Assembly (NCBI GenBank): GCA_010093485.1
Contig: MU001495.1
Span: 2,679,711-2,743,710, forward strand
Length of the DNA: 64,000 nt
Source of the DNA: Karstenula rhodostoma CBS 690.94
Lineage: Eukaryota > Ascomycota > Dothideomycetes > Pleosporales > Didymosphaeriaceae
Reading direction: 5' to 3'
Below the pieces are notes generated by a model. It made no database searches. It was not told the origin of the DNA and was given only the letters and a program-made list of their open reading frames with translations. Positions 1-64,000 of the stretch are shown here, in pieces. The position numbers were made by a program, and so were the translations under genes. Each line of letters begins with the position of its first letter. Positions within the stretch are counted from its first letter, which is position 1.

Positions 1-3000
1 TATTCTTATTTTTACTTCTACTACTTTTATCCTTACTTTACCTACTTTCTAGTAGGTCTACCCTATAAATAGCTAGGAGGCAGGCTTATAAAAGGCTATA
101 TATATTTCTAAGTATAATATATCTACTTTTTATAAGTACTATATTTTATAGTAGCTCTATAAGGTAGGCCTAAGTATTAGTTATTATAGTATAGATTAGT
201 AATAGCCTAACTTTAATTACCCTAAGAAGTATCTATATAGTTATAATAGGTTTTTTAAAATTAAGGAATCTCTTATTTATAGTTAGGGTAGTTTTAGATA
301 TAGGTATACTAGGCGCTCTAATATATTAGAAGTATAGTAGTATACTTAGCTTTATAAGCTCTTTAATTAAATACTTAATATATTTAAATAAGATAGATTT
401 TTTTTATTTTTCCTTTATTTTTCTTTTATTCTCTAGTTAAAAAGTATTTTTTATAATTAAATCTAATAAATCTCTACTTACTCTACTTCTTTTATATCTA
501 TAATTATAAAACTTATATCTTAAAGATTAAGTAGCTATATAAATCTAGTAAACTACTATTTTAATAGTATTTTTATTAAATTATCTATAGGTATTTTACT
601 TATTTTAAAATATAAAACCTTAAATAATCCCTTTATATACTCTTATTATAGCTATATATTCTAGATATTAATATAGTAAAGGTATATAGTAATCCTTTTA
701 TTTTTTCTAATTACTAGTCTAATTATTTACTAGTTATTATAGTAGATTTACTAGAGTAATCCTAAGTCTAGTATAAGTTTAGTAAAAAAGTACTTTAAAG
801 CTATTATTTCTTTACTAATATACTCTAGAGTAAGAAGCTCTACTTTTATAGTTAAAATTATAATTATATTTTAATAAGCTACCTTCTATAGAACGGCGTT
901 ACTAAATAGTAGAGTAATATACCTATAGGATAATTATCTTATTAGTAGATTATCTATAAAAAATATATCTCTATAAATAAATAGGTCTAGACTATTATAT
1001 CTACTAAACTAAATTACTTTCTAGCGTGTCCTATAGAGGTATAGAATTACTTAATTAACTACTACTTTATACTTTATACTTAGGTTAGTAAGGAAAAAGG
1101 ATAGCTTTAATATAGTAAATATAATATCTAGTTATAGTATAATTACTATATATAATACTAATCTAACCTTTTCTTAATAACTTTTAATCTACTATAGTAA
1201 TACTTCGCCTTTACTCTTTTTAAGCTTATTAATTAAGAGAGGAGTAGGTAGGAAGCTACTAGTTTTATAAAGCTTAAATCTTTTTATAATCTTATTAATA
1301 TATATATTATATATAAGCGTAATTATCTAATTATCTTAGTCTCTAATTATTTATATTTTAAAAAACTACTTAACTAGTCCTTTATCTTTAATCTTATATT
1401 TATTTATAACCTTATTCTATAGTATTTAAGTTTACTCTTTATAATTATTATAATATAGAAGTAGTATATTATCTATATAGAATAGTACTAGGATTTTTTA
1501 ATCTCTAGAAAGAAATAAATAAGGCTCTTCCTTTAAAGCTTTAAGTCCTTTAGCTCTAAGTAAGCGGGAAAACTCTTTATACTAGAGAAGTAGTAAGTCT
1601 CTTAAACTATAGAGAGCTTAATTTAATCTTATATATATTTCTAGTGTCTTAAACCTATTTAGAAATTTATAGGTTATAGAATTATCTACTATAATTATAG
1701 TATTTAGGAATATTCCTATAATATTATATTATTTAATTTTAAGGTTAAATTCTATAGTAATTATTATTACTACTTAGAATAACCTTACTATAAGCGTGGC
1801 AGTATAGGTTAAGTATAGGATATTCTTTAATTAAAGATTCCCTCTAACTATAATATAAACTTTATAGTTCTTAAACTAACTATTCTAATTAAGCTTATAT
1901 ATAAATACCTATTTTAATAGGAGTAGGTATTTTATTACTTATAATTAGGGTAGCTTTATCTAAGTTCCTTTCTACTATAAGGTAGTAATCTCTTTAATTA
2001 TAGCCTGCTTAAATAGCTTTTCTAGAGGATAGGAAAGTAGATATTTCTAGAGTATTAGTTCTAGTAGTAACTTATCTCTATATAGATAAGCTAGTAATAT
2101 TACTAGTTTTAGTTTCTTAAGTATAGCTACTATAACTACTATATTTAGTATCTTATAGCCTTTATACTTATCCTAGGTTTTATCTACTCCTAGTATAAAT
2201 ATATATATAAAGTTAATCTAGAAACTATTTTTTAAAGATAGATCTACTATTAGTATATATATACTAAAATTTAATCTACCCTCTAATTAATTATTATAAT
2301 CTATATCTTATTATCTTAACCTTTAAACTAGTAAATACCTACTTATTAGTTAGTTAATTTTAGGCGCCTCTTCTTAAAGTTATCTACTTGCCCTACTTAC
2401 TATAGGGAAGATACGCTATTACCTTTAACTTACTAATAGATTTCCTACTTTATCTAGCAGTATAGAGTTAGTTATACTAGGTTAAGAGGTAGTAGTAGGG
2501 TTTTAAAACTCCTACTTTAGGGAAGTATTATTCTAAGGCTCTAGTTTACTAGCTCTTCTAGTTAAATTCTAATTCTAGTAGCTTCTAGTATTCTTATAAT
2601 TATATTAATTAGTCTCTATAATATCTAGCTATAGTATTATATCTAGGGTTATAAGTCCTATATTTAAATCTTAGCCTATATAAATTCCTAGCTACTAGCT
2701 AGCTATATCTATAACTTATATAGTAGTTAGTATTATTACTTTCTAATTTCTTAGCTAGCTATTTTTAGAATCTATTTACTCTAATCCTTTACCCTTAAGT
2801 AATTACTTAGTATCCTTAATTCTTATAATACTTATATACTTATTTAAGCTAGAAGTAAGATTAATTATATTAAATATATCTTCTAGATTATTAACCTTAT
2901 CCTTATAAATACTTTCTATAATTTTTAGAGTTTTTACCTTTAGGAGCTTAACTTTATATACTCCCTAGTAGAAGATTATCTTATTAAATATAATATTCCT

Positions 3001-5800
3001 AGTTATAATTACTTAATTAAGTATAAGAACCTATATTCTATAGATATTAAAAACTTAATAACCTACTAAATACCCAATATAAGCTCTTAAATTCATTTTA
3101 AATCCCCTTCTATTATACCTAGCTTCGCGATCCTTTATTAGAGGATATACTTAGTATCTATAGGTATAAATCCTACTTTAGTCTAGGTAGAGATCTACTA
3201 TTATATATTATATAATTATAGGCTTATAGTACTAAAAGTACTATTAGAACTAGCTATCTAATACTTTATTTAGTAATTAAAAGCTATATACCGCGCTTAG
3301 GCTTATATTATATAGCTAGACTACTATATTTATAATCTCTAGCTATAGCTTTATTAGTAGATTCGCGCTAGACCTTATCTTTACTATTTATTTAATTAGC
3401 TCTTTTCTAGCTTACTTTACTAAACTATTAGTTTTATATATATAAGGTAGTAAAGGGTTAATTATAATTTCTTCTTTAATTACCTATTTCTTATATTATA
3501 ATATCCCTTACTATAGGAGTATTACTATATTATTATTTTACTAGATTTATATAATTTAGAGCTAGTACTTATTCTTTATAAAGGTTAATAGGCGTTTTAT
3601 TAATTATAGAATCTCTAAAAGTATCTTCCCTTATAGATTAAAATTATAGAACTTTCCACTAAATTCTTCCTTTATTATAAGAATCTAGGATTTAAGTATT
3701 TACCCTTACTCTATATTAAATAGGTCTTATATAATATAGTAGAATAGATATAATAAATACTTATATAGTTATTATAAGATTACCTTACTTATATATATAA
3801 CTATATAATACTTATATTCTTATTATCACGTTCCTTTAATTAATACGCTATATACACTGGAAACTAGAGCTTATAAAACCTTTTTTCTAAAGTATTCTAA
3901 TTACTTATACTATAGTTCTTTACTATCTAAGCGGGAGATATTCTCTTTTAATAGCTTAGATAGTTAAATTATATTTATAATAATAGGATAAGAGTATATA
4001 GGCTTATATTTAAGGAAAGTAAGGTTATACTTATATTATAGGTCTACTATTATAATACTTTATTTAATTATTCTAATCCTTAGGGTATTATCTAAGCTAA
4101 GATACTAAATACTAACTTTTTTAAGTTAAGCTTCTAAGATAATATTTATATAAAAGTTCTTAACTACCTTTATATCTTTAAGTAGTAGATTCTCTAATTA
4201 TTTTCTATTCTTACTATAAAGAATATTCTTAATTAGGTAATTTCCTATTCCTAAGATAGGTAGAGCTTAAGTTTCTACTTTAACTTAGTCTTCTATAGTT
4301 ACTTTCTTAAAAGAACTAGTAACTAGAAAATTCTAATTATTAATAAGGTAAATAGTAGTTATACTATTTAGAATTATACTTTTAGAAAGTAGGTAAGGAT
4401 TCTATATTATATTATAGATTCTATTCTTAGAGACTTTACTTAGAAGGTTAATTAGATTAATAAGAGCTACTATAATACTACTAGGGTAATTAATAGTAAG
4501 CTACTTCTTATTACTTATTTTCTAATTAGTGCTATTAATCTTAGTCTATAGCTTTAACTATTATAAAAGCTTTAAATAGCTTAAGATTTTATTTTACTCT
4601 TTATTAGAAAGGTTAAATACTTAGGATCTATTAATTAAAGTACTAGTAATAGCTATTTATAAGTATTAATATTTAATTAGTTACTATTTATATTAAGTAT
4701 TCTTATAGGGGTAGTTAAAATAATTATTATTTTATATATTATTAGATAATTCCCTACTAGGCTTAGTAGTCTAACTACTAAATATTATATAGATACTAGT
4801 CCTTTTATAATTAAAATAAAGTAATTATTCCTAGATTAGTACTAAAAATACCTTTCTAATTTTAGAAAGTATTATTATAGGCCTTCTAAGTATTTTATTA
4901 AGTAGGATTTATTACTTAATTAAGTAGGACTACTTAGAGACAATCTTCTCGCCTAAAGCTTTAAAGAAATTATAGGTTATAAGTACTCCTTTAGTTTCTT
5001 TAATTAAGTATATAATTGCTTTATAGTAGAGGAACTACTATTTTTTAAACTAGGTCTCTAAATTCTATTATCTACTCTTTACTTTATTAAAATAAGTATA
5101 ATACTATACTTAAATAAGGTTCTTAGTTACTCCTTTAGTAGGCACTAGATTATTTTTTAGTATATAAAGTAGATATTATAAGGTAGATTTATTATCTTTA
5201 ACTATATTAATTATTACTAGAGTAAGGAGATCTTAGGAGATAGTAGTATAAACCTAGTTCTAGAGATTTTATAATTTAGAATAGCGTATCTACTAGTTAG
5301 AGACTATAGTATAATATTCTATAATTCTTAAAATATAGCTTTCCTTATCCTTCTTATATAATTTAAGCTTCTACTTATAATTTTTAAGGTTATTTAAAGC
5401 GACTAGTTAGTATAATTCCTCTAGAATAACTAGTTAAATAGGATAATTATCCTTAATTAAGGGGACTATTAGACTATCTAGATTAATTTTAGACTAGATA
5501 CCTTTAGAATTTACTTAGAAATATAAGCTTATAAACTAATAAGGCTAGGTTATTTAATTAATAAGCTAGGTCTAAATAACTAGAATAGTTAAATCGCTTA
5601 TAGCTTTATTAAATAAAGAAGGCTTTTAGTATAATAGGAGAACCTAAGAGGGCGTATTTAAGTAGTAAAGTATATAGGGAGAATTATCCTATATTCTAAG
5701 TACTAGGCTTATAACTATAGTAGAGAAAAGGAGCTTAAATATCTCTTTATTTAGGGAGCGAATTAATTAGATTACTATATAAGAAAAGATTACTAGAAAG
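1..5800 (-). mobile_element. Decayed Ty1/Copia-type LTR retrotransposon relic
   Basis: Read on the minus strand, about 1,900 down to 1,300 translates, through many stops, into a recognisable Copia reverse transcriptase. A VRGNLQ-like stretch lies near 1,840, followed by FNLKI and an IFLN-like region, and then the YIDN-I-LLL active-site block (normally YVDD) near 1,460-1,490. Near 3,640-3,700 a decayed D-x-x-x-EF-like stretch fits the integrase core. The order integrase then reverse transcriptase on the minus strand is the Copia order. Aspartate and tryptophan codons are changed in the way G-to-A transitions would change them. No long terminal repeat could be delimited. Edges are guesses, and more than one element may be nested here. 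The relic is non-functional. Confidence 0.62.
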
Positions 5801-5899
5801 GCTAGTTATATACTATACTTATCCTAAATTAGTTTAGTACTTAGGTTAAGGTACCCCTTATTATAGCTAATTGGAGCTCTATAATCCCTAATATTACTA

Positions 5900-8800
5900 A
5901 GTATTATTTACTTTCTTAATAATTAGTTTATTTTACTATTAAGTCTTATACTATAATAAGGTTCTAATAGGCCTAGTTATAAACCTAAATAATAGCTTTA
6001 AGGTAAGTAGTAATAAACTTATAAACTTATTTAAAGCTAATATTATTAGGGGAGTTCTTAGATAATCTAATTCTATTCCTTTAGTTCTAAAAGACTTTAG
6101 CTTTATAGCTAAACTTAATTTTATATAGAGAGAAACTAGTAGATTTATTAGGTAAAGAGGCTTATACCTAGTCTATTAAAAGGAGTAGATCTAACTAGTT
6201 ATTTTAAAATTTATTAATAAATAGGTAAAAATACTAGTTAATATACTTATTATATATCTTAGTTTAGCTATCTATTTAGATATAATCTATAGATATAAAT
6301 TTCTACTATATATCTATAAGGTAATATAGTTTACTAGTAAAATTAGAAGTAAATTATAGCCCTTAATCTAATATAATAGATTTAGAGATACTAAAAATCC
6401 TCTAGATATACTAGTAATAAAGAGAGGTAGCCTATTCTATAGTAATTATTTTATAGTATAGTAGTAAAAAGATATATTTACTTAGATAGTATATATAAAC
6501 TATAATATTATTAAAGCCCTTTTAGTTTAGTAGAAAACTCTTAAAGTTTATAGAAATATTTTACTATATAGCCTCTAGAATAGGTAGTAGCTAAAGCAGG
6601 CCTAGCTTCTTATTATAAGAGGGCTTAGTTTAGTAATAGATTTTATAATTTTATATAAACTATTTAATATCTATATATATATAGCTCTAATAGTATAATT
6701 TCTAGATAAGTTTATAGATCTTTTTAGTACTAGGGTATATAGTTATCTAGTAGGAGTAAACTATATTAATAAGGATTATTTAAAGCTAACTAGTTTTAGG
6801 GATAACTAGATAGTCTTAGTATAAAAGAAGCCTAGAAGATATTCTATTATACTTACTATTTAGTTTAGAAGTAGCCTTTTAAAGTAGTTCTAAGATTAGG
6901 TTAGTATAATTTACTTTAAGTAGATAGTTTACTAGTATAATAGAAGAGTTTTATAATTTAGCCTCCCTATTTTACTAATTTAACTTAGTAGTAATAACTA
7001 ATACTACTATTTTATAGTTCTTATTATTAGTATTATTATTAGTAATATCCTATTATTAGGGAAAAAAGTATATTATATAGGCTAACTTAGCTTTTACCTT
7101 CTATATAACTAGTTCTTCCTATTTTTATAATAATATATTAGCTATAATATTTATAAATCTAGAGTAAAATATAATTATATAGTTATACTAGGATAATACT
7201 TTTAACTAATAAGTCTAGTAGAGTATAAGTTCTTATTTTATAGAGAAGTATTTAAGTATATAATAGTCTATAATAATAGTAAATAACTCTTCTAACTATA
7301 GATTAATAAGCTAGATATACTATATATATAACCTACCTATAATAGTAAGTATTTCCTTATTATAAATATTATAATTTATCTCTACTAGTTTTATTTTATA
7401 TAAGTAAAAACTAAAAGATTTTTAGATTCTATTATTTTATATCTATAAGATAACTCCTATAATAATACTATTACTAGTATTAGTTTCTATCTATATCTTA
7501 TAGTAGGGGGAGTACTATATAATAAAATTATCTAAGTAGAAAAGGTCCTTTATAGTTTAAAAAGTAGTATATTTCTTATTTTTAAATTTATACTAAGTAT
7601 CTTTTTTAGTTAGCTTAGTAAGGGGTTAAATAATATATCTATAGTTTTTAAAATAGGTCTAATAGTAATTATAGAATCCTAAAAAGGATTAGAGAGTATA
7701 GAGACTAGTAGGCTCTTTCTAGTCCTATACTATAGTTTCCTTTTTAGAATCCTTATAGATCCTATTAGTAGTAATAATAAAGCTTAGGAATTTAATTTCT
7801 TAAATAGTAAATTTACTTTTCTTAATATTATAATAGAGGTAGTACTCTTTTAGCTATTTAATAACTTTAGATATATAAGCCTTATACTCTAGGGAGTCCT
7901 TAGAGTAGATAAGGATATTATTAATATAAATTATATAAATTAAATTAATTATATTAGCTAGAATTATATTAATAAAGTATTAGAATAATACTAGTCTATT
8001 AGTTATACTAAAAGGAAGAATATTATACTTAAAGTTACTATATTAAGTTTAAAATATAGAGAGGTTAAAGATATATTTAGTAAGTTATATATAGTAAAAG
8101 GCTTATTATAGGTCTAGTTTAGTAAATATATATATTCTAAATAGATATATAAGAGTTTCCTTTAATAGTAGTATAGAAATAATATTCTTTTTAGTAATAT
8201 TATTAAGCCTTTTATAATTAATATAAAGATACTACCCCCCTCTAGACTTCTTTATATATAAGATAGGGGAGGTAAAGCTAGTATTACTAAAGGAAATAAA
8301 TCCTTTCTTTATTATATTCTAAATATATAAGTATAATAATTCTAGCTTATTAAGGGATATAGGATATAGTAGGGAGGTCTTTAAAATATTAATATTTTTA
8401 GTAAGGATAATATTATAGTTAATACCTTCCTATTATAGGGGTAAGGTATTTACCTCTTATTTATTAAAGTAAGAAATATCTATCCCTACCTATCTATAGT
8501 AGGGAAGCTTAGCTTTAAGTTCTACTAGTAGCTATTCTTAAGACTTTTCTAGAGAATTAGTTATAGCTTCCTTCTTATAATACTTAGCTTTTATAAGTTT
8601 AAGTAACTTATATTAACTAATAGAGCTAATCTCTATACCTTATATACTAACTATAAATACTATAGTAGAAATAATTAAAATATTAATACTAGTCTTAAGA
8701 AGTTATTCCCTTATTAGTATTTAATACTTAGGGGGTTCCTTTAGAGTTAGTAGCCTTAGATTAGATAGTACTTTATTTATCTTATATAAATCTTCCTTAT

Positions 8801-11800
8801 ATTAAAGCTACTCTATAGGGTAGAAAGTAATAATAACTTAATTCTTTAGATAGTTTTTTAATTTAATCTTTAGCTCTTATAAGAGTTTCTTAGTAGCTTA
8901 TTTACTAGAGTTTCTAGTAGAATTAGGCTTAGTAGAGGTAATTAATTCCCTTAGTAATAATTTATTATTATATAGTAATTTATTACTATATTTATATACT
9001 AGGGTATTATCCTTAATACTAGACTTAGCTAATTACTAACTTTTATCTCTAGACTCTAGTAGTTTAGCTTTATTACTATCCTTATTTAAAGATATATAGT
9101 ATATTATAATAAAGTCCTTATTTAGAATAGGCTCTACTAAAAGTAGTTAATAATTACTATAGTTCTAGGGGGTAACCTATACTAGAGAGATAGATAATAT
9201 TCTAGACTCTATAGAGATTTTAAACTCCTTTATAGGGGAGTATTCCCTATAGAGTAATTATACTTATTAAAGTTAAATATTCTCCTTTTTAAAGTTAGTA
9301 TCCTATTAGTTAGTATTAAACTAGTATTCTTTATTAACTAGTAGGAGTAGGTAGTATAGTACTATAAGTAGAGTAATAACCTATAATAATATATTATCTA
9401 ACTATCTTAAGTACTAGTTATAATAATTAATTAGTATCTTAGTATTTTTAAAGAATTTTTATCCTATAATAAGGTTATAGTCTTCTATTTTATATAGGAT
9501 AAATTATATAGTTATAGGGTATTTATTAATATTAAGTACTACTTAAAAATAGTAATTAACCAAGATAGCCTTCTTACTAGCGAAATTTTTAAGAGGGATT
9601 AGATATTTAAACTATATTAATTTAATACTAAGTTAGTACCTTAGTACTTTCTCTAGCTATAAGATAATAAGATTATATATAAATATACTAGAATTAATAA
9701 GACTATATATATAAATCTTATATTTATTATTTTAGAATATTATAGAAAGTATAAAAGGTATTCCTCTAAATAAGTTAGGGATTTAAATACTTTTAGAGTT
9801 AGTATAATACTTCTTAGGGTAGAATACTAGCTTTTATAGGTTAATTAATTCTATACCTACTACTTCTATTAGGGGTACTAGCCTAGAGTTAACTAATACC
9901 TCTAGTTTTCTAACTTAAAGTCTAACTTAGAGTCTTTATTAGAGGTATATTTATTACTAGATTTTAGAAAAAAGTAAATCTTATTTTCTTTTTAAATTTT
10001 TATAATAGTAGTAATAGTATACCTATTATAGGATTTAATAGGGTAATTATAGTAAATATAGTTCTTAGAGAGATAGTTATAATATACCTAATTTTTATAA
10101 TACTACTCTCTAAAGTATCTATATCTAGGGTTAGTAGATTAGTACTTTAGAACTAATTTTACTATAGTATTTTTAGGTAGTCCTATAGTATAATAAGGGG
10201 CTAAAGTAATTATTTATAATAAAAACTCTTTATAATAGTATAGGGTAAAGGGAGTAAGTTAGTTATAATTAGCCTAATAGTTATACTTAAAGGTTTTATA
10301 TAGCTTATAGATAATAGTATAAAATTTATTATAATTTATAATAGGGTTAATAATATTCTAGGTAAGCTAGTTAGTAAGCTTTATATAGAGCTTTTTATAG
10401 AGTATCTCCTTAGAATTATTAAAATAAAATCTAGTCTAGTTTATAAATATATTATACTATATAATAAATAAATTTATATTTCCTCTAAGTAGAAATATTA
10501 TCTTCTAGAGGTTAGTATAGATATTAATATTCTAGTTTAGTAATATAAATATAGCTTAGAGGTAGTTATATAGACCTATAAGAGATATAGTTAATTACTA
10601 CTATTTTTAGGTATTAAAAATTTTAAAGGTATAACCTTCTAGCTATATATTAATATAATTAGTAATAGTTATAGTATATTCTTTAGAAGTATTTTACTAA
10701 AAATAATCTATATTAGACTTAATCTTAACCTCTAGTAAATAGAATTATAGCTTAAATTAAGCCTTATTACTATTAAACTTATTAGGGTCTAGAACCTTAG
10801 AGGATAGGTATTTATTCTAGTAAGCTTAATACTTTATATAATAAAGGTTTAGTACTTTATAAGAAAGTTTATTAGGGGTATTTACTTTTAGAATATATTA
10901 ACCTATAGTAGAATAGCCTATACCTTACTAACTATCTATTTTTAAAATAACTAGTTTAGTATTATATTTAATAGTAGGTACTAGCTTAGTAGATAAAGTA
11001 CTAAACTAGTAAGATAACTTAAAGCTATTATTACTATTTAAGTTACTAATTACTACTTATATTAGTTAATTTTTAGCCTTAGTAGTCTTTTTTAGTTCTA
11101 TAATCTTAGTTTATAGATAACTATTTTCCTTTTAAGTCTATATCTAGAAGTCTATTATAATATTAATTTTATTATTTAGATTTATATTTTACTAAACTAG
11201 CTTTTATTACTAGTCCTATACTTTATATATATATTAGGATAAGACTATAAGTTATAACTTTATAGTAAATAAGGCTATATTAGCCTTAATATAGTCTATA
11301 TATATATTAGAAGTAGTAGTAAACTCTAGGCTTTAGTAATTTAAGATCTTTAGATACTTTCTATCTAAAGTAATTAGGTTTAGAATAATTATATTAATAT
11401 TAGTAAAGGCTATATATAGTTTAGATATTTTTTTTAACTCTTATAGTCTAGTTATTTATAGACTAGTCTTAAAGTTATCTTCTTTTTTCTTATAGTTTCT
11501 AGTTCTAAGATTCTAATAGAGGCCTAATTCCTTTTTAATCTTATTAATATTAGTTAGATATTCTTTAGTATTTTTAGGTAGCTAGATATCTAGTTCTAGT
11601 AGGAAAAATTTAATCTAGAAAGATAGGTCTTCTAGCTTATAGGGAGATTATATACTAGAGGTTTTAACTATTAATACCTATTCTTATATTAGAATAGATA
11701 AGTAATTTTAGAGTAGTATATATAGTATCTTACCTATAGTTATACTATAATAAGGGTTATTTACCTTTAAAATATTATTAAAGTCTTCTTTACTAAAATT

Positions 11801-12000
11801 AAAAACTATTATTACTTTAGTAGCGCGGCTTATAGAGCAAGTTCTAATATAATTTTAAAAAAAAAATATTAAGTTTCTATTAATAAACTATTTAAATACT
11901 AGAGGTTTTATTTTTATATACTTAGTTATAGGTAATAGTATAGTAGGTATAGAGCTATTTAGAGGTAAAGTAGATAAGGAGAGAGGGCTATCTAAAATAA
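5900..12000 (-). mobile_element. Decayed Ty3/Gypsy-type LTR retrotransposon relic
   Basis: On the minus strand, 8,080 down to 7,899 reads as a Gypsy reverse transcriptase with stops. An F-x-T-x-YSNFKYNILPF-like stretch is followed by a YINNILIYSK block at 7,899-7,928, where intact elements have YIDDILIYS. Both catalytic aspartate codons have become asparagine codons, a G-to-A change typical of RIP. Farther along the same strand, around 6,240-6,420, a GYNLLLILLVNY-like stretch resembles the integrase core. The order reverse transcriptase then integrase is the Gypsy order. Sequence upstream on that strand (9.5-12 kb) would hold gag, but I cannot recognise it. Boundaries and LTRs were not found. 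Confidence 0.66.
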
Positions 12001-12242
12001 AGATATTATATAAATTAATATTTACTATAAGGGTAAAAGGTAGATTTAGATAAATAAGATATAAGTAATAAGTAGATAGTTAGTTATATTTTAAGCCTAT
12101 TTATTAAAAGTATATATATTATTTTTAGTATACCTATAATAGGTATATATTTTTATTTAAAAGAGATTTAACCTTTATAGTAGTTTATTCTACTAAAAGT
12201 ACCTAATATTAGTAGATTTTTAAAAGAGTTTAAAAAATTTAA

Positions 12243-12470
12243 AAGGATATTCTAGCGCCTTAATAGCTAGCCTTTAATAAGGATTTTAGAGAATATTCTA
12301 GTACTTTAATAGCTAGTCTTTAATAAGGACTTTAGAGGATATTCTAGCGCCTTAATAGCTAGTTTTTAATAAGGACTTTAGAGGATATTCTAATACCTTA
12401 ATAGCTAGTTTTTAATAAGGACTTTAAAGGATATTCTAGCGCCTTAATAGCTAATCTAAAAAAAAATTTT
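12243..12470. repeat. 46-bp tandem repeat, about five copies
   Basis: The word TATTCTA recurs at 12,248, 12,294, 12,340, 12,386 and 12,432, exactly 46 bases apart each time. Units share TAATAGCTAG followed by a TTTAATAAGGA stretch. Copies differ mainly by transitions: TCTAGCGCC in three copies is TCTAGTACT or TCTAATACC in the others, as RIP or deamination would produce. It may be a minisatellite inside the leader or LTR of the adjacent Gypsy-like relic. No coding or known regulatory role can be read from it. Confidence 0.9.
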
Positions 12471-13167
12471 AGGATTTTAATAGACCTTTCTATACCTAAA
12501 GAGCTAAAGGTAGATATTATAATTACTAATTTCTAGCTAAAAAAAGGGGTCTTAAGTTTAATATAAGGCTAGAATATAACTAAATAAAGTAAATACTCTT
12601 AGAATTAAATAAATAGAAGAAACTATATAAATTAAAACTAAACTTAAGATACTAAAATAGAGAGAATTTTAAGAAGGGACTCTCTATATATTAAATATTT
12701 AAGATTTACTAACTAATCTATATATAGGCTACTAGATAAGGCCTAAGCTTAAAGGTAAGTAAATATCCTATAAGGGGATTTAATCTTAGGTTAAATTAAT
12801 TCTTATAGATTATAGTAATAGATTATAGATAAAATCTATATTTAAATATATTTTAAATAAATTAGCCCTAAAGAGGTATTAGGAGGATAAAGAAATAAAA
12901 AGGATACTAATAATAACTTTATTTTTAAAGTAACCTAACTCTAAAAACTTTATAATTACTACTTTAAATAAGGTAGTTACGCTAGTAAGGGGTATAGTTA
13001 GCTAAGGTAAAAACTATAGTCGGGTGAGCTGCATCCTGGCCTTGGTGGGACCGCCTTTCACGTTCAAGTGCTCCCCCAGCTAGCACCCAACTTCTTTCCA
13101 ACCACCGCCTACCACCCAGCTCACCTCCTCCGTCCCCCCCAAGTCTTCCAGACCACAAACGCCCACC

Positions 13168-13860
13168 ATGGACCCCTTCGAAGTGCGCATCCGCTTCACC
13201 TCGCACCTCACCCACCTCACCGCCTCGCACACGACGCACCAACGCGCCGCCATCTTCGCGCTTAAGAACCGCTCCATGGACGAAGACCTGCACAGCTGCA
13301 TCCTCGAGCAGCTCGAAACCTCGACGCTCAACACGCGCGCAAACATAATGTACTTCATCGAGACGCTCACGAGCCTCGCAAAGCAGGAGGGCGCCCTTGA
13401 GTTCGTCCGCATGATGCAGCGCGACATACTCCGCGTCGTCGACGCCGTCGTGCCCGGCGACGGCAGCGGCGCCGCGAATGTGCGGGTTGTGCGGAAAGTC
13501 CTCAGCGGGCTCGGCGAGAAGGGCGTGCTTATGAAAGACACGGTCGTCGAGCTCGAGGATATTCTCAAGGAGCGCGAGCGCGAGGGCGGTGAGGGGAATC
13601 TGTTTGTGAGTGCGGGCGGGGACGAGGGCACGCCGAGGCGCGGCAACGGCGTGAGGTTGGATAAGAGGCAAATTGAGCAGCGGATTGAGGAGGATCGCGA
13701 GAGGCATAAGCGCGCTAGGGAGAGTATTTGGGCGGTGCCGGGGGAGAACGAGGCGGAGATGGAGAGGCTGTGGGAGGAGGCGAGTGAGATTGGGGAGGAC
13801 GATTGGATTGCGGCACAGGAGGATATGTTGGAGCGGAGGCAGGCTGTTGCGTTGGGGTAG
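13168..13860 (+). CDS. CTK3: CTD kinase subunit gamma (Ctk3)
   Basis: This is a single exon of 230 residues. The N-terminus MDPFEVRIRFTSHL and the stretch MDEDLHSCILEQLE are hallmarks of fungal Ctk3, whose N-terminal half (about residues 1-140) is a CTD-interacting-domain-like helical fold. The C-terminal half is charged and helical (EQRIEEDRERHKRARES, then WEEASEIGEDDW). Ctk3 is known to join the kinase Ctk1 and cyclin Ctk2 in the nuclear CTDK-I complex, which phosphorylates Ser2 of the RNA polymerase II C-terminal domain. The ATG lies in an ACC-ATG context and is the first one in this frame. The gene starts only about 150 bp from the RIP-mutated block, so its promoter is very short or reaches into AT-rich DNA. 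Confidence 0.88.
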   Translation: MDPFEVRIRFTSHLTHLTASHTTHQRAAIFALKNRSMDEDLHSCILEQLETSTLNTRANIMYFIETLTSLAKQEGALEFVRMMQRDILRVVDAVVPGDGSGAANVRVVRKVLSGLGEKGVLMKDTVVELEDILKEREREGGEGNLFVSAGGDEGTPRRGNGVRLDKRQIEQRIEEDRERHKRARESIWAVPGENEAEMERLWEEASEIGEDDWIAAQEDMLERRQAVALG

Positions 13861-14283
13861 TGGGCGCGTGAGGTTGTGTCCGAGGACGGGTGTGAGTGAG
13901 GGGGAAATAGAATGGGAGAGGCTGCGGAGGTTTCGGAGGGTTCTCACGACGAAATTAGAAAGAGAGAGAGTGAAGATGGTGCCAGAGGACGCGTCGGCGT
14001 ACACAGCTGAGGGACCAGAGACGTATGGTCCAAGGCTGGTAAAAAATATATGAGTGGTAGGGCTGGCGTTCGGGTGCTTGGAAAGATACCACGGGAGCAT
14101 TCTGTTAGGCGCTTTGAAGCTGCATCATGCAATGCAATGCAATCCAAGACCTTGTTCTTATACATATCTGTACATGCGCAAATGCCAATGATATAGTACA
14201 CGTCTCCACCTTTCCGCTCCTCTTTCCCAAGCCTCATGCAATCCTCCTCGACCGACGCAACCCACCCCCTATATTACCCATCC
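13861..14283. other. Shared 3' region of convergent CTK3 and MRPL12
   Basis: The CTK3 stop (13,860) and the MRPL12 stop (14,284) face each other across 423 bp. The stretch should contain both 3' untranslated regions and polyadenylation sites. It becomes AT-richer around 14,120-14,200 (repeated ATGCA words, then ATATAGTACAC). I see no further gene. Confidence 0.6.
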
Positions 14284-15008
14284 TTACTCCATGATAACCG
14301 TCGCGCCCAGCGCCTTGAGCGTCTCGACAATCTTCTCCGCATCCTCCTTGGGCACGCCCTCCTTCATCGTCTTGGGCACGCTCTCGACAAACTTCTTGCT
14401 GTCCACGAGCGACAGGCCCAGCATCGCCTTGATCTCCTTGATGACCTTGGGCTTGGCGCCGGCGTCGAACTTCTCGAGCTTGAGGTTGAAGAGCGTCTTC
14501 TCGGCGGCGGCCGGCGCGGCTTCTTCTTCTTCGACGGGGGCGGCGGCAGGTGCGGCGCCGCCAGGGCCGCCGACGAAGCCGCCCATGGGCATGTCGGGGA
14601 TGTTGAGGCGGGTCTGAAGAGGATTAGCACGGGGCCGTAGCATGCTATAAAGCGTGGCATGTGGGAAATGGGGCGAGGGCAGGTCAATGACAACTGCACG
14701 GTCGCGTGTTGCCGTCTGAAGAGTGCAGCTGCCACCGAGGAACGCTCCTGCCCTCCTCAATCCTGACAGAGGCCGAAAAGCCGTACCTTCAGCGTCGAAA
14801 CCAAGTCTGCCGTCTCCAGCAGCGTCAATTGGCTAATCTGGTCCACGATGGTCGCGATCTTGGGGTTCACAGGCGCCGCCGCGTCGGTCGACTGCCATCG
14901 TCGTGCTATCCTCTGCTGTGCGAAGGCGGCTGTGGGGCGGAGGTACGAGGCGTTGGGCTTAGCGGTGCAGACGCAGCGCCTGAGGGCGCGAGAAGCGGGG
15001 GCGGACAT
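14284..15008 (-). CDS. MRPL12: Mitochondrial large-subunit ribosomal protein bL12 (L7/L12)
   Basis: There are two exons, 15008-14787 and 14613-14284, with a 173-nt intron (donor GTACGG, acceptor CAG), giving 183 residues. The N-terminus is rich in Arg, Ala and Ser without acidic residues (RALRRCV, RIARRWQST), as in a mitochondrial presequence. The L12 oligomerisation segment follows (KIATIVDQISQLTLLETADLVSTLK), then an Ala/Pro/Glu hinge (AAPVEEEEAAPAAAE). The globular C-terminal domain contains KVIKEIKAMLGLSLVDSKKF and ends in ALGATVIME. In mitoribosomes this stalk protein recruits translation factors. The intron sits between the dimerisation domain and the hinge. The gene is divergent from MDN1 across 315 bp. 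Confidence 0.94.
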
Positions 15009-15323
15009 GACGACGGAGACGGGGTGGCGGGTCTGCGAGTTGATGGAGTGATGCGATGCTGCTGCAGCTGCGAGGTCTGCGGCTCACTTCGCGAGATTTT
15101 GCGGAGCGGAGAGTCGCGAAAGCGGGCTAGCGCCTTGGCGCGAAAGTTGCACGCCTCGAACTTTTTTGTATGCGAGAGGCGAGGCTCTGCAACGACCCGA
15201 CCACGGGTTTTTTTTACGACTCTCTGGGCTTCTGGAGCGACTGATTGCAGAACCTGGAACTGTACGCCAAACGGAAAAGAATGGGAAGCTGGTCCGAAGT
15301 ACTGAAAACCCGGATACCACGAA
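15009..15323. promoter_or_regulatory. Divergent intergenic region of MRPL12 and MDN1
   Basis: These 315 bp separate the two start codons and must hold both promoters, unless untranslated regions overlap. No canonical TATA box is evident. There is a run of eight T at about 15,210 and several GCG-rich words (GCGCGAAAG). The arrangement couples a mitoribosome gene with a cytosolic ribosome-assembly gene. Shared regulation is an inference only. Confidence 0.55.
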
Positions 15324-18300
15324 ATGAACGGCACCACGCAGGCCGGTAAAACGGTCGACTTTGAGTGGCTCACCCGGAAGTCGTTGATTCCCCAACGGAC
15401 CGATGATTTGTTCGTCGAATATGATTTTTTGTTCGTGGAAGTCTGCACGCGGTGGATGAGTGCGGAAGTCACGCCTGAGCTGGAGCTTGCCGCTTTTGGA
15501 AGAATATTACCTCTTGCGCCTCATCTTGCAGAGCATGCGGAGCGCCTCGCTAGGTCGCCACAGGTGCCTTTTCTCGGGGCTCAACAGGCTGGGATCAAGA
15601 GACGGGATGTTGGCGATGTATCTGAGCAGGAGTTGTGCCAGGCTTTACTCGGGTGGTTTCGCCTCATGAGCTTCGACTGCCGGAATCTCGCCAAGCATAT
15701 GCGCCCAGCTACGATGGAGCAGCTCTTCCAGCACTCGAATCGCTGCGTGCGGTATCTGGCCGTTAGAAACTTTTGCCTGTATGTGCACGCTGCCGACCAT
15801 GCAACGCAAGAGATGATCAAGAGGGTGGTTGGAGAAGATGAAGTTGAGGGTCAGTGGGAAGGCCGAACCATCGATTACCGGTTCTTGCTACTGTGGGAGG
15901 AGAAGAGATGGAAGGAACTCCAAACGAGACTACAGCAGAACCGGTCGGCAGAGGCGCGACAGGTCTCGCCAGCCCTAGCTCGCCAGCTTTCCCCCTACAC
16001 CGTCAACGTCAGTGGAGTGCTACTGCCGCGTCTCGACGGTGCTCCATCAAAGGAAAAACCGTTGGAGCTCATATCAACACCGACGACAGAGTCCAACCTC
16101 CAGAGCATTGCCCAGGGCTTGCTAGGCTCGAACCCTCTTCTACTCACGGGCCTGGCAGGGTCCGGAAAGACGCTACTCGCACGACATCTGGCGTGGCAAC
16201 TGAACAAACTAGATACCATGGTTACCCTTCATTTGAATGAACAGAGCGATGCGAAGTTGCTTGTGGGCATGTACGCAACTGGAGCGAAGCCTGGAACTTT
16301 TAGCTGGCGAGCTGGTGTTCTCACAACCGCCGTCCGAGAAGGAAGATGGATTTTCATCGAGGATCTTGATAGGGCGCCAAATGAGGTCGTCAGCACTCTA
16401 CTTCCTCTCATTGAGCGCGGTGAATTGCTCATCCCTAGCCGGGGAGAAACAGTGCGAGCTGCGCGGGGTTTCCGGATTATTGCCACCATGCGCAGCACGC
16501 TCAATCCACGAGGCCAAGAAATCATCCCACGCCAGAACATGATTGGCCATCGCTTCTGGAACTCCATCACGGTCCGTATGCCAGGACTGGACGAGTTCGA
16601 GAAGATCGTGTCAGACAAATACACAAGACTCAGCAAGCATGTCTCGGGGATAATGAGAGTATATGCTCGCCTTCTTGAGCTTTACTCAGACGCGAAATTC
16701 TCTTCCGAGAACGGCACGTCGCTGCGAGCACTAACGCCACGAGACCTACTCAAATGGTGCGACCGCATCGCGGTCTTGCTAGCGCAGTCTTCTTCCTTTA
16801 GCATTGCACAGCTGGACGACATGTTCATGGAAGCATTTGATTGCTTTGCCGGTAGTTTGCGAAGCGAACAAGCTCGAGCACGGGTGATGGCGTGCGTGGC
16901 GGAAGAGCTGCATATCGATCCTCAGCGACGAGACCATCTGCTTCAGAATCGAGAAGTAAAGCTCGAAGTTCCCGTTAAGAGCACATCATCCAGCGTCTTG
17001 AGAATAGGTAGGACAAGACTGTCTCGACACAAGGTCTCGAAACGCAACACTACAAGCAGGCCATTTTCCACCAACGGCTACACTCTACGGTTACTGGAAA
17101 AGATTGCAGTAGCTGTCGACCGCCAAGAACCATTGCTTCTTGTGGGTGAGACCGGTACTGGAAAAACAACATGCATCCAGTATTTGGCTGAGCAACTCGG
17201 AAGAAATCTGGTGGCATTCAACTTGTCGCAACAGAGCGAAAGCGGCGACCTGCTGGGTGGTTACAAACCTGTCAACGTTCGCAGTCTTGTGATTCCCATG
17301 AAGGACGAATTCGACATGCTTTTCGACACAACCTTTTCGCGCAAGAAGAATCAGCGCTTCCTCGAGATGCTTGGAAAACGTGTCGCAAAGGGCAACTGGA
17401 AAGGTGTCTGCACGCTTTGGCGAGAGGCACTGAAGATGGTCGATGCTGCACGCAAAGCGCACGAGTCGCAAACCTCGTCACCCGATCCCGATGGCGGTCA
17501 GCCTAAGAAGAAACGCAAAGTGGATTCTTTGCCAGCTACATTCCTTGGTCCTCGGTGGGACAAGTTCGCGACGGACCTGCATGACCTCGAGGCACAGCTT
17601 GCCAACGGTTCTGAAGCTTTCGCATTCTCTTTCCTCGAAGGAAATATCGTGAAGGCCGTCAGGAATGGCGACTGGGTCTTGCTCGACGAGATCAACTTGG
17701 CATCTTCAGACACGCTTGAAGCGCTTGCGGATCTCTTAGGTGGAGGACCAGACGGCACGCCATCAATCTTGCTCACCGAAACGGGAAATGTCGAACGTGT
17801 AGTGGCTCACCCAAACTTCAGAGTATTCGCAGCCATGAATCCGGCGACCGATGTTGGTAAGAAAGATTTGCCTCCGGGCATCCGATCTAGGTTCACTGAA
17901 TTATACGTCGAGAGTCCGGACGGCGACAAGAAGAGCTTGCAGAACATCGTAGAGAAATACCTTGGAGGCGACCAGGTTGACCCCACGATTGTTCGAGTAT
18001 CCTCCGACGTAACGAAGCTCTATCTCAAGATACAAGAGCTGGCTAGGGCAAATATGCTTGTTGATGGCGCAGATCAGAAGGCACATTTTAGTCTTCGAAC
18101 ACTGACGCGGACGCTCTCATACGCTCGTGAGATCGCGCCGTTATGTTCATTACGCCGTGCGTTGTTCGAAGGCTTCCATATGAGCTTTCTTACGTTCCTT
18201 GGCAAAGCATCGGAAGACCTCGTCGCACCGCTCATCAAAGAGCATCTTTTCCCGCAACGGTCCGTCATGAAGTCTGAACTGGGAAAGCCAATGCAACAAC

Positions 18301-21300
18301 CAAGTGACGGTAGGGATTATGTCAGGGAAGGTCACTACTGGCTTCGACAAGGTGTGCAGCCGGTTGAGGAGCAGACTCACTATATCATCACGCCCTTCGT
18401 TCAACGCAACATGAACAACCTCATCCGAGCTTCTTCAACGCGCCGCTATCCAGTACTAATACAGGGTCCTACATCTTCTGGCAAGACTAGTATGATTGAG
18501 TACCTCGCGAAGCGGTCAGGGAACAAGTTCGTGCGCATCAACAACCACGAGCACACTGATCTGCAGGAGTACCTAGGATCTTACATCTCGGGCGCTGACG
18601 GCAAGCTGACCTTTCAAGAGGGCATCCTTGTCAGAGCATTGAGAGAAGGCCACTGGATCGTGCTGGACGAGTTGAACTTGGCGCCTACAGATGTTTTGGA
18701 AGCACTCAACCGACTTCTGGACGACAACCGAGAACTTCTAATACCGGAAACTCAAGAGGTAGTCCGACCCCACGAGGATTTCATGCTTTTCGCGACCCAA
18801 AACCCTGCTGGTTTGTATGGTGGCCGAAAGGCTTTGTCTCGTGCCTTCCGCAATCGTTTTCTGGAGCTTCACTTCGATGACATCCCCGTAGAAGAGCTGA
18901 CAGAGATTTTGCATCGACGTACTATGATACCCGAATCATGGTGCAAGCGAATTGTCAGCGTGTATCAAGAGCTTTCTATCCTACGACAAGAGAACCGGAT
19001 CTTCGAGCAGAAGAGTTTTGCCACGCTTCGAGACTTGTTTCGCTGGGCGCAACGCAAAGCAGACACCATCCAAGACCTTGCAAGCAATGGTTACATGTTG
19101 CTTGCCGAGCGCGTACGGAAAGAAGAGGAGCGAGTAGCTGTCAAGAAAATCATCGAGACAGTCATGAGCAAGAAGGGGCCCAAGGTTGAGATCCAGGTAG
19201 AAACCATGTTCAGCGAGGCTGATTCACCGGAGATCAAGCTGTGCAAAGAAGTGACTGGCACGGATGCCAGTGTCGTCTGGACAAAGGCGATGAGGCGACT
19301 GTTCGTATTAGTCGCCCATGCTATCCGCAACAATGAGCCTGTGCTACTTGTCGGAGAGACAGGCTGTGGAAAAACTACCGTGTGTCAAATGCTTGCGGAT
19401 GCCTTTGGCAGGCAATTACACATCCTCAATGCACATCAAAACACTGAGACTGGCGATCTTATAGGTGCCCAGAGACCGATACGAAACAGAGCCGCAGTCG
19501 AAGATCTTCTTTACAGGCAACTGCAGGAGGCGCTGGGTCCCCATATTCAGTTGCAAGAGGCAGCCCCGGGATTACGAGAGCTCCTTGAAGTGTACGACAG
19601 ATTACTGGCCGAGAGACCAGACGCACTTGAAGTGATACCCGCCGCTCATCGCGAAGAGATCCAGGCAAACCGTATCAAGGCTGCGGCATTGTTTGAGTGG
19701 GCCGATGGAAGTTTAGTCCATGCAATGAAAACCGGACAATACTTCCTACTGGACGAAATCTCGCTTGCAGATGACTCCGTGCTCGAACGCTTGAACAGTG
19801 TGCTTGAGTCATCGCGAACCTTGCTCCTTGCCGAGAAAGGCCCTGTGGATTCACTGGTTACTGCAACTGAGGGCTTCCAGTTTCTCGCTACGATGAACCC
19901 TGGTGGTGACTATGGCAAGAAGGAGCTGTCGCCTGCTCTCAGGAATCGTTTTACTGAAATATGGGTTCCCGCTCTATCAGACGACGAGGACATTACCCAA
20001 ATCATTCGGTCGAAGCTCAAGCCGAGCGCCGTGCAGTATGCGAAAGACCTCGTCTCGTTCTCCAAGTGGTTCAACAACAAGTACAACACCTCTGCGGCGT
20101 CATCTATATCGATACGAGATACTCTTGCTTGGGTCACCTTCATCAACAACTCTCCAAGCGTCGCCCCGATTTTTGCCATCATGCATGGTGCTGCGATGGT
20201 CTTCATCGACACGCTGGGCGCAAATCCAGCGGGCCTGCTCGCGATATCCGCGGCTTCAATCGATGAGGAACGCAAAGCATGTTTGCACCACTTGAGCAAG
20301 CTACTTGGGCAGGACGTATCCCCGATGTATTTCGGTTCGATCGCTATTTCCTCGACACCGGAAGCTTTTCAAATGGGGCCATTTTCGATTCCGAAATTCT
20401 CTCCAACGACTGACGAAGACGTCAGCTTTTCGCTCGAAGCGCCCACGACAAGGTCCAATGCCACCCGAGTTGTCCGTGCCTTGCAACTGTCCAAGCCCAT
20501 CCTACTTGAAGGTAATCCTGGTGTCGGTAAAACTACGCTGGTTACCGCTCTCGCACGTGCGATTGGAAAGCCTCTCACTAGGCTCAACCTTTCCGAGCAG
20601 ACAGATCTGATGGACCTGTTTGGATCTGACGTACCAGTTGAAGGTGGCCAAGCTGGTACCTTCGCTTGGCGCGACGCACCCTTCCTCAAGGCTATGAAGA
20701 ATGGCGACTGGGTGCTGCTTGACGAGATGAACCTTGCGTCCCAATCTGTGCTGGAAGGTCTGAACGCCGTGCTTGATCACCGTGGTGAGGTGTACATTTC
20801 AGAGCTCGATCAGAAGTTCCACAAGCACCCCGACTTCCGGGTTTTTGCCGCGCAGAACCCACATCATCAAGGTGGAGGGCGAAAGGGTCTGCCAGCATCA
20901 TTCGTGAATCGATTCACGGTCGTGTACGCCGACGTGTTCCGGCCCGAGGATCTGTCTCTCATCTGTCGCAAGGTCTTTCCTGGCATAGCGGATGAAGAAG
21001 TCCAAAAACTGATTACCTTCGTTGCTGAGCTTGACCAGCAGGTCGTTACTCACCGTGCTTTCGGCAACCTAGGTGCGCCATGGGAGTTCAACCTACGAGA
21101 TACTCTTCGCTGGCTGCAACTGCTCACTTCGCCGCAATTCTCTGGAACTGCGAGAGACTTTTTAGATACCATCTTCGCCCAGCGCTTCCGCTCAGAGACT
21201 GACCGGGTTCGGCTCTTGAAACTCTTTGAGTCAATATATGGCCAGCATGATCCACGCATCACGTTTTACCATAATCTTTCATCATCGACTTTGCAGGTTG

Positions 21301-24300
21301 GACTGGGCCTGCTTCCTAGGGACCCCGCAATCACAAGTCCTGACCCTACATCCACTCTTCGCATCGCTCAGCTAGCGCCAATGGAGGCTCTTGTTGTCAG
21401 CATAAGGCAAAACTGGCCTGTGATTTTGGTTGGACCACCAGGGTCAGGGAAGACATCGATGCTCAACCAGGTCGCGTCCTTTGCTGGCGCAAGCATGGTC
21501 ACGTTCTCAATGAACGCAGATATCGATGCCATGGATCTGGTTGGCGGCTACGAACAGGTCGATCCGTCGCGAGAGCTACACCGCTTTATGCTGACGCTGG
21601 AAGACTTTATCCGACGGGCACTTTCTGCCGCAACAAACCCATCGTTCGCTGCCACTAGACTGCTGGAAGTTCTTAGCAACTACGCCATCTCCGATACTCG
21701 AGAGGTCCTAGTTCTCCTGCAAACTCTTTTGCAAGAAAATCCCGTTTCACAAGAACTCACACAACACTGCCAAGAACTCGAAGCCCTCGTCAACACACCC
21801 CAGCAAATCGACGGAGCCCGCTTCCAGTGGGTCGACGGCATTTTGATACAGGCTCTCCAGCAAGGCAAATGGCTCGTCCTCGACAACGCGAATCTGTGCA
21901 GCAGTGCGGTGCTCGACCGTCTCAACTCGTTGCTCGAACCGAACGGGTATCTCAGCATCAATGAGCATTCTACTGCCGATGGTGAGGCGCGGGTTGTGAA
22001 GCCGCATCCTGACTTCAGGATCTTTATGACCGTGGACCCGAGGTTTGGAGAACTAAGTAGAGCGATGCGAAACAGGGCCGTGGAGATCTGCTTGCTGGGC
22101 GAAGAGGGCGTCGAAGAGAGTTCAGATGGGAAGGTAGCGATAGAGTACTCGCTCGAGAGTAGGATGTACCGCTTCCGAGAGTTGTGCAAGACAGCTGCGA
22201 AGGATGTTACGCAGGCGCATCTTGAGGACCTGTCGACTGCGGATACTGGGCTTCTTCGGGGCTTCGAAAAACAGATCTCAAAAGGCCTGCTGACCAAAGG
22301 CGGCAACCTTTCGACCTCTGTCAATGGCAGTCAAGCTGCCTCTAATCAAGCATCAGAATGTTTGCACGAGCAGCTACAGTTCCTCACCTTGATTGCAGAT
22401 CCCCAAGCACGATCTCTACAAAAGAAGCTTGCTGAGGGCGCCGATTCAAGCTTGGCTCTCGCTCTGCAGCCATACCACCCACTCAGCAACGAGCTCATCC
22501 TTCGTCATAACAGCTCTTCTGAGGCCATGTCAAGATGGTACGCCTCGATATACGACGTCTTGCTGGACTGCTTCAGGATGCAAAAGGCTCTCGCGGCGCT
22601 TCCTTCCACCAAATTCGAGCGTCGTAAAGAACTGCAGAAGCTCCCAGCATTCTTGTATGCCTTCTGGCAGGGCATGGCTTCCTGCATTCATAGCATTAGC
22701 CAGAGCAGTGATGCGATAGATCTGTTCGACATTGAAGACTTGACACCAAAGCTCTTGCGTCAGCTTTTCTGGTTGTTTCACAGTCTGATGACGGGTTCAA
22801 GCTTTGATCGCGCGACATTCCAGACATACCTGAAGATGCTGTCGGATGTCACCACAAGTCTCAATAATGCTCCGGTGGTAGTTGCTGTTGACTTGGGTAG
22901 CAGATTGTCTAAAGAGGTGGCAAAGTTTGGCAGCGATGTTCAATTGAGCAGTGGCCTCGGCATGGAGCGCGTATGGCGGTACTTCAAGCCTGATACGCCC
23001 AAGCAACATGCCCAGCTTGCGGCGGTGCTTGCACTCGAGAGCCTGGCCGACAGACTGGATGCAACCATGTGGAAGTCGCATCTGAAGCTCGACGAAATGA
23101 TCCAGATCCGCGAGCGGTTTGCCAGCTCCTCTGAGCTTGTCAGGACACACGATGTTGATGCTGGGGAGCTTATCACGGCTCTCGAAATTGCCGTACGCGA
23201 GCTCGAAGACAGTATTGGCGAAGACGACGCCACTATCACACCTTACTTTGAGGATGTGTTTGAAGGACTGTGCCAGCATCTCGACATTGCACAGAGTCTT
23301 ATACGGAAGAGCGATCATAGGTATATCGCGCCAAACACCACTGTGCCTGTCGTACGAGCCAAATCGTCGTTGCTTGCGAGAAGACCCACGAAGATGGCGA
23401 AACTCGCCGACGAGCCTATGGATCAAGCTGATGCTTGGGGCAATATTGATCGTCTTTCTCGATATATCGGACTTCACAAACAGTCTGGTCAACCCGTAGC
23501 TATCGAGGGACGTATCCATACCGCTTTGCTTTCGAAACTCCACGTCGCGGACGAAGTTCAGCTTGCTCAGCTAGAGCGCTTCGAAGCAGAAATCCAGGTT
23601 CTTGCGCAAGAGCTGGTACTCGACTCGGAGCGCTTTACCAGCCACCAACAGGATGCTTTGGACTGGCTCTACGGCAATACTCTCAATGGCCTATACGCGT
23701 CGCATAGTGTTGATGTCCTATTGTCTGTCGATCAGGACTCATTGGAGTTTCATCCTACAGCATCTATATCGGAGGACTATCGTGGAGTTCTGGCCTCGTT
23801 GCAACAATGTTACCGCCACGCAAGTGCCTTACACAAAATCGACTCCCAGGCTTGGGTTTTGCTTGGCTTGACCGGGTTGAACCTTTACGTGCCAAATTAT
23901 CCGCATGATCCAGCTTTGCGACCGATGATTGAGCGGAATATGTTCAACGAGGAAAAAACTGGCCTTCTGGGTGCACTGCAAATGTTGCGCGAATTCCAGG
24001 TTGGCTTCACGGGCCAAGACACCAGCTTCCGCATACGCCAGACCGAGAACGCGATCCGCGACATGGGGGAAGAGCCTCCTGTGCCCGCCATCGTACGACC
24101 TCATGTTTCCGAGCTCGATGCCCTGCAGGGCGAGTTCTCGAACCTGCTGAGTGTGGTACGACCACTGGCGACGGGGGCGGTATCTGTCAAAGAGGCTGCT
24201 CAAGATAACACGCTGAAGCAGAATATCTCACATATCATCCGGAGGCTGACAGAGGGCTACCGAAGCTACGATGATATCACTAGTCCAGCTGTTGGCTTCC

Positions 24301-27300
24301 TCGTATGCCTCAGCATCGGTCTCTCTCTGGGCGCGACTGAGCAAGAAGAGGAGAGCGATGTGTCGAGATCGCTTGCGTACATCACCAGATACACCCCGTT
24401 TTTTGGGTTTCACGGGTACCATACGCAGGACATGAACTCTGAGATCTTAATCCAACACTGCGAGACCGAGTTAACACAAAGGCACAACGCGATTGATCTG
24501 AGGTGGCATGCTTTGCACTGTCTAGCCGTGATCAAGGCCGCGGACGCACCCTACCTTTCCGTCGAGAAGCCGCGACAACTCATTCATGATCTCTTTTCGT
24601 CGTTTTATAGCGAATGGAAGACACAGCTCCAGAAGGATCAACACGACGAAGCAAAGAACAGCAGCCTATACACTTACCGCGGCGAAGACGAGGATGAAGA
24701 CGAAGAAGATCGCTCGCTATTCCCGGACTACGATGACGAGGAGTCTCTGCAATCAGCACAAGCTTCTACTTCTCGCGATCACGCTATCCGGCTTGCCAAC
24801 ATGCATGCATTGATCTTTCTCGGTGGCAATGGTGCCACGGACGGCATCAAAGCGCTCCTCGAGTGGTGTGCAAGAGAGATGAGTCGAGTTGCTGAAGGCA
24901 AAGCTCACGGTACTCGCCACGAGTACGCTTTGCCCGCTATATATCTTGCATTGGAGAAGAAAGCCGCTGCACTTGCATCTTCAGGCCAAGGCAAGGCGTA
25001 CAACTTCTACTTTGACGCCAATCTTCCCGAAGCCAAGCGAATGATGGCTCTGCTCCATCGCATCCAGATTCGATACCGACAGATCCGCAACGTATGGCCT
25101 GAGCATGCTACACTGTCGGAGGTTCTGCGCACGTGCGATGAAGCGCGCGAATTCCGGCACGTTGACCCTGTCGCAAAACTTATCACGAAGTTGGAGAAAT
25201 TGTACGGGTACATGTACGAGTGGCAACGCGTCGCGAGTAAGGAGTTCAGCACCGCGCCACTATTCGATGATCTCACAAGTCTGCTTGTGAGCTGGCGCCA
25301 GCTCGAACTTACGACGTGGGCGCGGTTGTTCGACATGGAGACCGCAAAGTGCCGTGATAGCGCCAACAGTTGGTTCTTCGTTGCCTACGAGACCATCATC
25401 GCCGCAGCGGATTCCATTGAAAATGAGCCTGCCATGAAACTCTTTGCAAAGGATCTGCTCAAGACGCTCGAAGGCTTTTTCTACGCCACCACACTAGGCC
25501 AGTACGAGCAGCGCATCAAGCTCCTCCGACAACTGCAAGCCCACGTCGCCATGCGGGTGCAAGACAATAGGCTCTTTGAGCCGCTTAGAACCGCACTGGA
25601 GAACTTCATCTCATACTTCTCCCGCCTGCAGAAGCCGGTGCTCGAAGCGCTCACCAAGGGACGTCAAAAACTCGAGAAACAGGTTGTCGATGTGATCAAG
25701 CTGGCCAGCTGGAAAGACACGAACATCGAAGCTTTAAAGGCGAGTGCAAAGACGTCGCATCGCAAGCTGAGCAGGTCGGTGAGGAAGTTCAGAGCGATGT
25801 TGAACCAGCCTGTTTCCGGTATCGTCAGTGCTGGCTTCCCCGAGGAGCACGGCTCCCTTGAGGCGATTGAGATGGGAGAAGTGGGTTCCGCTGTTTCGCC
25901 CACTGCACTTGCGCTGAGCGAAACGAGCGTACAGAGCTGGAGCGCTCGTCCTACGAGATTTAGGAACCTCGCTGTTACTGTGCCATTGATGAGGAAATTG
26001 ACGACACCGAACACCGAGGCCATGGATAGCGCTGTGTACATCGAAAGCTTCGTTGTCGACCTCGAGAGTTCCATGGTTGAGCTGCAGAAAGCCACGCCTA
26101 CAACACTCACAGAAGAGACCAAAGTGGTTGTCCAGCATCTCAAGACACGCAAGCGCAAGGTCTACGCTGATACGATGAAAGAGCTTCGCCAGATGGGTGT
26201 CAAGGCCAACCTAAGCACCGACCAGTTGGCGCGGCAAGACGACCTTTCCACGGTGCTGGCTGCTCTGCCTGTCGTCGGGGCTGGACAGACGGAGTTCTTC
26301 CTCCACAAGGCGCTGAGCATCATGGACCAGGTCCGAGGCATTGCCAAGGAACACCACGGAGACCTGACGGGCAACGATGTTACAAGAAGTATTGGGTACC
26401 TCGAAGGCTTGCTGCATACTTCGATTCGACAACGTGGGTTTTTGAGCAGGGCATCAAATCTGCTTGCACAAGTACAGGGCCCGATTTCGAAGGCGGCTGA
26501 GTTTTGCGTCATGCACGAACAGGATATTGTACGAGTATCCACGGCGAAGGTAGACGGTACAACTATTGTACGACCTAGCCTCTCGTGGCTTTGCGCCATG
26601 CTCGATACAGGCGCAGAGGTTGTTGCAGCTCAGGCGAAACTTGGAAAGACCAACGAAGTGGATGAGCTGGTGCAAGATATGCGAGATTGGAGTGGACAGC
26701 TTCGTGGGTCGGCGGAGGAGCTCGACAAGCTACCAATCATGCCGTCTAACGTGTGGTCCGAAGTTCATACGCATCTCGAGCAGTCTATCCAGACCCAACT
26801 GGAAAACCTTCGGAAAGTCTTCAATACCTGGATGGAGCGCTTCCCCATCTCTCGTACTGTCCTTCAGCATGTGGAAAGCTTCTTGTTCTACTATCCCGAT
26901 GCCACTGCACAAGTCATGCCCAGCGAGCAGCGCGCCACGGTCGAGTCGTATGCAAAAAATATCCTCGACACCCTGGACTTCATTCTCGGCTCCATGCAAG
27001 ATGTAGAGGGCGCGCTGAAGGATCTACCTACCTCGATCGACGACGCTGCCTGGCTCGTTAAGGAAGAAAATGCCTTGTCTACCGCCATCGATGCGCTCTA
27101 CGCGCTTCACGTCAGCTCTTCGACCACAAGGCTACTCGATAACGCTCACCTTGTGTCTGGAGGCACTGATCTGCGCATCATTGCTGCGCTATTCAGCACC
27201 ATCCAGCCTCTTCTGAACCAGTACCTCGCCTCCTACAAGTCACTCGTCGCCCGCGTTTCCGCGCTGCACACCTCCACAACTAAGCTCCTGCACCGTCTCG

Positions 27301-29957
27301 CGAAATCGTTCATTCAAGTCGGCACCCAAGGCTTCTGTCAGCCTCCCGAGAAGTCTAATGACAAAGACGACAAAAGTAAGGATGAGAAGCTCGAAGATGG
27401 TACCGGTCTCGGCGCCGGCGAAGGAGCTGAAGACATCTCGAAGGACATCGAGGATGACGAAGACCTCGAAGAGCTTGCGCAAGAGAAAGGTGAGCGAGAA
27501 GGCAGTATCGAAGACCAGGAAGATGCTGTCGATATGGGTGACAAGGAAATGGAGGGCGAGGATGGCGAGACCGCTGAGAAGGAAGACAAGGGCGATGAAG
27601 AAGGCGAAGAAGGCGAGGATGATGTGCAGAGCGAGGTGGGAAGTGTGGATGACCTTGGACCCAGTGCGGTTGATGAGAAGATGTGGGATGAGGGCGGGAA
27701 GGAGGATGATTTGAAAGAAAAGGAGGGGAAGGAGGATGTGGGAACTGAGAACCAGGATGAGCAGGTCGCTGCTGGTCAGGAGCAGAAGGATGGCAAGGAC
27801 GAAAAAGATGAAAAGAACGAGGAGAAAGAGGAAAAGGAGGGTGGCGAAGAAGACGAAGAAATGGACATGGAGGGTGAGGACCAGGAGGAGAATGTTGGTG
27901 TGGGAGAGACGGAGCAGATGGATCCGCATGCGAAAGAGGAGGAGACGCTTGAACTCCCGGATGAGCTTAATATGGATGGCAATGAGGACGATGAGAAGGG
28001 AGACAACAACGATGATATGGACATGGACGACGATCTGCCCGAAGAGGAGTTGGAGGCGGAAGCTGGCGTTCAGCCTGACACCGTTGACGAAGAAATTGGT
28101 CCTGAGCAAGAGGGCGAAGAGGACAAAGACACTACCGGCCACGTCGAAGATGAAGAGATAAAGGAGGACGGGGAGCAGGAGGGCGAAGAGGGACCCGAGG
28201 ATGATCCTGTTCCTCTGCCCGATGAAAATGCTCCGGAGGATATGTCGCGTGATACGAAAGACGAGCATCAGCCTGATCCGAATGCCGAGGCCGGCGCAGG
28301 CGCAGACGCCAACGAAGAAGCGCACCAGAACCAGCAGGAACAGACCTCTGCCAGCGCTGCAAACCGCGATGAGGGAGCTGAAGGCGAGTCAGCAGAACAG
28401 CAAGAAACCACTGCTGACGATGGCACGCTCGGTCAAACCGCCCAACCAGACGCTGGTGGACATGGCGAGCAACCCGAAGAGTCTCCTGAAACACAATCTT
28501 TCAAGAAGCTGGGCGATGTACTAGAAAAGTGGTACAATCAGCAGAAGCAAATCTCAGAAGCCCACAAGAAGGAAGAGACCCAAGTGCAGCAGATTGACAA
28601 GGAGGTCGATATGGCCAATGCTGACTTCGAGCATCTCCAGGACGAGGAGGATCAGGCTGATACACAAGCGTTGGGTACGGCAACTGAGGAGCAGGCGACG
28701 GCGTTGGATCACGATATGGCTATGGCAGTGGACGAAGAGGACAAGACTGCTGCTCGGCCGGAAGACAACGACGAGCTACAGGAGACCCAGCAGGATGTTG
28801 ACATGCAAGGAAACGAACCCCCTCCCCAAGAGGAGCAAGAACCCCAGCAGCAGTCTACCACCGATGGCCGTCCTCAAGCCTTCATTGGCGAGCAGAAGCC
28901 TTTCACAAACGACGATGATGCCGATATGAACGACGCCATGCCTCTTGAGGATGACATCTCAGATGATTCTTCAGTCGACGAGGTCGAGACCAAACTTGAC
29001 CTCGTCCACCTGGACGACGTTTCCGCCCTCACGCCCGAGAGCGCCCGCGCCCTCTGGCTTTCCCACGAAGCCTCCACGCACTCCCTCTCGCAACAACTCA
29101 CCGAGTCGCTCCGCCTGATCCTCGCACCCACGCTCGCCACCAAGCTCCGCGGCGACTTCCGCACCGGTAAGCGGCTCAACCTCAAGCGCATCATCCCGTA
29201 CATCGCATCCAGCTACAAACGCGACAAAATCTGGCTGCGGCGGTCGCTCCCGTCCAAGCGCTCCTACCAAGTCATGATTGCGCTAGACGACTCCAAATCC
29301 ATGGCCGAAAGCGGAGCCAGCAACCTCGCGCTCAAGACGTTGACGCTCGTCGCGCGCAGCATGGCCATGCTTGAAGTCGGCGAGGTCGCAGTCACCGGCT
29401 TCGGCGACACCATCAACGTCGCGCACGACTTCGACAAGCCGTTCACCAGCGAGGCCGGCGTCCGGGTGTTCGAGCAGTTCGGCTTCGACCAGCAAAAGAC
29501 GGATGTGCGCGGGCTCGTGCACAAGTCGCTCGACCTCTTCGCAGAGGCCCGCCGCAAGGGGAGCAGTTCCGCGGGCGAGGACCTCTGGCAGCTCATGCTC
29601 ATCGTGAGCGACGGCATCTGCGACTCCCACGCCGATATTCAACGTCTTGTACGCCGCGCGCAGGAGGAGCGCGTCATGATCGTTTTCGTCATCATTGACT
29701 CGTCGGCTGGCGCACCCGCCGCTGCGTCTGCGCCCGCCAATGGATCTGAAGGCGTGGCTGAAGCGGAGAAGGAAAAGAAGGGCATCATGGACCTGCAGTC
29801 CGTGGAGATTTCGCCCGAGGGCAAGGTCGTGAGGTGGAAGTATATGGAGCGCTTTCCGTTCCGGTACTTCCTTGTGGTGCGCGATGTGCGCGAGTTGCCG
29901 GGGGTGTTGTCGGGGGCGCTGAGGCAGTGGTTTGGCGAGGTTGTGGGGAGTGTCTGA
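15324..29957 (+). CDS. MDN1: Midasin, pre-60S ribosome remodelling AAA+ ATPase
   Basis: One uninterrupted 14.6-kb exon encodes 4,877 residues, close to yeast Mdn1/Rea1. Six AAA modules are visible from their Walker A loops: GLAGSGKT at 276, GETGTGKT at 608, GPTSSGKT at 1048, GETGCGKT at 1344, GNPGVGKT at 1730 and GPPGSGKT at 2037. Walker B motifs such as VLLDEINLAS, IVLDELNLA and VLLDEMNLAS match. A long helical linker follows, then an Asp/Glu-rich stretch from about 4,010 to 4,540. A C-terminal MIDAS domain has the metal motif D4655-x-S4657-x-S4659. Midasin is known to pull assembly factors (Rsa4, Ytm1) off pre-60S particles in the nucleolus and nucleoplasm. A basic PKKKRKV at 727-733, inside AAA2, could aid nuclear import. 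No introns are needed to keep the frame. Confidence 0.98.
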   Translation: MNGTTQAGKTVDFEWLTRKSLIPQRTDDLFVEYDFLFVEVCTRWMSAEVTPELELAAFGRILPLAPHLAEHAERLARSPQVPFLGAQQAGIKRRDVGDVSEQELCQALLGWFRLMSFDCRNLAKHMRPATMEQLFQHSNRCVRYLAVRNFCLYVHAADHATQEMIKRVVGEDEVEGQWEGRTIDYRFLLLWEEKRWKELQTRLQQNRSAEARQVSPALARQLSPYTVNVSGVLLPRLDGAPSKEKPLELISTPTTESNLQSIAQGLLGSNPLLLTGLAGSGKTLLARHLAWQLNKLDTMVTLHLNEQSDAKLLVGMYATGAKPGTFSWRAGVLTTAVREGRWIFIEDLDRAPNEVVSTLLPLIERGELLIPSRGETVRAARGFRIIATMRSTLNPRGQEIIPRQNMIGHRFWNSITVRMPGLDEFEKIVSDKYTRLSKHVSGIMRVYARLLELYSDAKFSSENGTSLRALTPRDLLKWCDRIAVLLAQSSSFSIAQLDDMFMEAFDCFAGSLRSEQARARVMACVAEELHIDPQRRDHLLQNREVKLEVPVKSTSSSVLRIGRTRLSRHKVSKRNTTSRPFSTNGYTLRLLEKIAVAVDRQEPLLLVGETGTGKTTCIQYLAEQLGRNLVAFNLSQQSESGDLLGGYKPVNVRSLVIPMKDEFDMLFDTTFSRKKNQRFLEMLGKRVAKGNWKGVCTLWREALKMVDAARKAHESQTSSPDPDGGQPKKKRKVDSLPATFLGPRWDKFATDLHDLEAQLANGSEAFAFSFLEGNIVKAVRNGDWVLLDEINLASSDTLEALADLLGGGPDGTPSILLTETGNVERVVAHPNFRVFAAMNPATDVGKKDLPPGIRSRFTELYVESPDGDKKSLQNIVEKYLGGDQVDPTIVRVSSDVTKLYLKIQELARANMLVDGADQKAHFSLRTLTRTLSYAREIAPLCSLRRALFEGFHMSFLTFLGKASEDLVAPLIKEHLFPQRSVMKSELGKPMQQPSDGRDYVREGHYWLRQGVQPVEEQTHYIITPFVQRNMNNLIRASSTRRYPVLIQGPTSSGKTSMIEYLAKRSGNKFVRINNHEHTDLQEYLGSYISGADGKLTFQEGILVRALREGHWIVLDELNLAPTDVLEALNRLLDDNRELLIPETQEVVRPHEDFMLFATQNPAGLYGGRKALSRAFRNRFLELHFDDIPVEELTEILHRRTMIPESWCKRIVSVYQELSILRQENRIFEQKSFATLRDLFRWAQRKADTIQDLASNGYMLLAERVRKEEERVAVKKIIETVMSKKGPKVEIQVETMFSEADSPEIKLCKEVTGTDASVVWTKAMRRLFVLVAHAIRNNEPVLLVGETGCGKTTVCQMLADAFGRQLHILNAHQNTETGDLIGAQRPIRNRAAVEDLLYRQLQEALGPHIQLQEAAPGLRELLEVYDRLLAERPDALEVIPAAHREEIQANRIKAAALFEWADGSLVHAMKTGQYFLLDEISLADDSVLERLNSVLESSRTLLLAEKGPVDSLVTATEGFQFLATMNPGGDYGKKELSPALRNRFTEIWVPALSDDEDITQIIRSKLKPSAVQYAKDLVSFSKWFNNKYNTSAASSISIRDTLAWVTFINNSPSVAPIFAIMHGAAMVFIDTLGANPAGLLAISAASIDEERKACLHHLSKLLGQDVSPMYFGSIAISSTPEAFQMGPFSIPKFSPTTDEDVSFSLEAPTTRSNATRVVRALQLSKPILLEGNPGVGKTTLVTALARAIGKPLTRLNLSEQTDLMDLFGSDVPVEGGQAGTFAWRDAPFLKAMKNGDWVLLDEMNLASQSVLEGLNAVLDHRGEVYISELDQKFHKHPDFRVFAAQNPHHQGGGRKGLPASFVNRFTVVYADVFRPEDLSLICRKVFPGIADEEVQKLITFVAELDQQVVTHRAFGNLGAPWEFNLRDTLRWLQLLTSPQFSGTARDFLDTIFAQRFRSETDRVRLLKLFESIYGQHDPRITFYHNLSSSTLQVGLGLLPRDPAITSPDPTSTLRIAQLAPMEALVVSIRQNWPVILVGPPGSGKTSMLNQVASFAGASMVTFSMNADIDAMDLVGGYEQVDPSRELHRFMLTLEDFIRRALSAATNPSFAATRLLEVLSNYAISDTREVLVLLQTLLQENPVSQELTQHCQELEALVNTPQQIDGARFQWVDGILIQALQQGKWLVLDNANLCSSAVLDRLNSLLEPNGYLSINEHSTADGEARVVKPHPDFRIFMTVDPRFGELSRAMRNRAVEICLLGEEGVEESSDGKVAIEYSLESRMYRFRELCKTAAKDVTQAHLEDLSTADTGLLRGFEKQISKGLLTKGGNLSTSVNGSQAASNQASECLHEQLQFLTLIADPQARSLQKKLAEGADSSLALALQPYHPLSNELILRHNSSSEAMSRWYASIYDVLLDCFRMQKALAALPSTKFERRKELQKLPAFLYAFWQGMASCIHSISQSSDAIDLFDIEDLTPKLLRQLFWLFHSLMTGSSFDRATFQTYLKMLSDVTTSLNNAPVVVAVDLGSRLSKEVAKFGSDVQLSSGLGMERVWRYFKPDTPKQHAQLAAVLALESLADRLDATMWKSHLKLDEMIQIRERFASSSELVRTHDVDAGELITALEIAVRELEDSIGEDDATITPYFEDVFEGLCQHLDIAQSLIRKSDHRYIAPNTTVPVVRAKSSLLARRPTKMAKLADEPMDQADAWGNIDRLSRYIGLHKQSGQPVAIEGRIHTALLSKLHVADEVQLAQLERFEAEIQVLAQELVLDSERFTSHQQDALDWLYGNTLNGLYASHSVDVLLSVDQDSLEFHPTASISEDYRGVLASLQQCYRHASALHKIDSQAWVLLGLTGLNLYVPNYPHDPALRPMIERNMFNEEKTGLLGALQMLREFQVGFTGQDTSFRIRQTENAIRDMGEEPPVPAIVRPHVSELDALQGEFSNLLSVVRPLATGAVSVKEAAQDNTLKQNISHIIRRLTEGYRSYDDITSPAVGFLVCLSIGLSLGATEQEEESDVSRSLAYITRYTPFFGFHGYHTQDMNSEILIQHCETELTQRHNAIDLRWHALHCLAVIKAADAPYLSVEKPRQLIHDLFSSFYSEWKTQLQKDQHDEAKNSSLYTYRGEDEDEDEEDRSLFPDYDDEESLQSAQASTSRDHAIRLANMHALIFLGGNGATDGIKALLEWCAREMSRVAEGKAHGTRHEYALPAIYLALEKKAAALASSGQGKAYNFYFDANLPEAKRMMALLHRIQIRYRQIRNVWPEHATLSEVLRTCDEAREFRHVDPVAKLITKLEKLYGYMYEWQRVASKEFSTAPLFDDLTSLLVSWRQLELTTWARLFDMETAKCRDSANSWFFVAYETIIAAADSIENEPAMKLFAKDLLKTLEGFFYATTLGQYEQRIKLLRQLQAHVAMRVQDNRLFEPLRTALENFISYFSRLQKPVLEALTKGRQKLEKQVVDVIKLASWKDTNIEALKASAKTSHRKLSRSVRKFRAMLNQPVSGIVSAGFPEEHGSLEAIEMGEVGSAVSPTALALSETSVQSWSARPTRFRNLAVTVPLMRKLTTPNTEAMDSAVYIESFVVDLESSMVELQKATPTTLTEETKVVVQHLKTRKRKVYADTMKELRQMGVKANLSTDQLARQDDLSTVLAALPVVGAGQTEFFLHKALSIMDQVRGIAKEHHGDLTGNDVTRSIGYLEGLLHTSIRQRGFLSRASNLLAQVQGPISKAAEFCVMHEQDIVRVSTAKVDGTTIVRPSLSWLCAMLDTGAEVVAAQAKLGKTNEVDELVQDMRDWSGQLRGSAEELDKLPIMPSNVWSEVHTHLEQSIQTQLENLRKVFNTWMERFPISRTVLQHVESFLFYYPDATAQVMPSEQRATVESYAKNILDTLDFILGSMQDVEGALKDLPTSIDDAAWLVKEENALSTAIDALYALHVSSSTTRLLDNAHLVSGGTDLRIIAALFSTIQPLLNQYLASYKSLVARVSALHTSTTKLLHRLAKSFIQVGTQGFCQPPEKSNDKDDKSKDEKLEDGTGLGAGEGAEDISKDIEDDEDLEELAQEKGEREGSIEDQEDAVDMGDKEMEGEDGETAEKEDKGDEEGEEGEDDVQSEVGSVDDLGPSAVDEKMWDEGGKEDDLKEKEGKEDVGTENQDEQVAAGQEQKDGKDEKDEKNEEKEEKEGGEEDEEMDMEGEDQEENVGVGETEQMDPHAKEEETLELPDELNMDGNEDDEKGDNNDDMDMDDDLPEEELEAEAGVQPDTVDEEIGPEQEGEEDKDTTGHVEDEEIKEDGEQEGEEGPEDDPVPLPDENAPEDMSRDTKDEHQPDPNAEAGAGADANEEAHQNQQEQTSASAANRDEGAEGESAEQQETTADDGTLGQTAQPDAGGHGEQPEESPETQSFKKLGDVLEKWYNQQKQISEAHKKEETQVQQIDKEVDMANADFEHLQDEEDQADTQALGTATEEQATALDHDMAMAVDEEDKTAARPEDNDELQETQQDVDMQGNEPPPQEEQEPQQQSTTDGRPQAFIGEQKPFTNDDDADMNDAMPLEDDISDDSSVDEVETKLDLVHLDDVSALTPESARALWLSHEASTHSLSQQLTESLRLILAPTLATKLRGDFRTGKRLNLKRIIPYIASSYKRDKIWLRRSLPSKRSYQVMIALDDSKSMAESGASNLALKTLTLVARSMAMLEVGEVAVTGFGDTINVAHDFDKPFTSEAGVRVFEQFGFDQQKTDVRGLVHKSLDLFAEARRKGSSSAGEDLWQLMLIVSDGICDSHADIQRLVRRAQEERVMIVFVIIDSSAGAPAAASAPANGSEGVAEAEKEKKGIMDLQSVEISPEGKVVRWKYMERFPFRYFLVVRDVRELPGVLSGALRQWFGEVVGSV

Positions 29958-31040
29958 TTTAGTTGTTTGCGTTTCCGGCGTTTTGGTAGGCTAAAAGTGA
30001 TGCATTTCTGGCGTTGAGTAGGATGTTCAAATTCAAGTATTTCTCGCAACATGGAGCACTTTCTACGTGTGAATGTTGAATCATTTGCAGCCCCTTGCTA
30101 ATGGGCTTACCACCTCTCTCCATCCCACTGCTATTTCATCATTTCGCACCATCATCTGGCGAACCAACCTCAACCAGCGACTGTGAACGGACGCACACTT
30201 CCCCATCTAACGTCCACCACCCTCACCAACGTAAAGACAAGGTTTGGTACCTGCGTGAGTGGCTCCACACGCAAAACAAAATCTAAAACACCTCCCGATC
30301 AGATGAGCAACGCTTGCAGGGTTCTGCACTGGCCTTTTCCGTCCCGCCAGCGTGGCGCAATTTTGGCCCCACCTGCTAGCGGGCCGGGGTTTAGCGAGGT
30401 TTGATTTATGCAATTGTGGAGAAGTGGCAGGGGTAAGGGATTAGGTAAGAGAGACGTCAGCGGGACTAGCTCGTTTGGGTGTATGAGCGGGATGAGTCAG
30501 CGGTTACAAAAAGAGACAGCGTGACTAAGGGATGTGGTCAGTAGTAGTATAGTGAAGGGTGCGGCAGGTGATGGCGATGTTGCTGGGAAGATTTTGAAGT
30601 GTTTGGACTTGGCTTTTATGCGTCCTGGAGATGATTTAGGGTGTAAGAACTTGAAGTGTGCTCCTCGGAACTTGGAATCTCTCTTTTGCTTTATGATCTT
30701 ACATGATTCCAGGCTGCCGCTCGCACAGGTTACGTTCAAAGTAATCCTTGCTACTTAAGGACTCGAGGAAATAGCTTCTACAACATCTAATGATATTAAC
30801 GCGCATACTGTCGGAATTGTTTTATAGAGCATTAGTTCCCCAACCGAATAACCTTGTGCTTCAAACACGATGTTGTCCCCGACCAATGTTCCCATCTCAC
30901 ACGTTGCTTTAGTAGCCGATCCCATGCCACCTTCCTAATCGAGCAAATCCTTCCCATGACACGCCCTACGCCAGACCTACAAATCCCAACCACCCATCCT
31001 CGGCATCTCTCCGACCTTCAACGACAACCGCTCTTTAGAA
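29958..31040. other. Intergenic region, MDN1 3' end to MFS promoter
   Basis: These 1,083 bp hold the MDN1 3' untranslated region and the presumed upstream region of the transporter. Composition is ordinary. Short open frames on both strands lack coding character. The last 100 bp before the transporter ATG are C-rich and G-poor (CCCTACGCCAGACC, CCAACCACCC), as is common in fungal 5' leaders. I see no RNA gene or repeat. Confidence 0.6.
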
Positions 31041-32769
31041 ATGGACGAAATCGAGCTGGCGTCGCGCACCGCCGTCCCCGCTGCTCCTGCGCCCGCCCAC
31101 CCCAACGACGCAAAAGATGACCCACACGACGCAGCGTCGCTCGTCACCATCACCACCTCGTCCCCGCAGTACCAGCATCCCAAGGGCATTAGACTAGTCC
31201 TCCTCACCCTGGGCCTCATGCTGAGCATCCTCCTCGCCGCCCTCGACTCCTCCATCATCGCGACCGCCATCCCGACCATCACGACAGAATTCGGGTCCAT
31301 CGCTAACATCGCGTGGTATGGCTCGGCTTACTCCGTGACCAACGGGGCGTTCAAGCTTGTGTGGGGGAAGGCGTATCAGTATTTCCCACTGAAGCGAGTG
31401 TTCATGCTTTCGGTAGCGATATTCGAGGTTGGGAACATCATCTGCGGGGCGTCGCAAAGTTCTGAAGTCCTGATTTTGGGGAGAGTGGTTGCGGGGGTTG
31501 GGGGTGGGGGTGTGATGACGGGGTCGTTTATCATTATTGCGATCAGTGTGCGGGATGAGTATCGCGCGGCGTATATGGGTGTTGTGAGTGCGACGTTTGG
31601 AATCAGCAGTGTGGCGGGGCCGTTGTTGGGTGGGGGGCTGACGGACAGTGTGGGGTGGCGGTGGTGTTTCTGGTATGTAAAGTCTTCTTTTTCTTTGCCA
31701 TCCAATCCACACGTTCAAGGTATTGACACTCTGCAGGATCAGTCTCCCCATCGGCGGCCTAGCGGTAATCATCATGACATTGACCTTCCGCTCCCCCATC
31801 GTAATCCGCGACACCAAACTCCGCGACTGCATCATCGGCCTCGATCTCGGCGGTGGCGTCCTCGTCACTTCTTTCCTCAGTTGCTTCGTCCTCGGGATGC
31901 ACTACTCCGGCAGCCAGCCCTGGAAGTCGCCAAAGGTATGGGGCAGCCTCGTCGGCTCGGCCCTCAGCTTCCTTGCCTTCATCTACAACGAGTACAAGAT
32001 GCGCGACAAGGCCATGATCCACGCGCACCTCATCAAGAAGCTCGACGTCTGCATGAACCTGATGTACGGTTTCTTCCTCGCCGGATTGTTTTTCCCGCTG
32101 CAGTACATGCTCCCGGTGCAATTCCAGTCCGTGGACGCGACATCTGCCTCGGGAAGCGGTATCCGACTCATCCCGCTCATCCTGGCCGTATCCGTCTTCA
32201 CAGCCTTCTCCAACGGCGCGCTAACGTGGTGGCGGCACCACCAGCCCTTCCTCCTCCTCGGCGCTTTCCTCGCCACCGCCGGCGCAGCAGCCATATACTC
32301 CGTCGACGCACCGGCTACCACGCGCAAATGGCTCGGCTTCGAGCTGCTCACCGGTATGGGCATCGGGCTCTGCCTCCAGATCCCGATGATCTACAACCAG
32401 TCGCTCGTCTCGCGCAACGACATCCCCTCGGTAACGTCCCTGACGCTCTTCACCGAGAACCTGGGGACCTCGCTGTTCGTCGCTAGCTGTGAGGCGTCGT
32501 TCCAACAGGGTCTTGTCGCGCATCTCAAGAAGAGCTTGCCGAGCTTGGATCCGCATGATGTTGTCAATGCGGGAGCGACGCAGATCAGGAATCTATTCCA
32601 CGGTGACGAGCTGGACATGGTGCTGGGCAGCTATCTGCATGGGTGCCGCGTTAGCCACCTCATTGCGCTGAGCTGTGGTGTTGTGGCATGTATGGTGAGC
32701 GTTAGTGCTGCGGGACCGAGCGTGGTTCGCAAGGTTATGGAGAAGTTGGGGAAGAGCCATTCTGTTTAG
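31041..32769 (+). CDS. MFS drug:H+ antiporter, DHA2 (14-TM) family
   Basis: There are two exons, 31041-31672 and 31737-32769, with a 64-nt intron (GTATGT...CTGCAG) that splits the Trp codon of WRWCFW-ISLPIGG, giving 554 residues. A polar N-terminus of about 50 residues leads into membrane segment 1 and the DHA2 signature LDSSIIATAIPTI (from residue 68). It continues with WYGSAYSVT and GGVMTGSFIIIA, then the motif GPLLGGGLTDSVGWRWCFW. The remainder is a string of hydrophobic helices, as expected for 14-TM exporters in the plasma membrane. Relatives export toxins, mycotoxins or antifungal drugs by proton antiport, but the substrate here cannot be read from sequence. No biosynthetic cluster lies alongside, so a general efflux role is more likely than a dedicated one. 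Confidence 0.93.
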
Positions 32770-33161
32770 TGTGAGGACTTGATGGTTGGTGTAGGGGAGG
32801 AGAAAGAATCTGCGGTGGAGATAAAGGCATTGGTTTTCCAAGGGATTAAGGCAATGAGATGTTGTAGCGTTGTTCGGGCCTCGCTTGGTTACCTGTGTGT
32901 CTCTCGATACAAGGGGTTCCACGGTACTCATCAAAAGCTCATGTCATTTGGTTCGTTTTCAAATTGCCTTAACACATAGAATGATCCAGACTTTGTTACA
33001 CTTTCGTTGTCTATCAGATACCTGAATGGGTGCGCTAGCTGGGGCACATGAGTCACGGACCCCGCTGACCGACGACCAGTTGACGGGTATACCGAGATTG
33101 TGAAAGGAGTCTGTTCAGTTGAAAACATGACAGCGATTGGTGGGTTATTTGAGAAATGGGT
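32770..33161. other. Convergent 3' region, no gene seen
   Basis: These 392 bp lie between the transporter stop and the stop of the minus-strand orphan gene. The sequence is ordinary and carries no recognisable feature. Confidence 0.5.
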
Positions 33162-34409
33162 CTAACGGGTCCTCCTCTCTGTCGTCAAAAGCACGCTGAG
33201 CGAGTCTAGACAGCCTGTAGTTGAAGCCATCAATCGCCCAAGTTCGAGACATATCGGCATGCGCAATCTCGGAGCGTCCTTGTCGCCCGGGAACCCGTCC
33301 ACGTTATTTCTCTCGTCGTTGAGCTTCAAGCGCTTCTTGTCTTTCGTTTCGGGCTGGCCTTTTTGCTTTTTATTTCTTGCCGCGTTCCGTTCTGTTTTCG
33401 CTTTGTCGAGATCAGCTTGGATTTTTGCCATCGCATCGTCGAACCCCCTCTGGACACGCCAATAGCTTGCCCACAGCCGTATCGCGGCCGCTTGTCGGAA
33501 TCGAATTCCGGACTCTGTCATGAGATCCAGTCGTTGGGAGAATAGATTCAAATATCCACAGCGGTCATCGTATCTCGTGCTTATGGATAGAAGCTTAATA
33601 CGTCCAACGCTCTCGATGAACGTTCGCTGGTGCTGTGCCAATGTAGGGTAGAAATTCTTTTTTCTGGCATTGTCCAGCCACCTTTCCAGGATTCTGCGTA
33701 ACCGGAGAGCATTCATTACTAGCAAATTCAATTGGAAGTGAAAAGCGACATATATGCTCTGCTTGCTATGTCCCGCGGTGTGTCGCGCGGAGACTGCTAG
33801 AATTGGCGAATAGTCCGCCGATTGCCGAGTGAACCTCGTGCTAGACTCTGCAAAACGATGCAGTTTCACTAATGTTTTCGAGGATCCAGAAAATCTTATA
33901 CTGTCAGGAGTTTCACTCACATACATCCAATTCAGATCGCAAGCCAGATGGACGTTCCCGATGAGGTTTCGCGATTGAAACGTCGAAAGCGCAAGACGAG
34001 CCGCTCTGGGAGCCTTAAGGAGTTCTTCTCGAGCGTTTTGAAGCTGCCACAGACAGGCTTCGTGCTTCTGGAGCTCTCTCCAGATCTCATTTTTCAGGAC
34101 AGAAAAGGTTCGAAACGACGGATACGGCGAGCGTTTTACAGCCCACGTCAAATGTCTCATAAAGTCCTGGTTGAGCTTCAAATTCGCAAGCAGGACTAGA
34201 TGTGAGTCTTCAGCCCTACTGTCTTGAGCTGAAGGGTGTAATTTTGCTTTTTCTGATCCATCAACTTGATGAGATACGAGTTGTTGTCCTTCGACCGTTG
34301 AGTTCCCGGCATCAGAAAACCTGTGCACCTCAAGCAACCCTATTTCGATGATAATGGGGAAGTTGTCCCATGCACGCTTCCCACGCCCCAGTGAGTGTCT
34401 TCGATGCAT
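33162..34409 (-). CDS. Uncharacterised protein with C-terminal basic coiled coil; 5' end uncertain
   Basis: I do not recognise a family. From the first in-frame ATG (34,409) the frame gives 415 residues. It stays open upstream to about 34,476 (SEQSLAVIHSWERYTVERLRY) without an ATG, so the true start is probably in an upstream exon. A long helical middle contains RLRRILERWLDNARKKNF and RIKLLSISTRYDDRCGYLNLF. It is followed by WASYWRVQRGFDD and a Lys/Glu coiled coil (AKIQADLDKAKTERNAARNKK) with a possible nuclear signal (KDKKRLKLNDERN). There is no signal peptide or membrane segment. Aromatic and hydrophobic spacing argues for a real protein rather than a chance frame. It may be lineage-restricted. 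Confidence 0.5.
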   Translation of the reverse strand: MHRRHSLGRGKRAWDNFPIIIEIGLLEVHRFSDAGNSTVEGQQLVSHQVDGSEKAKLHPSAQDSRAEDSHLVLLANLKLNQDFMRHLTWAVKRSPYPSFRTFSVLKNEIWRELQKHEACLWQLQNAREELLKAPRAARLALSTFQSRNLIGNVHLACDLNWMYVSETPDSIRFSGSSKTLVKLHRFAESSTRFTRQSADYSPILAVSARHTAGHSKQSIYVAFHFQLNLLVMNALRLRRILERWLDNARKKNFYPTLAQHQRTFIESVGRIKLLSISTRYDDRCGYLNLFSQRLDLMTESGIRFRQAAAIRLWASYWRVQRGFDDAMAKIQADLDKAKTERNAARNKKQKGQPETKDKKRLKLNDERNNVDGFPGDKDAPRLRMPICLELGRLMASTTGCLDSLSVLLTTERRTR

Positions 34410-34475
34410 GTATCTCAGGCGCTCCACGGTATAGCGTTCCCAAGAATGTATAACCGCAAGACTCTGCTCACTCCT

Positions 34476-35754
34476 TGACCTTCAGCTTGCGTTCGGTTTT
34501 CAGAAAACGACCGTTATCAGAATGGTTTGAGAACTGCCGACCAACAACAGGTGATCCGATCCGAGACGCAGCATTCTGTGACAGATATCGACGCTGACCT
34601 TTCCAACCTTGGTGGATTTCAAGCCAGCTTGCGAGCTTCTCTGCTAAGGAATTGGCGAAACCTCGACCATACACATCAAGAGTGTTCTTCCTGGTATTCT
34701 GGGTTGTCAGAAGACGGCCTCTATCATCCAATCGTCCTCGACCAGGTAAGTGACAGTGCAGTGACTCTTTCTGCAGGGGCCTGCCGGGTGAGCCTAGACG
34801 CTGAGGACCCACTCGCTTGGTTTCTGGCGGTGACTTCCTTGGACTCCTCCATGATAGCGCAGGTCCTGAACTGCTGTTAGAACCATGCTCGGAGTTGTGG
34901 GGTCCTGGTCTTGCAGCTCGTCGTATCTGCTGCGGAACATGTGCCAACTTCGTACCATCCTCCTGGCAACTGTCGCTGTGTTTCCACGATCGGTTTCGCT
35001 TCAGCGACTCATCAATCGTGTAGAGCCGCCTCTGTTGGCACGTCGTTTTTCCAAGTACGCTTAGGTGCGTAGGCCGAGGCAATGCGGGGGCGAGAAACCA
35101 CATGACGAAGGCCCAACGTCTTCGCTGGCGGGACAGCACCGGTGGTGCAAAGGATTTCAGAACGATCAGTGTCTCGTTTCTGTCGGTTGACACGTTTTTC
35201 TTTGTGCAACGTACGTCTGTGTTAATTGCTGCACGCGCCTCGAAAAGCGCCAATGGCACCCGAACTTGGCCCAAATAGAGAATTGACGATGAAAAGGAGG
35301 GGAGGGTTGGAGAAGTACGCCAAATGGCGTTTTGGCGAGGATGTGGAAAGCAGAGAGACGGCGCGGGATAGACGGGAGGAAGGTGCGGGACGCGTCTTTC
35401 CCAGCCTAGTTCGCACACCGCCGCAATCCATGTTACACGAGCGCTCAGAAGGAACGGTGCGCCCAGATGTTCCATGGGCCAAGAAAAGCAAAGAAAACGG
35501 CATCGAAGTAGTTACGTTCGAGAATCGAATCGATGGACCTCAAGTAGTCGCGTGCTGCTGGGGAACACCACCTTAGGACGCTCACATTCACCATCACGGA
35601 CTAGCGTCGCTCACGCATCCTCTCCATAAGCAACATCCTCAACAACTCAACCCTCCTACACCACCACGTACACCACACCTAGCAACGCACTACAACACAC
35701 TGATGAGTTTCGTAAATTTAGGGTAGCTAGCTATGCTGCTACACCCACCCTTGC
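34476..35754 (-). other. Region of unclear coding status upstream of the orphan gene
   Basis: A minus-strand frame of 335 codons (ATG at 35,475, stop at 34,468) fills most of this stretch. It is rich in Arg, Ser and Pro with little hydrophobic pattern. It could hold 5' exons of the orphan gene below: a splice from near its end (CCT then GTTGTTGG) to an AG at about 34,460 would join the frames, but the donor is weak. The plus strand also has frames of 116-117 codons with no family resemblance. From 35,577 to 35,754 the sequence is C/A-rich (ACCACCACGTACACCACACC) and looks non-coding. Confidence 0.35.
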
Positions 35755-37689
35755 TCAGTACCCACCCCCTGTAACCGCCCGCGTAGCAATACACTCGACC
35801 CGCCGCTTATACATACTCATCTGATGCCTCACCGGATCCCCATACACTACCCTCCTCAACATCTCGTCGTCCACCGTGACCGCCTCCACCTCCTCGTCTG
35901 CCTTCTCCCGCAGCACAATCAGCCGCCCTGCATTGCTCAGCGTGCATTGGACTACCGGCCACGGCGGGGACGTGACGGTGGTGGGACCGAGAGATGCCGC
36001 GGGCAGCGATGCCTTTGACGGCTTCGCCTTCCGCCCCTTTTCAGGCCTTGCAGCATTACTAGACGTGATGTTCAGCTTCGACATGCTCGCTAGCGTGGAC
36101 GTGTATTTTGTGCATGGCGGGGGACTACTCCAAAGCTTCACAAGGCTCTTCACGACGGCCTTGTCCGCGCGGGGCACAGGGTCGCCTTCGTTGATGAAGC
36201 TGTAGAAGAGGCTTTTGCGGTGGCGCTTGTCGGTGCTGGGGCGCAGCGGGAGGAGGGAGATGGGCGGCGCGCCGAAGGTGATGCAGTGCACGCGCTTGAA
36301 GAAGCTGGTGAGGTAACTGAGGTCGGATGTCACCGTCGTGCTCATCATGTGGGCATAGAGGAGGGCTGCGACGGCACCGCCGGCGGAGTGGCCCGTGATG
36401 AGGAGACTGCAATTTGAGCGGGCGGGGTTTTCCTGGAGGAGGACGCGCAAGCGCTCGGCTACGGGGGCTACCATTTTCCGCGCGACGTAGAGGAAGCCTG
36501 CGTGGCAGAGGTTGCCTGGGTCGTCGAGGAAGCCGTCGGGGCTGGAAGGCGCGGATTTGTAGTTTACGGCCCAGTCCATGAAGGTCTGTGAGCCGCGGAT
36601 GGCGAAGACGACCGTGTTCATGTCGTCGCAGGGGAGCGACTTTAGGATCATGGCTTTTGTGCCTGAGCGCCAGTCTGCGGGGACGTGGGTCTCGGACTCG
36701 GTGCTTGGGAGTGCGGCGGGAGTGTACACGCGCTCGGAGTAAGCGGCGGCCAGACAGAGCAGTGGGTACGTAGGTATGTAGACCTTGAAGGGCGGAAGGT
36801 GGGGAGGTAGGCGCGAATTCGAGTATAGCCAGACCTTCGAAAACATGTTTGAACTTCTTGCGTTCTTCTGGCTGGGATATACGGCTGCGGCTGCTGATCG
36901 ATCGAGCGCAATGTCGGGCTGCAATGTCGAAGTAGATGCGTATGGCGTCTCGTCGTCCTCGACCATGAGATCCTGCTCTCTGCCGCTGAACATACCTTCG
37001 TCAATGCTAGTAATGACGGCATCTAGCTTCGAGTTCAGCCGATCGCAGAGTGCCGCACTTTGATTGATCATCTGCACGCTCTTTTTCGTGACCAACGTAG
37101 TGGGCCGCTCAACGAAGGTTGTCATCGTCACTGCGACGCTTTTGTTGGCGAGCTCTACGCTTTTTTGCGCGCCCGAAGAGACTTGAGCTGTGAGGTCCTG
37201 ATACGATCTCGAAGCCAGGCGTCCAGCTCGGTTCCAGCGAGAATTCGGCACACGATCGTTCCGCGGGGGAGCCTGTGTGGCAAAGCTAGCTGTGGATTCG
37301 CCATAGTAAGGCTGCAATGGTTGATACGGTGGTGAAGCAGGATAAGACTGCTGAAATCGCTGTGGCATTTGCGGTCTTGCTCCATATACCGGATGGTGCT
37401 GCTGCGGCGGTGAGACATGGCCGGCCGATGGCGGAGGGCTCACAGCATAGTTGAAATGCGGTGGAGGACTCGTGAAATACCCATTCTGCTGCGGCAGAAG
37501 ATTGTGGCTCGCATAGCTTTGCTGTGTGTACACCGTCGACTGCGAAGCCTGGGTTGCCTGGGTGTACGGCTGCGCATCAGCGGGTTTCGGAAGTTTCTTA
37601 TGCTTGCGCTCCCGAGCCGAGAAGCCAAGCGGCATGGTGATAGCCCTGGAGTCCTGGAAGGCCGGTGCTTCTGCGCACGCGTTCTCCAT
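35755..37689 (-). CDS. Class 3 lipase (alpha/beta hydrolase) with long Gln/Pro-rich N-terminus
   Basis: The frame gives 644 residues from the ATG at 37,689. It is open upstream to about 37,787 without an ATG, and an AG acceptor at its edge hints at a 5' exon. Residues 1-190 are low complexity (QATQASQSTVYTQQSYAS, SPPPSAGHVSPPQQHHP). The hydrolase domain follows: VVFAIRGSQTFMDWAVNY carries the oxyanion region, LLITGHSAGGAVAALLYAH holds the nucleophile Ser at about 435, and ITFGAPPISLLPL and NEGDPVPRAD come next. The Asp of the last block is the likely acid; I did not place the catalytic His with certainty. There is no signal peptide, so it is likely an intracellular lipase of the Lipase_3 family. 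Substrate is unknown. Confidence 0.9.
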   Translation of the reverse strand: MENACAEAPAFQDSRAITMPLGFSARERKHKKLPKPADAQPYTQATQASQSTVYTQQSYASHNLLPQQNGYFTSPPPHFNYAVSPPPSAGHVSPPQQHHPVYGARPQMPQRFQQSYPASPPYQPLQPYYGESTASFATQAPPRNDRVPNSRWNRAGRLASRSYQDLTAQVSSGAQKSVELANKSVAVTMTTFVERPTTLVTKKSVQMINQSAALCDRLNSKLDAVITSIDEGMFSGREQDLMVEDDETPYASTSTLQPDIALDRSAAAAVYPSQKNARSSNMFSKVWLYSNSRLPPHLPPFKVYIPTYPLLCLAAAYSERVYTPAALPSTESETHVPADWRSGTKAMILKSLPCDDMNTVVFAIRGSQTFMDWAVNYKSAPSSPDGFLDDPGNLCHAGFLYVARKMVAPVAERLRVLLQENPARSNCSLLITGHSAGGAVAALLYAHMMSTTVTSDLSYLTSFFKRVHCITFGAPPISLLPLRPSTDKRHRKSLFYSFINEGDPVPRADKAVVKSLVKLWSSPPPCTKYTSTLASMSKLNITSSNAARPEKGRKAKPSKASLPAASLGPTTVTSPPWPVVQCTLSNAGRLIVLREKADEEVEAVTVDDEMLRRVVYGDPVRHQMSMYKRRVECIATRAVTGGGY

Positions 37690-38229
37690 CCTCCAAGTCT
37701 TTGGCGATTCGTCTGCGATTGAGTCCTCGATGTCCAAACCCGTAGATCGCCCAATGCATCGTAGGTCCAGCTTTTTCGCCTCAGCCTAGTTTCAACTGAC
37801 CCTAGCTCTTACTCGCATATCACTTTGCGCAAAGGGCGACAAACTACGTACGGTGATTGCAGAGTGCAAGGCTGAGAGCGTAGGCAACCTCTGCTAGATG
37901 AGAGAAAGCTTGATTCAACGGCGGTGCATGTGATGCGAAGTGCACTGCCTCACTCACCGCTCTGAGCCCTGTCGCCTTCTCGTCGCTTACCTGGCCCCAC
38001 TGGTGGTTGGCTGTCTTTGATTGGCTGGTTGCCTCATCGCCCCTGTTTCAGACTTTCACTATGATGGTGGGGGGGGCGGTTTTCGTGTTCTAATCGATCG
38101 CTACTCTCGGGCACCGCGAACTCGCAACTTCATTACCATCTCCTGTAATAAGCCCAATTAGCTACACAATTGCATCGCTACACTCGAGGAGATTACATGA
38201 TTTATTTGCTGAACCTAACCGCTCCAACT
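37690..38229. other. Lipase upstream region and ADH 3' end
   Basis: These 540 bp may contain a non-coding or short coding first exon of the lipase gene: GTACGTAG at about 37,847-37,853 (minus strand) and the AG at about 37,788 form a possible 60-nt intron. A G-run (GGTGGGGGGGGCGG) lies near 38,065. AT-richer sequence from 38,150 is the probable 3' untranslated region of the alcohol dehydrogenase. I see no other gene. Confidence 0.45.
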
Positions 38230-39450
38230 CTATTCGGAGTTAAAGTCGATCACCGCCCTGCCCGCGATCTCCCCTCTCCTCAGCTTTTGCACCACCTCAT
38301 TGAACTGACTCAAGGGGTACACGGTACAAATCGGCTTCAACAGCCCCCTCTGCGCAAATTGCAGCGTCTTGTCCACGTCTCCCATACCACTCACCAGCGT
38401 CCCCTGTACCGACTGCTTCTTGAAGCACATCTGGTTCGGGTCTACGTCGATGTGGAACTTGCCTGCCGGCGGCAGGCCAATGCACATGATCTTTCCTCCG
38501 ACTCTACCGCCTAGGAAGGTGATGGAGGACGGGTATGACTGCACGGCTGTCACGAACACGGCGTGCGCGCCGACGCCATCGCAGATCTTGACCACTTCTT
38601 CGGCGACGTTGGACGTGTGCTTAAAGTCGATGAAATTCTCCGCGCCATTCTCGATGCAGAGCTTCTTCTTTTCGGCGCCTGTGTCTATCGCGACGGGCCG
38701 GAGCCCCATGGCTTTGGCTAGCTGCAAGCCCTGCATGCCGACGCCGCCACCTGCGCCGGGGAAGACTGCCCAGTCGCCTGGTTGCAGACCGGATTCCTTG
38801 ATCGATGTGTATACTGTGGATGCGGAGCACATGATGGGGCCGGCAATGAAGTCGGAAACTCCGTCGGGGATGATGGTCGTGTAGCGCTCAGGGGAAACGA
38901 CGTATTGTTGGTAAGAGCCGTTTATCGTGAGGCCGGTTAAGACGGCTCCTGCGCAGTAGCATTCATTGCCGGTGCGACAGAGCTCGCAGGCGCCACAGGT
39001 GTCTTGGATGGGCTACTGGAATCGTCAGTCCTTCAGATGAAATCGGGGCGGGAAAGCGGATGGTGTACCTTGAGACCAGCCCGCATACCAGGCTTCAATG
39101 TCTTGACATTGGAGCCAACCTTCACAATCACACCCGCACCCTCATGTCCAGCGCATTGCGTGCCTAATTCGGACATCTTGGGCAATGCCCAGTCGTTGAG
39201 CATGAAGTGCAAGTCGGAGTGACATACTCCAGTTGCGTTGAGCTTGATGAGGACTTCGTTCGATTCTGCAGGGGGCAGTAAGTGCCTCGGGCAAAGCAAT
39301 GTACATGCAGGGACAGCAACAAGGATACATACTCATCTCAGGTACGGGCACATCTCGGACCTCAACGTGAAAGTCCGGGCCTTCGTTGACAACAACGCCG
39401 GCCTTGCAAGTCTTCGGGATGTCGAACACCTGCTCTTTGTTGTCCGCCAT
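38230..39450 (-). CDS. Zinc-dependent alcohol dehydrogenase (ADH1-type MDR)
   Basis: There are three exons, 39450-39333, 39265-39069 and 39012-38230, with introns of 67 and 56 nt, giving 365 residues. The catalytic zinc ligands are the Cys and His in TGVCHSDLHFML and the GHEGAG block. The structural zinc site is CGACELCRTGNECYC (Cys at spacing 1, 4, 7, 15). The nucleotide-binding fold has FPGAGGGVGMQGLQLAKAMG followed by VAIDTG; the Asp predicts NAD+ rather than NADP+. The end RRGEIAGRAVIDF is typical of fungal tetrameric cytosolic ADHs that interconvert ethanol and acetaldehyde. The upstream region contains the MITE described at 39,988-40,407, which could influence expression. Confidence 0.95.
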
Positions 39451-39987
39451 GTTTTCGTTGGGATATGGTAAACAAGACGATTCTAGCTGGCTTGGGAGAT
39501 GACGACGTGAGGGCAAACAGGCGGGACTGGAAAAGGTGAGGTAGGAGTTGTTGGGCGAAGATGGATGTCGAAGACGAAGCTACTCTTGCGCTGTCGTAAC
39601 CTTCCCCTCTTTATAGAGAGCCGCTACCGCCGGTACACGCGCACAGGTGCACTACCCATCGCGTGTCCTCCATCTCCACCACCTAAGCCTCCCCGTATCC
39701 GCCTCCCCGTATCCGCCGCCCAGACCGTCCGCCACGCGCAAAGACCTCGGTCTAATGTACGCGACTACATACTGAACCACCGAACGACGGTGCCTGGGGG
39801 GTCGTCCAGGCGAATCGCAAGGCCCGAGTCGTGTCGAAGCGGAATTGGGCCGCCCCAGTTGCGTCGAAAAGGCACCAAGTGGGCTGTTTTAGGGCATGCT
39901 GCAGAAGGTGTTTCGCGATGCTGGGGAGGCTGTGGGGTAGAAGATGGAGGCTAACTGCGGGGTTGATGATGTAACACCCAGGCTGCG
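39451..39987. other. ADH upstream region
   Basis: These 537 bp of ordinary GC-rich sequence run from the ADH start to the MITE edge. CTCTTTATAGAGAG at about 39,608 is a palindromic TATA-like site, roughly 160 bp upstream of the ADH ATG, and could serve the ADH promoter. I see no other gene. Confidence 0.45.
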
Positions 39988-40018
39988 TACTGTGGTTGCA
40001 GCGGTAAGTCAGGGCAGT
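39988..40018 (+). repeat. Left terminal inverted repeat of the MITE
   Basis: It reads TACTGTGGTTGCAGCGG followed by TAAGTCAGGGCAGT. The inner 24 bases are identical to the reverse complement of the right end. The outer seven differ at two positions, both G here versus A in the right copy. Confidence 0.9.
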
Positions 40019-40376
40019 AGGTCCGCTAGAGTAGGTGTTTTTAACAATTTCTTAGCAATTAATATATTAATTTATTATCTATAAAATATATATAAATACT
40101 AGAGAGGATTACTAGGATTTCTAATTTATATATAAAATATATATATAGATACTAGGTAAGCCTTAGCTATTTTTTTAGTCCCCCTTTATTCGTGTATTAC
40201 TAGTAGTAAAATATAATATATCTTTTTATCCCCTTTACTTTATTAATTTACCCGCCCTTATAGTAATTATATATAATATATATATATAAAATATACCTAT
40301 AGAAATAATTAGTATTATTTTAATAGTATTAGGGGGTTCTAGTATATTCTATTCTATTAGGGTGGCGTATCGCCCC

Positions 40377-40407
40377 ACTGCCCTGACTTACCGCTGCAAC
40401 TATAGTA
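40377..40407 (-). repeat. Right terminal inverted repeat of the MITE
   Basis: It starts ACTGCCCTGACTTACCGC and ends in CTATAGTA. It mirrors the left end exactly over 24 bases and then with two transition differences, consistent with RIP or simple deamination after insertion. Confidence 0.9.
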
Positions 40408-40602
40408 GATTCGTAAACATGCATATATTGGAGCGCGATTGGTGAGGATGCAAATGTGGCGCAGCCGATGCACGAGCCACAGTTTGTCCCGTTTGTGTCC
40501 ACTTCCGACGTTGGGCGTGGAGCTTCCGATCAGCACATTCACGATTGACATGCGCGCTTAGGAACATGCCCTTTCAGCCGATACGTTTGATACTCGCAGG
40601 GC

Positions 40603-43506
40603 ATGTCCAGCTCGTCATCAAGCCAGTCCGCTCACGGACAGGCCGAAGCGTCCTCGAGCCGCTCGCAAGCGAACAGACAGCCGACCCTCGACGACGAGCT
40701 CAATGACGACGAGGATGGTCTGCTAGATGAAGATCCGTTAGGAAACACATTACCCGAGCAGTACGAACTCCAACCCAGCGCTGCGCATTGGGAGAGGCTG
40801 ACCTGGCTAGGCTATCCTTCAAGCGCAAGCAAAAGGCCGCCGCCTCCTCCGCCTTCGGGCTCCCGCGATTCCTCTCGTCGCCCCTCGGCGCCTCGAAAGA
40901 CCGCGCCTCCCCGCTTCCACGCTCCCAGAACCCCCGCGCGCACCATCAACGATCGAGCTCAGGCGCAAGCGACTCCACCGAGCTGATCCTAAACTACCTC
41001 GATACGCATGCCGACGCCGGCGAACAGCTCCAGGACACCAAGGATGCCAACGGGCTCGACTGGTACGTCGAGGGCCCCGGTCGGCGCGTGGGCTATGATG
41101 ACTTGACCGCCATTGATTGGATCTTCGAATATGCGAAGGAGCGGCAGCGGCTGCGATACCTCTACTCCAGCGCAACAGGCATTCTCGGCCATGTCAAGCA
41201 GATTGCCGATGCGAGCCAGATATGGATCATCTTGATCGCAACGGGAGTGCTCAGCGGCGGCATCGCAGCCTTCATCGATGTCGCGAGTGATTGGCTGGGT
41301 GATCTGAAAACGGGATACTGCAGCAATATTGACGGAGATGGGAGGTTTTATCTAAACAAGGGCTTCTGCTGCTGGGGGTATTCCGAGTACGCCAAGTGCC
41401 ATGACTGGCACCCTTGGAGTGCGGCTATGGGCATCCGATCCGTGGGAGGGGGCTGGATTGTCGAATACATCTTCTTCGTATTGTTTTCAGTTAGTGTATT
41501 CCGATCGATTTGCCACGTCCCAGTCTAATCTTGAGCAGGTTCTATTTGCAGCTTGCGCGAGCCTTCTTGTCCGCGAGTTCTCCACGCACGCGAAACACAG
41601 CGGTATCGCAGAGATCAAGACAGTTCTGGGTGGCTTTGTTATACGGCGTTTTCTGGGCGTTTGGACCTTGGTTGTCAAGACTCTGGGACTGGTACGAAGT
41701 CTTCTTCCAGGGAAGCGTCTTTCGCTAATGGCTGCAGTGTCTCGCAGTTGCATCTGGCCTTTGGCTGGGCAAAGAGGGTCCGCTGGTTCACGTCGCCTGT
41801 TGTTCCGCAAACCTCTTCATGAAACTGTTTCCTAATGTAAATAATAATGAGGGTAAGCAGTCTATCTTCTCGAAATGACAAAGCTGATCATCAAAGCACG
41901 AAAACGAGAGGTGCTTTCTGCTGCCGCTGCAGCGGGCATATCAGTAGCTTTTGGTTCCCCCATTGGTGGAGTGTTGTTCAGTCTCGAGCAGCTGTCCTAC
42001 TACTTTCCTGACAAGACCATGTGGCAGAGCTTCGTCTGCGCAATGGTCGCAGCCGTCACGCTGCAAGCGTTCAACCCCTTCAGAACCGGCAAGCTCGTCT
42101 TGTACCAGGTCACCTACCACAGCGGGTGGCACGACTTCGAGCTGGTCCCGTTCGCTCTACTCGGAATCCTCGGTGGTCTGTATGGAGGGCTGTTCACCAA
42201 GCTTAATATGCGGGTCGCCGAATGGCGGAAGCATCGATCGTATCTGAAGGGGCCTGTCACCGAGGTCGTCATTGTCGCTTTTGTGACAGCCATGGTAAAC
42301 TACCCTATAAAATTCATGCGCGCCCAGGCCTCGGAGCTCGTATATTTCCTCTTCGCCGAATGCGTCGACCTAACCGACGATACGCTCGGCCTCTGCAAGG
42401 CAGGCAAAGCCAACACTGGCGTTGTAGCACTTCTTCTCATCTCCGCAGGTCTCGGTATCATCCTTGCGAGCTTTACATTCGGCCTTCAGATCCCCGCTGG
42501 CATCATCCTTCCCTCCATGGCTATCGGCGGCCTCTACGGTCGCGCTGTTGGCCTCACTGTTGAACAACTTCAGCAAGCGTTGCCCGATCTTTTCATCTTC
42601 AGCTCTTGCGAACCTGACGTCCCCTGCGTTACGCCTGGTACCTATGCCATCATTGGCGCTGCCTCTGCCCTTGGTGGTGTAACTCGCATGACCGTCTCGC
42701 TCGTAGTCATCATGTTTGAACTGACAGGCGCGCTCACCTACGTACTTCCCATTATGATCGCCGTCATGATCAGCAAGTGGGTCGGAGACGCCATCTCCCC
42801 ACGCGGGATCTACGAGTCCTGGATCCACTTCAACGGCTACCCGTTCCTCGACAACCGCGATGACAACAGCTCATCTATCCCCGATGTGCCCGCCGCACAA
42901 GTTATGACCCGCATCGAAGACCTCACCGCCATCACCGCCACCGGACACACCGTCGCCTCTCTCCGCCAGCTGCTATCGCAGCACCGCTTCCGGGGCTTCC
43001 CTGTCATTGACAGTTCCGAGGACGCGCTTCTCTTGGGCTACATCTCTAGGACCGAACTCGCCTTCGCGCTCAAGTCTGCGCTGTCCGCACCTCGCAATCT
43101 CCCCCCTGACACCGAAGCCCATTTCTCCCACCAGCCGCTCTCGGACCCCACCGCCTCCCTAGATCTGCGGCCTTGGATGGACCAGACGCCCATCACGCTC
43201 AACGCGAAAGCGAGCTTCCAACTCACGGTTGCTATGTTCATGAAGTTGGGGCTGCGGTATGTCATTTTTACTGAAAGGGGTGCCTTAAAGGGCCTATTGA
43301 CGAAGAAGGATTTGTGGTTCGTGCTGGATGGCGTGGAGGAAAAGGAGGGGTATGGAGAGGACGAGGTAGGGGGTGGGAGGGGCGTGGGGCGCGTGCAGCC
43401 CGAGGGCGCGGACGATGAGGGGAGGGGGTTGTTGGCGGCGGATGGGGAAGATGATGGGGGTGGGGGGTTGGGTGGGAGGGAGGAGGTCAGGTCGGGGAGT
43501 GTCTAG
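40603..43506 (+). CDS. CLC-family chloride channel or Cl-/H+ exchanger
   Basis: There are five exons, 40603-40760, 40811-41489, 41539-41691, 41738-41852 and 41897-43506, with introns of 44-50 nt, giving 904 residues. The N-terminus is Ser-rich and acidic ([19 protein letters not shown]). CLC signatures follow in order: [17 protein letters not shown] (selectivity-filter loop, Ala where GSGIP has Pro), [11 protein letters not shown] with the gating Glu, [22 protein letters not shown], and later [18 protein letters not shown] and [13 protein letters not shown]. Two C-terminal CBS regions ([19 protein letters not shown] and [19 protein letters not shown]) are present. The tail after residue about 850 is Gly/Glu-rich and unusual. 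Homologues act in endomembranes or the plasma membrane in anion and pH homeostasis. Confidence 0.94.
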
Positions 43507-43646
43507 TGTAGGAATATAATTTTTCCGTGAGTAGGTGGTGCGAGTGTGCAAGTTTTCAAGGGGTGCAGTTTACGCAGTCTGTTGTTCTCGGGTCGGCACC
43601 CTCGTTCCGAACACACGTCTAATCTATGCCGACTGGCGAAGCGCGT

Positions 43647-45349
43647 CTACATCTTCAGCCGCGAGTGGCATCGTCTTCTCGAGTCTGTAATAAGAACCTC
43701 CCACTTGACTTTCGAATCATACCCAGGCCTCGGGACCAGGCTGACGGCAATGTCCTCATTGGGCCGGAGAGTCACGTCCCACATGCTCACCTTGTTGGTG
43801 GTCAGCTATTTCCATATGTCGCCCACAGAATGCATGTCGAAGCGTAGGATTATTAGGGCAGTAAATGCAAAGGTCTCCGTGCTTGCAAAGTGTCGACCGG
43901 GGCATAATGTGGTCCCTCCACCGAATCCACGGGGAACCGAATTTGGGCGCTTTTCGTTTGGGAGGAATCGGCGATGATCAAATGAGTGGATATCTTTACC
44001 CCATGTTACAGCGTCCTAATGTTACGTGGTTGCTGAGATCATAATTGTTCCTCCCTTCTTGAGAAGATACTTTCAATCCAAGACATGGTCTTCTATAACT
44101 TGTCGAGTTGATATGCCAACGGAGTGCAGCCTAAGCACTTCCTGTAAGCTGGAGAGCAGGGTAGGACAGGACGTCTTGGCCTGCGTGAGGTCGAGGGTGA
44201 CTGTCCTGCCAGATCTTCCTCCCTGCGTCTTGCTTGCAGTCTCGGAGAGTATCGTGCCAAGCTCTCTGCGACAATCCTCAAGTGCACTCGGGCTTGAGTA
44301 GAGATGGTAGACCTGCCAGAAATATGTCGGCGAAGTGTTAATTAGTATTGCAATCGCGCCAGCTATTTCAAACCTCGCGATGTCTTCCACGGAAATCTTG
44401 TGCGACATGCTATGCGCATAGCGAGCTTTGATGAGGGCTGAGCCCCCTTCATGGCCACCTTCCTTAAAGTATCCACAAATCTCTTCGTCATGAATTCTCG
44501 TGCGTTGAAGCTATCCCGCACGAATGATCGTGGAAGTCCCATAAGGAGACCCATAACGCCTTCTTGGAATTGCCTGAGAATGAGCAGCAAACGCTCCTGT
44601 GCATCTTTTCTGTTCAACGAGCTGACCAAAATGCTTCGAATATGGCGGGATCTCGGAAGGGGTTTTGGTCTCCGTAGACGGAGTCCGTCGTCGCAAGTGT
44701 TACTTCTCGCTTGACGAAGTCAAAAAGTTCTGACGACCTCCGCCGATTGTATGCGCTCGAGAGACGAAGTAATCGTTCCCGCCATCACCTGGTTCATTGC
44801 GTTGAGGCCTGGACCAGGGAACAACGGTGGGTGTATGGCTTTGTAGTGTGTGATAGAGTATCCCTAGAACCCCTCATCGCCGGTGGCGTTGGTGTTGAGG
44901 ATATCATTCGCCGTCTGGCTCGACCCGCAAACGTTCATTGCCAGTTTCGCCTGCAATGGAGGGAAGGCTAGTGTCTTGTATTGCCGTTGGACTGCTGGGA
45001 TGAGGGACGTTGCATTGATAACATAGAGCCTGGCTCCTGGAAGTCGAATCGTACAAGCCGGTAGTTTGTATCGTCCCCTGCAGTATCTCCTTAGTCAATT
45101 ATATACGTATATACACTCTCTTGAAGGTCTAATGTATGTTCAGGAAGGTTCTACCCACCACAGTGCGGCGTAGTATCTACTCTTCTTCCTCGAAAGATCG
45201 ATCATGGGTCCGACGAATGGTACCGAGGCTGGCACAGGTGGAGGCTCTCTCGCGTCCTGGGTGAGGTGCAGGAGCAAATGTAAGCCTCCATAGATGACAG
45301 TGGTAATAGTGGAGATGGCCATTAACCCTGCGGATATAGAAGATGACAT
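43647..45349 (-). pseudogene. Cytochrome P450 pseudogene (CYP7-like, oxysterol hydroxylase-type)
   Basis: Pieces of one P450 lie in order on the minus strand. They begin with an N-terminal anchor (GLMAISTITTVIYGGLHLLL) and Pro-rich PPPVPASVPFVGP hinge at 45,349-45,159. YKLPACTIRLPGARLYVIN, HYKAIHPPLFPGPGLNAMN, an I-helix region (EIAGAIAILINTSPTYFW) and finally the haem loop FGGGTTLCPGRHFA near 43,884-43,925 follow. Introns at the WG junction (about 45,158) and before QFQEGVMGLLMG appear intact. The frame is broken by stops after DEGF, after HVLD, twice before the haem region and after GDIWK, plus at least two single-base frame changes (before ELFDFVKRE and near the GYFKEGGHE segment). Several stops are explained by C-to-T or G-to-A changes of Trp and Gln codons. 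It is not expected to give an enzyme. Confidence 0.85.
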
Positions 45350-45952
45350 GGTTAAGATTTATGAAGTGCAGTAGTGCCAGAGTTAGACAATGGGCAGGAG
45401 GAATGGAAAATACGGAGAGGAAGGCACGGAAAGGCAAGTCTCGATTTCGGACCGTGCCACACTTCCGTGAGGCGTAACTCTGCGTGCTAACGTGCCTCGT
45501 AGGATGTTGTATACGATTTTGTTGGATTCTGAAGACATGGTTGCTGGGTGTAAAGTTGCGCTCGTTGAATGGCCAATTGGATAGTGCATTCATTTACCCG
45601 CGCAGGGCTAGCATGCATGCCTTCGATGATTTTGCACAAAAAGAAAAATTCTAGGACACTTCTGGACGCAGATCTTGGGAGTTTTTTGAAGATGCAGTTG
45701 GGGGCGGAGGCTCCGAAAGCGGAGGCTGCCCCGCAACCGTACACCAGCCGGCTACCCCACATGAGGTCCACAATTAGATGGCTTACTAGAAACCGTTAAG
45801 CCGGTAGCATACTTCGACACAGAAACACAGATTTCGCCCTGCACGGTAATCTTGCAGCTAAAATACCAACAGCTGGTGTCGGAACAAACAATACACACCC
45901 AACTCAGACGGCACAAAAAATATCACCTGCGTCTTTCCCCCTTTCATCAACA
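45350..45952. other. Divergent region between P450 relic and GLO1
   Basis: These 603 bp should include the former P450 promoter and the GLO1 promoter. The last 70 bp before the GLO1 ATG are A/C-rich (CAATACACACCCAACTCAG), a usual fungal 5' leader. Minus-strand frames here (up to 138 codons) overlap each other and lack recognisable domains. Confidence 0.5.
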
Positions 45953-46627
45953 ATGTCACACCCCAACCCCAACTTCCCACCTGGTCCCTACCCGGAAGGC
46001 CAGCACATCCTCCCACCCCCGCGTCCCGCATCACCCTCCACAGCCAACTACCGCCTCAACCACCTCATGCTGCGCATCAAAGACCCAGAAGCGTCCCTCC
46101 GCTTCTATAACGACTGTCTCGGCCTCCACACCGTATTCATCTTCAACGCAGGCCCCTGGACAATATACTACCTTGGGCCGCGGGACACCAGCATCGCCAC
46201 ACTAGGCACTTCCAAAGGCCTGCTCGAGCTGTACCACATTCCTGCTGATAAGGATCTAGAGTATACGAGTGGGAATGCGTATGGAAGAGCCGGCGCGGGA
46301 GTGGGATTTGGACATGTGGGGTTCACGGTGCCGGATGTGCAGGAGGCGTTGGAGAGGGTGAAGGAGTTTGGGTTTGAGGTTATTAAGCCGTTAGGAGAGG
46401 ATGGGGAGGGAGGGATGGGGCTACCGGAGAGGGTTGTGAAAGGTGAGATGGGGAGTGTGAGTGAGGGGTATAAACATGTTTTTCGACAGTTGGCTTTTGT
46501 GAGAGATCCTGATGTGAGTGCTTGTCTAAAGATAATTGGTTGAGTGAGTGGGGATGATAACTGACGCCGATAGGGGTATTGGATAGAGATTGTGCCAGAG
46601 GTTGTGAAAAATCCGGGGGAGGGGTGA
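45953..46627 (+). CDS. GLO1: Glyoxalase I (lactoylglutathione lyase)
   Basis: There are two exons, 45953-46513 and 46574-46627, with a 60-nt intron (GTGAGT...GATAG) that splits DPD-GYWIEIV, giving 204 residues. The four metal ligands of the family are present: His37 in LNHLMLRI, Glu in LLELYH, His in FGHVGFTV and Glu in GYWIEIV. The conserved DPEASLRFYNDCLGL and QLAFVRDPDGYW segments confirm the fold. The enzyme converts the hemithioacetal of methylglyoxal and glutathione to S-lactoylglutathione in the cytosol. The first 30 residues are Pro-rich and outside the domain. Missing the small second exon would remove the last metal ligand, so the splice matters. Confidence 0.94.
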
Positions 46628-47143
46628 ATAGAGATTCTGATACTGGTGCAATGGACTGGATTTCAAGTTGGATCCTTCGATGCAGTTGTTGGTCATAGAA
46701 GAATGGAATAGAAATCCGATGCCGACATAACACGAAGAAAGTATAGAAGCTCATGCAACTACTGTTTGACTTTCAGCTTTTCTACAGAAGTGGTTTCGGA
46801 ATATGTAACGTTTTTTAGCATATAGATTAGTTCTGAGCGTTTACAGCTATCTTTCTAGTACACAGACTTAGACACACATAGGTACACACCTATACACATA
46901 CACACATCAGGAGGGAAATAATGACAAAAAGATCGAGTTATCGAGTGTGTAGACAAAAATGTTGACAAAAAGGTGCTTCCCCTAGCTAACAGCTCAAAAA
47001 TATACACACATATATACATTAGAGCTCGCGGTACTTCCTCTCGATGCAGACCTTCTCCTTCATAACGCTGGAAACTCTTTCAGGTGCATAATATCAACAG
47101 CATTGTACCCCTCTGTCTCATCCGTCTCGCCTTCAAACCATTC
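46628..47143. other. Intergenic region with CA/TA-rich simple sequence
   Basis: These 516 bp lie between the GLO1 stop and the stop of the next minus-strand gene. From 46,860 to 47,015 the sequence is rich in ACACA and TATACACA words (46,862-46,908 and about 47,000-47,018) and is otherwise plain. I see no gene. Confidence 0.5.
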
Positions 47144-48944
47144 TCAATCTGCCTCGAGTTGGCGGGATTCTTTGGTGGCTTCCTCGTACTCAGTCTGAGC
47201 CGCGGTGTGTTCGACCGATGAGTTAATGAGGGTGGTGAGTTTCATGTCAAGGTTTGGTTTCGCCTTGTCCGAACGCTGTTGTGCTTCCGCTTTCATCTTT
47301 TCTCTGATCGGTTTATGAGTAGGTGGCAGCGATGTAGAGGAATCTCCATGAACAGCTGAATGACCTTGGGCTTGGATTAGGTCATGGCTAGTTTGGCCAA
47401 GTATAGTATGATTAGTACGGTTGCCACTCGTATCAACTTGGAGGGCTAATACCAGCTGCGTTGATGTAGCTTGTTTGGAAATTTTCGGAAACAGCCCATA
47501 CGCCTTCCGTTCTTTCTTGGTAGCATGACGTGGGATCTTCCTCCAGATCTTCTCTAACTCCCTCACAAATGTATTTTTTACGGGTATGGTAGGTCTTGAG
47601 AATCCGAAAACATTTTTGTGGGCTGCGAGCATGAAGTAATATTTGGCCAGGGCAAAGATCTGCTGATCATCTCCTTCGGCGTAGAGGAAAGGATAAACGT
47701 AATCGATCATGGTGCTTGTTCTCCTGTCAAGTGGGACTTTCTTCGCCCTAACGGTGGTCCTAATGCGGATGGAGTGATCGGGACTAATAATCGGGTTCTC
47801 CATGCTGGCCTTCTCCAGATACACCCAGGCAAGCCCACCTTGCACTTTCAGCTCTGTACCATCTATGCACCTGCCAATGTACAACCTGATGGGTTCATCC
47901 CCATATCTTTCTACTTGATTTTCGAATGTAACATCTTTTAGGATGAGACAGTGACGTACAGCGGGTAGCTTGTCGTTCAAGAAAGAAAGCGCTTCTGGTC
48001 CCACATGAGGTGAATCAGCAGCTTGATTAGCTACGTTCCTCTGCATCAGATCACTTCTTAGCATTTTAGGGACACCGGGTGCCATGTGAACCGAAGTCAG
48101 CATAACATTGGGCGACTCTGGCTGTTTCAGAGGTAAAGACTGTTGGGCCTGAGCGGGACCTCTTTCTTGCGTTGAGCCTCGAGTACGAACAGGTAAGTGC
48201 GTCAGCTCAGAAGAGACTAGTTTTAAGGTCCCAAGGCCTAGAGCGTCATCAGGCTTCTTGTCCGTATCCCTTTTCTTCTTCTGTGCGAACGTCTCCAGAT
48301 CTCGAAATGTTGTTGTTGTTTTTCTCGGTCTAAGCAACGCGCTTTTCAGATTGTCTACCCGAAAAGTGGCGAAATATTTCAATTCGTAATCCTTGGCTAT
48401 GTTTTCGTATGCAGCCCATTGTAAACAATAATATTGGACAAGCGCAACAGTTTCCGGCCTTGGAGATCTTATTTTGGGCGCAGAGAGAAAGTATGGATCC
48501 CATCCAAAAGCTCCAAAGTCCCCATGGAAACTATTTGGAGGTCTCAATTGCCCATTCTGGTCTATAAGCTCTCTTTGGGGCATGTTCCAGAGTGTACTTA
48601 TGCCATTGTCATTAACCTGGATTGGCTGACGATAAGTTTCGGAACCGAGTTGATTCTTCGTCTCAAGGTGCCCAAATGATAGAGCCACTCCTCTTGGTGA
48701 GCCCATGTACCTCACAAATGAGTAAGTAGTACGTGGTGGAAGTTTCTCTAAGACACCGAGTAGACCAAATTCTTTCAGTTGATGATAAATTCTTCTTAAC
48801 TTCACTCTGCTTTGGGTTCGGACTTTGGCAGCGAGAGGGTTCCGAGGGTCATTGCTTCCCAACAACCGCGAACTGTGGTAACTGGTTAGACTGGCGAAAA
48901 GAAAACTCCTTCGCATCGCCGAAAGAAAGTACTCACCTATGCAT
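47144..48944 (-). CDS. Uncharacterised protein, probably Pezizomycotina-restricted
   Basis: I recognise no family. The main exon is 48872-47144. A strong donor (GTGAGT at 48,936) and acceptor (CACAG at 48,873) predict a 64-nt intron and a short first coding exon, starting ATG-CAT-AG at 48,944, for 578 residues. The alternative is an unspliced start at 48,916 with 591 residues. The frame upstream of 48,944 stays open for about 150 bp without an ATG, so more 5' exons may exist. Segments with folded-protein character are LPPRTTYSFVRYMGSPRGVAL, FGAFGWDPYFLSAPKIRSP, VALVQYYCLQWAAYENIAKDY, and KVQGGLAWVYLEKASMENPI with IRIRTTVRAKKVPLDRR. The C-terminus is a Lys/Gln/Glu-rich helix. No signal peptide or membrane segment is seen. 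Confidence 0.68.
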
Positions 48945-50277
48945 AATCGATGGGACAACAGTGCTGTATCTAACGTTTTGTAAAATCTCTCTCGAATTTG
49001 GTGCAAAAACAATAACTGGTATAGCCCGACGTCTATTTATACGACTCTTGTCGATGGTGTGCTCGAGACAATGGAGCGTGACCGAGACTTAGCCTCGTGC
49101 TTCACCTCCACAAACACAACTATCGTCCACACGCCATCATTGAGATCTTCAATATTCTTCTAAGAGCCTCCCACTTCGCTGTTAAATCTGGCCAGAAGTT
49201 GCTGTACCTTCCATAACCGTCAGACGAACCAAATGATAAGACTGACACAGCGCAATCAACTAGTTTCAATAAACATATGGAGTCCATCCGAAAGTACAAA
49301 CGTCACCGCCTGTGGACAAGATATCTCTTTTCACCGTCTACGCTTAACAACCCTCCGTTCAAAACTCATGGTAGTTTGCAATGGCGGAACCAGACGGGCT
49401 TCTAAATATGGACTCTGTCAGGCGGTAGGTAAGTAGGGGTCTGAGTGAGGACACATCAGACAACCACGTCGACAGACATGTGCTGTCCATCTTATTTGTA
49501 GACATGAAGCAATGATCATGCCTGCGGAACACCTAGCGCGTCCAATATTGACACCGAATCTACAAAACCTCCCGTCAGGAGTTTGTTGCGCTTAGTAACC
49601 TGGGAGCCGGCTGCGTAGAGGAGCGGCGCGATGCTTGATTTTCGGGCGGTATGAAGAGAGCTCACTAAGAGACTCAGCTAAGCTGCAATGCTTCCAGAAT
49701 TTTTGGGCAGGACTTGGCGCACATTCATTGACCACAAAAACATGTTGACACAAACAGCAGTTTGGACAGACTAACTCCATATGAGATCTTTTGGTATGTT
49801 TTCAGAAGCGGAAGCCAATTAACAGCGCGTACAAATCAAAGACAAGAACGCAGAAGAGGAACATATTCGTGCGTTTCTTGTGTATGGCGCAGAGGACGAG
49901 GACGGGATCATCAGGCGGGAATATCATGGGCTCTATCAGTCTTAAAACGATGAGCGCTCTCGTCAATTCTCATCTCGAGCCTCCATCTTTGGACTACTAC
50001 ATGTTCACGTCCAGCCAGCTCATGGAGGCATTGCCTAATAGTTTCACCACAAGCAGCCGGTACATCAACACCATTTGTACACAGTTTTAGTGGTAAAACC
50101 AACAGTTGTGAAATTTCAAAGCTCAAAGAAGAACTACAGCGGTACGTATATGTATTCTGCTCGTGGTGTGGTTGGATGGATGTTATCATCATCACCAACA
50201 TCAACAATTCAGGAGCACTCAATCTTTTAATACTACCACCGCCAGTCTAACTGGCCATGTTGTTGCCCAAGCTTCGA
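48945..50277. other. Upstream region of the orphan gene, merging into the diverged repeat array
   Basis: From 48,945 to about 49,200 minus-strand frames with protein-like character (NIEDLNDGVWTIVVFVEV near 49,100-49,150) suggest further 5' exons of the orphan gene. No complete model could be built. From about 49,750 onward faint versions of the array motifs appear (TTTGGACAGACTAACTCC at 49,760, GCGGAAGCC at 49,807, GGCATTGCC at 50,027). This looks like an older, eroded part of the array. No other gene is seen. Confidence 0.4.
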
Positions 50278-50398
50278 TTTTGGACGACCACCACCCGTCC
50301 GTCCATCCATTCGCAGCTTTTGAAAGCCTTTTAGACAAAGCATGCCCTCATGGTCCGCTTTGGTGTCATCTTTGAGTGCAGAAGGCTCAAAGTACAAA

Positions 50399-50442
50399 GC
50401 GTAAAGAACGTAGTCTGAGCGGATCGGTGGCGGAATATATAC
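50399..50442 (-). promoter_or_regulatory. Array unit a: TATA-like box and downstream block
   Basis: The plus strand reads GCGTAAAG, 28 bases, then ATATATAC. This is the leftmost unit with all five motifs; motif 1 is TTTTAGACAAAG at 50,329. Confidence 0.45.
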
Positions 50443-51192
50443 GTTCCCATGCCCGTCGTGTCAGTGTTGAGTGGAATCATCATTACCACCATCGACGTTT
50501 GAGAAAAACCCGAAGCCCGCTCACTAACCAGCATTGAATTGTTTCAATGTCAGGAGCGAGCGTCCTACTTTTCTCTCTAAACAACACCTTTAGATATTCC
50601 GCCAGCCCACACCTATGGTCAGTGTATTGTTGTTATAAGGCCAACCCATGCGACCGCCCGCACATGAAACACTTGCGTTGCAAATTTCAGACAACCACCC
50701 CGCCAGCTCGTACTTCAACATTGCGTTGGCGTTTAGTGGCCGAGACCTTGCAGTGAAGCTTACATATCTCCTCCCTTCTCAGCCGGCGTAGTTTCTACCT
50801 CCTTCACAGTCAATCAGTTTATAACGCCGTAATCACTACCACCATCATCAATGCGTACCATTAACAAAGAGGCTTCGCTAAATCCTTCCCATGCCCTGCT
50901 CAACCAAACTTCAGTCTGTCGCTCGTGCAGCAAAGGTGTTTTAGAGAAAGAGGGAAGAGGGAAGAGCGAACAATACATATAGAGATGTGTTCCACCGAGT
51001 TCCTTTACTGTGTTTTGCCGCTGCTTGCCCGAGCGCGTGAAGTATCAAATTTGGTAGAGATGTGTTACGGCCTTTTGATGAACGCCACCCGCGGTTCCGC
51101 TCATGGGCTGTACAGTTCCCGTCTTTGGACAACAGGCGGCACATTCGAACTTCACTTTGGATTTTTTTAATAGCCCAAGCGAGGGTCGTGAA

Positions 51193-51232
51193 GTGTGCAG
51201 ACTTCATCTCGATAATAGAGGCAGTATTTATG
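51193..51232 (-). promoter_or_regulatory. Array unit b: TATA-like box and downstream block
   Basis: GTGTGCAG is followed by 24 bases and TATTTATG. Motif 2 is eroded here (TTTTTTTAATAGCCC). Confidence 0.4.
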
Positions 51233-51762
51233 GATACTGGGTGGTTATAACACGTTTACCATTAATAGTCGGAAAACTCGCAAATCCACTCACTAGCAAC
51301 ATCCAACTCTGTAAACTCTGTCGAACAATCCACCCTCTTCCATCTACTGCGCATTGTTCGGATTTTTAGATAACCTACTAGCTACCCCATGTTCAGTCAC
51401 GGTGCAAGCTTTTAGACGAACTCAATCACATGGTCTGGCATTAATCGGGCTTTCAGCAAGTCAGAAGCAAGAAGCTTGCAGTGTGGAACCCCTCCTCTTG
51501 GTCGGTGGTGTTGATACGTTTTTTAGGGTTTAGCGAAGAGAGTTGATGATTCAAACCACCATCGCTGATAACTAAGAAATACCTAAGCCCACCTAGGTTG
51601 CTTTGTAATATACTCCGCCACTCCGCCTACACATGGGGCAGCTGGATTGGATAGCACACCAGTTCCCCCATCTTACAAAGGAGGTGCACCTTCTAGACAA
51701 GCCCGATCCACGTGTTCTTCTAGTGTGTGTGTTTTGGTAAGGCAGAAGCCTGGACATGTGAA

Positions 51763-51802
51763 GTGTGAACATCTCAGAGCGAAGACAGGGTCAGTATTTA
51801 TA
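51763..51802 (-). promoter_or_regulatory. Array unit c: TATA box and downstream block
   Basis: GTGTGAAC is followed by 24 bases and a perfect TATTTATA (TATAAATA on the minus strand). A well-kept GGCAGAAGCC lies at 51,741. Confidence 0.5.
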
Positions 51803-52033
51803 CAATTTTCAGGGTTCAAAATAGAGGTGTGATAATAACGAGAAAGGGCTGAGACGATCTCAGACATCGTACCATGCCTGCTCGTCCACATACTCCGTAC
51901 ATGCTGTGATTTTATAGACAGCCTCCTCGGTCGGCACATAAAACGAGCCGATCACCATTTTTAGACAAGATAGCTTCCATGTGGTGGATTTCTGTTGCTT
52001 TTAGCCAGGCAGAAGCCTTGGCGGATGTGTGAA

Positions 52034-52073
52034 GTGTAAATCATGTAGACTGAGAAAAAACGAGCTATTTACA
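52034..52073 (-). promoter_or_regulatory. Array unit d: TATA-like box and downstream block
   Basis: GTGTAAAT is followed by 24 bases and TATTTACA. Motif 2 is the fullest copy, GCTTTTAGCCAGGCAGAAGC, from 51,998. Confidence 0.48.
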
Positions 52074-52354
52074 CCCTCTTATCTACATAGCGAGCGTGAC
52101 TGTGATGCCGATTATCATCGCGATTGTCTTTCAGTCATAAATTCCCCCGGTCTTACACGCTCATGGGTACAGCTCTTAGATCTTTCGAACAAATCTCCAC
52201 CAGCGCCGGCATCAAGTTGTCATGGCGCAAATCTTGGACCGCCACCCACCCGCACATAAGCGAATTCTCCCACAGGTTCTTAGACAAGTTTTGTCCAAAT
52301 GACTCATCGTCATCAAAACTTTTAGTCGGACGAAAACCTAGATAGAAGCGTGAA

Positions 52355-52395
52355 ACGTGAAGATTTCCTCCCCCCCCCCATTTATAGTATTTACA
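52355..52395 (-). promoter_or_regulatory. Array unit e: TATA-like box and downstream block
   Basis: ACGTGAAG is followed by 25 bases, which include a run of ten C, and then TATTTACA. Confidence 0.42.
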
Positions 52396-52640
52396 CACTT
52401 TTCTGAGACTTAAAACGCGCTATGATAATAATAATCATCATATGACCGATAGTTAAGAAGGTGCTAGGATGACCCCAGACACCAACCCCGCCCGCTTTTC
52501 CCCATGTCGATAAGGCGCTGTGATTTTTAGACAACGCGCCAGTCCACCTATAAACATATCAAAGTAAAGCTTGTAGCCGAGCCCGCCCTACACGATTCAT
52601 TGGTATTATTCTTTTGAGACTGACCGGAGAACCGATAGAA

Positions 52641-52679
52641 GTGTAAAGAGCTCCTCCCTCCCACCCAGCGTTATTTATA
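52641..52679 (-). promoter_or_regulatory. Array unit f: TATA box and downstream block
   Basis: GTGTAAAG is followed by 23 bases and TATTTATA. The downstream motif 5 is altered (GCGATAGTGATCGCCATCG). Confidence 0.46.
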
Positions 52680-52964
52680 CACCCCCACGTCCCATCCGCC
52701 GCGCGAGCATTATTGCGATAGTGATCGCCATCGCTATCGCCTTCCAGGTACACAGGTACATAGCTACAGCTCTCTCGCGCTTTCAAGCATGGCTCCTAGA
52801 CCGTTTGAACACAGCGCGCACATGAATATTCCCGTTGGAGATTTTAGACAGACAAGCGACACCCGCTCGCACATGGCTGCGTCTGTAATTGACTTTTACG
52901 ACAACCCAGCTCCCATAGGTTGAATGAGCCATCCTTTTAGCAGCAGAAGAAACTAGAGCGTGAA

Positions 52965-53005
52965 GTGTGAAAACCCGGAGATTGGGGAAAGACGTGGTAC
53001 TTATA
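52965..53005 (-). promoter_or_regulatory. Array unit g: TATA-like box and downstream block
   Basis: GTGTGAAA is followed by 25 bases and TACTTATA (TATAAGTA on the minus strand). Confidence 0.45.
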
Positions 53006-53279
53006 CACCTCTACATCCGCTCCACGGCTGCCGTCGTGATGGTGGATGCTATCACCATCGTTTATAAGCTACCGATGTAGTACCACATCTCGCCCGTTCA
53101 TCTGGTACTCTCAGCTCTAAGAGGTTTGAATAGAGTCCGCCAAAGCGCACATGTAGCTTCTTGAACTGCTACACTGCACTCCACCCACATGCCAGTTCTG
53201 GGTAGGGTTTTAGACAAGAAAGCTCCCCATTAAACCTCGTTGTGGGAGCTTTTATGAAGGCAGACGCCTCAGATGCGAA

Positions 53280-53319
53280 GTGTGAAGATCGAAGATGAAG
53301 AAAATCGGTAGTATATATA
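53280..53319 (-). promoter_or_regulatory. Array unit h: TATA box and downstream block
   Basis: GTGTGAAG is followed by 24 bases and TATATATA. Motif 5 has expanded here into a CCA microsatellite. Confidence 0.5.
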
Positions 53320-53351
53320 CGCTCCCGACTACAAACAGTCCTACAATGATA

Positions 53352-53382
53352 ACCACCACCACCACCACCACCACCACCACCA
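53352..53382. repeat. CCA microsatellite, about ten repeats
   Basis: ACC is repeated in perfect tandem inside array unit h, apparently an expansion of the ATCACCACC motif that other units carry once or twice. Confidence 0.9.
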
Positions 53383-53597
53383 TCACTGCCGCCAGCGAAC
53401 GCGCCCGCCCACCCCATCCAGCTCGCGACCAACCACCCCGGCCGCCCATGATGAAGTAATGTATACGCTTTTGGACACCCGCCACCGCCAGCGCGCCCCG
53501 TCCACCCATTGCATGTCGGGGTTAGGGCTTTAGACAAGCCAGCTCCACATTCCAAACTGCCAATATAGCTTTTAGCCAGGCAGTTGCCTTGATGGAA

Positions 53598-53637
53598 GTG
53601 TGAGGAACGCATACCACGGAAGGAGGGAGTATCTATA
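53598..53637 (-). promoter_or_regulatory. Array unit i: TATA-like box and downstream block
   Basis: GTGTGAGG is followed by 24 bases and TATCTATA. The unit's motif 1 is the closest to consensus, TTTAGACAAGCCAGCTCC from 53,529. Confidence 0.48.
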
Positions 53638-54188
53638 CATCGCTGCGCCTGTGCGCCTCTTGTAAAAGAGGATGGCGAGGATGACATCCACCACCATGAC
53701 CACCTCCACGCGCCCACCCCAGCGAGCTGTACTCAACCACCCCGCTCACCCACACATTATTTCGCATACGTACTATTTGTGGACAACCAGGTCTTTCGTC
53801 GACGCGCGCACTCTGCCCATGGGACGGTGAATCTTGTATCTTGCAGTTCCAGCCCAGCCCGCTCCGTCCATGTGTTTTCAATAAGTGTCTTTCCGACACG
53901 CCAGCTCCACATGTCTGTCTGTTATACCGCTTCTTAGTAAGACCGAAGCCCTGTGAAGTGTAGAGACCGTAAACAGTAAAGAAGGCCGTAACATCTCAAA
54001 CAAGCCCCTCTCCACATAGGAGCTAAACAGAGCACTTGGTCAACGCAGATCCCCCGGTAGATGTGAATCATACACAATCCCGAGCCCGCCACGCCACCCA
54101 TCAGACGTAACAGTCGTTGTTTTTAGACAAGCACCCTCCACATGACCGTGTAAAATCGTTGCTTTTAGTACGACAGAAGCCATGTGAA

Positions 54189-54232
54189 GTGTGCAGACCA
54201 TGAACAGACGAGAAGGCGGTATGGTATATATA
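54189..54232 (-). promoter_or_regulatory. Array unit j: TATA box and downstream block
   Basis: GTGTGCAG is followed by 28 bases and TATATATA. The preceding unit (GTGTAGAG at 53,958) has lost its TATA-like box (TAACATCT in its place). Confidence 0.48.
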
Positions 54233-54456
54233 CGATTTCCGCAATCCAGCGAAGACGGCTGATGTCGACCATCCCCATCATCTTCCAGTCCCCAACTCTC
54301 GCCAGCTCATGAAAGTTTTGCTCCTCGTGTTTTTGGACGAAAGTTCCACCAACGCAACGCAGACATATAGAAGTTGCTGCTGGCCTTTTAGACAAGCTAC
54401 CTCCACATAATGTGTTCTTCCATAGACTTTTAGTATGGCAGAAGCCGCGATGAAAA

Positions 54457-54499
54457 GTGTGAAGAACAGAGAGTGAGGAGGAAGGAGCCGGTATTTATA
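54457..54499 (-). promoter_or_regulatory. Array unit k: TATA box and downstream block
   Basis: GTGTGAAG is followed by 27 bases and TATTTATA; a full GATAATCATCACCACC lies at 54,531. This unit is the last before ERG1 and has the clearest complete motif set. Confidence 0.52.
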
Positions 54500-54681
54500 C
54501 ATCCCCGTACGCACCATGCACCAGAATAACGATAATCATCACCACCACCAGCCGACAAAGCGCGTATGATGCATATGGTATTACAATTACTCTCTTTCTC
54601 TATGCTATACAGCCAGCCAACCGAGCCGCGCCGAATGCCCAAGCTCGTCCCAAACGCCGAAAAAATGCACCTCCGGTTCCC

Positions 54682-56281
54682 CTACGGCCTCATCTCAGCA
54701 ACGAGATACGGTCCAATGACCACACACGCCTTCCAGATGATCAGAATGCTCTCGATCAGCAAAACGTAGGGTATCCGCCACACGGGCCCCGTGGCGGCCT
54801 TGCAGTAGATGGCGTAGAAAGCGACGGCGAAAAAGTGATAGACCAGCACCGCGGGCTTCCGTATCAGGCCCGATAGCAGCCCGCACGGCTCGCTAATGCA
54901 CTTGCCGCCGCGCTGGAAATAGCGGAAACAGCCGTTCTGCAGGGCATGCAGCGCGGGCTCGTCGGCGGCGAAGAGCGAATACAAGGCCATGGCCAGGATG
55001 TTGATCACCGACGACGAGTCCTTGCGCGCCCAGTGGAACTGCCGTGCGGCCGCCAGCACCGCGGGGGTGTCCTCCAGGCTGGGGACCGCGGAGGGGGACA
55101 GCAGGCGCGAGAGGTGCAGCACGTCGTTGAAGGCGACCGTCATGCCTCCGCCGGTGAGCGGGTGGCGCATGTTCATGGCGTCGCCGAGGATGAGCATGCC
55201 GGGGGTACTCTGGGTTGCGGGCGGGAGGAAGGAATTGGGCATGGAGCGCAGCTTGCCGGTATCCAGGGCGCGGCGGAAGGACGGCTGCACCGAGGGCGGG
55301 AGGGCGGGGAGTGCGACGTTCAGCATGTGGTTCTTTATGCCGCCAGCTTGCACGCTCGCGGAGGGGCAGTTCTCCGGCACGTCGATGAGGATGCGGGTCT
55401 CGTGGGTGCCGATCTGGTAGATGAGGATGGGGGGCGCGTCGCTGAGGATGACGTGGCCGTGGTTGGGGCGCGGGAGGTCGGCGTCGATGAGCTCGAGGGC
55501 CCAGAACTTGGAGCGCACCTCGGGGGTGGTGGCGATGTAGCCCTTGCGGAACTTGCTGGCGTAGCCATCGGCGACGAGGGTGAGGGCGCCGAAGTAGTAG
55601 TCGGGCCGCCCCTGGGTCTGGGTCTCGACGCCCAGGATGCGGCCCGTGTACGAGTCCTTGACGACGTCGGTGACGGTGGTCTCGACGACGGTGACATTGG
55701 GGGCAGCGCGGGCGGCGTCGCGCAGCTTGGTGATGAAGCGGCCGTGGTGGAAGGCGCGGCCCTCGGGGCGGGCGGTCGAGTTGGGGACGAGGTCGGACGG
55801 GTAGGGGATGTGAACGGCTTCGCGGTGGAAGTCGACCTGGTAGCCGAGGCAGGGGATGGCGTCGATGGCGTCGAGGCAGTCTGGGCTATGGATCAGCATG
55901 TGCTTGTCATGGTATGATGTGGTGTTGTCGCGTACCTCGCAGCCCCAGCTCCTCCAGCGCCCGCACGCCGCCCGGCTGCAGCAGCTCGCCCACGATGCGG
56001 TCGGGCTCCTTGAGGCTCCGCTCCAGCAGAATCACGCTGCGGCCCTGGTTGCCAAACGCCACGGCCGCCGCGCAGCCCACCACGCCCGCGCCCACAATCA
56101 CAATGTCGGCCTCGTGGTGCTCCCGCCGCCGCACCTCGCCCCGGTCGCGCGTCGCAACGCCCATGGCCCGCCCGCGCAGTGTCGTCGTCGTCGTCGTCGA
56201 TGCTCTCCGCGCGCCTGTCGATGTGCCCGTCGCTGCCTCGGTCGTGGTCGCCGTCGTGGTCGTGGTCGTGGTCGTCGACAT
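54682..56281 (-). CDS. ERG1: Squalene epoxidase (squalene monooxygenase)
   Basis: There are two exons, 56281-55936 and 55880-54682, with a 55-nt intron that splits GLR-DCLDAID, giving 514 residues. The FAD fold starts with DIVIVGAGVVGCAAAVAFG and ILLER. The squalene-epoxidase signature follows as DRIVGELLQPGGV. The second FAD motif is ILGDAMNMRHPLTGGGM, and two hydrophobic C-terminal segments anchor it to the ER membrane. It oxidises squalene to 2,3-oxidosqualene in ergosterol synthesis and is the known target of allylamines such as terbinafine. The first 40 residues are a Thr-rich low-complexity tract encoded by an ACG/ACC microsatellite. Met40 (56,164) is an alternative start that leaves the whole enzyme. 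Confidence 0.96.
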
Positions 56282-56869
56282 GTCGTATCAATGAGCAGGC
56301 GCAATGGGGCTCGCAGCACGGAAGAGTAGGTCGGAGAACAAGTCCCGCGAGGCGCAAAAGTCACAATCGAGGGTCCCCGTAGCCGCTAGCCGTCCGTCAT
56401 GAACTCATGAACTCATCATCTATTCGGCAGGCAGCGGCGGCGATCTTAAGAGACAGTGTTGCCGCTCCCAATCGCGCAAATTCACCGCCTCACCGCCTCG
56501 CTCCTCGTTTCTGCCAGGGGCCCGCTAATCGCCCGCTATGGTGGTCCGATCGACACGTGAAAATCGTACCTCCCATTGCCAAACTCCACGCCTGCACCCC
56601 AGACGCCCTGATCCTCGGCCCATCGTCAGTCGCCGCCTCCTTCCACCAGCCGGTGAGCATTTGAAGAAAAAATATTCACATGCAAGACGAGCCCTAGGGA
56701 AAGGAATGAATTGGGTATTTTGTGACCGCATGCGCCGCCACCCTATGCCCACCAGGTGCCCCTCTAATAGAAATTACACCAAAGCCTGGCCCCCATAAAC
56801 TGTAAATCGACCTCCTCACCTCGCCATGCCCGCACCCACCTTGTCCGCAACCTGCTGCTTGTCGTCTGC
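56282..56869. other. ERG1 upstream region and 3' end of the membrane-protein gene
   Basis: In these 588 bp the 3' end of the minus-strand membrane-protein gene lies at 56,870. The sequence nearest ERG1 has the direct repeat GAACTCATGAACTCAT at 56,400. No obvious TATA box or sterol-response motif is seen. Confidence 0.45.
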
Positions 56870-58155
56870 TCAACATGACCCCGTCGCACTCTGCCCGCCA
56901 TTGATCGTCGAATGCCGGTAGTAGGCCTCGTACATGTCGCTGTATCGGTTGTCGCCACCCGCTGGTGGAAGCAGCGTTGAGCGCTTCTCCTTCTCCGCAG
57001 GCAGAGGCGCAATTGTCCATTTGTGCTTGCCATCCTTCTCGGGCATGCTGTGCCGCCCTTCGCTGTAGATGCTGCTCGAGTCGCTGTCGTCACGGTTGTG
57101 CGACGGCTGGTACGTCCTAGGTAGAAGTCGAACGGGAGAGCGGGGGGGAGCGTCTGGTTCAAATTAGCAACGTTCGAGAGCACCACGAGGGAGCCACGTA
57201 CCGCCATCGTTCAGCGTGATGCCGGGCATCGCCATCGAAGGGTGCGCTGAGGTGATAGGCGAAGCCATGAGCATAGAAGCCGTTTGCGACTTGTAGCGGT
57301 CGTACACAGACACGAATGACGCCCGGAAGCCGTCCGGTTGTGGCATCGGTAGTGGTGGCGGGTCGGGAGCGTAGTGCCCCATGGTAGATGTTGGCGACAG
57401 CTGCGAGCGTGGCGATAGGGCTCCGTCACTGTCGTCGTTGTCCGAGCCGCCAAACGTTGGGAACGATGGGCCTCGAGAGGCAGACGGCGAAAGAGGCACA
57501 TCCAGGTTCATGTCGGCGGTAGCGCTGAATCGATGGCGACCCGTCAGCTCAGCAGTTGACGGCGCGAGTCGGATGGCTGGAGGGGACTTTCTTCGAGGCG
57601 GGTCCTCCGACTGTGGCCATGGCAGACTATCTGAATCGCCGGAGTTGCTGTTGTTACGCTTTTTGGTGTGAGCAAGCGGGAGAGTAGTGACGCTGTTGTT
57701 CATCGGGTCCTTGAGATTGCCAACACTACCGCCAACGAGGGTGCTCCTGCTCATGAACGGGCTTCCTGCAACCGATCCTGCCCTTGAAGTTGGGGCGGAT
57801 TGTGCGACGCCGGCGTAGAAACCTGCTTCCAAAGCACGTACTCTAAAGTAGTCGCCCTCATCTTTTTCTCGTCCCGTCAGCTCCATCCTTTCCTCCTTGA
57901 CTTGTACATGTTCGTTCTGCTTCGTTGTGAGCTTCTTGAGCCTGGGCCTTTGTTAGTGCATTACGAGACATGTTCCTAGGCTATACTAACTTCCTACGAC
58001 CAAAAAATACCTTGACCAGTCCAGCTAAGATGGCCAAAAGCAACAAAGCGACGAATACAACACTACAAGATTTAGCAAAGCGTCCACGGCGTCAAACACG
58101 TGCTAACATACGTGTATTTGTAGGCAAGATCAAGGTTCCCGAACCAGTTGCCCAT
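56870..58155 (-). CDS. Small single-pass membrane protein with long Ser/Pro-rich tail
   Basis: There are four exons, 58155-58112, 58062-57991, 57941-57202 and 57153-56870, with introns of 48-49 nt with CTAAC/CTAAT branch points, giving 379 residues. A short N-terminus (MGNWFGNLDLAYKYT) precedes one membrane helix (VVFVALLLLAILAGLVKVFF). A basic RRKLKKLTTKQ segment follows, then a helix with MELTGREKDEGDYFRVRALE and AGFYAGVAQSAPTSRAGSV, and then about 240 disordered residues rich in Ser, Pro and Asp. Positive charges after the helix place the tail in the cytosol. It resembles uncharacterised proteins I associate with Pezizomycotina, but I cannot name a family. Function is unknown. Confidence 0.8.
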
Positions 58156-60391
58156 GTCGAATATTAAGTTGAATTATGGTGAGTTCGTGAAACAAAAGAA
58201 TGACATATGATCCTAGACCCTTTGCCGGTGGGTATTACGTCTGCTACGAGCGAATGACGAGGATATTAAAGAACACCAGAAGGTAAGTCCAAGCCTGACG
58301 CACTACTGGGTTCGGTAGCAGTGGCCCGGGAAGAGCTCCAAAACCGTTCAAGTGCGAATGGACGTTGTTACAGGTTGCCAAAAACGTTGTGAACGTGGGA
58401 CAACGCGGGATAGGTCGTTTCAGCTACACGCAAAACACTATCTCAGTGTGGTGGCAACAAGACAATTCCGTGACTGTATAACGAAGTAAGCAGGAATGAG
58501 AGGACGTGTGCTAGGGCACACTGTTGAATGAAGGCTTGACAGTCGCGGAAATCCAGGAAGAGAACACAGTCTCGAGGGACGGGGTTCCACTCAGTAAAGA
58601 ATCATACTACTATGTCGGCCCCTCGGTATAGCGCTCACTGCTATAGCACCATGTGGGCATTCGCACGTTTGGACCTTGATCTTTTTGAGTTTCCTGCGAA
58701 ACGAGTCCTAGACTCCTTAGTGCCACCCAAGCTGAACGTTTGCGGCCAATAATTGGGCCTCGGGCCTGTGCAGTTCCTATTCTGCACACCCGTCTTGCCG
58801 GGTGCTAGCCGTACGTGTTTGACATTCTAGTGGTTGGAACCTTGTCCAGGCGCAATGTGAGGTACAATCTTCGCCAACGTCGCCGGTGCTAATCGATGCT
58901 TCAGTTGGCTTAAAGATGGTGTCCATGGTGGCGTCGGTGATGTACACACTTGATTTGCGCAGAAACACCTGTGTGTGTGTGTGTGGATTGCCGTTGGCCC
59001 ATTCACGTACCGGGCCGTGATCTGAGGAGCCCAAACGGTTATGGCCTGCAGCGGCAGGCGGGCCACCCCTGTCGTCATGCAATGCGCAACGAACAGCACA
59101 AGCGAGCGCGTTAGCTACGCCACCCTCTCCACACGATCAAGCTTGGCAGGGGACGATACGACAAAGTGAGAAAATCCGCAAGGAGAAGAGCGTGGATTCG
59201 TTCCAGGAAGCATCAGTCTCGCGTATTGGTGATCTCTTTCCGGCCGCTCGTGACTCGCTGCATGAAGGTCGCTTGCTTGGTGGACCGATTTATCGAATCA
59301 TCTATGCGAAAGTGATATCAGGCGTCACCGTGCAGTATAACATACACCCGCAAGAAGCAGTTGACAGACCGAAAGCAGTCGATGGGTGCAGCGTGCTGTC
59401 GGGTGTAAGGGCTGGCTACAAGCGTACCCTGCTGTTTAGTCTCTAAATCGTGAATCGCTAGTCATGTGATGAAACATGAGGCGAAGTCAGCCATGAGCCT
59501 TGTTCCGGTACTTGGCGATACAACCGGTTGTGAATATAGAGCCCAACCAATCGGGGTTGCAGCGCAGCCGTATTGACGAGAACCCGTCTGAACAGAGTTC
59601 TCGTTGCGGTGAGCCTTCGACGTTCGAAAGACGATGCTCTGTCGCGGGTAATCGCATTGCCGTGCCGTGACTGGGTATTTGCTATGCCTCAGGTTGTCCG
59701 AGGTAAGAGCCGTGCCGTCACCGTTAGCAGCCTAACGGCGTGCACATCGGCGCAGAGAAAATGCGGCGCCACCGACGCCACGACTCGATAATAATCTCCT
59801 CGAAGCGTTCGTCTCCACCGTGACATAGATGCAGGGCTCCTGCAGTGTGGCGAGTCGTCGCTAACCCACAGCGGCTGAGAGCCGAACGGGACTATCGATT
59901 TCAATATAGCGAGCTTCTAAGTGCCGAATCGAGGTGGATGCCAACACATGCCGACTCCTGTGGTGGTTTCAACCTTCGCAAAAGTAAACACGGCGAAAAG
60001 CCTCGCAGAGAGCAACTCTCACCCGTCGGGTGGAGCTGATCAACGACAAAAATGGCAGCCGTCTAGTCTTGGGAGGCTTCCACGTAGTTGTAACGGCTCG
60101 GTGAGGGGTTGTCTTTGACGAGTCTTTCCGCGCAAATGTCGCGCTCAACGCCACAGTACGCGACGATGACGATGCATCTTCAACAGTCGATGAAACTGAC
60201 CAGGATTCGCATTGTTGATGGCAGCTTGATGTTCGCAGGCGGGCAAGTAGTTGTGATGAGGGGTCGAGGAGAGGTTGCCCACATCTCTAGCTTGCGGTCG
60301 CCGGTCTTGGCGGCGTCATGCCCCGCCACAATTGGGGAGCGTCTTCCACTGATAGCCCACATACCACATCTTAAATTAGCAAGACGTAGCG
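58156..60391. other. Gene-free region of 2.2 kb
   Basis: The stretch runs between the divergent membrane-protein and Nudix genes. Frames are all short (under 110 codons) and have no recognisable domain. A GT microsatellite lies at 58,971-58,985 and a small hairpin (TATAGC, 7-nt loop, GCTATA) near 58,631-58,649. Composition is about even, with no RIP signature. I saw no tRNA with a proper T-loop block. It could hold a non-coding transcript, but nothing shows it. Confidence 0.5.
58971..58985. repeat. GT microsatellite
   Basis: GT is repeated about seven times without interruption inside the gene-free region. Confidence 0.9.
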
Positions 60392-61191
60392 ATGGCGGCC
60401 ACAAATCAGTCGAAAGTGGTCAAGGTTGAGCCATTGGTGTGTGGTGCAGCGTCCAGACACCGAGCATTTCTAAAGTTATCCAGGATCAACAAAATGCCAA
60501 ATGGGCAACTCTCGTCAAGTGAGCATCGCATCTCGGACATCGGATCAGGTGATCAGTCCTGATCTTGAACCCTTTTTAGGATCACCTACACAGATCCAGA
60601 GGGGGTCGAGCGAACATGGGAATCGGGAGAGCGTCTTACCCGCCCTAAAGGCTCAGACATCGACGGCGTGGGCATCTTGGCGGTACTGCAAGATCCAACT
60701 AAACCAGACGATTCCCCGCGGGTCCTCCTGCAGAAGCAATGGCGTCCTCCCGTCGATGCGACCGTTATCGAAGTGCCAGCTGGACTCATTGATCCGAATG
60801 AGACCGCCGAGGCGTGCGCAGTGCGAGAGCTCAAGGAGGAGACTGGCTACGTTGGTAAGGTAATGGAGGGAGACTTTGGCGTCAGCCCTATCATGTTCAA
60901 TGGTGGGTATACCTTTAGATAAAGTGGTGATTGGATATTAATAGGACGGCAGACCCTGGATTCTGCAACACGAATTTGCGCATGATTCATGTCACCGTCG
61001 ATCTCTCGCTTCCAGAAAACCAGAACCCTCAGCCGACGCTGGAAGACAACGAGTTTATTGAGACCTTCTCTGTCGCGCTGAGAGACTTGTGGGACGAGTG
61101 CAAGAAGTTCGAGAAGGAAGGGTATGCAATCGATGCACGGGTGGGCACCCTCGCTGAGGGTGTAGAGTGCGCTAAGCGATGGAGACTGTGA
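60392..61191 (+). CDS. YSA1: Nudix hydrolase, ADP-ribose/ADP-sugar diphosphatase (Ysa1/NUDT5 type)
   Basis: There are four exons, 60392-60436, 60484-60518, 60580-60902 and 60953-61191, with introns of 47, 61 and 50 nt, giving 213 residues. Exon 1 gives MAATNQSKVVKVEPL and exon 2 DQQNAKWATLV. The third supplies ITYTDPEGVERTWES, the substrate loop KQWRPPV and a complete Nudix box, G-x5-E-x7-REL-x-EE-x-G (GLIDPNETAEACAVREL then KEETGYV), whose Glu residues bind Mg. The last intron joins MFN to DPGFCNTNLRM. Family members hydrolyse ADP-ribose to AMP and ribose 5-phosphate in the cytosol. The two tiny first exons were placed by frame and splice signals. The gene converges with AlaX across 194 bp. 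Confidence 0.92.
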
Positions 61192-61385
61192 AGATTTCCA
61201 TAGTGCATGCGCAAGGTTAGTTGATCAATAAGATACTAAGCTGCCCTAACACGGATAGAGTTGAGTTCAGTCCATAAATTTATCAAGAACCCGGCAAAGT
61301 GGAATCGGAATACTTCCAACCTCTGCAATCTATGTCTAGGCCCGTGGTATGAGGTTGCTTGATTGTGAGTTGATGAGGTATGCGG

Positions 61386-62702
61386 TCATAGCTCATCCAC
61401 TGCATTCTTCAATTCCTCCACTTCACCCCTCCCCCACTCTATAACTTTGACTTGCCATTTCCTTCCCTTACCACCGCCCTTCGCTGCCTTGACTATTTCC
61501 TTAACTTTGGCCGACAAGGTTGAGACTAAATCTTCCCTTCCTTGTATCACGATTGTACCAGTCGATTTGACGTCGCCAGTGCACAGCAAGATGACACCAT
61601 CTTGCTTAAGTGTGTCATCCATTTCGATGAGAACACGGCTGACAAAATCCACGCCATCATCAGGTCGGTGTAGAAAAGCGCCGACAGAACTCTGGAGCGA
61701 TTCCTTGATCTGTTGAGCCTGATACTTTGCAAGCTCTGCAATCATCCTCTTCTCTTTTCTTCTACCTTCTGAGACTTGGTTGTTGAGGTTTTTGATCTTG
61801 TCTGCGATATCTTCAGGGGCTGCGCTGGTTGAAAGCGAGATACCAATATCACGGAGGCTGTTAATCGAAGTTATAGCCATTTTCACAGCACGGTCGCCGG
61901 CAGTGAAGAACAATCGACAGTTTGTTCCTCTTATCGATTGAGTGTGATGCAGGAGAATCAGGCCGATGTGCGATGTCTGCTTGAGATGGGTTCCGCAGCA
62001 AGCATTGTAGTCTAGGTCCCCGATCTTGATGAATCGTATCACCCCCTCCTCCCCATCGTAGTCTTTGGGAAGACTTGAAGATTGTTTCCCTTTTGGTATT
62101 TCGACCGTGACAGGGAGATTCTCGCGCACTGTAGCGTTGCATCTTAGCTGGATGATGCTGATCTCTGCGTCTGTCGGTTTGCGTGGGAGTTCAACATAAT
62201 TCATTTCCCCTGGTTGTCCCATGCTCCAGCCAAGCGTGGGTAGTTCTATGCTATCCATGATAGCAGAGAGTAGATGCTGCCCGGTATGCTGCTGCATTAG
62301 ATCCCATCTTCGTGAGTAATCCACTGTCTGTCTCACTCTCATGCCGACTTCTAACGGCGTTGGTGAGAAATGAATACACCTTAAGCCGTGTCTTTGAATG
62401 TTTTCAATGGGTATTTCGCTCGCTTCTGTGGCTCGGAGAGGTGTGATAAGGCCATGGTCAGTGTGTTGTCCGCCACCCTCAGGAAAGAGTACAGAATCAG
62501 CAAATTCGATCAACCATGTCTGCGGTGTATCGGCTGTGACGTTCGAACGATCGGTGGACTTCTCGATTTTGGATTTCCGATCATCTTTTGGTGGGATAAA
62601 CTCCTCGCATGAGATCACCTCCGTTTCCAGCGTCTCCAGGTAAGAGTCTTTTTGGCACGACAATGCACCGACGATACTTCGTTGAACCACGTTGGCTGTC
62701 AT
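61386..62702 (-). CDS. Alanyl-tRNA editing protein (AlaX-type, trans-editing)
   Basis: The gene is a single exon of 438 residues from the ATG at 62,702; the frame extends 14 codons farther without an ATG. An N-terminal alanyl-tRNA-synthetase-like barrel has the conserved VLFPEGGGQHTDHG. The editing domain has both zinc motifs, HTGQHLLSA (HxxxH) and CCGTHL (CxxxH). The C-terminal part is a helical region (NNQVSEGRRKEKRMIAELAKYQAQQ) followed by a small alpha/beta domain with Gly/Lys-rich GGGKGRKWQVKVIEWG. Such proteins hydrolyse Ser or Gly wrongly attached to tRNA-Ala. No synthetase catalytic core is present, so it acts as a free editor, as the yeast homologue does. Confidence 0.93.
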   Translation of the reverse strand: MTANVVQRSIVGALSCQKDSYLETLETEVISCEEFIPPKDDRKSKIEKSTDRSNVTADTPQTWLIEFADSVLFPEGGGQHTDHGLITPLRATEASEIPIENIQRHGLRCIHFSPTPLEVGMRVRQTVDYSRRWDLMQQHTGQHLLSAIMDSIELPTLGWSMGQPGEMNYVELPRKPTDAEISIIQLRCNATVRENLPVTVEIPKGKQSSSLPKDYDGEEGVIRFIKIGDLDYNACCGTHLKQTSHIGLILLHHTQSIRGTNCRLFFTAGDRAVKMAITSINSLRDIGISLSTSAAPEDIADKIKNLNNQVSEGRRKEKRMIAELAKYQAQQIKESLQSSVGAFLHRPDDGVDFVSRVLIEMDDTLKQDGVILLCTGDVKSTGTIVIQGREDLVSTLSAKVKEIVKAAKGGGKGRKWQVKVIEWGRGEVEELKNAVDEL

Positions 62703-64000
62703 TCTTAACGAAAGACAAGATTGCAGAAAGCAACTGTATATCAAAGATTATCGAAGATGTTGTGGGATAGGATATTCATTGTACGTTAGTAGCGGAAGGG
62801 GCAACGTGGGCTATCTCTTAGCGTGGTGGAGATAACCCGGAGATAGTGGGGTTCGGCGTTACTGATCCCACAGCCTTTGCAGCACGTAGCAGCATAATTC
62901 ACCCACAGCAGAAAAACCATCATTGCGTAAATAAGTGTATGATTATGTTTTGGATGAAAATATGTTGTCAGTATAGACTGCGTAACGTGGCTTTGGCGTG
63001 GCGTCTTCGCACATGTCGCGTTTACGCGAAATACGGATCCAACTTCAAACACGTATCGACCTTTTGCCGTACAAACAAATAAAAGAGTTATGGTTAAGAG
63101 AAGAAGGGAGTGAAAAGAAGAGAAGAGAACCTAGTGGAGGCAGAAACCATGATCCAATCATCTGCGGCATGTCGGACGGGCTAAACATGAAAGAGTGGTT
63201 CTGCGTCTTCCCCCAGCTCCAGCTCCGAGTGATCATCAGTCACGACCTTACACTGGCAAGCAACGAAACCCAAGCAAGCACCTCAAATCAAAACTTGAAT
63301 AAAACAACCAGTGCTTGGCGTGATGGGCTAGGCATGTTATGAATGATACTTTGAATGTCTGGTTGGCTCATGGCTGATGCGAAATGCACTCCAAGAAGAC
63401 GCGAAGTAACAACTAGAATGAACAAGCCACTGTGGGCTAAAGAGAAAGACGGAGCACCGAGCACTTGAGAAGAGACTGAAACACGGCGCCGGAACATAGC
63501 GATAATTCCGTTGTCTATAGGGACGCACCGTACCACGCGCGATCGATACTCCGAGGGATGCAGAACGGACACGCAACAGATGCAGAAGAAATTCACCTAC
63601 AAGACCACTAGAAAGTCTGATCCGCCGGGACGTGCGCGAGCTTAGCGATATGGATAACCTACTGAATAATTCCAAAGTATTGCGCATATCGCCATGAACA
63701 TGCGGCATGTTGGGGGAACCAATAACTACTTGAGGTGAGTTGAATAGTAACGCTAATCACATGGTCGTCGATACTCGTACGCCTAGCTTACCCCATGCTT
63801 AGTGATATACATTTTAGATCGTCTAACATGATGTACACCGTTGATCTGCACCCGAACGGTCGTTTACTCCCGTGTGGGGCGATCGACAAAAGAGCAGACC
63901 ACCGAAGCGCCAACGTGCAAGTCACACTACGCAGTAATCTGTTCCATGTCCCTATTGCTTCACGCACGTGGGAGGGATGTTATAAAATGAAACTCTACGT
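62703..64000. other. AlaX upstream region and gene-free window end
   Basis: Of the 1.3 kb, the first 100 bp should hold the AlaX promoter. Frames of 100-124 codons on the minus strand (63,288-63,708) overlap in two registers and show no domain or codon pattern, so I do not call them. A gene may start beyond the window edge. Confidence 0.45.

Follow-up and report, generated by a model that had tools for sequence, protein, structure and literature searches.

Tandem arrays of promoter-like units with conserved boxes and near-fixed spacing in the genome of Karstenula rhodostoma

The window analysed here, a 64-kb stretch of the Karstenula rhodostoma genome, contains a tandem array of units of about 300 bp. 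The units look promoter-like, and those of the window stand before no recognisable gene. Short boxes and their spacing are conserved amid scrambled DNA, pointing to a functional non-coding element of an undescribed kind. About a dozen other places in the genome bear arrays built on this grammar. Their units are co-oriented, were multiplied by local duplication, and carry neither a coding signal nor an RNA-pairing signal.

Units, boxes and spacing of the array in the window

A sequence-only profile, R1, was built from nine units of the window and searched against the 64-kb window. Thirteen units were found (E ≤ 1.8e-5), from 50,329 to 54,502 and without exception on the + strand, in line with the at least eleven, and probably 13-14, units of shared motif order reported in the first-pass annotation. 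Four of the 13 were outside the training set (53891, E 3.3e-12; 50329, E 1.6e-8; 51140, E 2.7e-6; 51410, E 1.8e-5). Three weaker matches (E 0.89, 2 and 2.2) likewise fell within the array, and the rest of the window gave no R1 match up to E 10. The array is confirmed as real, beyond chance. Its units are as follows.

50329..50445, + strand: unit 1; A2 50329, B 50370, C 50394, TATA 50432; R1 E 1.6e-8, untrained
51140..51236, + strand: unit 2, partial; B about 51164, C 51188, weak TATA 51223; R1 E 2.7e-6, untrained
51410..51520, + strand: unit 3; A2 51410, B 51450, C 51476, weak TATA 51507; R1 E 1.8e-5 over 51410-51488, untrained
51691..51806, + strand: unit 4; A2 51691, B 51731, C 51758, TATA 51793; R1
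51959..52077, + strand: unit 5; A2 51959, B 51998, C 52029, TATA 52064; R1
52278..52399, + strand: unit 6; A2 52278, B 52319, C 52350, TATA 52386; R1
52571..52683, + strand: unit 7; A2 52571 (second A-like box 52525), B about 52611, C 52636, TATA 52670; R1
52895..53009, + strand: unit 8; A2 52895 (second A-like box 52842), B 52934, C 52960, TATA 52996; R1
53208..53323, + strand: unit 9; A2 53208, B 53249, C 53275, TATA 53310; R1
53528..53641, + strand: unit 10; A2 53528, B 53569, C 53593, TATA 53628; R1
53890..53986, + strand: unit 11; A2 53890, B 53931, C 53953, no TATA; R1 E 3.3e-12, untrained
54121..54236, + strand: unit 12; A2 54121, B 54162, C 54184, TATA 54223; R1
54386..54503, + strand: unit 13; A2 54386, B 54427, C 54452, TATA 54490; R1

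Each unit carries its boxes in the order A (TTTTAGACAAG..CTCCACATG), B (CTTTTAG), C (GTGAAGTGTGAAGA) and TATA, which together span about 120 bp. The A2-to-B distance was 39-41 bp in all 12 units measured (41, 40, 40, 39, 41, 40, 39, 41, 41, 41, 41 and 41 bp), and C-to-TATA was 31-39 bp in all 11 TATA-bearing units. The distance from TATA to the next A2 was 163-262 bp, with a single gap of 978 bp. The columns of the A box had a mean pairwise identity of 0.68, whereas the adjoining stretches had 0.28 and 0.27, with 0.25 expected at random. When the units of the window were anchored on TATA, little was conserved further downstream. Conserved boxes, near-fixed spacing and near-random spacers support the first reading of the array, that functional sites are repeated here and that it is neither a young satellite nor a burst of transposons. 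Tandem Repeats Finder did not list the array itself; inside it, only an (ACC)n stretch was reported.

Some units lack TATA or other boxes. Unit 11 at 53,890 is without TATA, and the units at 51,140 and 51,410 are weak. Weak matches at 50,650-51,050 are possible remnants of decayed units.

A loose dyad D (RTGRTGR-spacer-YCAYCAY), enriched against shuffles, is often found 3' of TATA. Three examples are given.

53036..53058, unstranded: dyad D after unit 8 (RTGRTGR-spacer-YCAYCAY)
53346..53386, unstranded: dyad D after unit 9, overlapping the (ACC)n microsatellite
54526..54542, unstranded: dyad D after unit 13, near the array's right end

Of the 70 units searched, 25 gave no dyad, and none was found in the listed units of loci L053, L062, L068 and L070.

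Arrays elsewhere in the genome and their neighbouring genes

At least 13 places in the genome, the window included, carry at least two units, and at threshold 30 the units of each place lie on one strand. Composite patterns were searched genome-wide with reversed patterns as controls and gave 18 matches against 1, 6 against 0, 7 against 0 and 26 against 1, the first and last being two B-C patterns; the window itself contributed 1, 1, 2 and 1 of these matches. At locus L064, the window-trained R1 profile found six co-oriented units (E ≤ 2e-4), only one of which had already been picked by the B-C pattern with 18 matches. Over the arrays, the median distance was 23 bp from B to C (IQR 22-26, n 80) and 37 bp from C to TATA (IQR 35-39, n 67). 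Of 94 units, 73 had their nearest relative in their own array, against a mean of 7.5 under permutation, which shows that the arrays grew by local duplication. Several loci have one unit only, and some pattern matches look like chance, C1:1227346, C7:1495818 and C1:2768122 among them.

The motifs were thus not scattered as ordinary dispersed repeats, the outcome that the first-pass annotation had named as speaking against it, because most of the other copies also occur as clusters of co-oriented units with this grammar. Its array stands as a real element, but not as a single one, since it now belongs to a set of at least 13 loci within this genome. A single-locus array had been suggested by early searches with the B and A motifs, and was overturned by running R1 on the loci around weak matches. 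A centromere-like arrangement of one array per chromosome was rejected, as several arrays lie on C3 and C4 and no composite-pattern match was obtained from many contigs. No paper listed in the literature searches describes such arrays, as far as titles or opening lines tell.

The array in the window lies between two open frames.

47144..49036, - strand: left neighbour, divergent; open frame of 630 aa, no Pfam match
54682..56031, - strand: right neighbour, convergent; ERG1 squalene epoxidase open frame, Pfam SE, E 3.6e-98

The ERG1 frame is 91% identical to Paraphaeosphaeria sporulosa. The downstream gene is convergent in nine of the ten loci whose downstream neighbour is supported by Pfam, a pattern noticed post hoc. 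In these nine cases the array is directed towards the 3' end of a gene on the opposite strand, as an antisense promoter would be. The exception is L076, where the downstream gene is co-oriented with the array. A promoter array serving the downstream gene is therefore ruled out as a general rule. Locus L057 was left out of the count, as the one unit there has neither A nor TATA; a same-strand frame of 326 aa without Pfam match lies downstream of it. L055 and L077, with convergent frames of 227-267 aa and no Pfam match, were also left out, as were L065/L080, L074 and L075.

Coding, RNA and repeat signals

The absence of a conserved reading frame, proposed from the window array, was borne out over 70 units. 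First-ATG frames had a mean of 19.7 aa against 20.3 ± 1.8 in shuffles, and longest closed frames 16.3 against 15.3 ± 1.4. The two longest frames scanned (187 and 120 aa) had no Pfam match. ATG occurs at about twice the expectation 40-100 bp past TATA (43 against 23.8 and 42 against 21.2). This excess would be accounted for if each unit held a gene for a very short peptide, all of one family. However, the excess overlaps the dyad region, and short peptides starting from a dyad ATG were rejected because the frames are no longer than shuffled ones. We regard this explanation as highly improbable.

No Rfam match, even at a permissive threshold, and no tRNA was found in the array. Among 17 other loci scanned for known RNAs, the only one was a tRNA in L055, away from the units. 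Within the window the folding signal was weak (best mean z -0.85), and over all arrays taken together there was none. A dyad of the C1 array, GTGGTGATG..CATCACCAC, appeared stem-like by eye, but the hairpin was rejected on the weak or absent folding and on arms without covariation. Among 116 R:Y cells, with 13 other cells set aside, GU and AC were about equally frequent (30 and 29), and 57 cells were matched and 59 mismatched. The arms therefore lack the base-pair covariation expected of a conserved RNA stem.

Type-3 RNA polymerase III promoters combine a TATA box with upstream elements, and the layout of the units recalls them. A battery of Pol III genes for short structured RNAs would also fit the enrichment of TTTT runs 100-150 bp past TATA (13 against 2.8 and 16 against 5.1), though the T-rich A boxes of the next unit lie there. 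Over the would-be RNA body, 40-100 bp past TATA, TTTT runs occur at the expected frequency (5 against 4.7 and 5 against 4.0, 60 units). They are not depleted anywhere from 10 to 100 bp past TATA, and this counts against Pol III, which is disfavoured. With internal TTTT not avoided, no known Pol III RNA family or tRNA at the units and little folding, such a battery is very unlikely. Of the roles first suggested for the array, Pol III genes and structured RNAs thus found no support in the tests; among the remaining ones our choice is made by inference.

The array was also said to lack terminal repeats and a signature of RIP, and both statements hold. The best inverted pair in 49,000-55,000 was 21 nt at 81%, so no long terminal inverted repeat is present, and no LTR was seen by eye. 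The RIP indices TpA/ApT and (CpA+TpG)/(ApC+GpT) were 0.88 and 1.13 in the array, which is gene-like, unlike the AT-rich block at 1-12,900 with 1.68 and 0.02. The array is thus not a RIP-affected repeat. Tandem repeats at many loci, growth by local duplication and the decay of some units would suit old satellite or transposon remnants without function today. A functionless repeat should decay evenly along the unit, but here the spacers are near-random and the boxes persist at their distances. With no long terminal inverted repeat, no RIP signature and neither of the two longest frames scanned matching Pfam, an origin as mere remnants is improbable.

Proposed explanation and significance

The explanation that we prefer, at about an even chance, is that the arrays consist of tandem Pol II-type promoter units whose transcripts would be non-coding and often antisense or convergent. 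Each unit would be a TATA-type promoter in which boxes A, B and C lie upstream, their distances nearly fixed. TATA would stand 37 bp (median over arrays) past the start of C and be followed by the start region, often with the loose dyad. In this view, local tandem duplication has multiplied founder units at many genomic places. From the uneven divergence of boxes and spacers we infer selection, which would keep the boxes and spacing while the DNA between the boxes and past the start drifts to near-randomness. The transcripts, made by RNA polymerase II, would most likely be non-coding and either short or unstable. The useful part is likely to be the act of transcription or the assembly of the promoter complex, not the sequence of the RNA. 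Since the 3' end of an opposite-strand gene lies ahead of most arrays, the transcripts would probably be convergent or antisense to that gene, which is ERG1 for the array in the window. Counted against the promoter reading are the orientation at L076, the post hoc nature of the orientation count, the unconserved product, the patchy dyad, incomplete units, chance-like matches and single-unit loci.

The same boxes could instead form a DNA-level hub binding a multi-protein assembly, such as a chromatin boundary, a pairing or segregation site or a replication site, with the TATA-like box bound and little or no transcript made. Every conserved part behaves as a DNA site, the dyad lacks RNA covariation, and TATA-anchored units conserve little further downstream. 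On the other side, upstream boxes, TATA and downstream part stand in a promoter-like order and position, the units of each array share one strand at threshold 30, and the bias to convergent neighbours suggests that transcription matters. We consider such a hub possible but rather unlikely.

Tandem arrays of 5S rRNA, tRNA or snRNA genes have co-oriented units with shared upstream elements and a conserved product. The fungal arrays resemble them in the tandem, co-oriented units with common upstream elements. However, only the promoter-like part is conserved here, and no known RNA family is found at the units. The putative promoter units also recall the 21U-RNA (piRNA) loci of Caenorhabditis elegans, outlined as over 15,000 tiny clustered units, each with its own upstream motif (Billi et al. 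2013, PMC3597512). As in that outline, many tiny clustered units carry a conserved upstream motif each, and the sequence downstream is free to differ. In contrast, the fungal motif set is longer (A, B, C and TATA over about 120 bp), and the units are tandem, co-oriented, some tens in number rather than over 15,000, and known from DNA alone. In Neurospora, overlap at the 3' ends of convergent sense/antisense pairs is given as the most prevalent kind (Arthanari et al. 2014, PMC3951366). The arrays would be like these natural antisense transcripts in that a filamentous ascomycete transcribes towards a convergent gene from its 3' side; the abstract of that report, however, mentions neither a shared promoter grammar nor tandem promoter arrays.

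We tentatively propose an undescribed genome-wide system, in which at least 13 unidirectional tandem arrays consist of autonomous promoter cassettes of one grammar (A, B, C, TATA and often a dyad), each with a sequence-free transcript. Such a system may exert a dedicated layer of control, antisense or chromatin-based, over chosen genes, or may be the fungal equivalent of autonomous small-RNA loci, and would have DNA-binding factors of its own. Ordinary annotation likely misses such arrays because they have no above-chance frame and no Rfam match, and the array in the window is not listed as such by Tandem Repeats Finder. If the units are silent, the arrays would be a new kind of multi-site chromosomal element. 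If they fire, they would be a class of repeated elements, tandem at many loci, in which selection acts on the promoter only and the product is free. They would then offer a natural system for studying the effect of the act of transcription apart from the RNA, and would lead towards unknown fungal factors recognising boxes A, B and C.

Units and neighbours of the window array

The stretch 50,278–54,560 of the window (G000:C4:2679711-2743710; assembly of 44.3 Mb in 29 contigs) was read directly. Its units were defined with motif matrices and with R1, a sequence-only profile trained on nine aligned units.

Features of the window (coordinates, strand where assigned, description)
1–12,900, AT-rich block, 22% GC, extreme RIP signature
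12,244–12,457, 46-bp tandem repeat inside the AT-rich block
15,306–29,957, single 4883-aa open frame, resembling midasin (REA1) by eye
39,995–40,400, MITE-like AT-rich insert (~400 bp), its terminal inverted repeats 24 bp long and perfect (GTTGCAGCGGTAAGTCAGGGCAGT)
43,600–45,300, minus strand, fragments like a decayed cytochrome P450 gene, by eye
47,144–49,036, minus strand, left neighbour frame without Pfam match
50,329 to 54,502, plus strand, array units
54,682–56,031, minus strand, ERG1 squalene epoxidase (Pfam PF08491), right of the array

The 64-kb window holds thirteen units, every one on the plus strand; four of them were absent from the R1 training set. Outside the array, R1 gave no match in the window up to E 10. 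When 12 units were anchored on box A, the mean pairwise identity of the A-box columns was 0.68, and that of the adjoining stretches on both sides was 0.27–0.28 (random expectation 0.25). The distance from A to B is 39–41 bp in 12 of 12 units, from B to C 22–31, and from C to TATA 31–39 in all 11 TATA-bearing units. TATA and the next A are separated by 163 to 262 bp, plus one gap of 978 bp. This identity pattern and the near-constant box distances indicate that the boxes are preserved along with their spacing, and that the remaining DNA of the units is randomised. The first-pass annotation had described the array as free of RIP and of terminal inverted repeats. Both statements hold: the array shows no RIP signature, in contrast to the strongly marked AT-rich block, and it is not flanked by a long inverted repeat. 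The adjacent ERG1 is 91% identical to its counterpart in Paraphaeosphaeria sporulosa, a Dothideomycete of the family Didymosphaeriaceae.

Arrays elsewhere in the genome

Single-motif searches had suggested a unique locus. This was overturned by clustered, co-oriented matches of R1, which was applied to the ~1-kb surroundings of weak A, B or C matches (40 regions, a subset of the matches listed) and to eight 10-kb regions. In L064 (C3:220,500-225,000), the window-trained R1 matched six units of one orientation (E <= 2e-4), ~280–510 bp apart, of which just one was picked by the first composite pattern below. Composite patterns, each controlled by the same pattern reversed, confirmed the presence of further loci; the four match lists overlap, and a few of the matches appear chance-like.

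Genome-wide matches of composite patterns (forward vs reversed; forward matches inside the window)
TTTTAGT-N12..36-AAGTGTGA, 18 vs 1; 1 of 18
AAGTGTGA-N20..48-TATATAC, 6 vs 0; 1 of 6
AGTGTGA-N20..48-TATTTATAC, 7 vs 0; 2 of 7
TTTTAGT-N12..36-GTGTGAAGA, 26 vs 1; 1 of 26

A chain scan for B and C with optional A and TATA covered 25 loci and window bases 13,001–64,000 (194 kb in total). At thresholds 26, 30 and 34 it gave 94, 78 and 60 matches vs 6, 3 and 0 in reversed sequences, counts that hold partly by construction, the matrices having been drawn by eye from several scanned loci. More independent support comes from the reversed-pattern controls and R1. At threshold 30, at least 13 loci carry two or more units: the window, L053, L055, L056, L058, L062, L064 with L074, L065 with L080, L066, L068, L070, L075 and L076 (the two pairs being merged neighbours). 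This number is a lower bound because the loci examined were chosen by pattern or weak motif matches. In each of the 13, all matches lie on a single strand. At threshold 24, whose count includes L060 and L061, duplicates of other loci, there is one opposite-strand match in L066 and three matches fall inside the AT-rich block of the window.

Over all arrays, the median distance is 23 from B to C (IQR 22–26, n = 80) and 37 from C to TATA (IQR 35–39, n = 67); the search range for each distance was bounded. The closest relative of a unit lies in its own array for 73 of 94 units (permuted mean 7.5, maximum 20). Adjacent units outscore non-adjacent ones in five of the seven arrays having five or more units; the effect is absent in C3:222-231k and L055. 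These relationships indicate that local duplication was the main route by which the arrays expanded from founders sharing one grammar.

Orientation towards neighbouring genes and the region after TATA

Of the 10 loci where Pfam names the downstream gene, 9 have that gene in convergent orientation. At L052, L070 and L078, short frames lacking Pfam assignment lie between the units and the named gene. A one-sided sign test gives about 0.01 for an orientation rule that was noticed after the fact.

Pfam-named genes downstream of units (locus, gene, orientation)
Window, ERG1, convergent
L052, DUF2237, convergent
L056, sugar transporter, convergent
L058, MatE, convergent
L062, alpha/beta hydrolase, convergent
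L064, gene with UCH_1 and exonuclease domains, PAN2-like, convergent
L068, LCAT, convergent
L070/L084, RTC4, convergent
L078 (single unit), Vac_ImportDeg, convergent
L076, glycosyltransferase Glyco_transf_34 (in L083), same strand, sole exception

L053, L054, L063 and L066 are also convergent, as judged on a long open frame alone (331–841 aa). At L066 the frame measures 760 aa in L081, with 999 aa ahead of it in L085. L063 also has a BTB match, located farther on in the same strand. On the upstream side, the neighbour of the L065/L080 array, a 481-aa frame without Pfam match (L080 280-1722), is seemingly co-directional, whereas the left neighbours at the window and L058 arrays are divergent.

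After TATA, 45 of 70 units contain the dyad RTGRTGR-spacer-YCAYCAY (vs 12.6 in shuffles), which starts at a median of 47 bp. Because arms in swapped order are also common (35 of 70), the dyad signal is in part one of clusters of such triplets. The dyad was not detected in the listed units of L053, L062, L068 and L070, and no covariation between its arms was found (GU 30, AC 29, GC+AT 57, 13 other cells). At least three arrays have the dyad merging into a trinucleotide microsatellite (L058 8290-8330, L074 near 2000, window 53352-53386). The folding signal is weak in the window and none was found over all arrays. Open reading frames after TATA are not longer than in shuffles, which agrees with the earlier reading that no frame is conserved. 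Depletion of TTTT was not found 40–100 bp past TATA; TTTT is enriched at 100–150 bp, where the A boxes of the next unit start. Rfam gave no match in the window at gathering thresholds, nor in the array at a permissive threshold, and at 17 other loci it gave one tRNA, lying apart from the units. A CATCTGAACT-like string (in 70 units, TCTGA 11 vs 3.6 and CATCT 11 vs 4.4) lies ~15–25 bp past TATA in several units of L058, L076 and L080, and is a candidate start-site motif.

A promoter cassette multiplied in tandem

A tandemly multiplied TATA promoter cassette is the simplest account. Boxes placed in a set order and at set distances upstream of TATA are promoter anatomy, and since most arrays face a gene end, transcription there would be convergent or antisense. 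Selection on initiation or complex assembly, and not on RNA, is favoured because of this promoter-like anatomy, the facing of most arrays towards gene ends and the lack of any downstream sequence conserved enough to be a product. That RNA is produced, by which type of polymerase and to what effect, we infer.

Among the nearest systems in logic are the 21U-RNA units of C. elegans, autonomous and each with a conserved upstream motif (PMC3597512), and the antisense transcripts at 3' ends in Neurospora (PMC3951366). Tandem co-oriented cassettes of the array type appear in the abstract of neither. Literature searches listed nothing similar, though a published description may still exist. We regard the arrays as a new kind of element, with a putative working mode.
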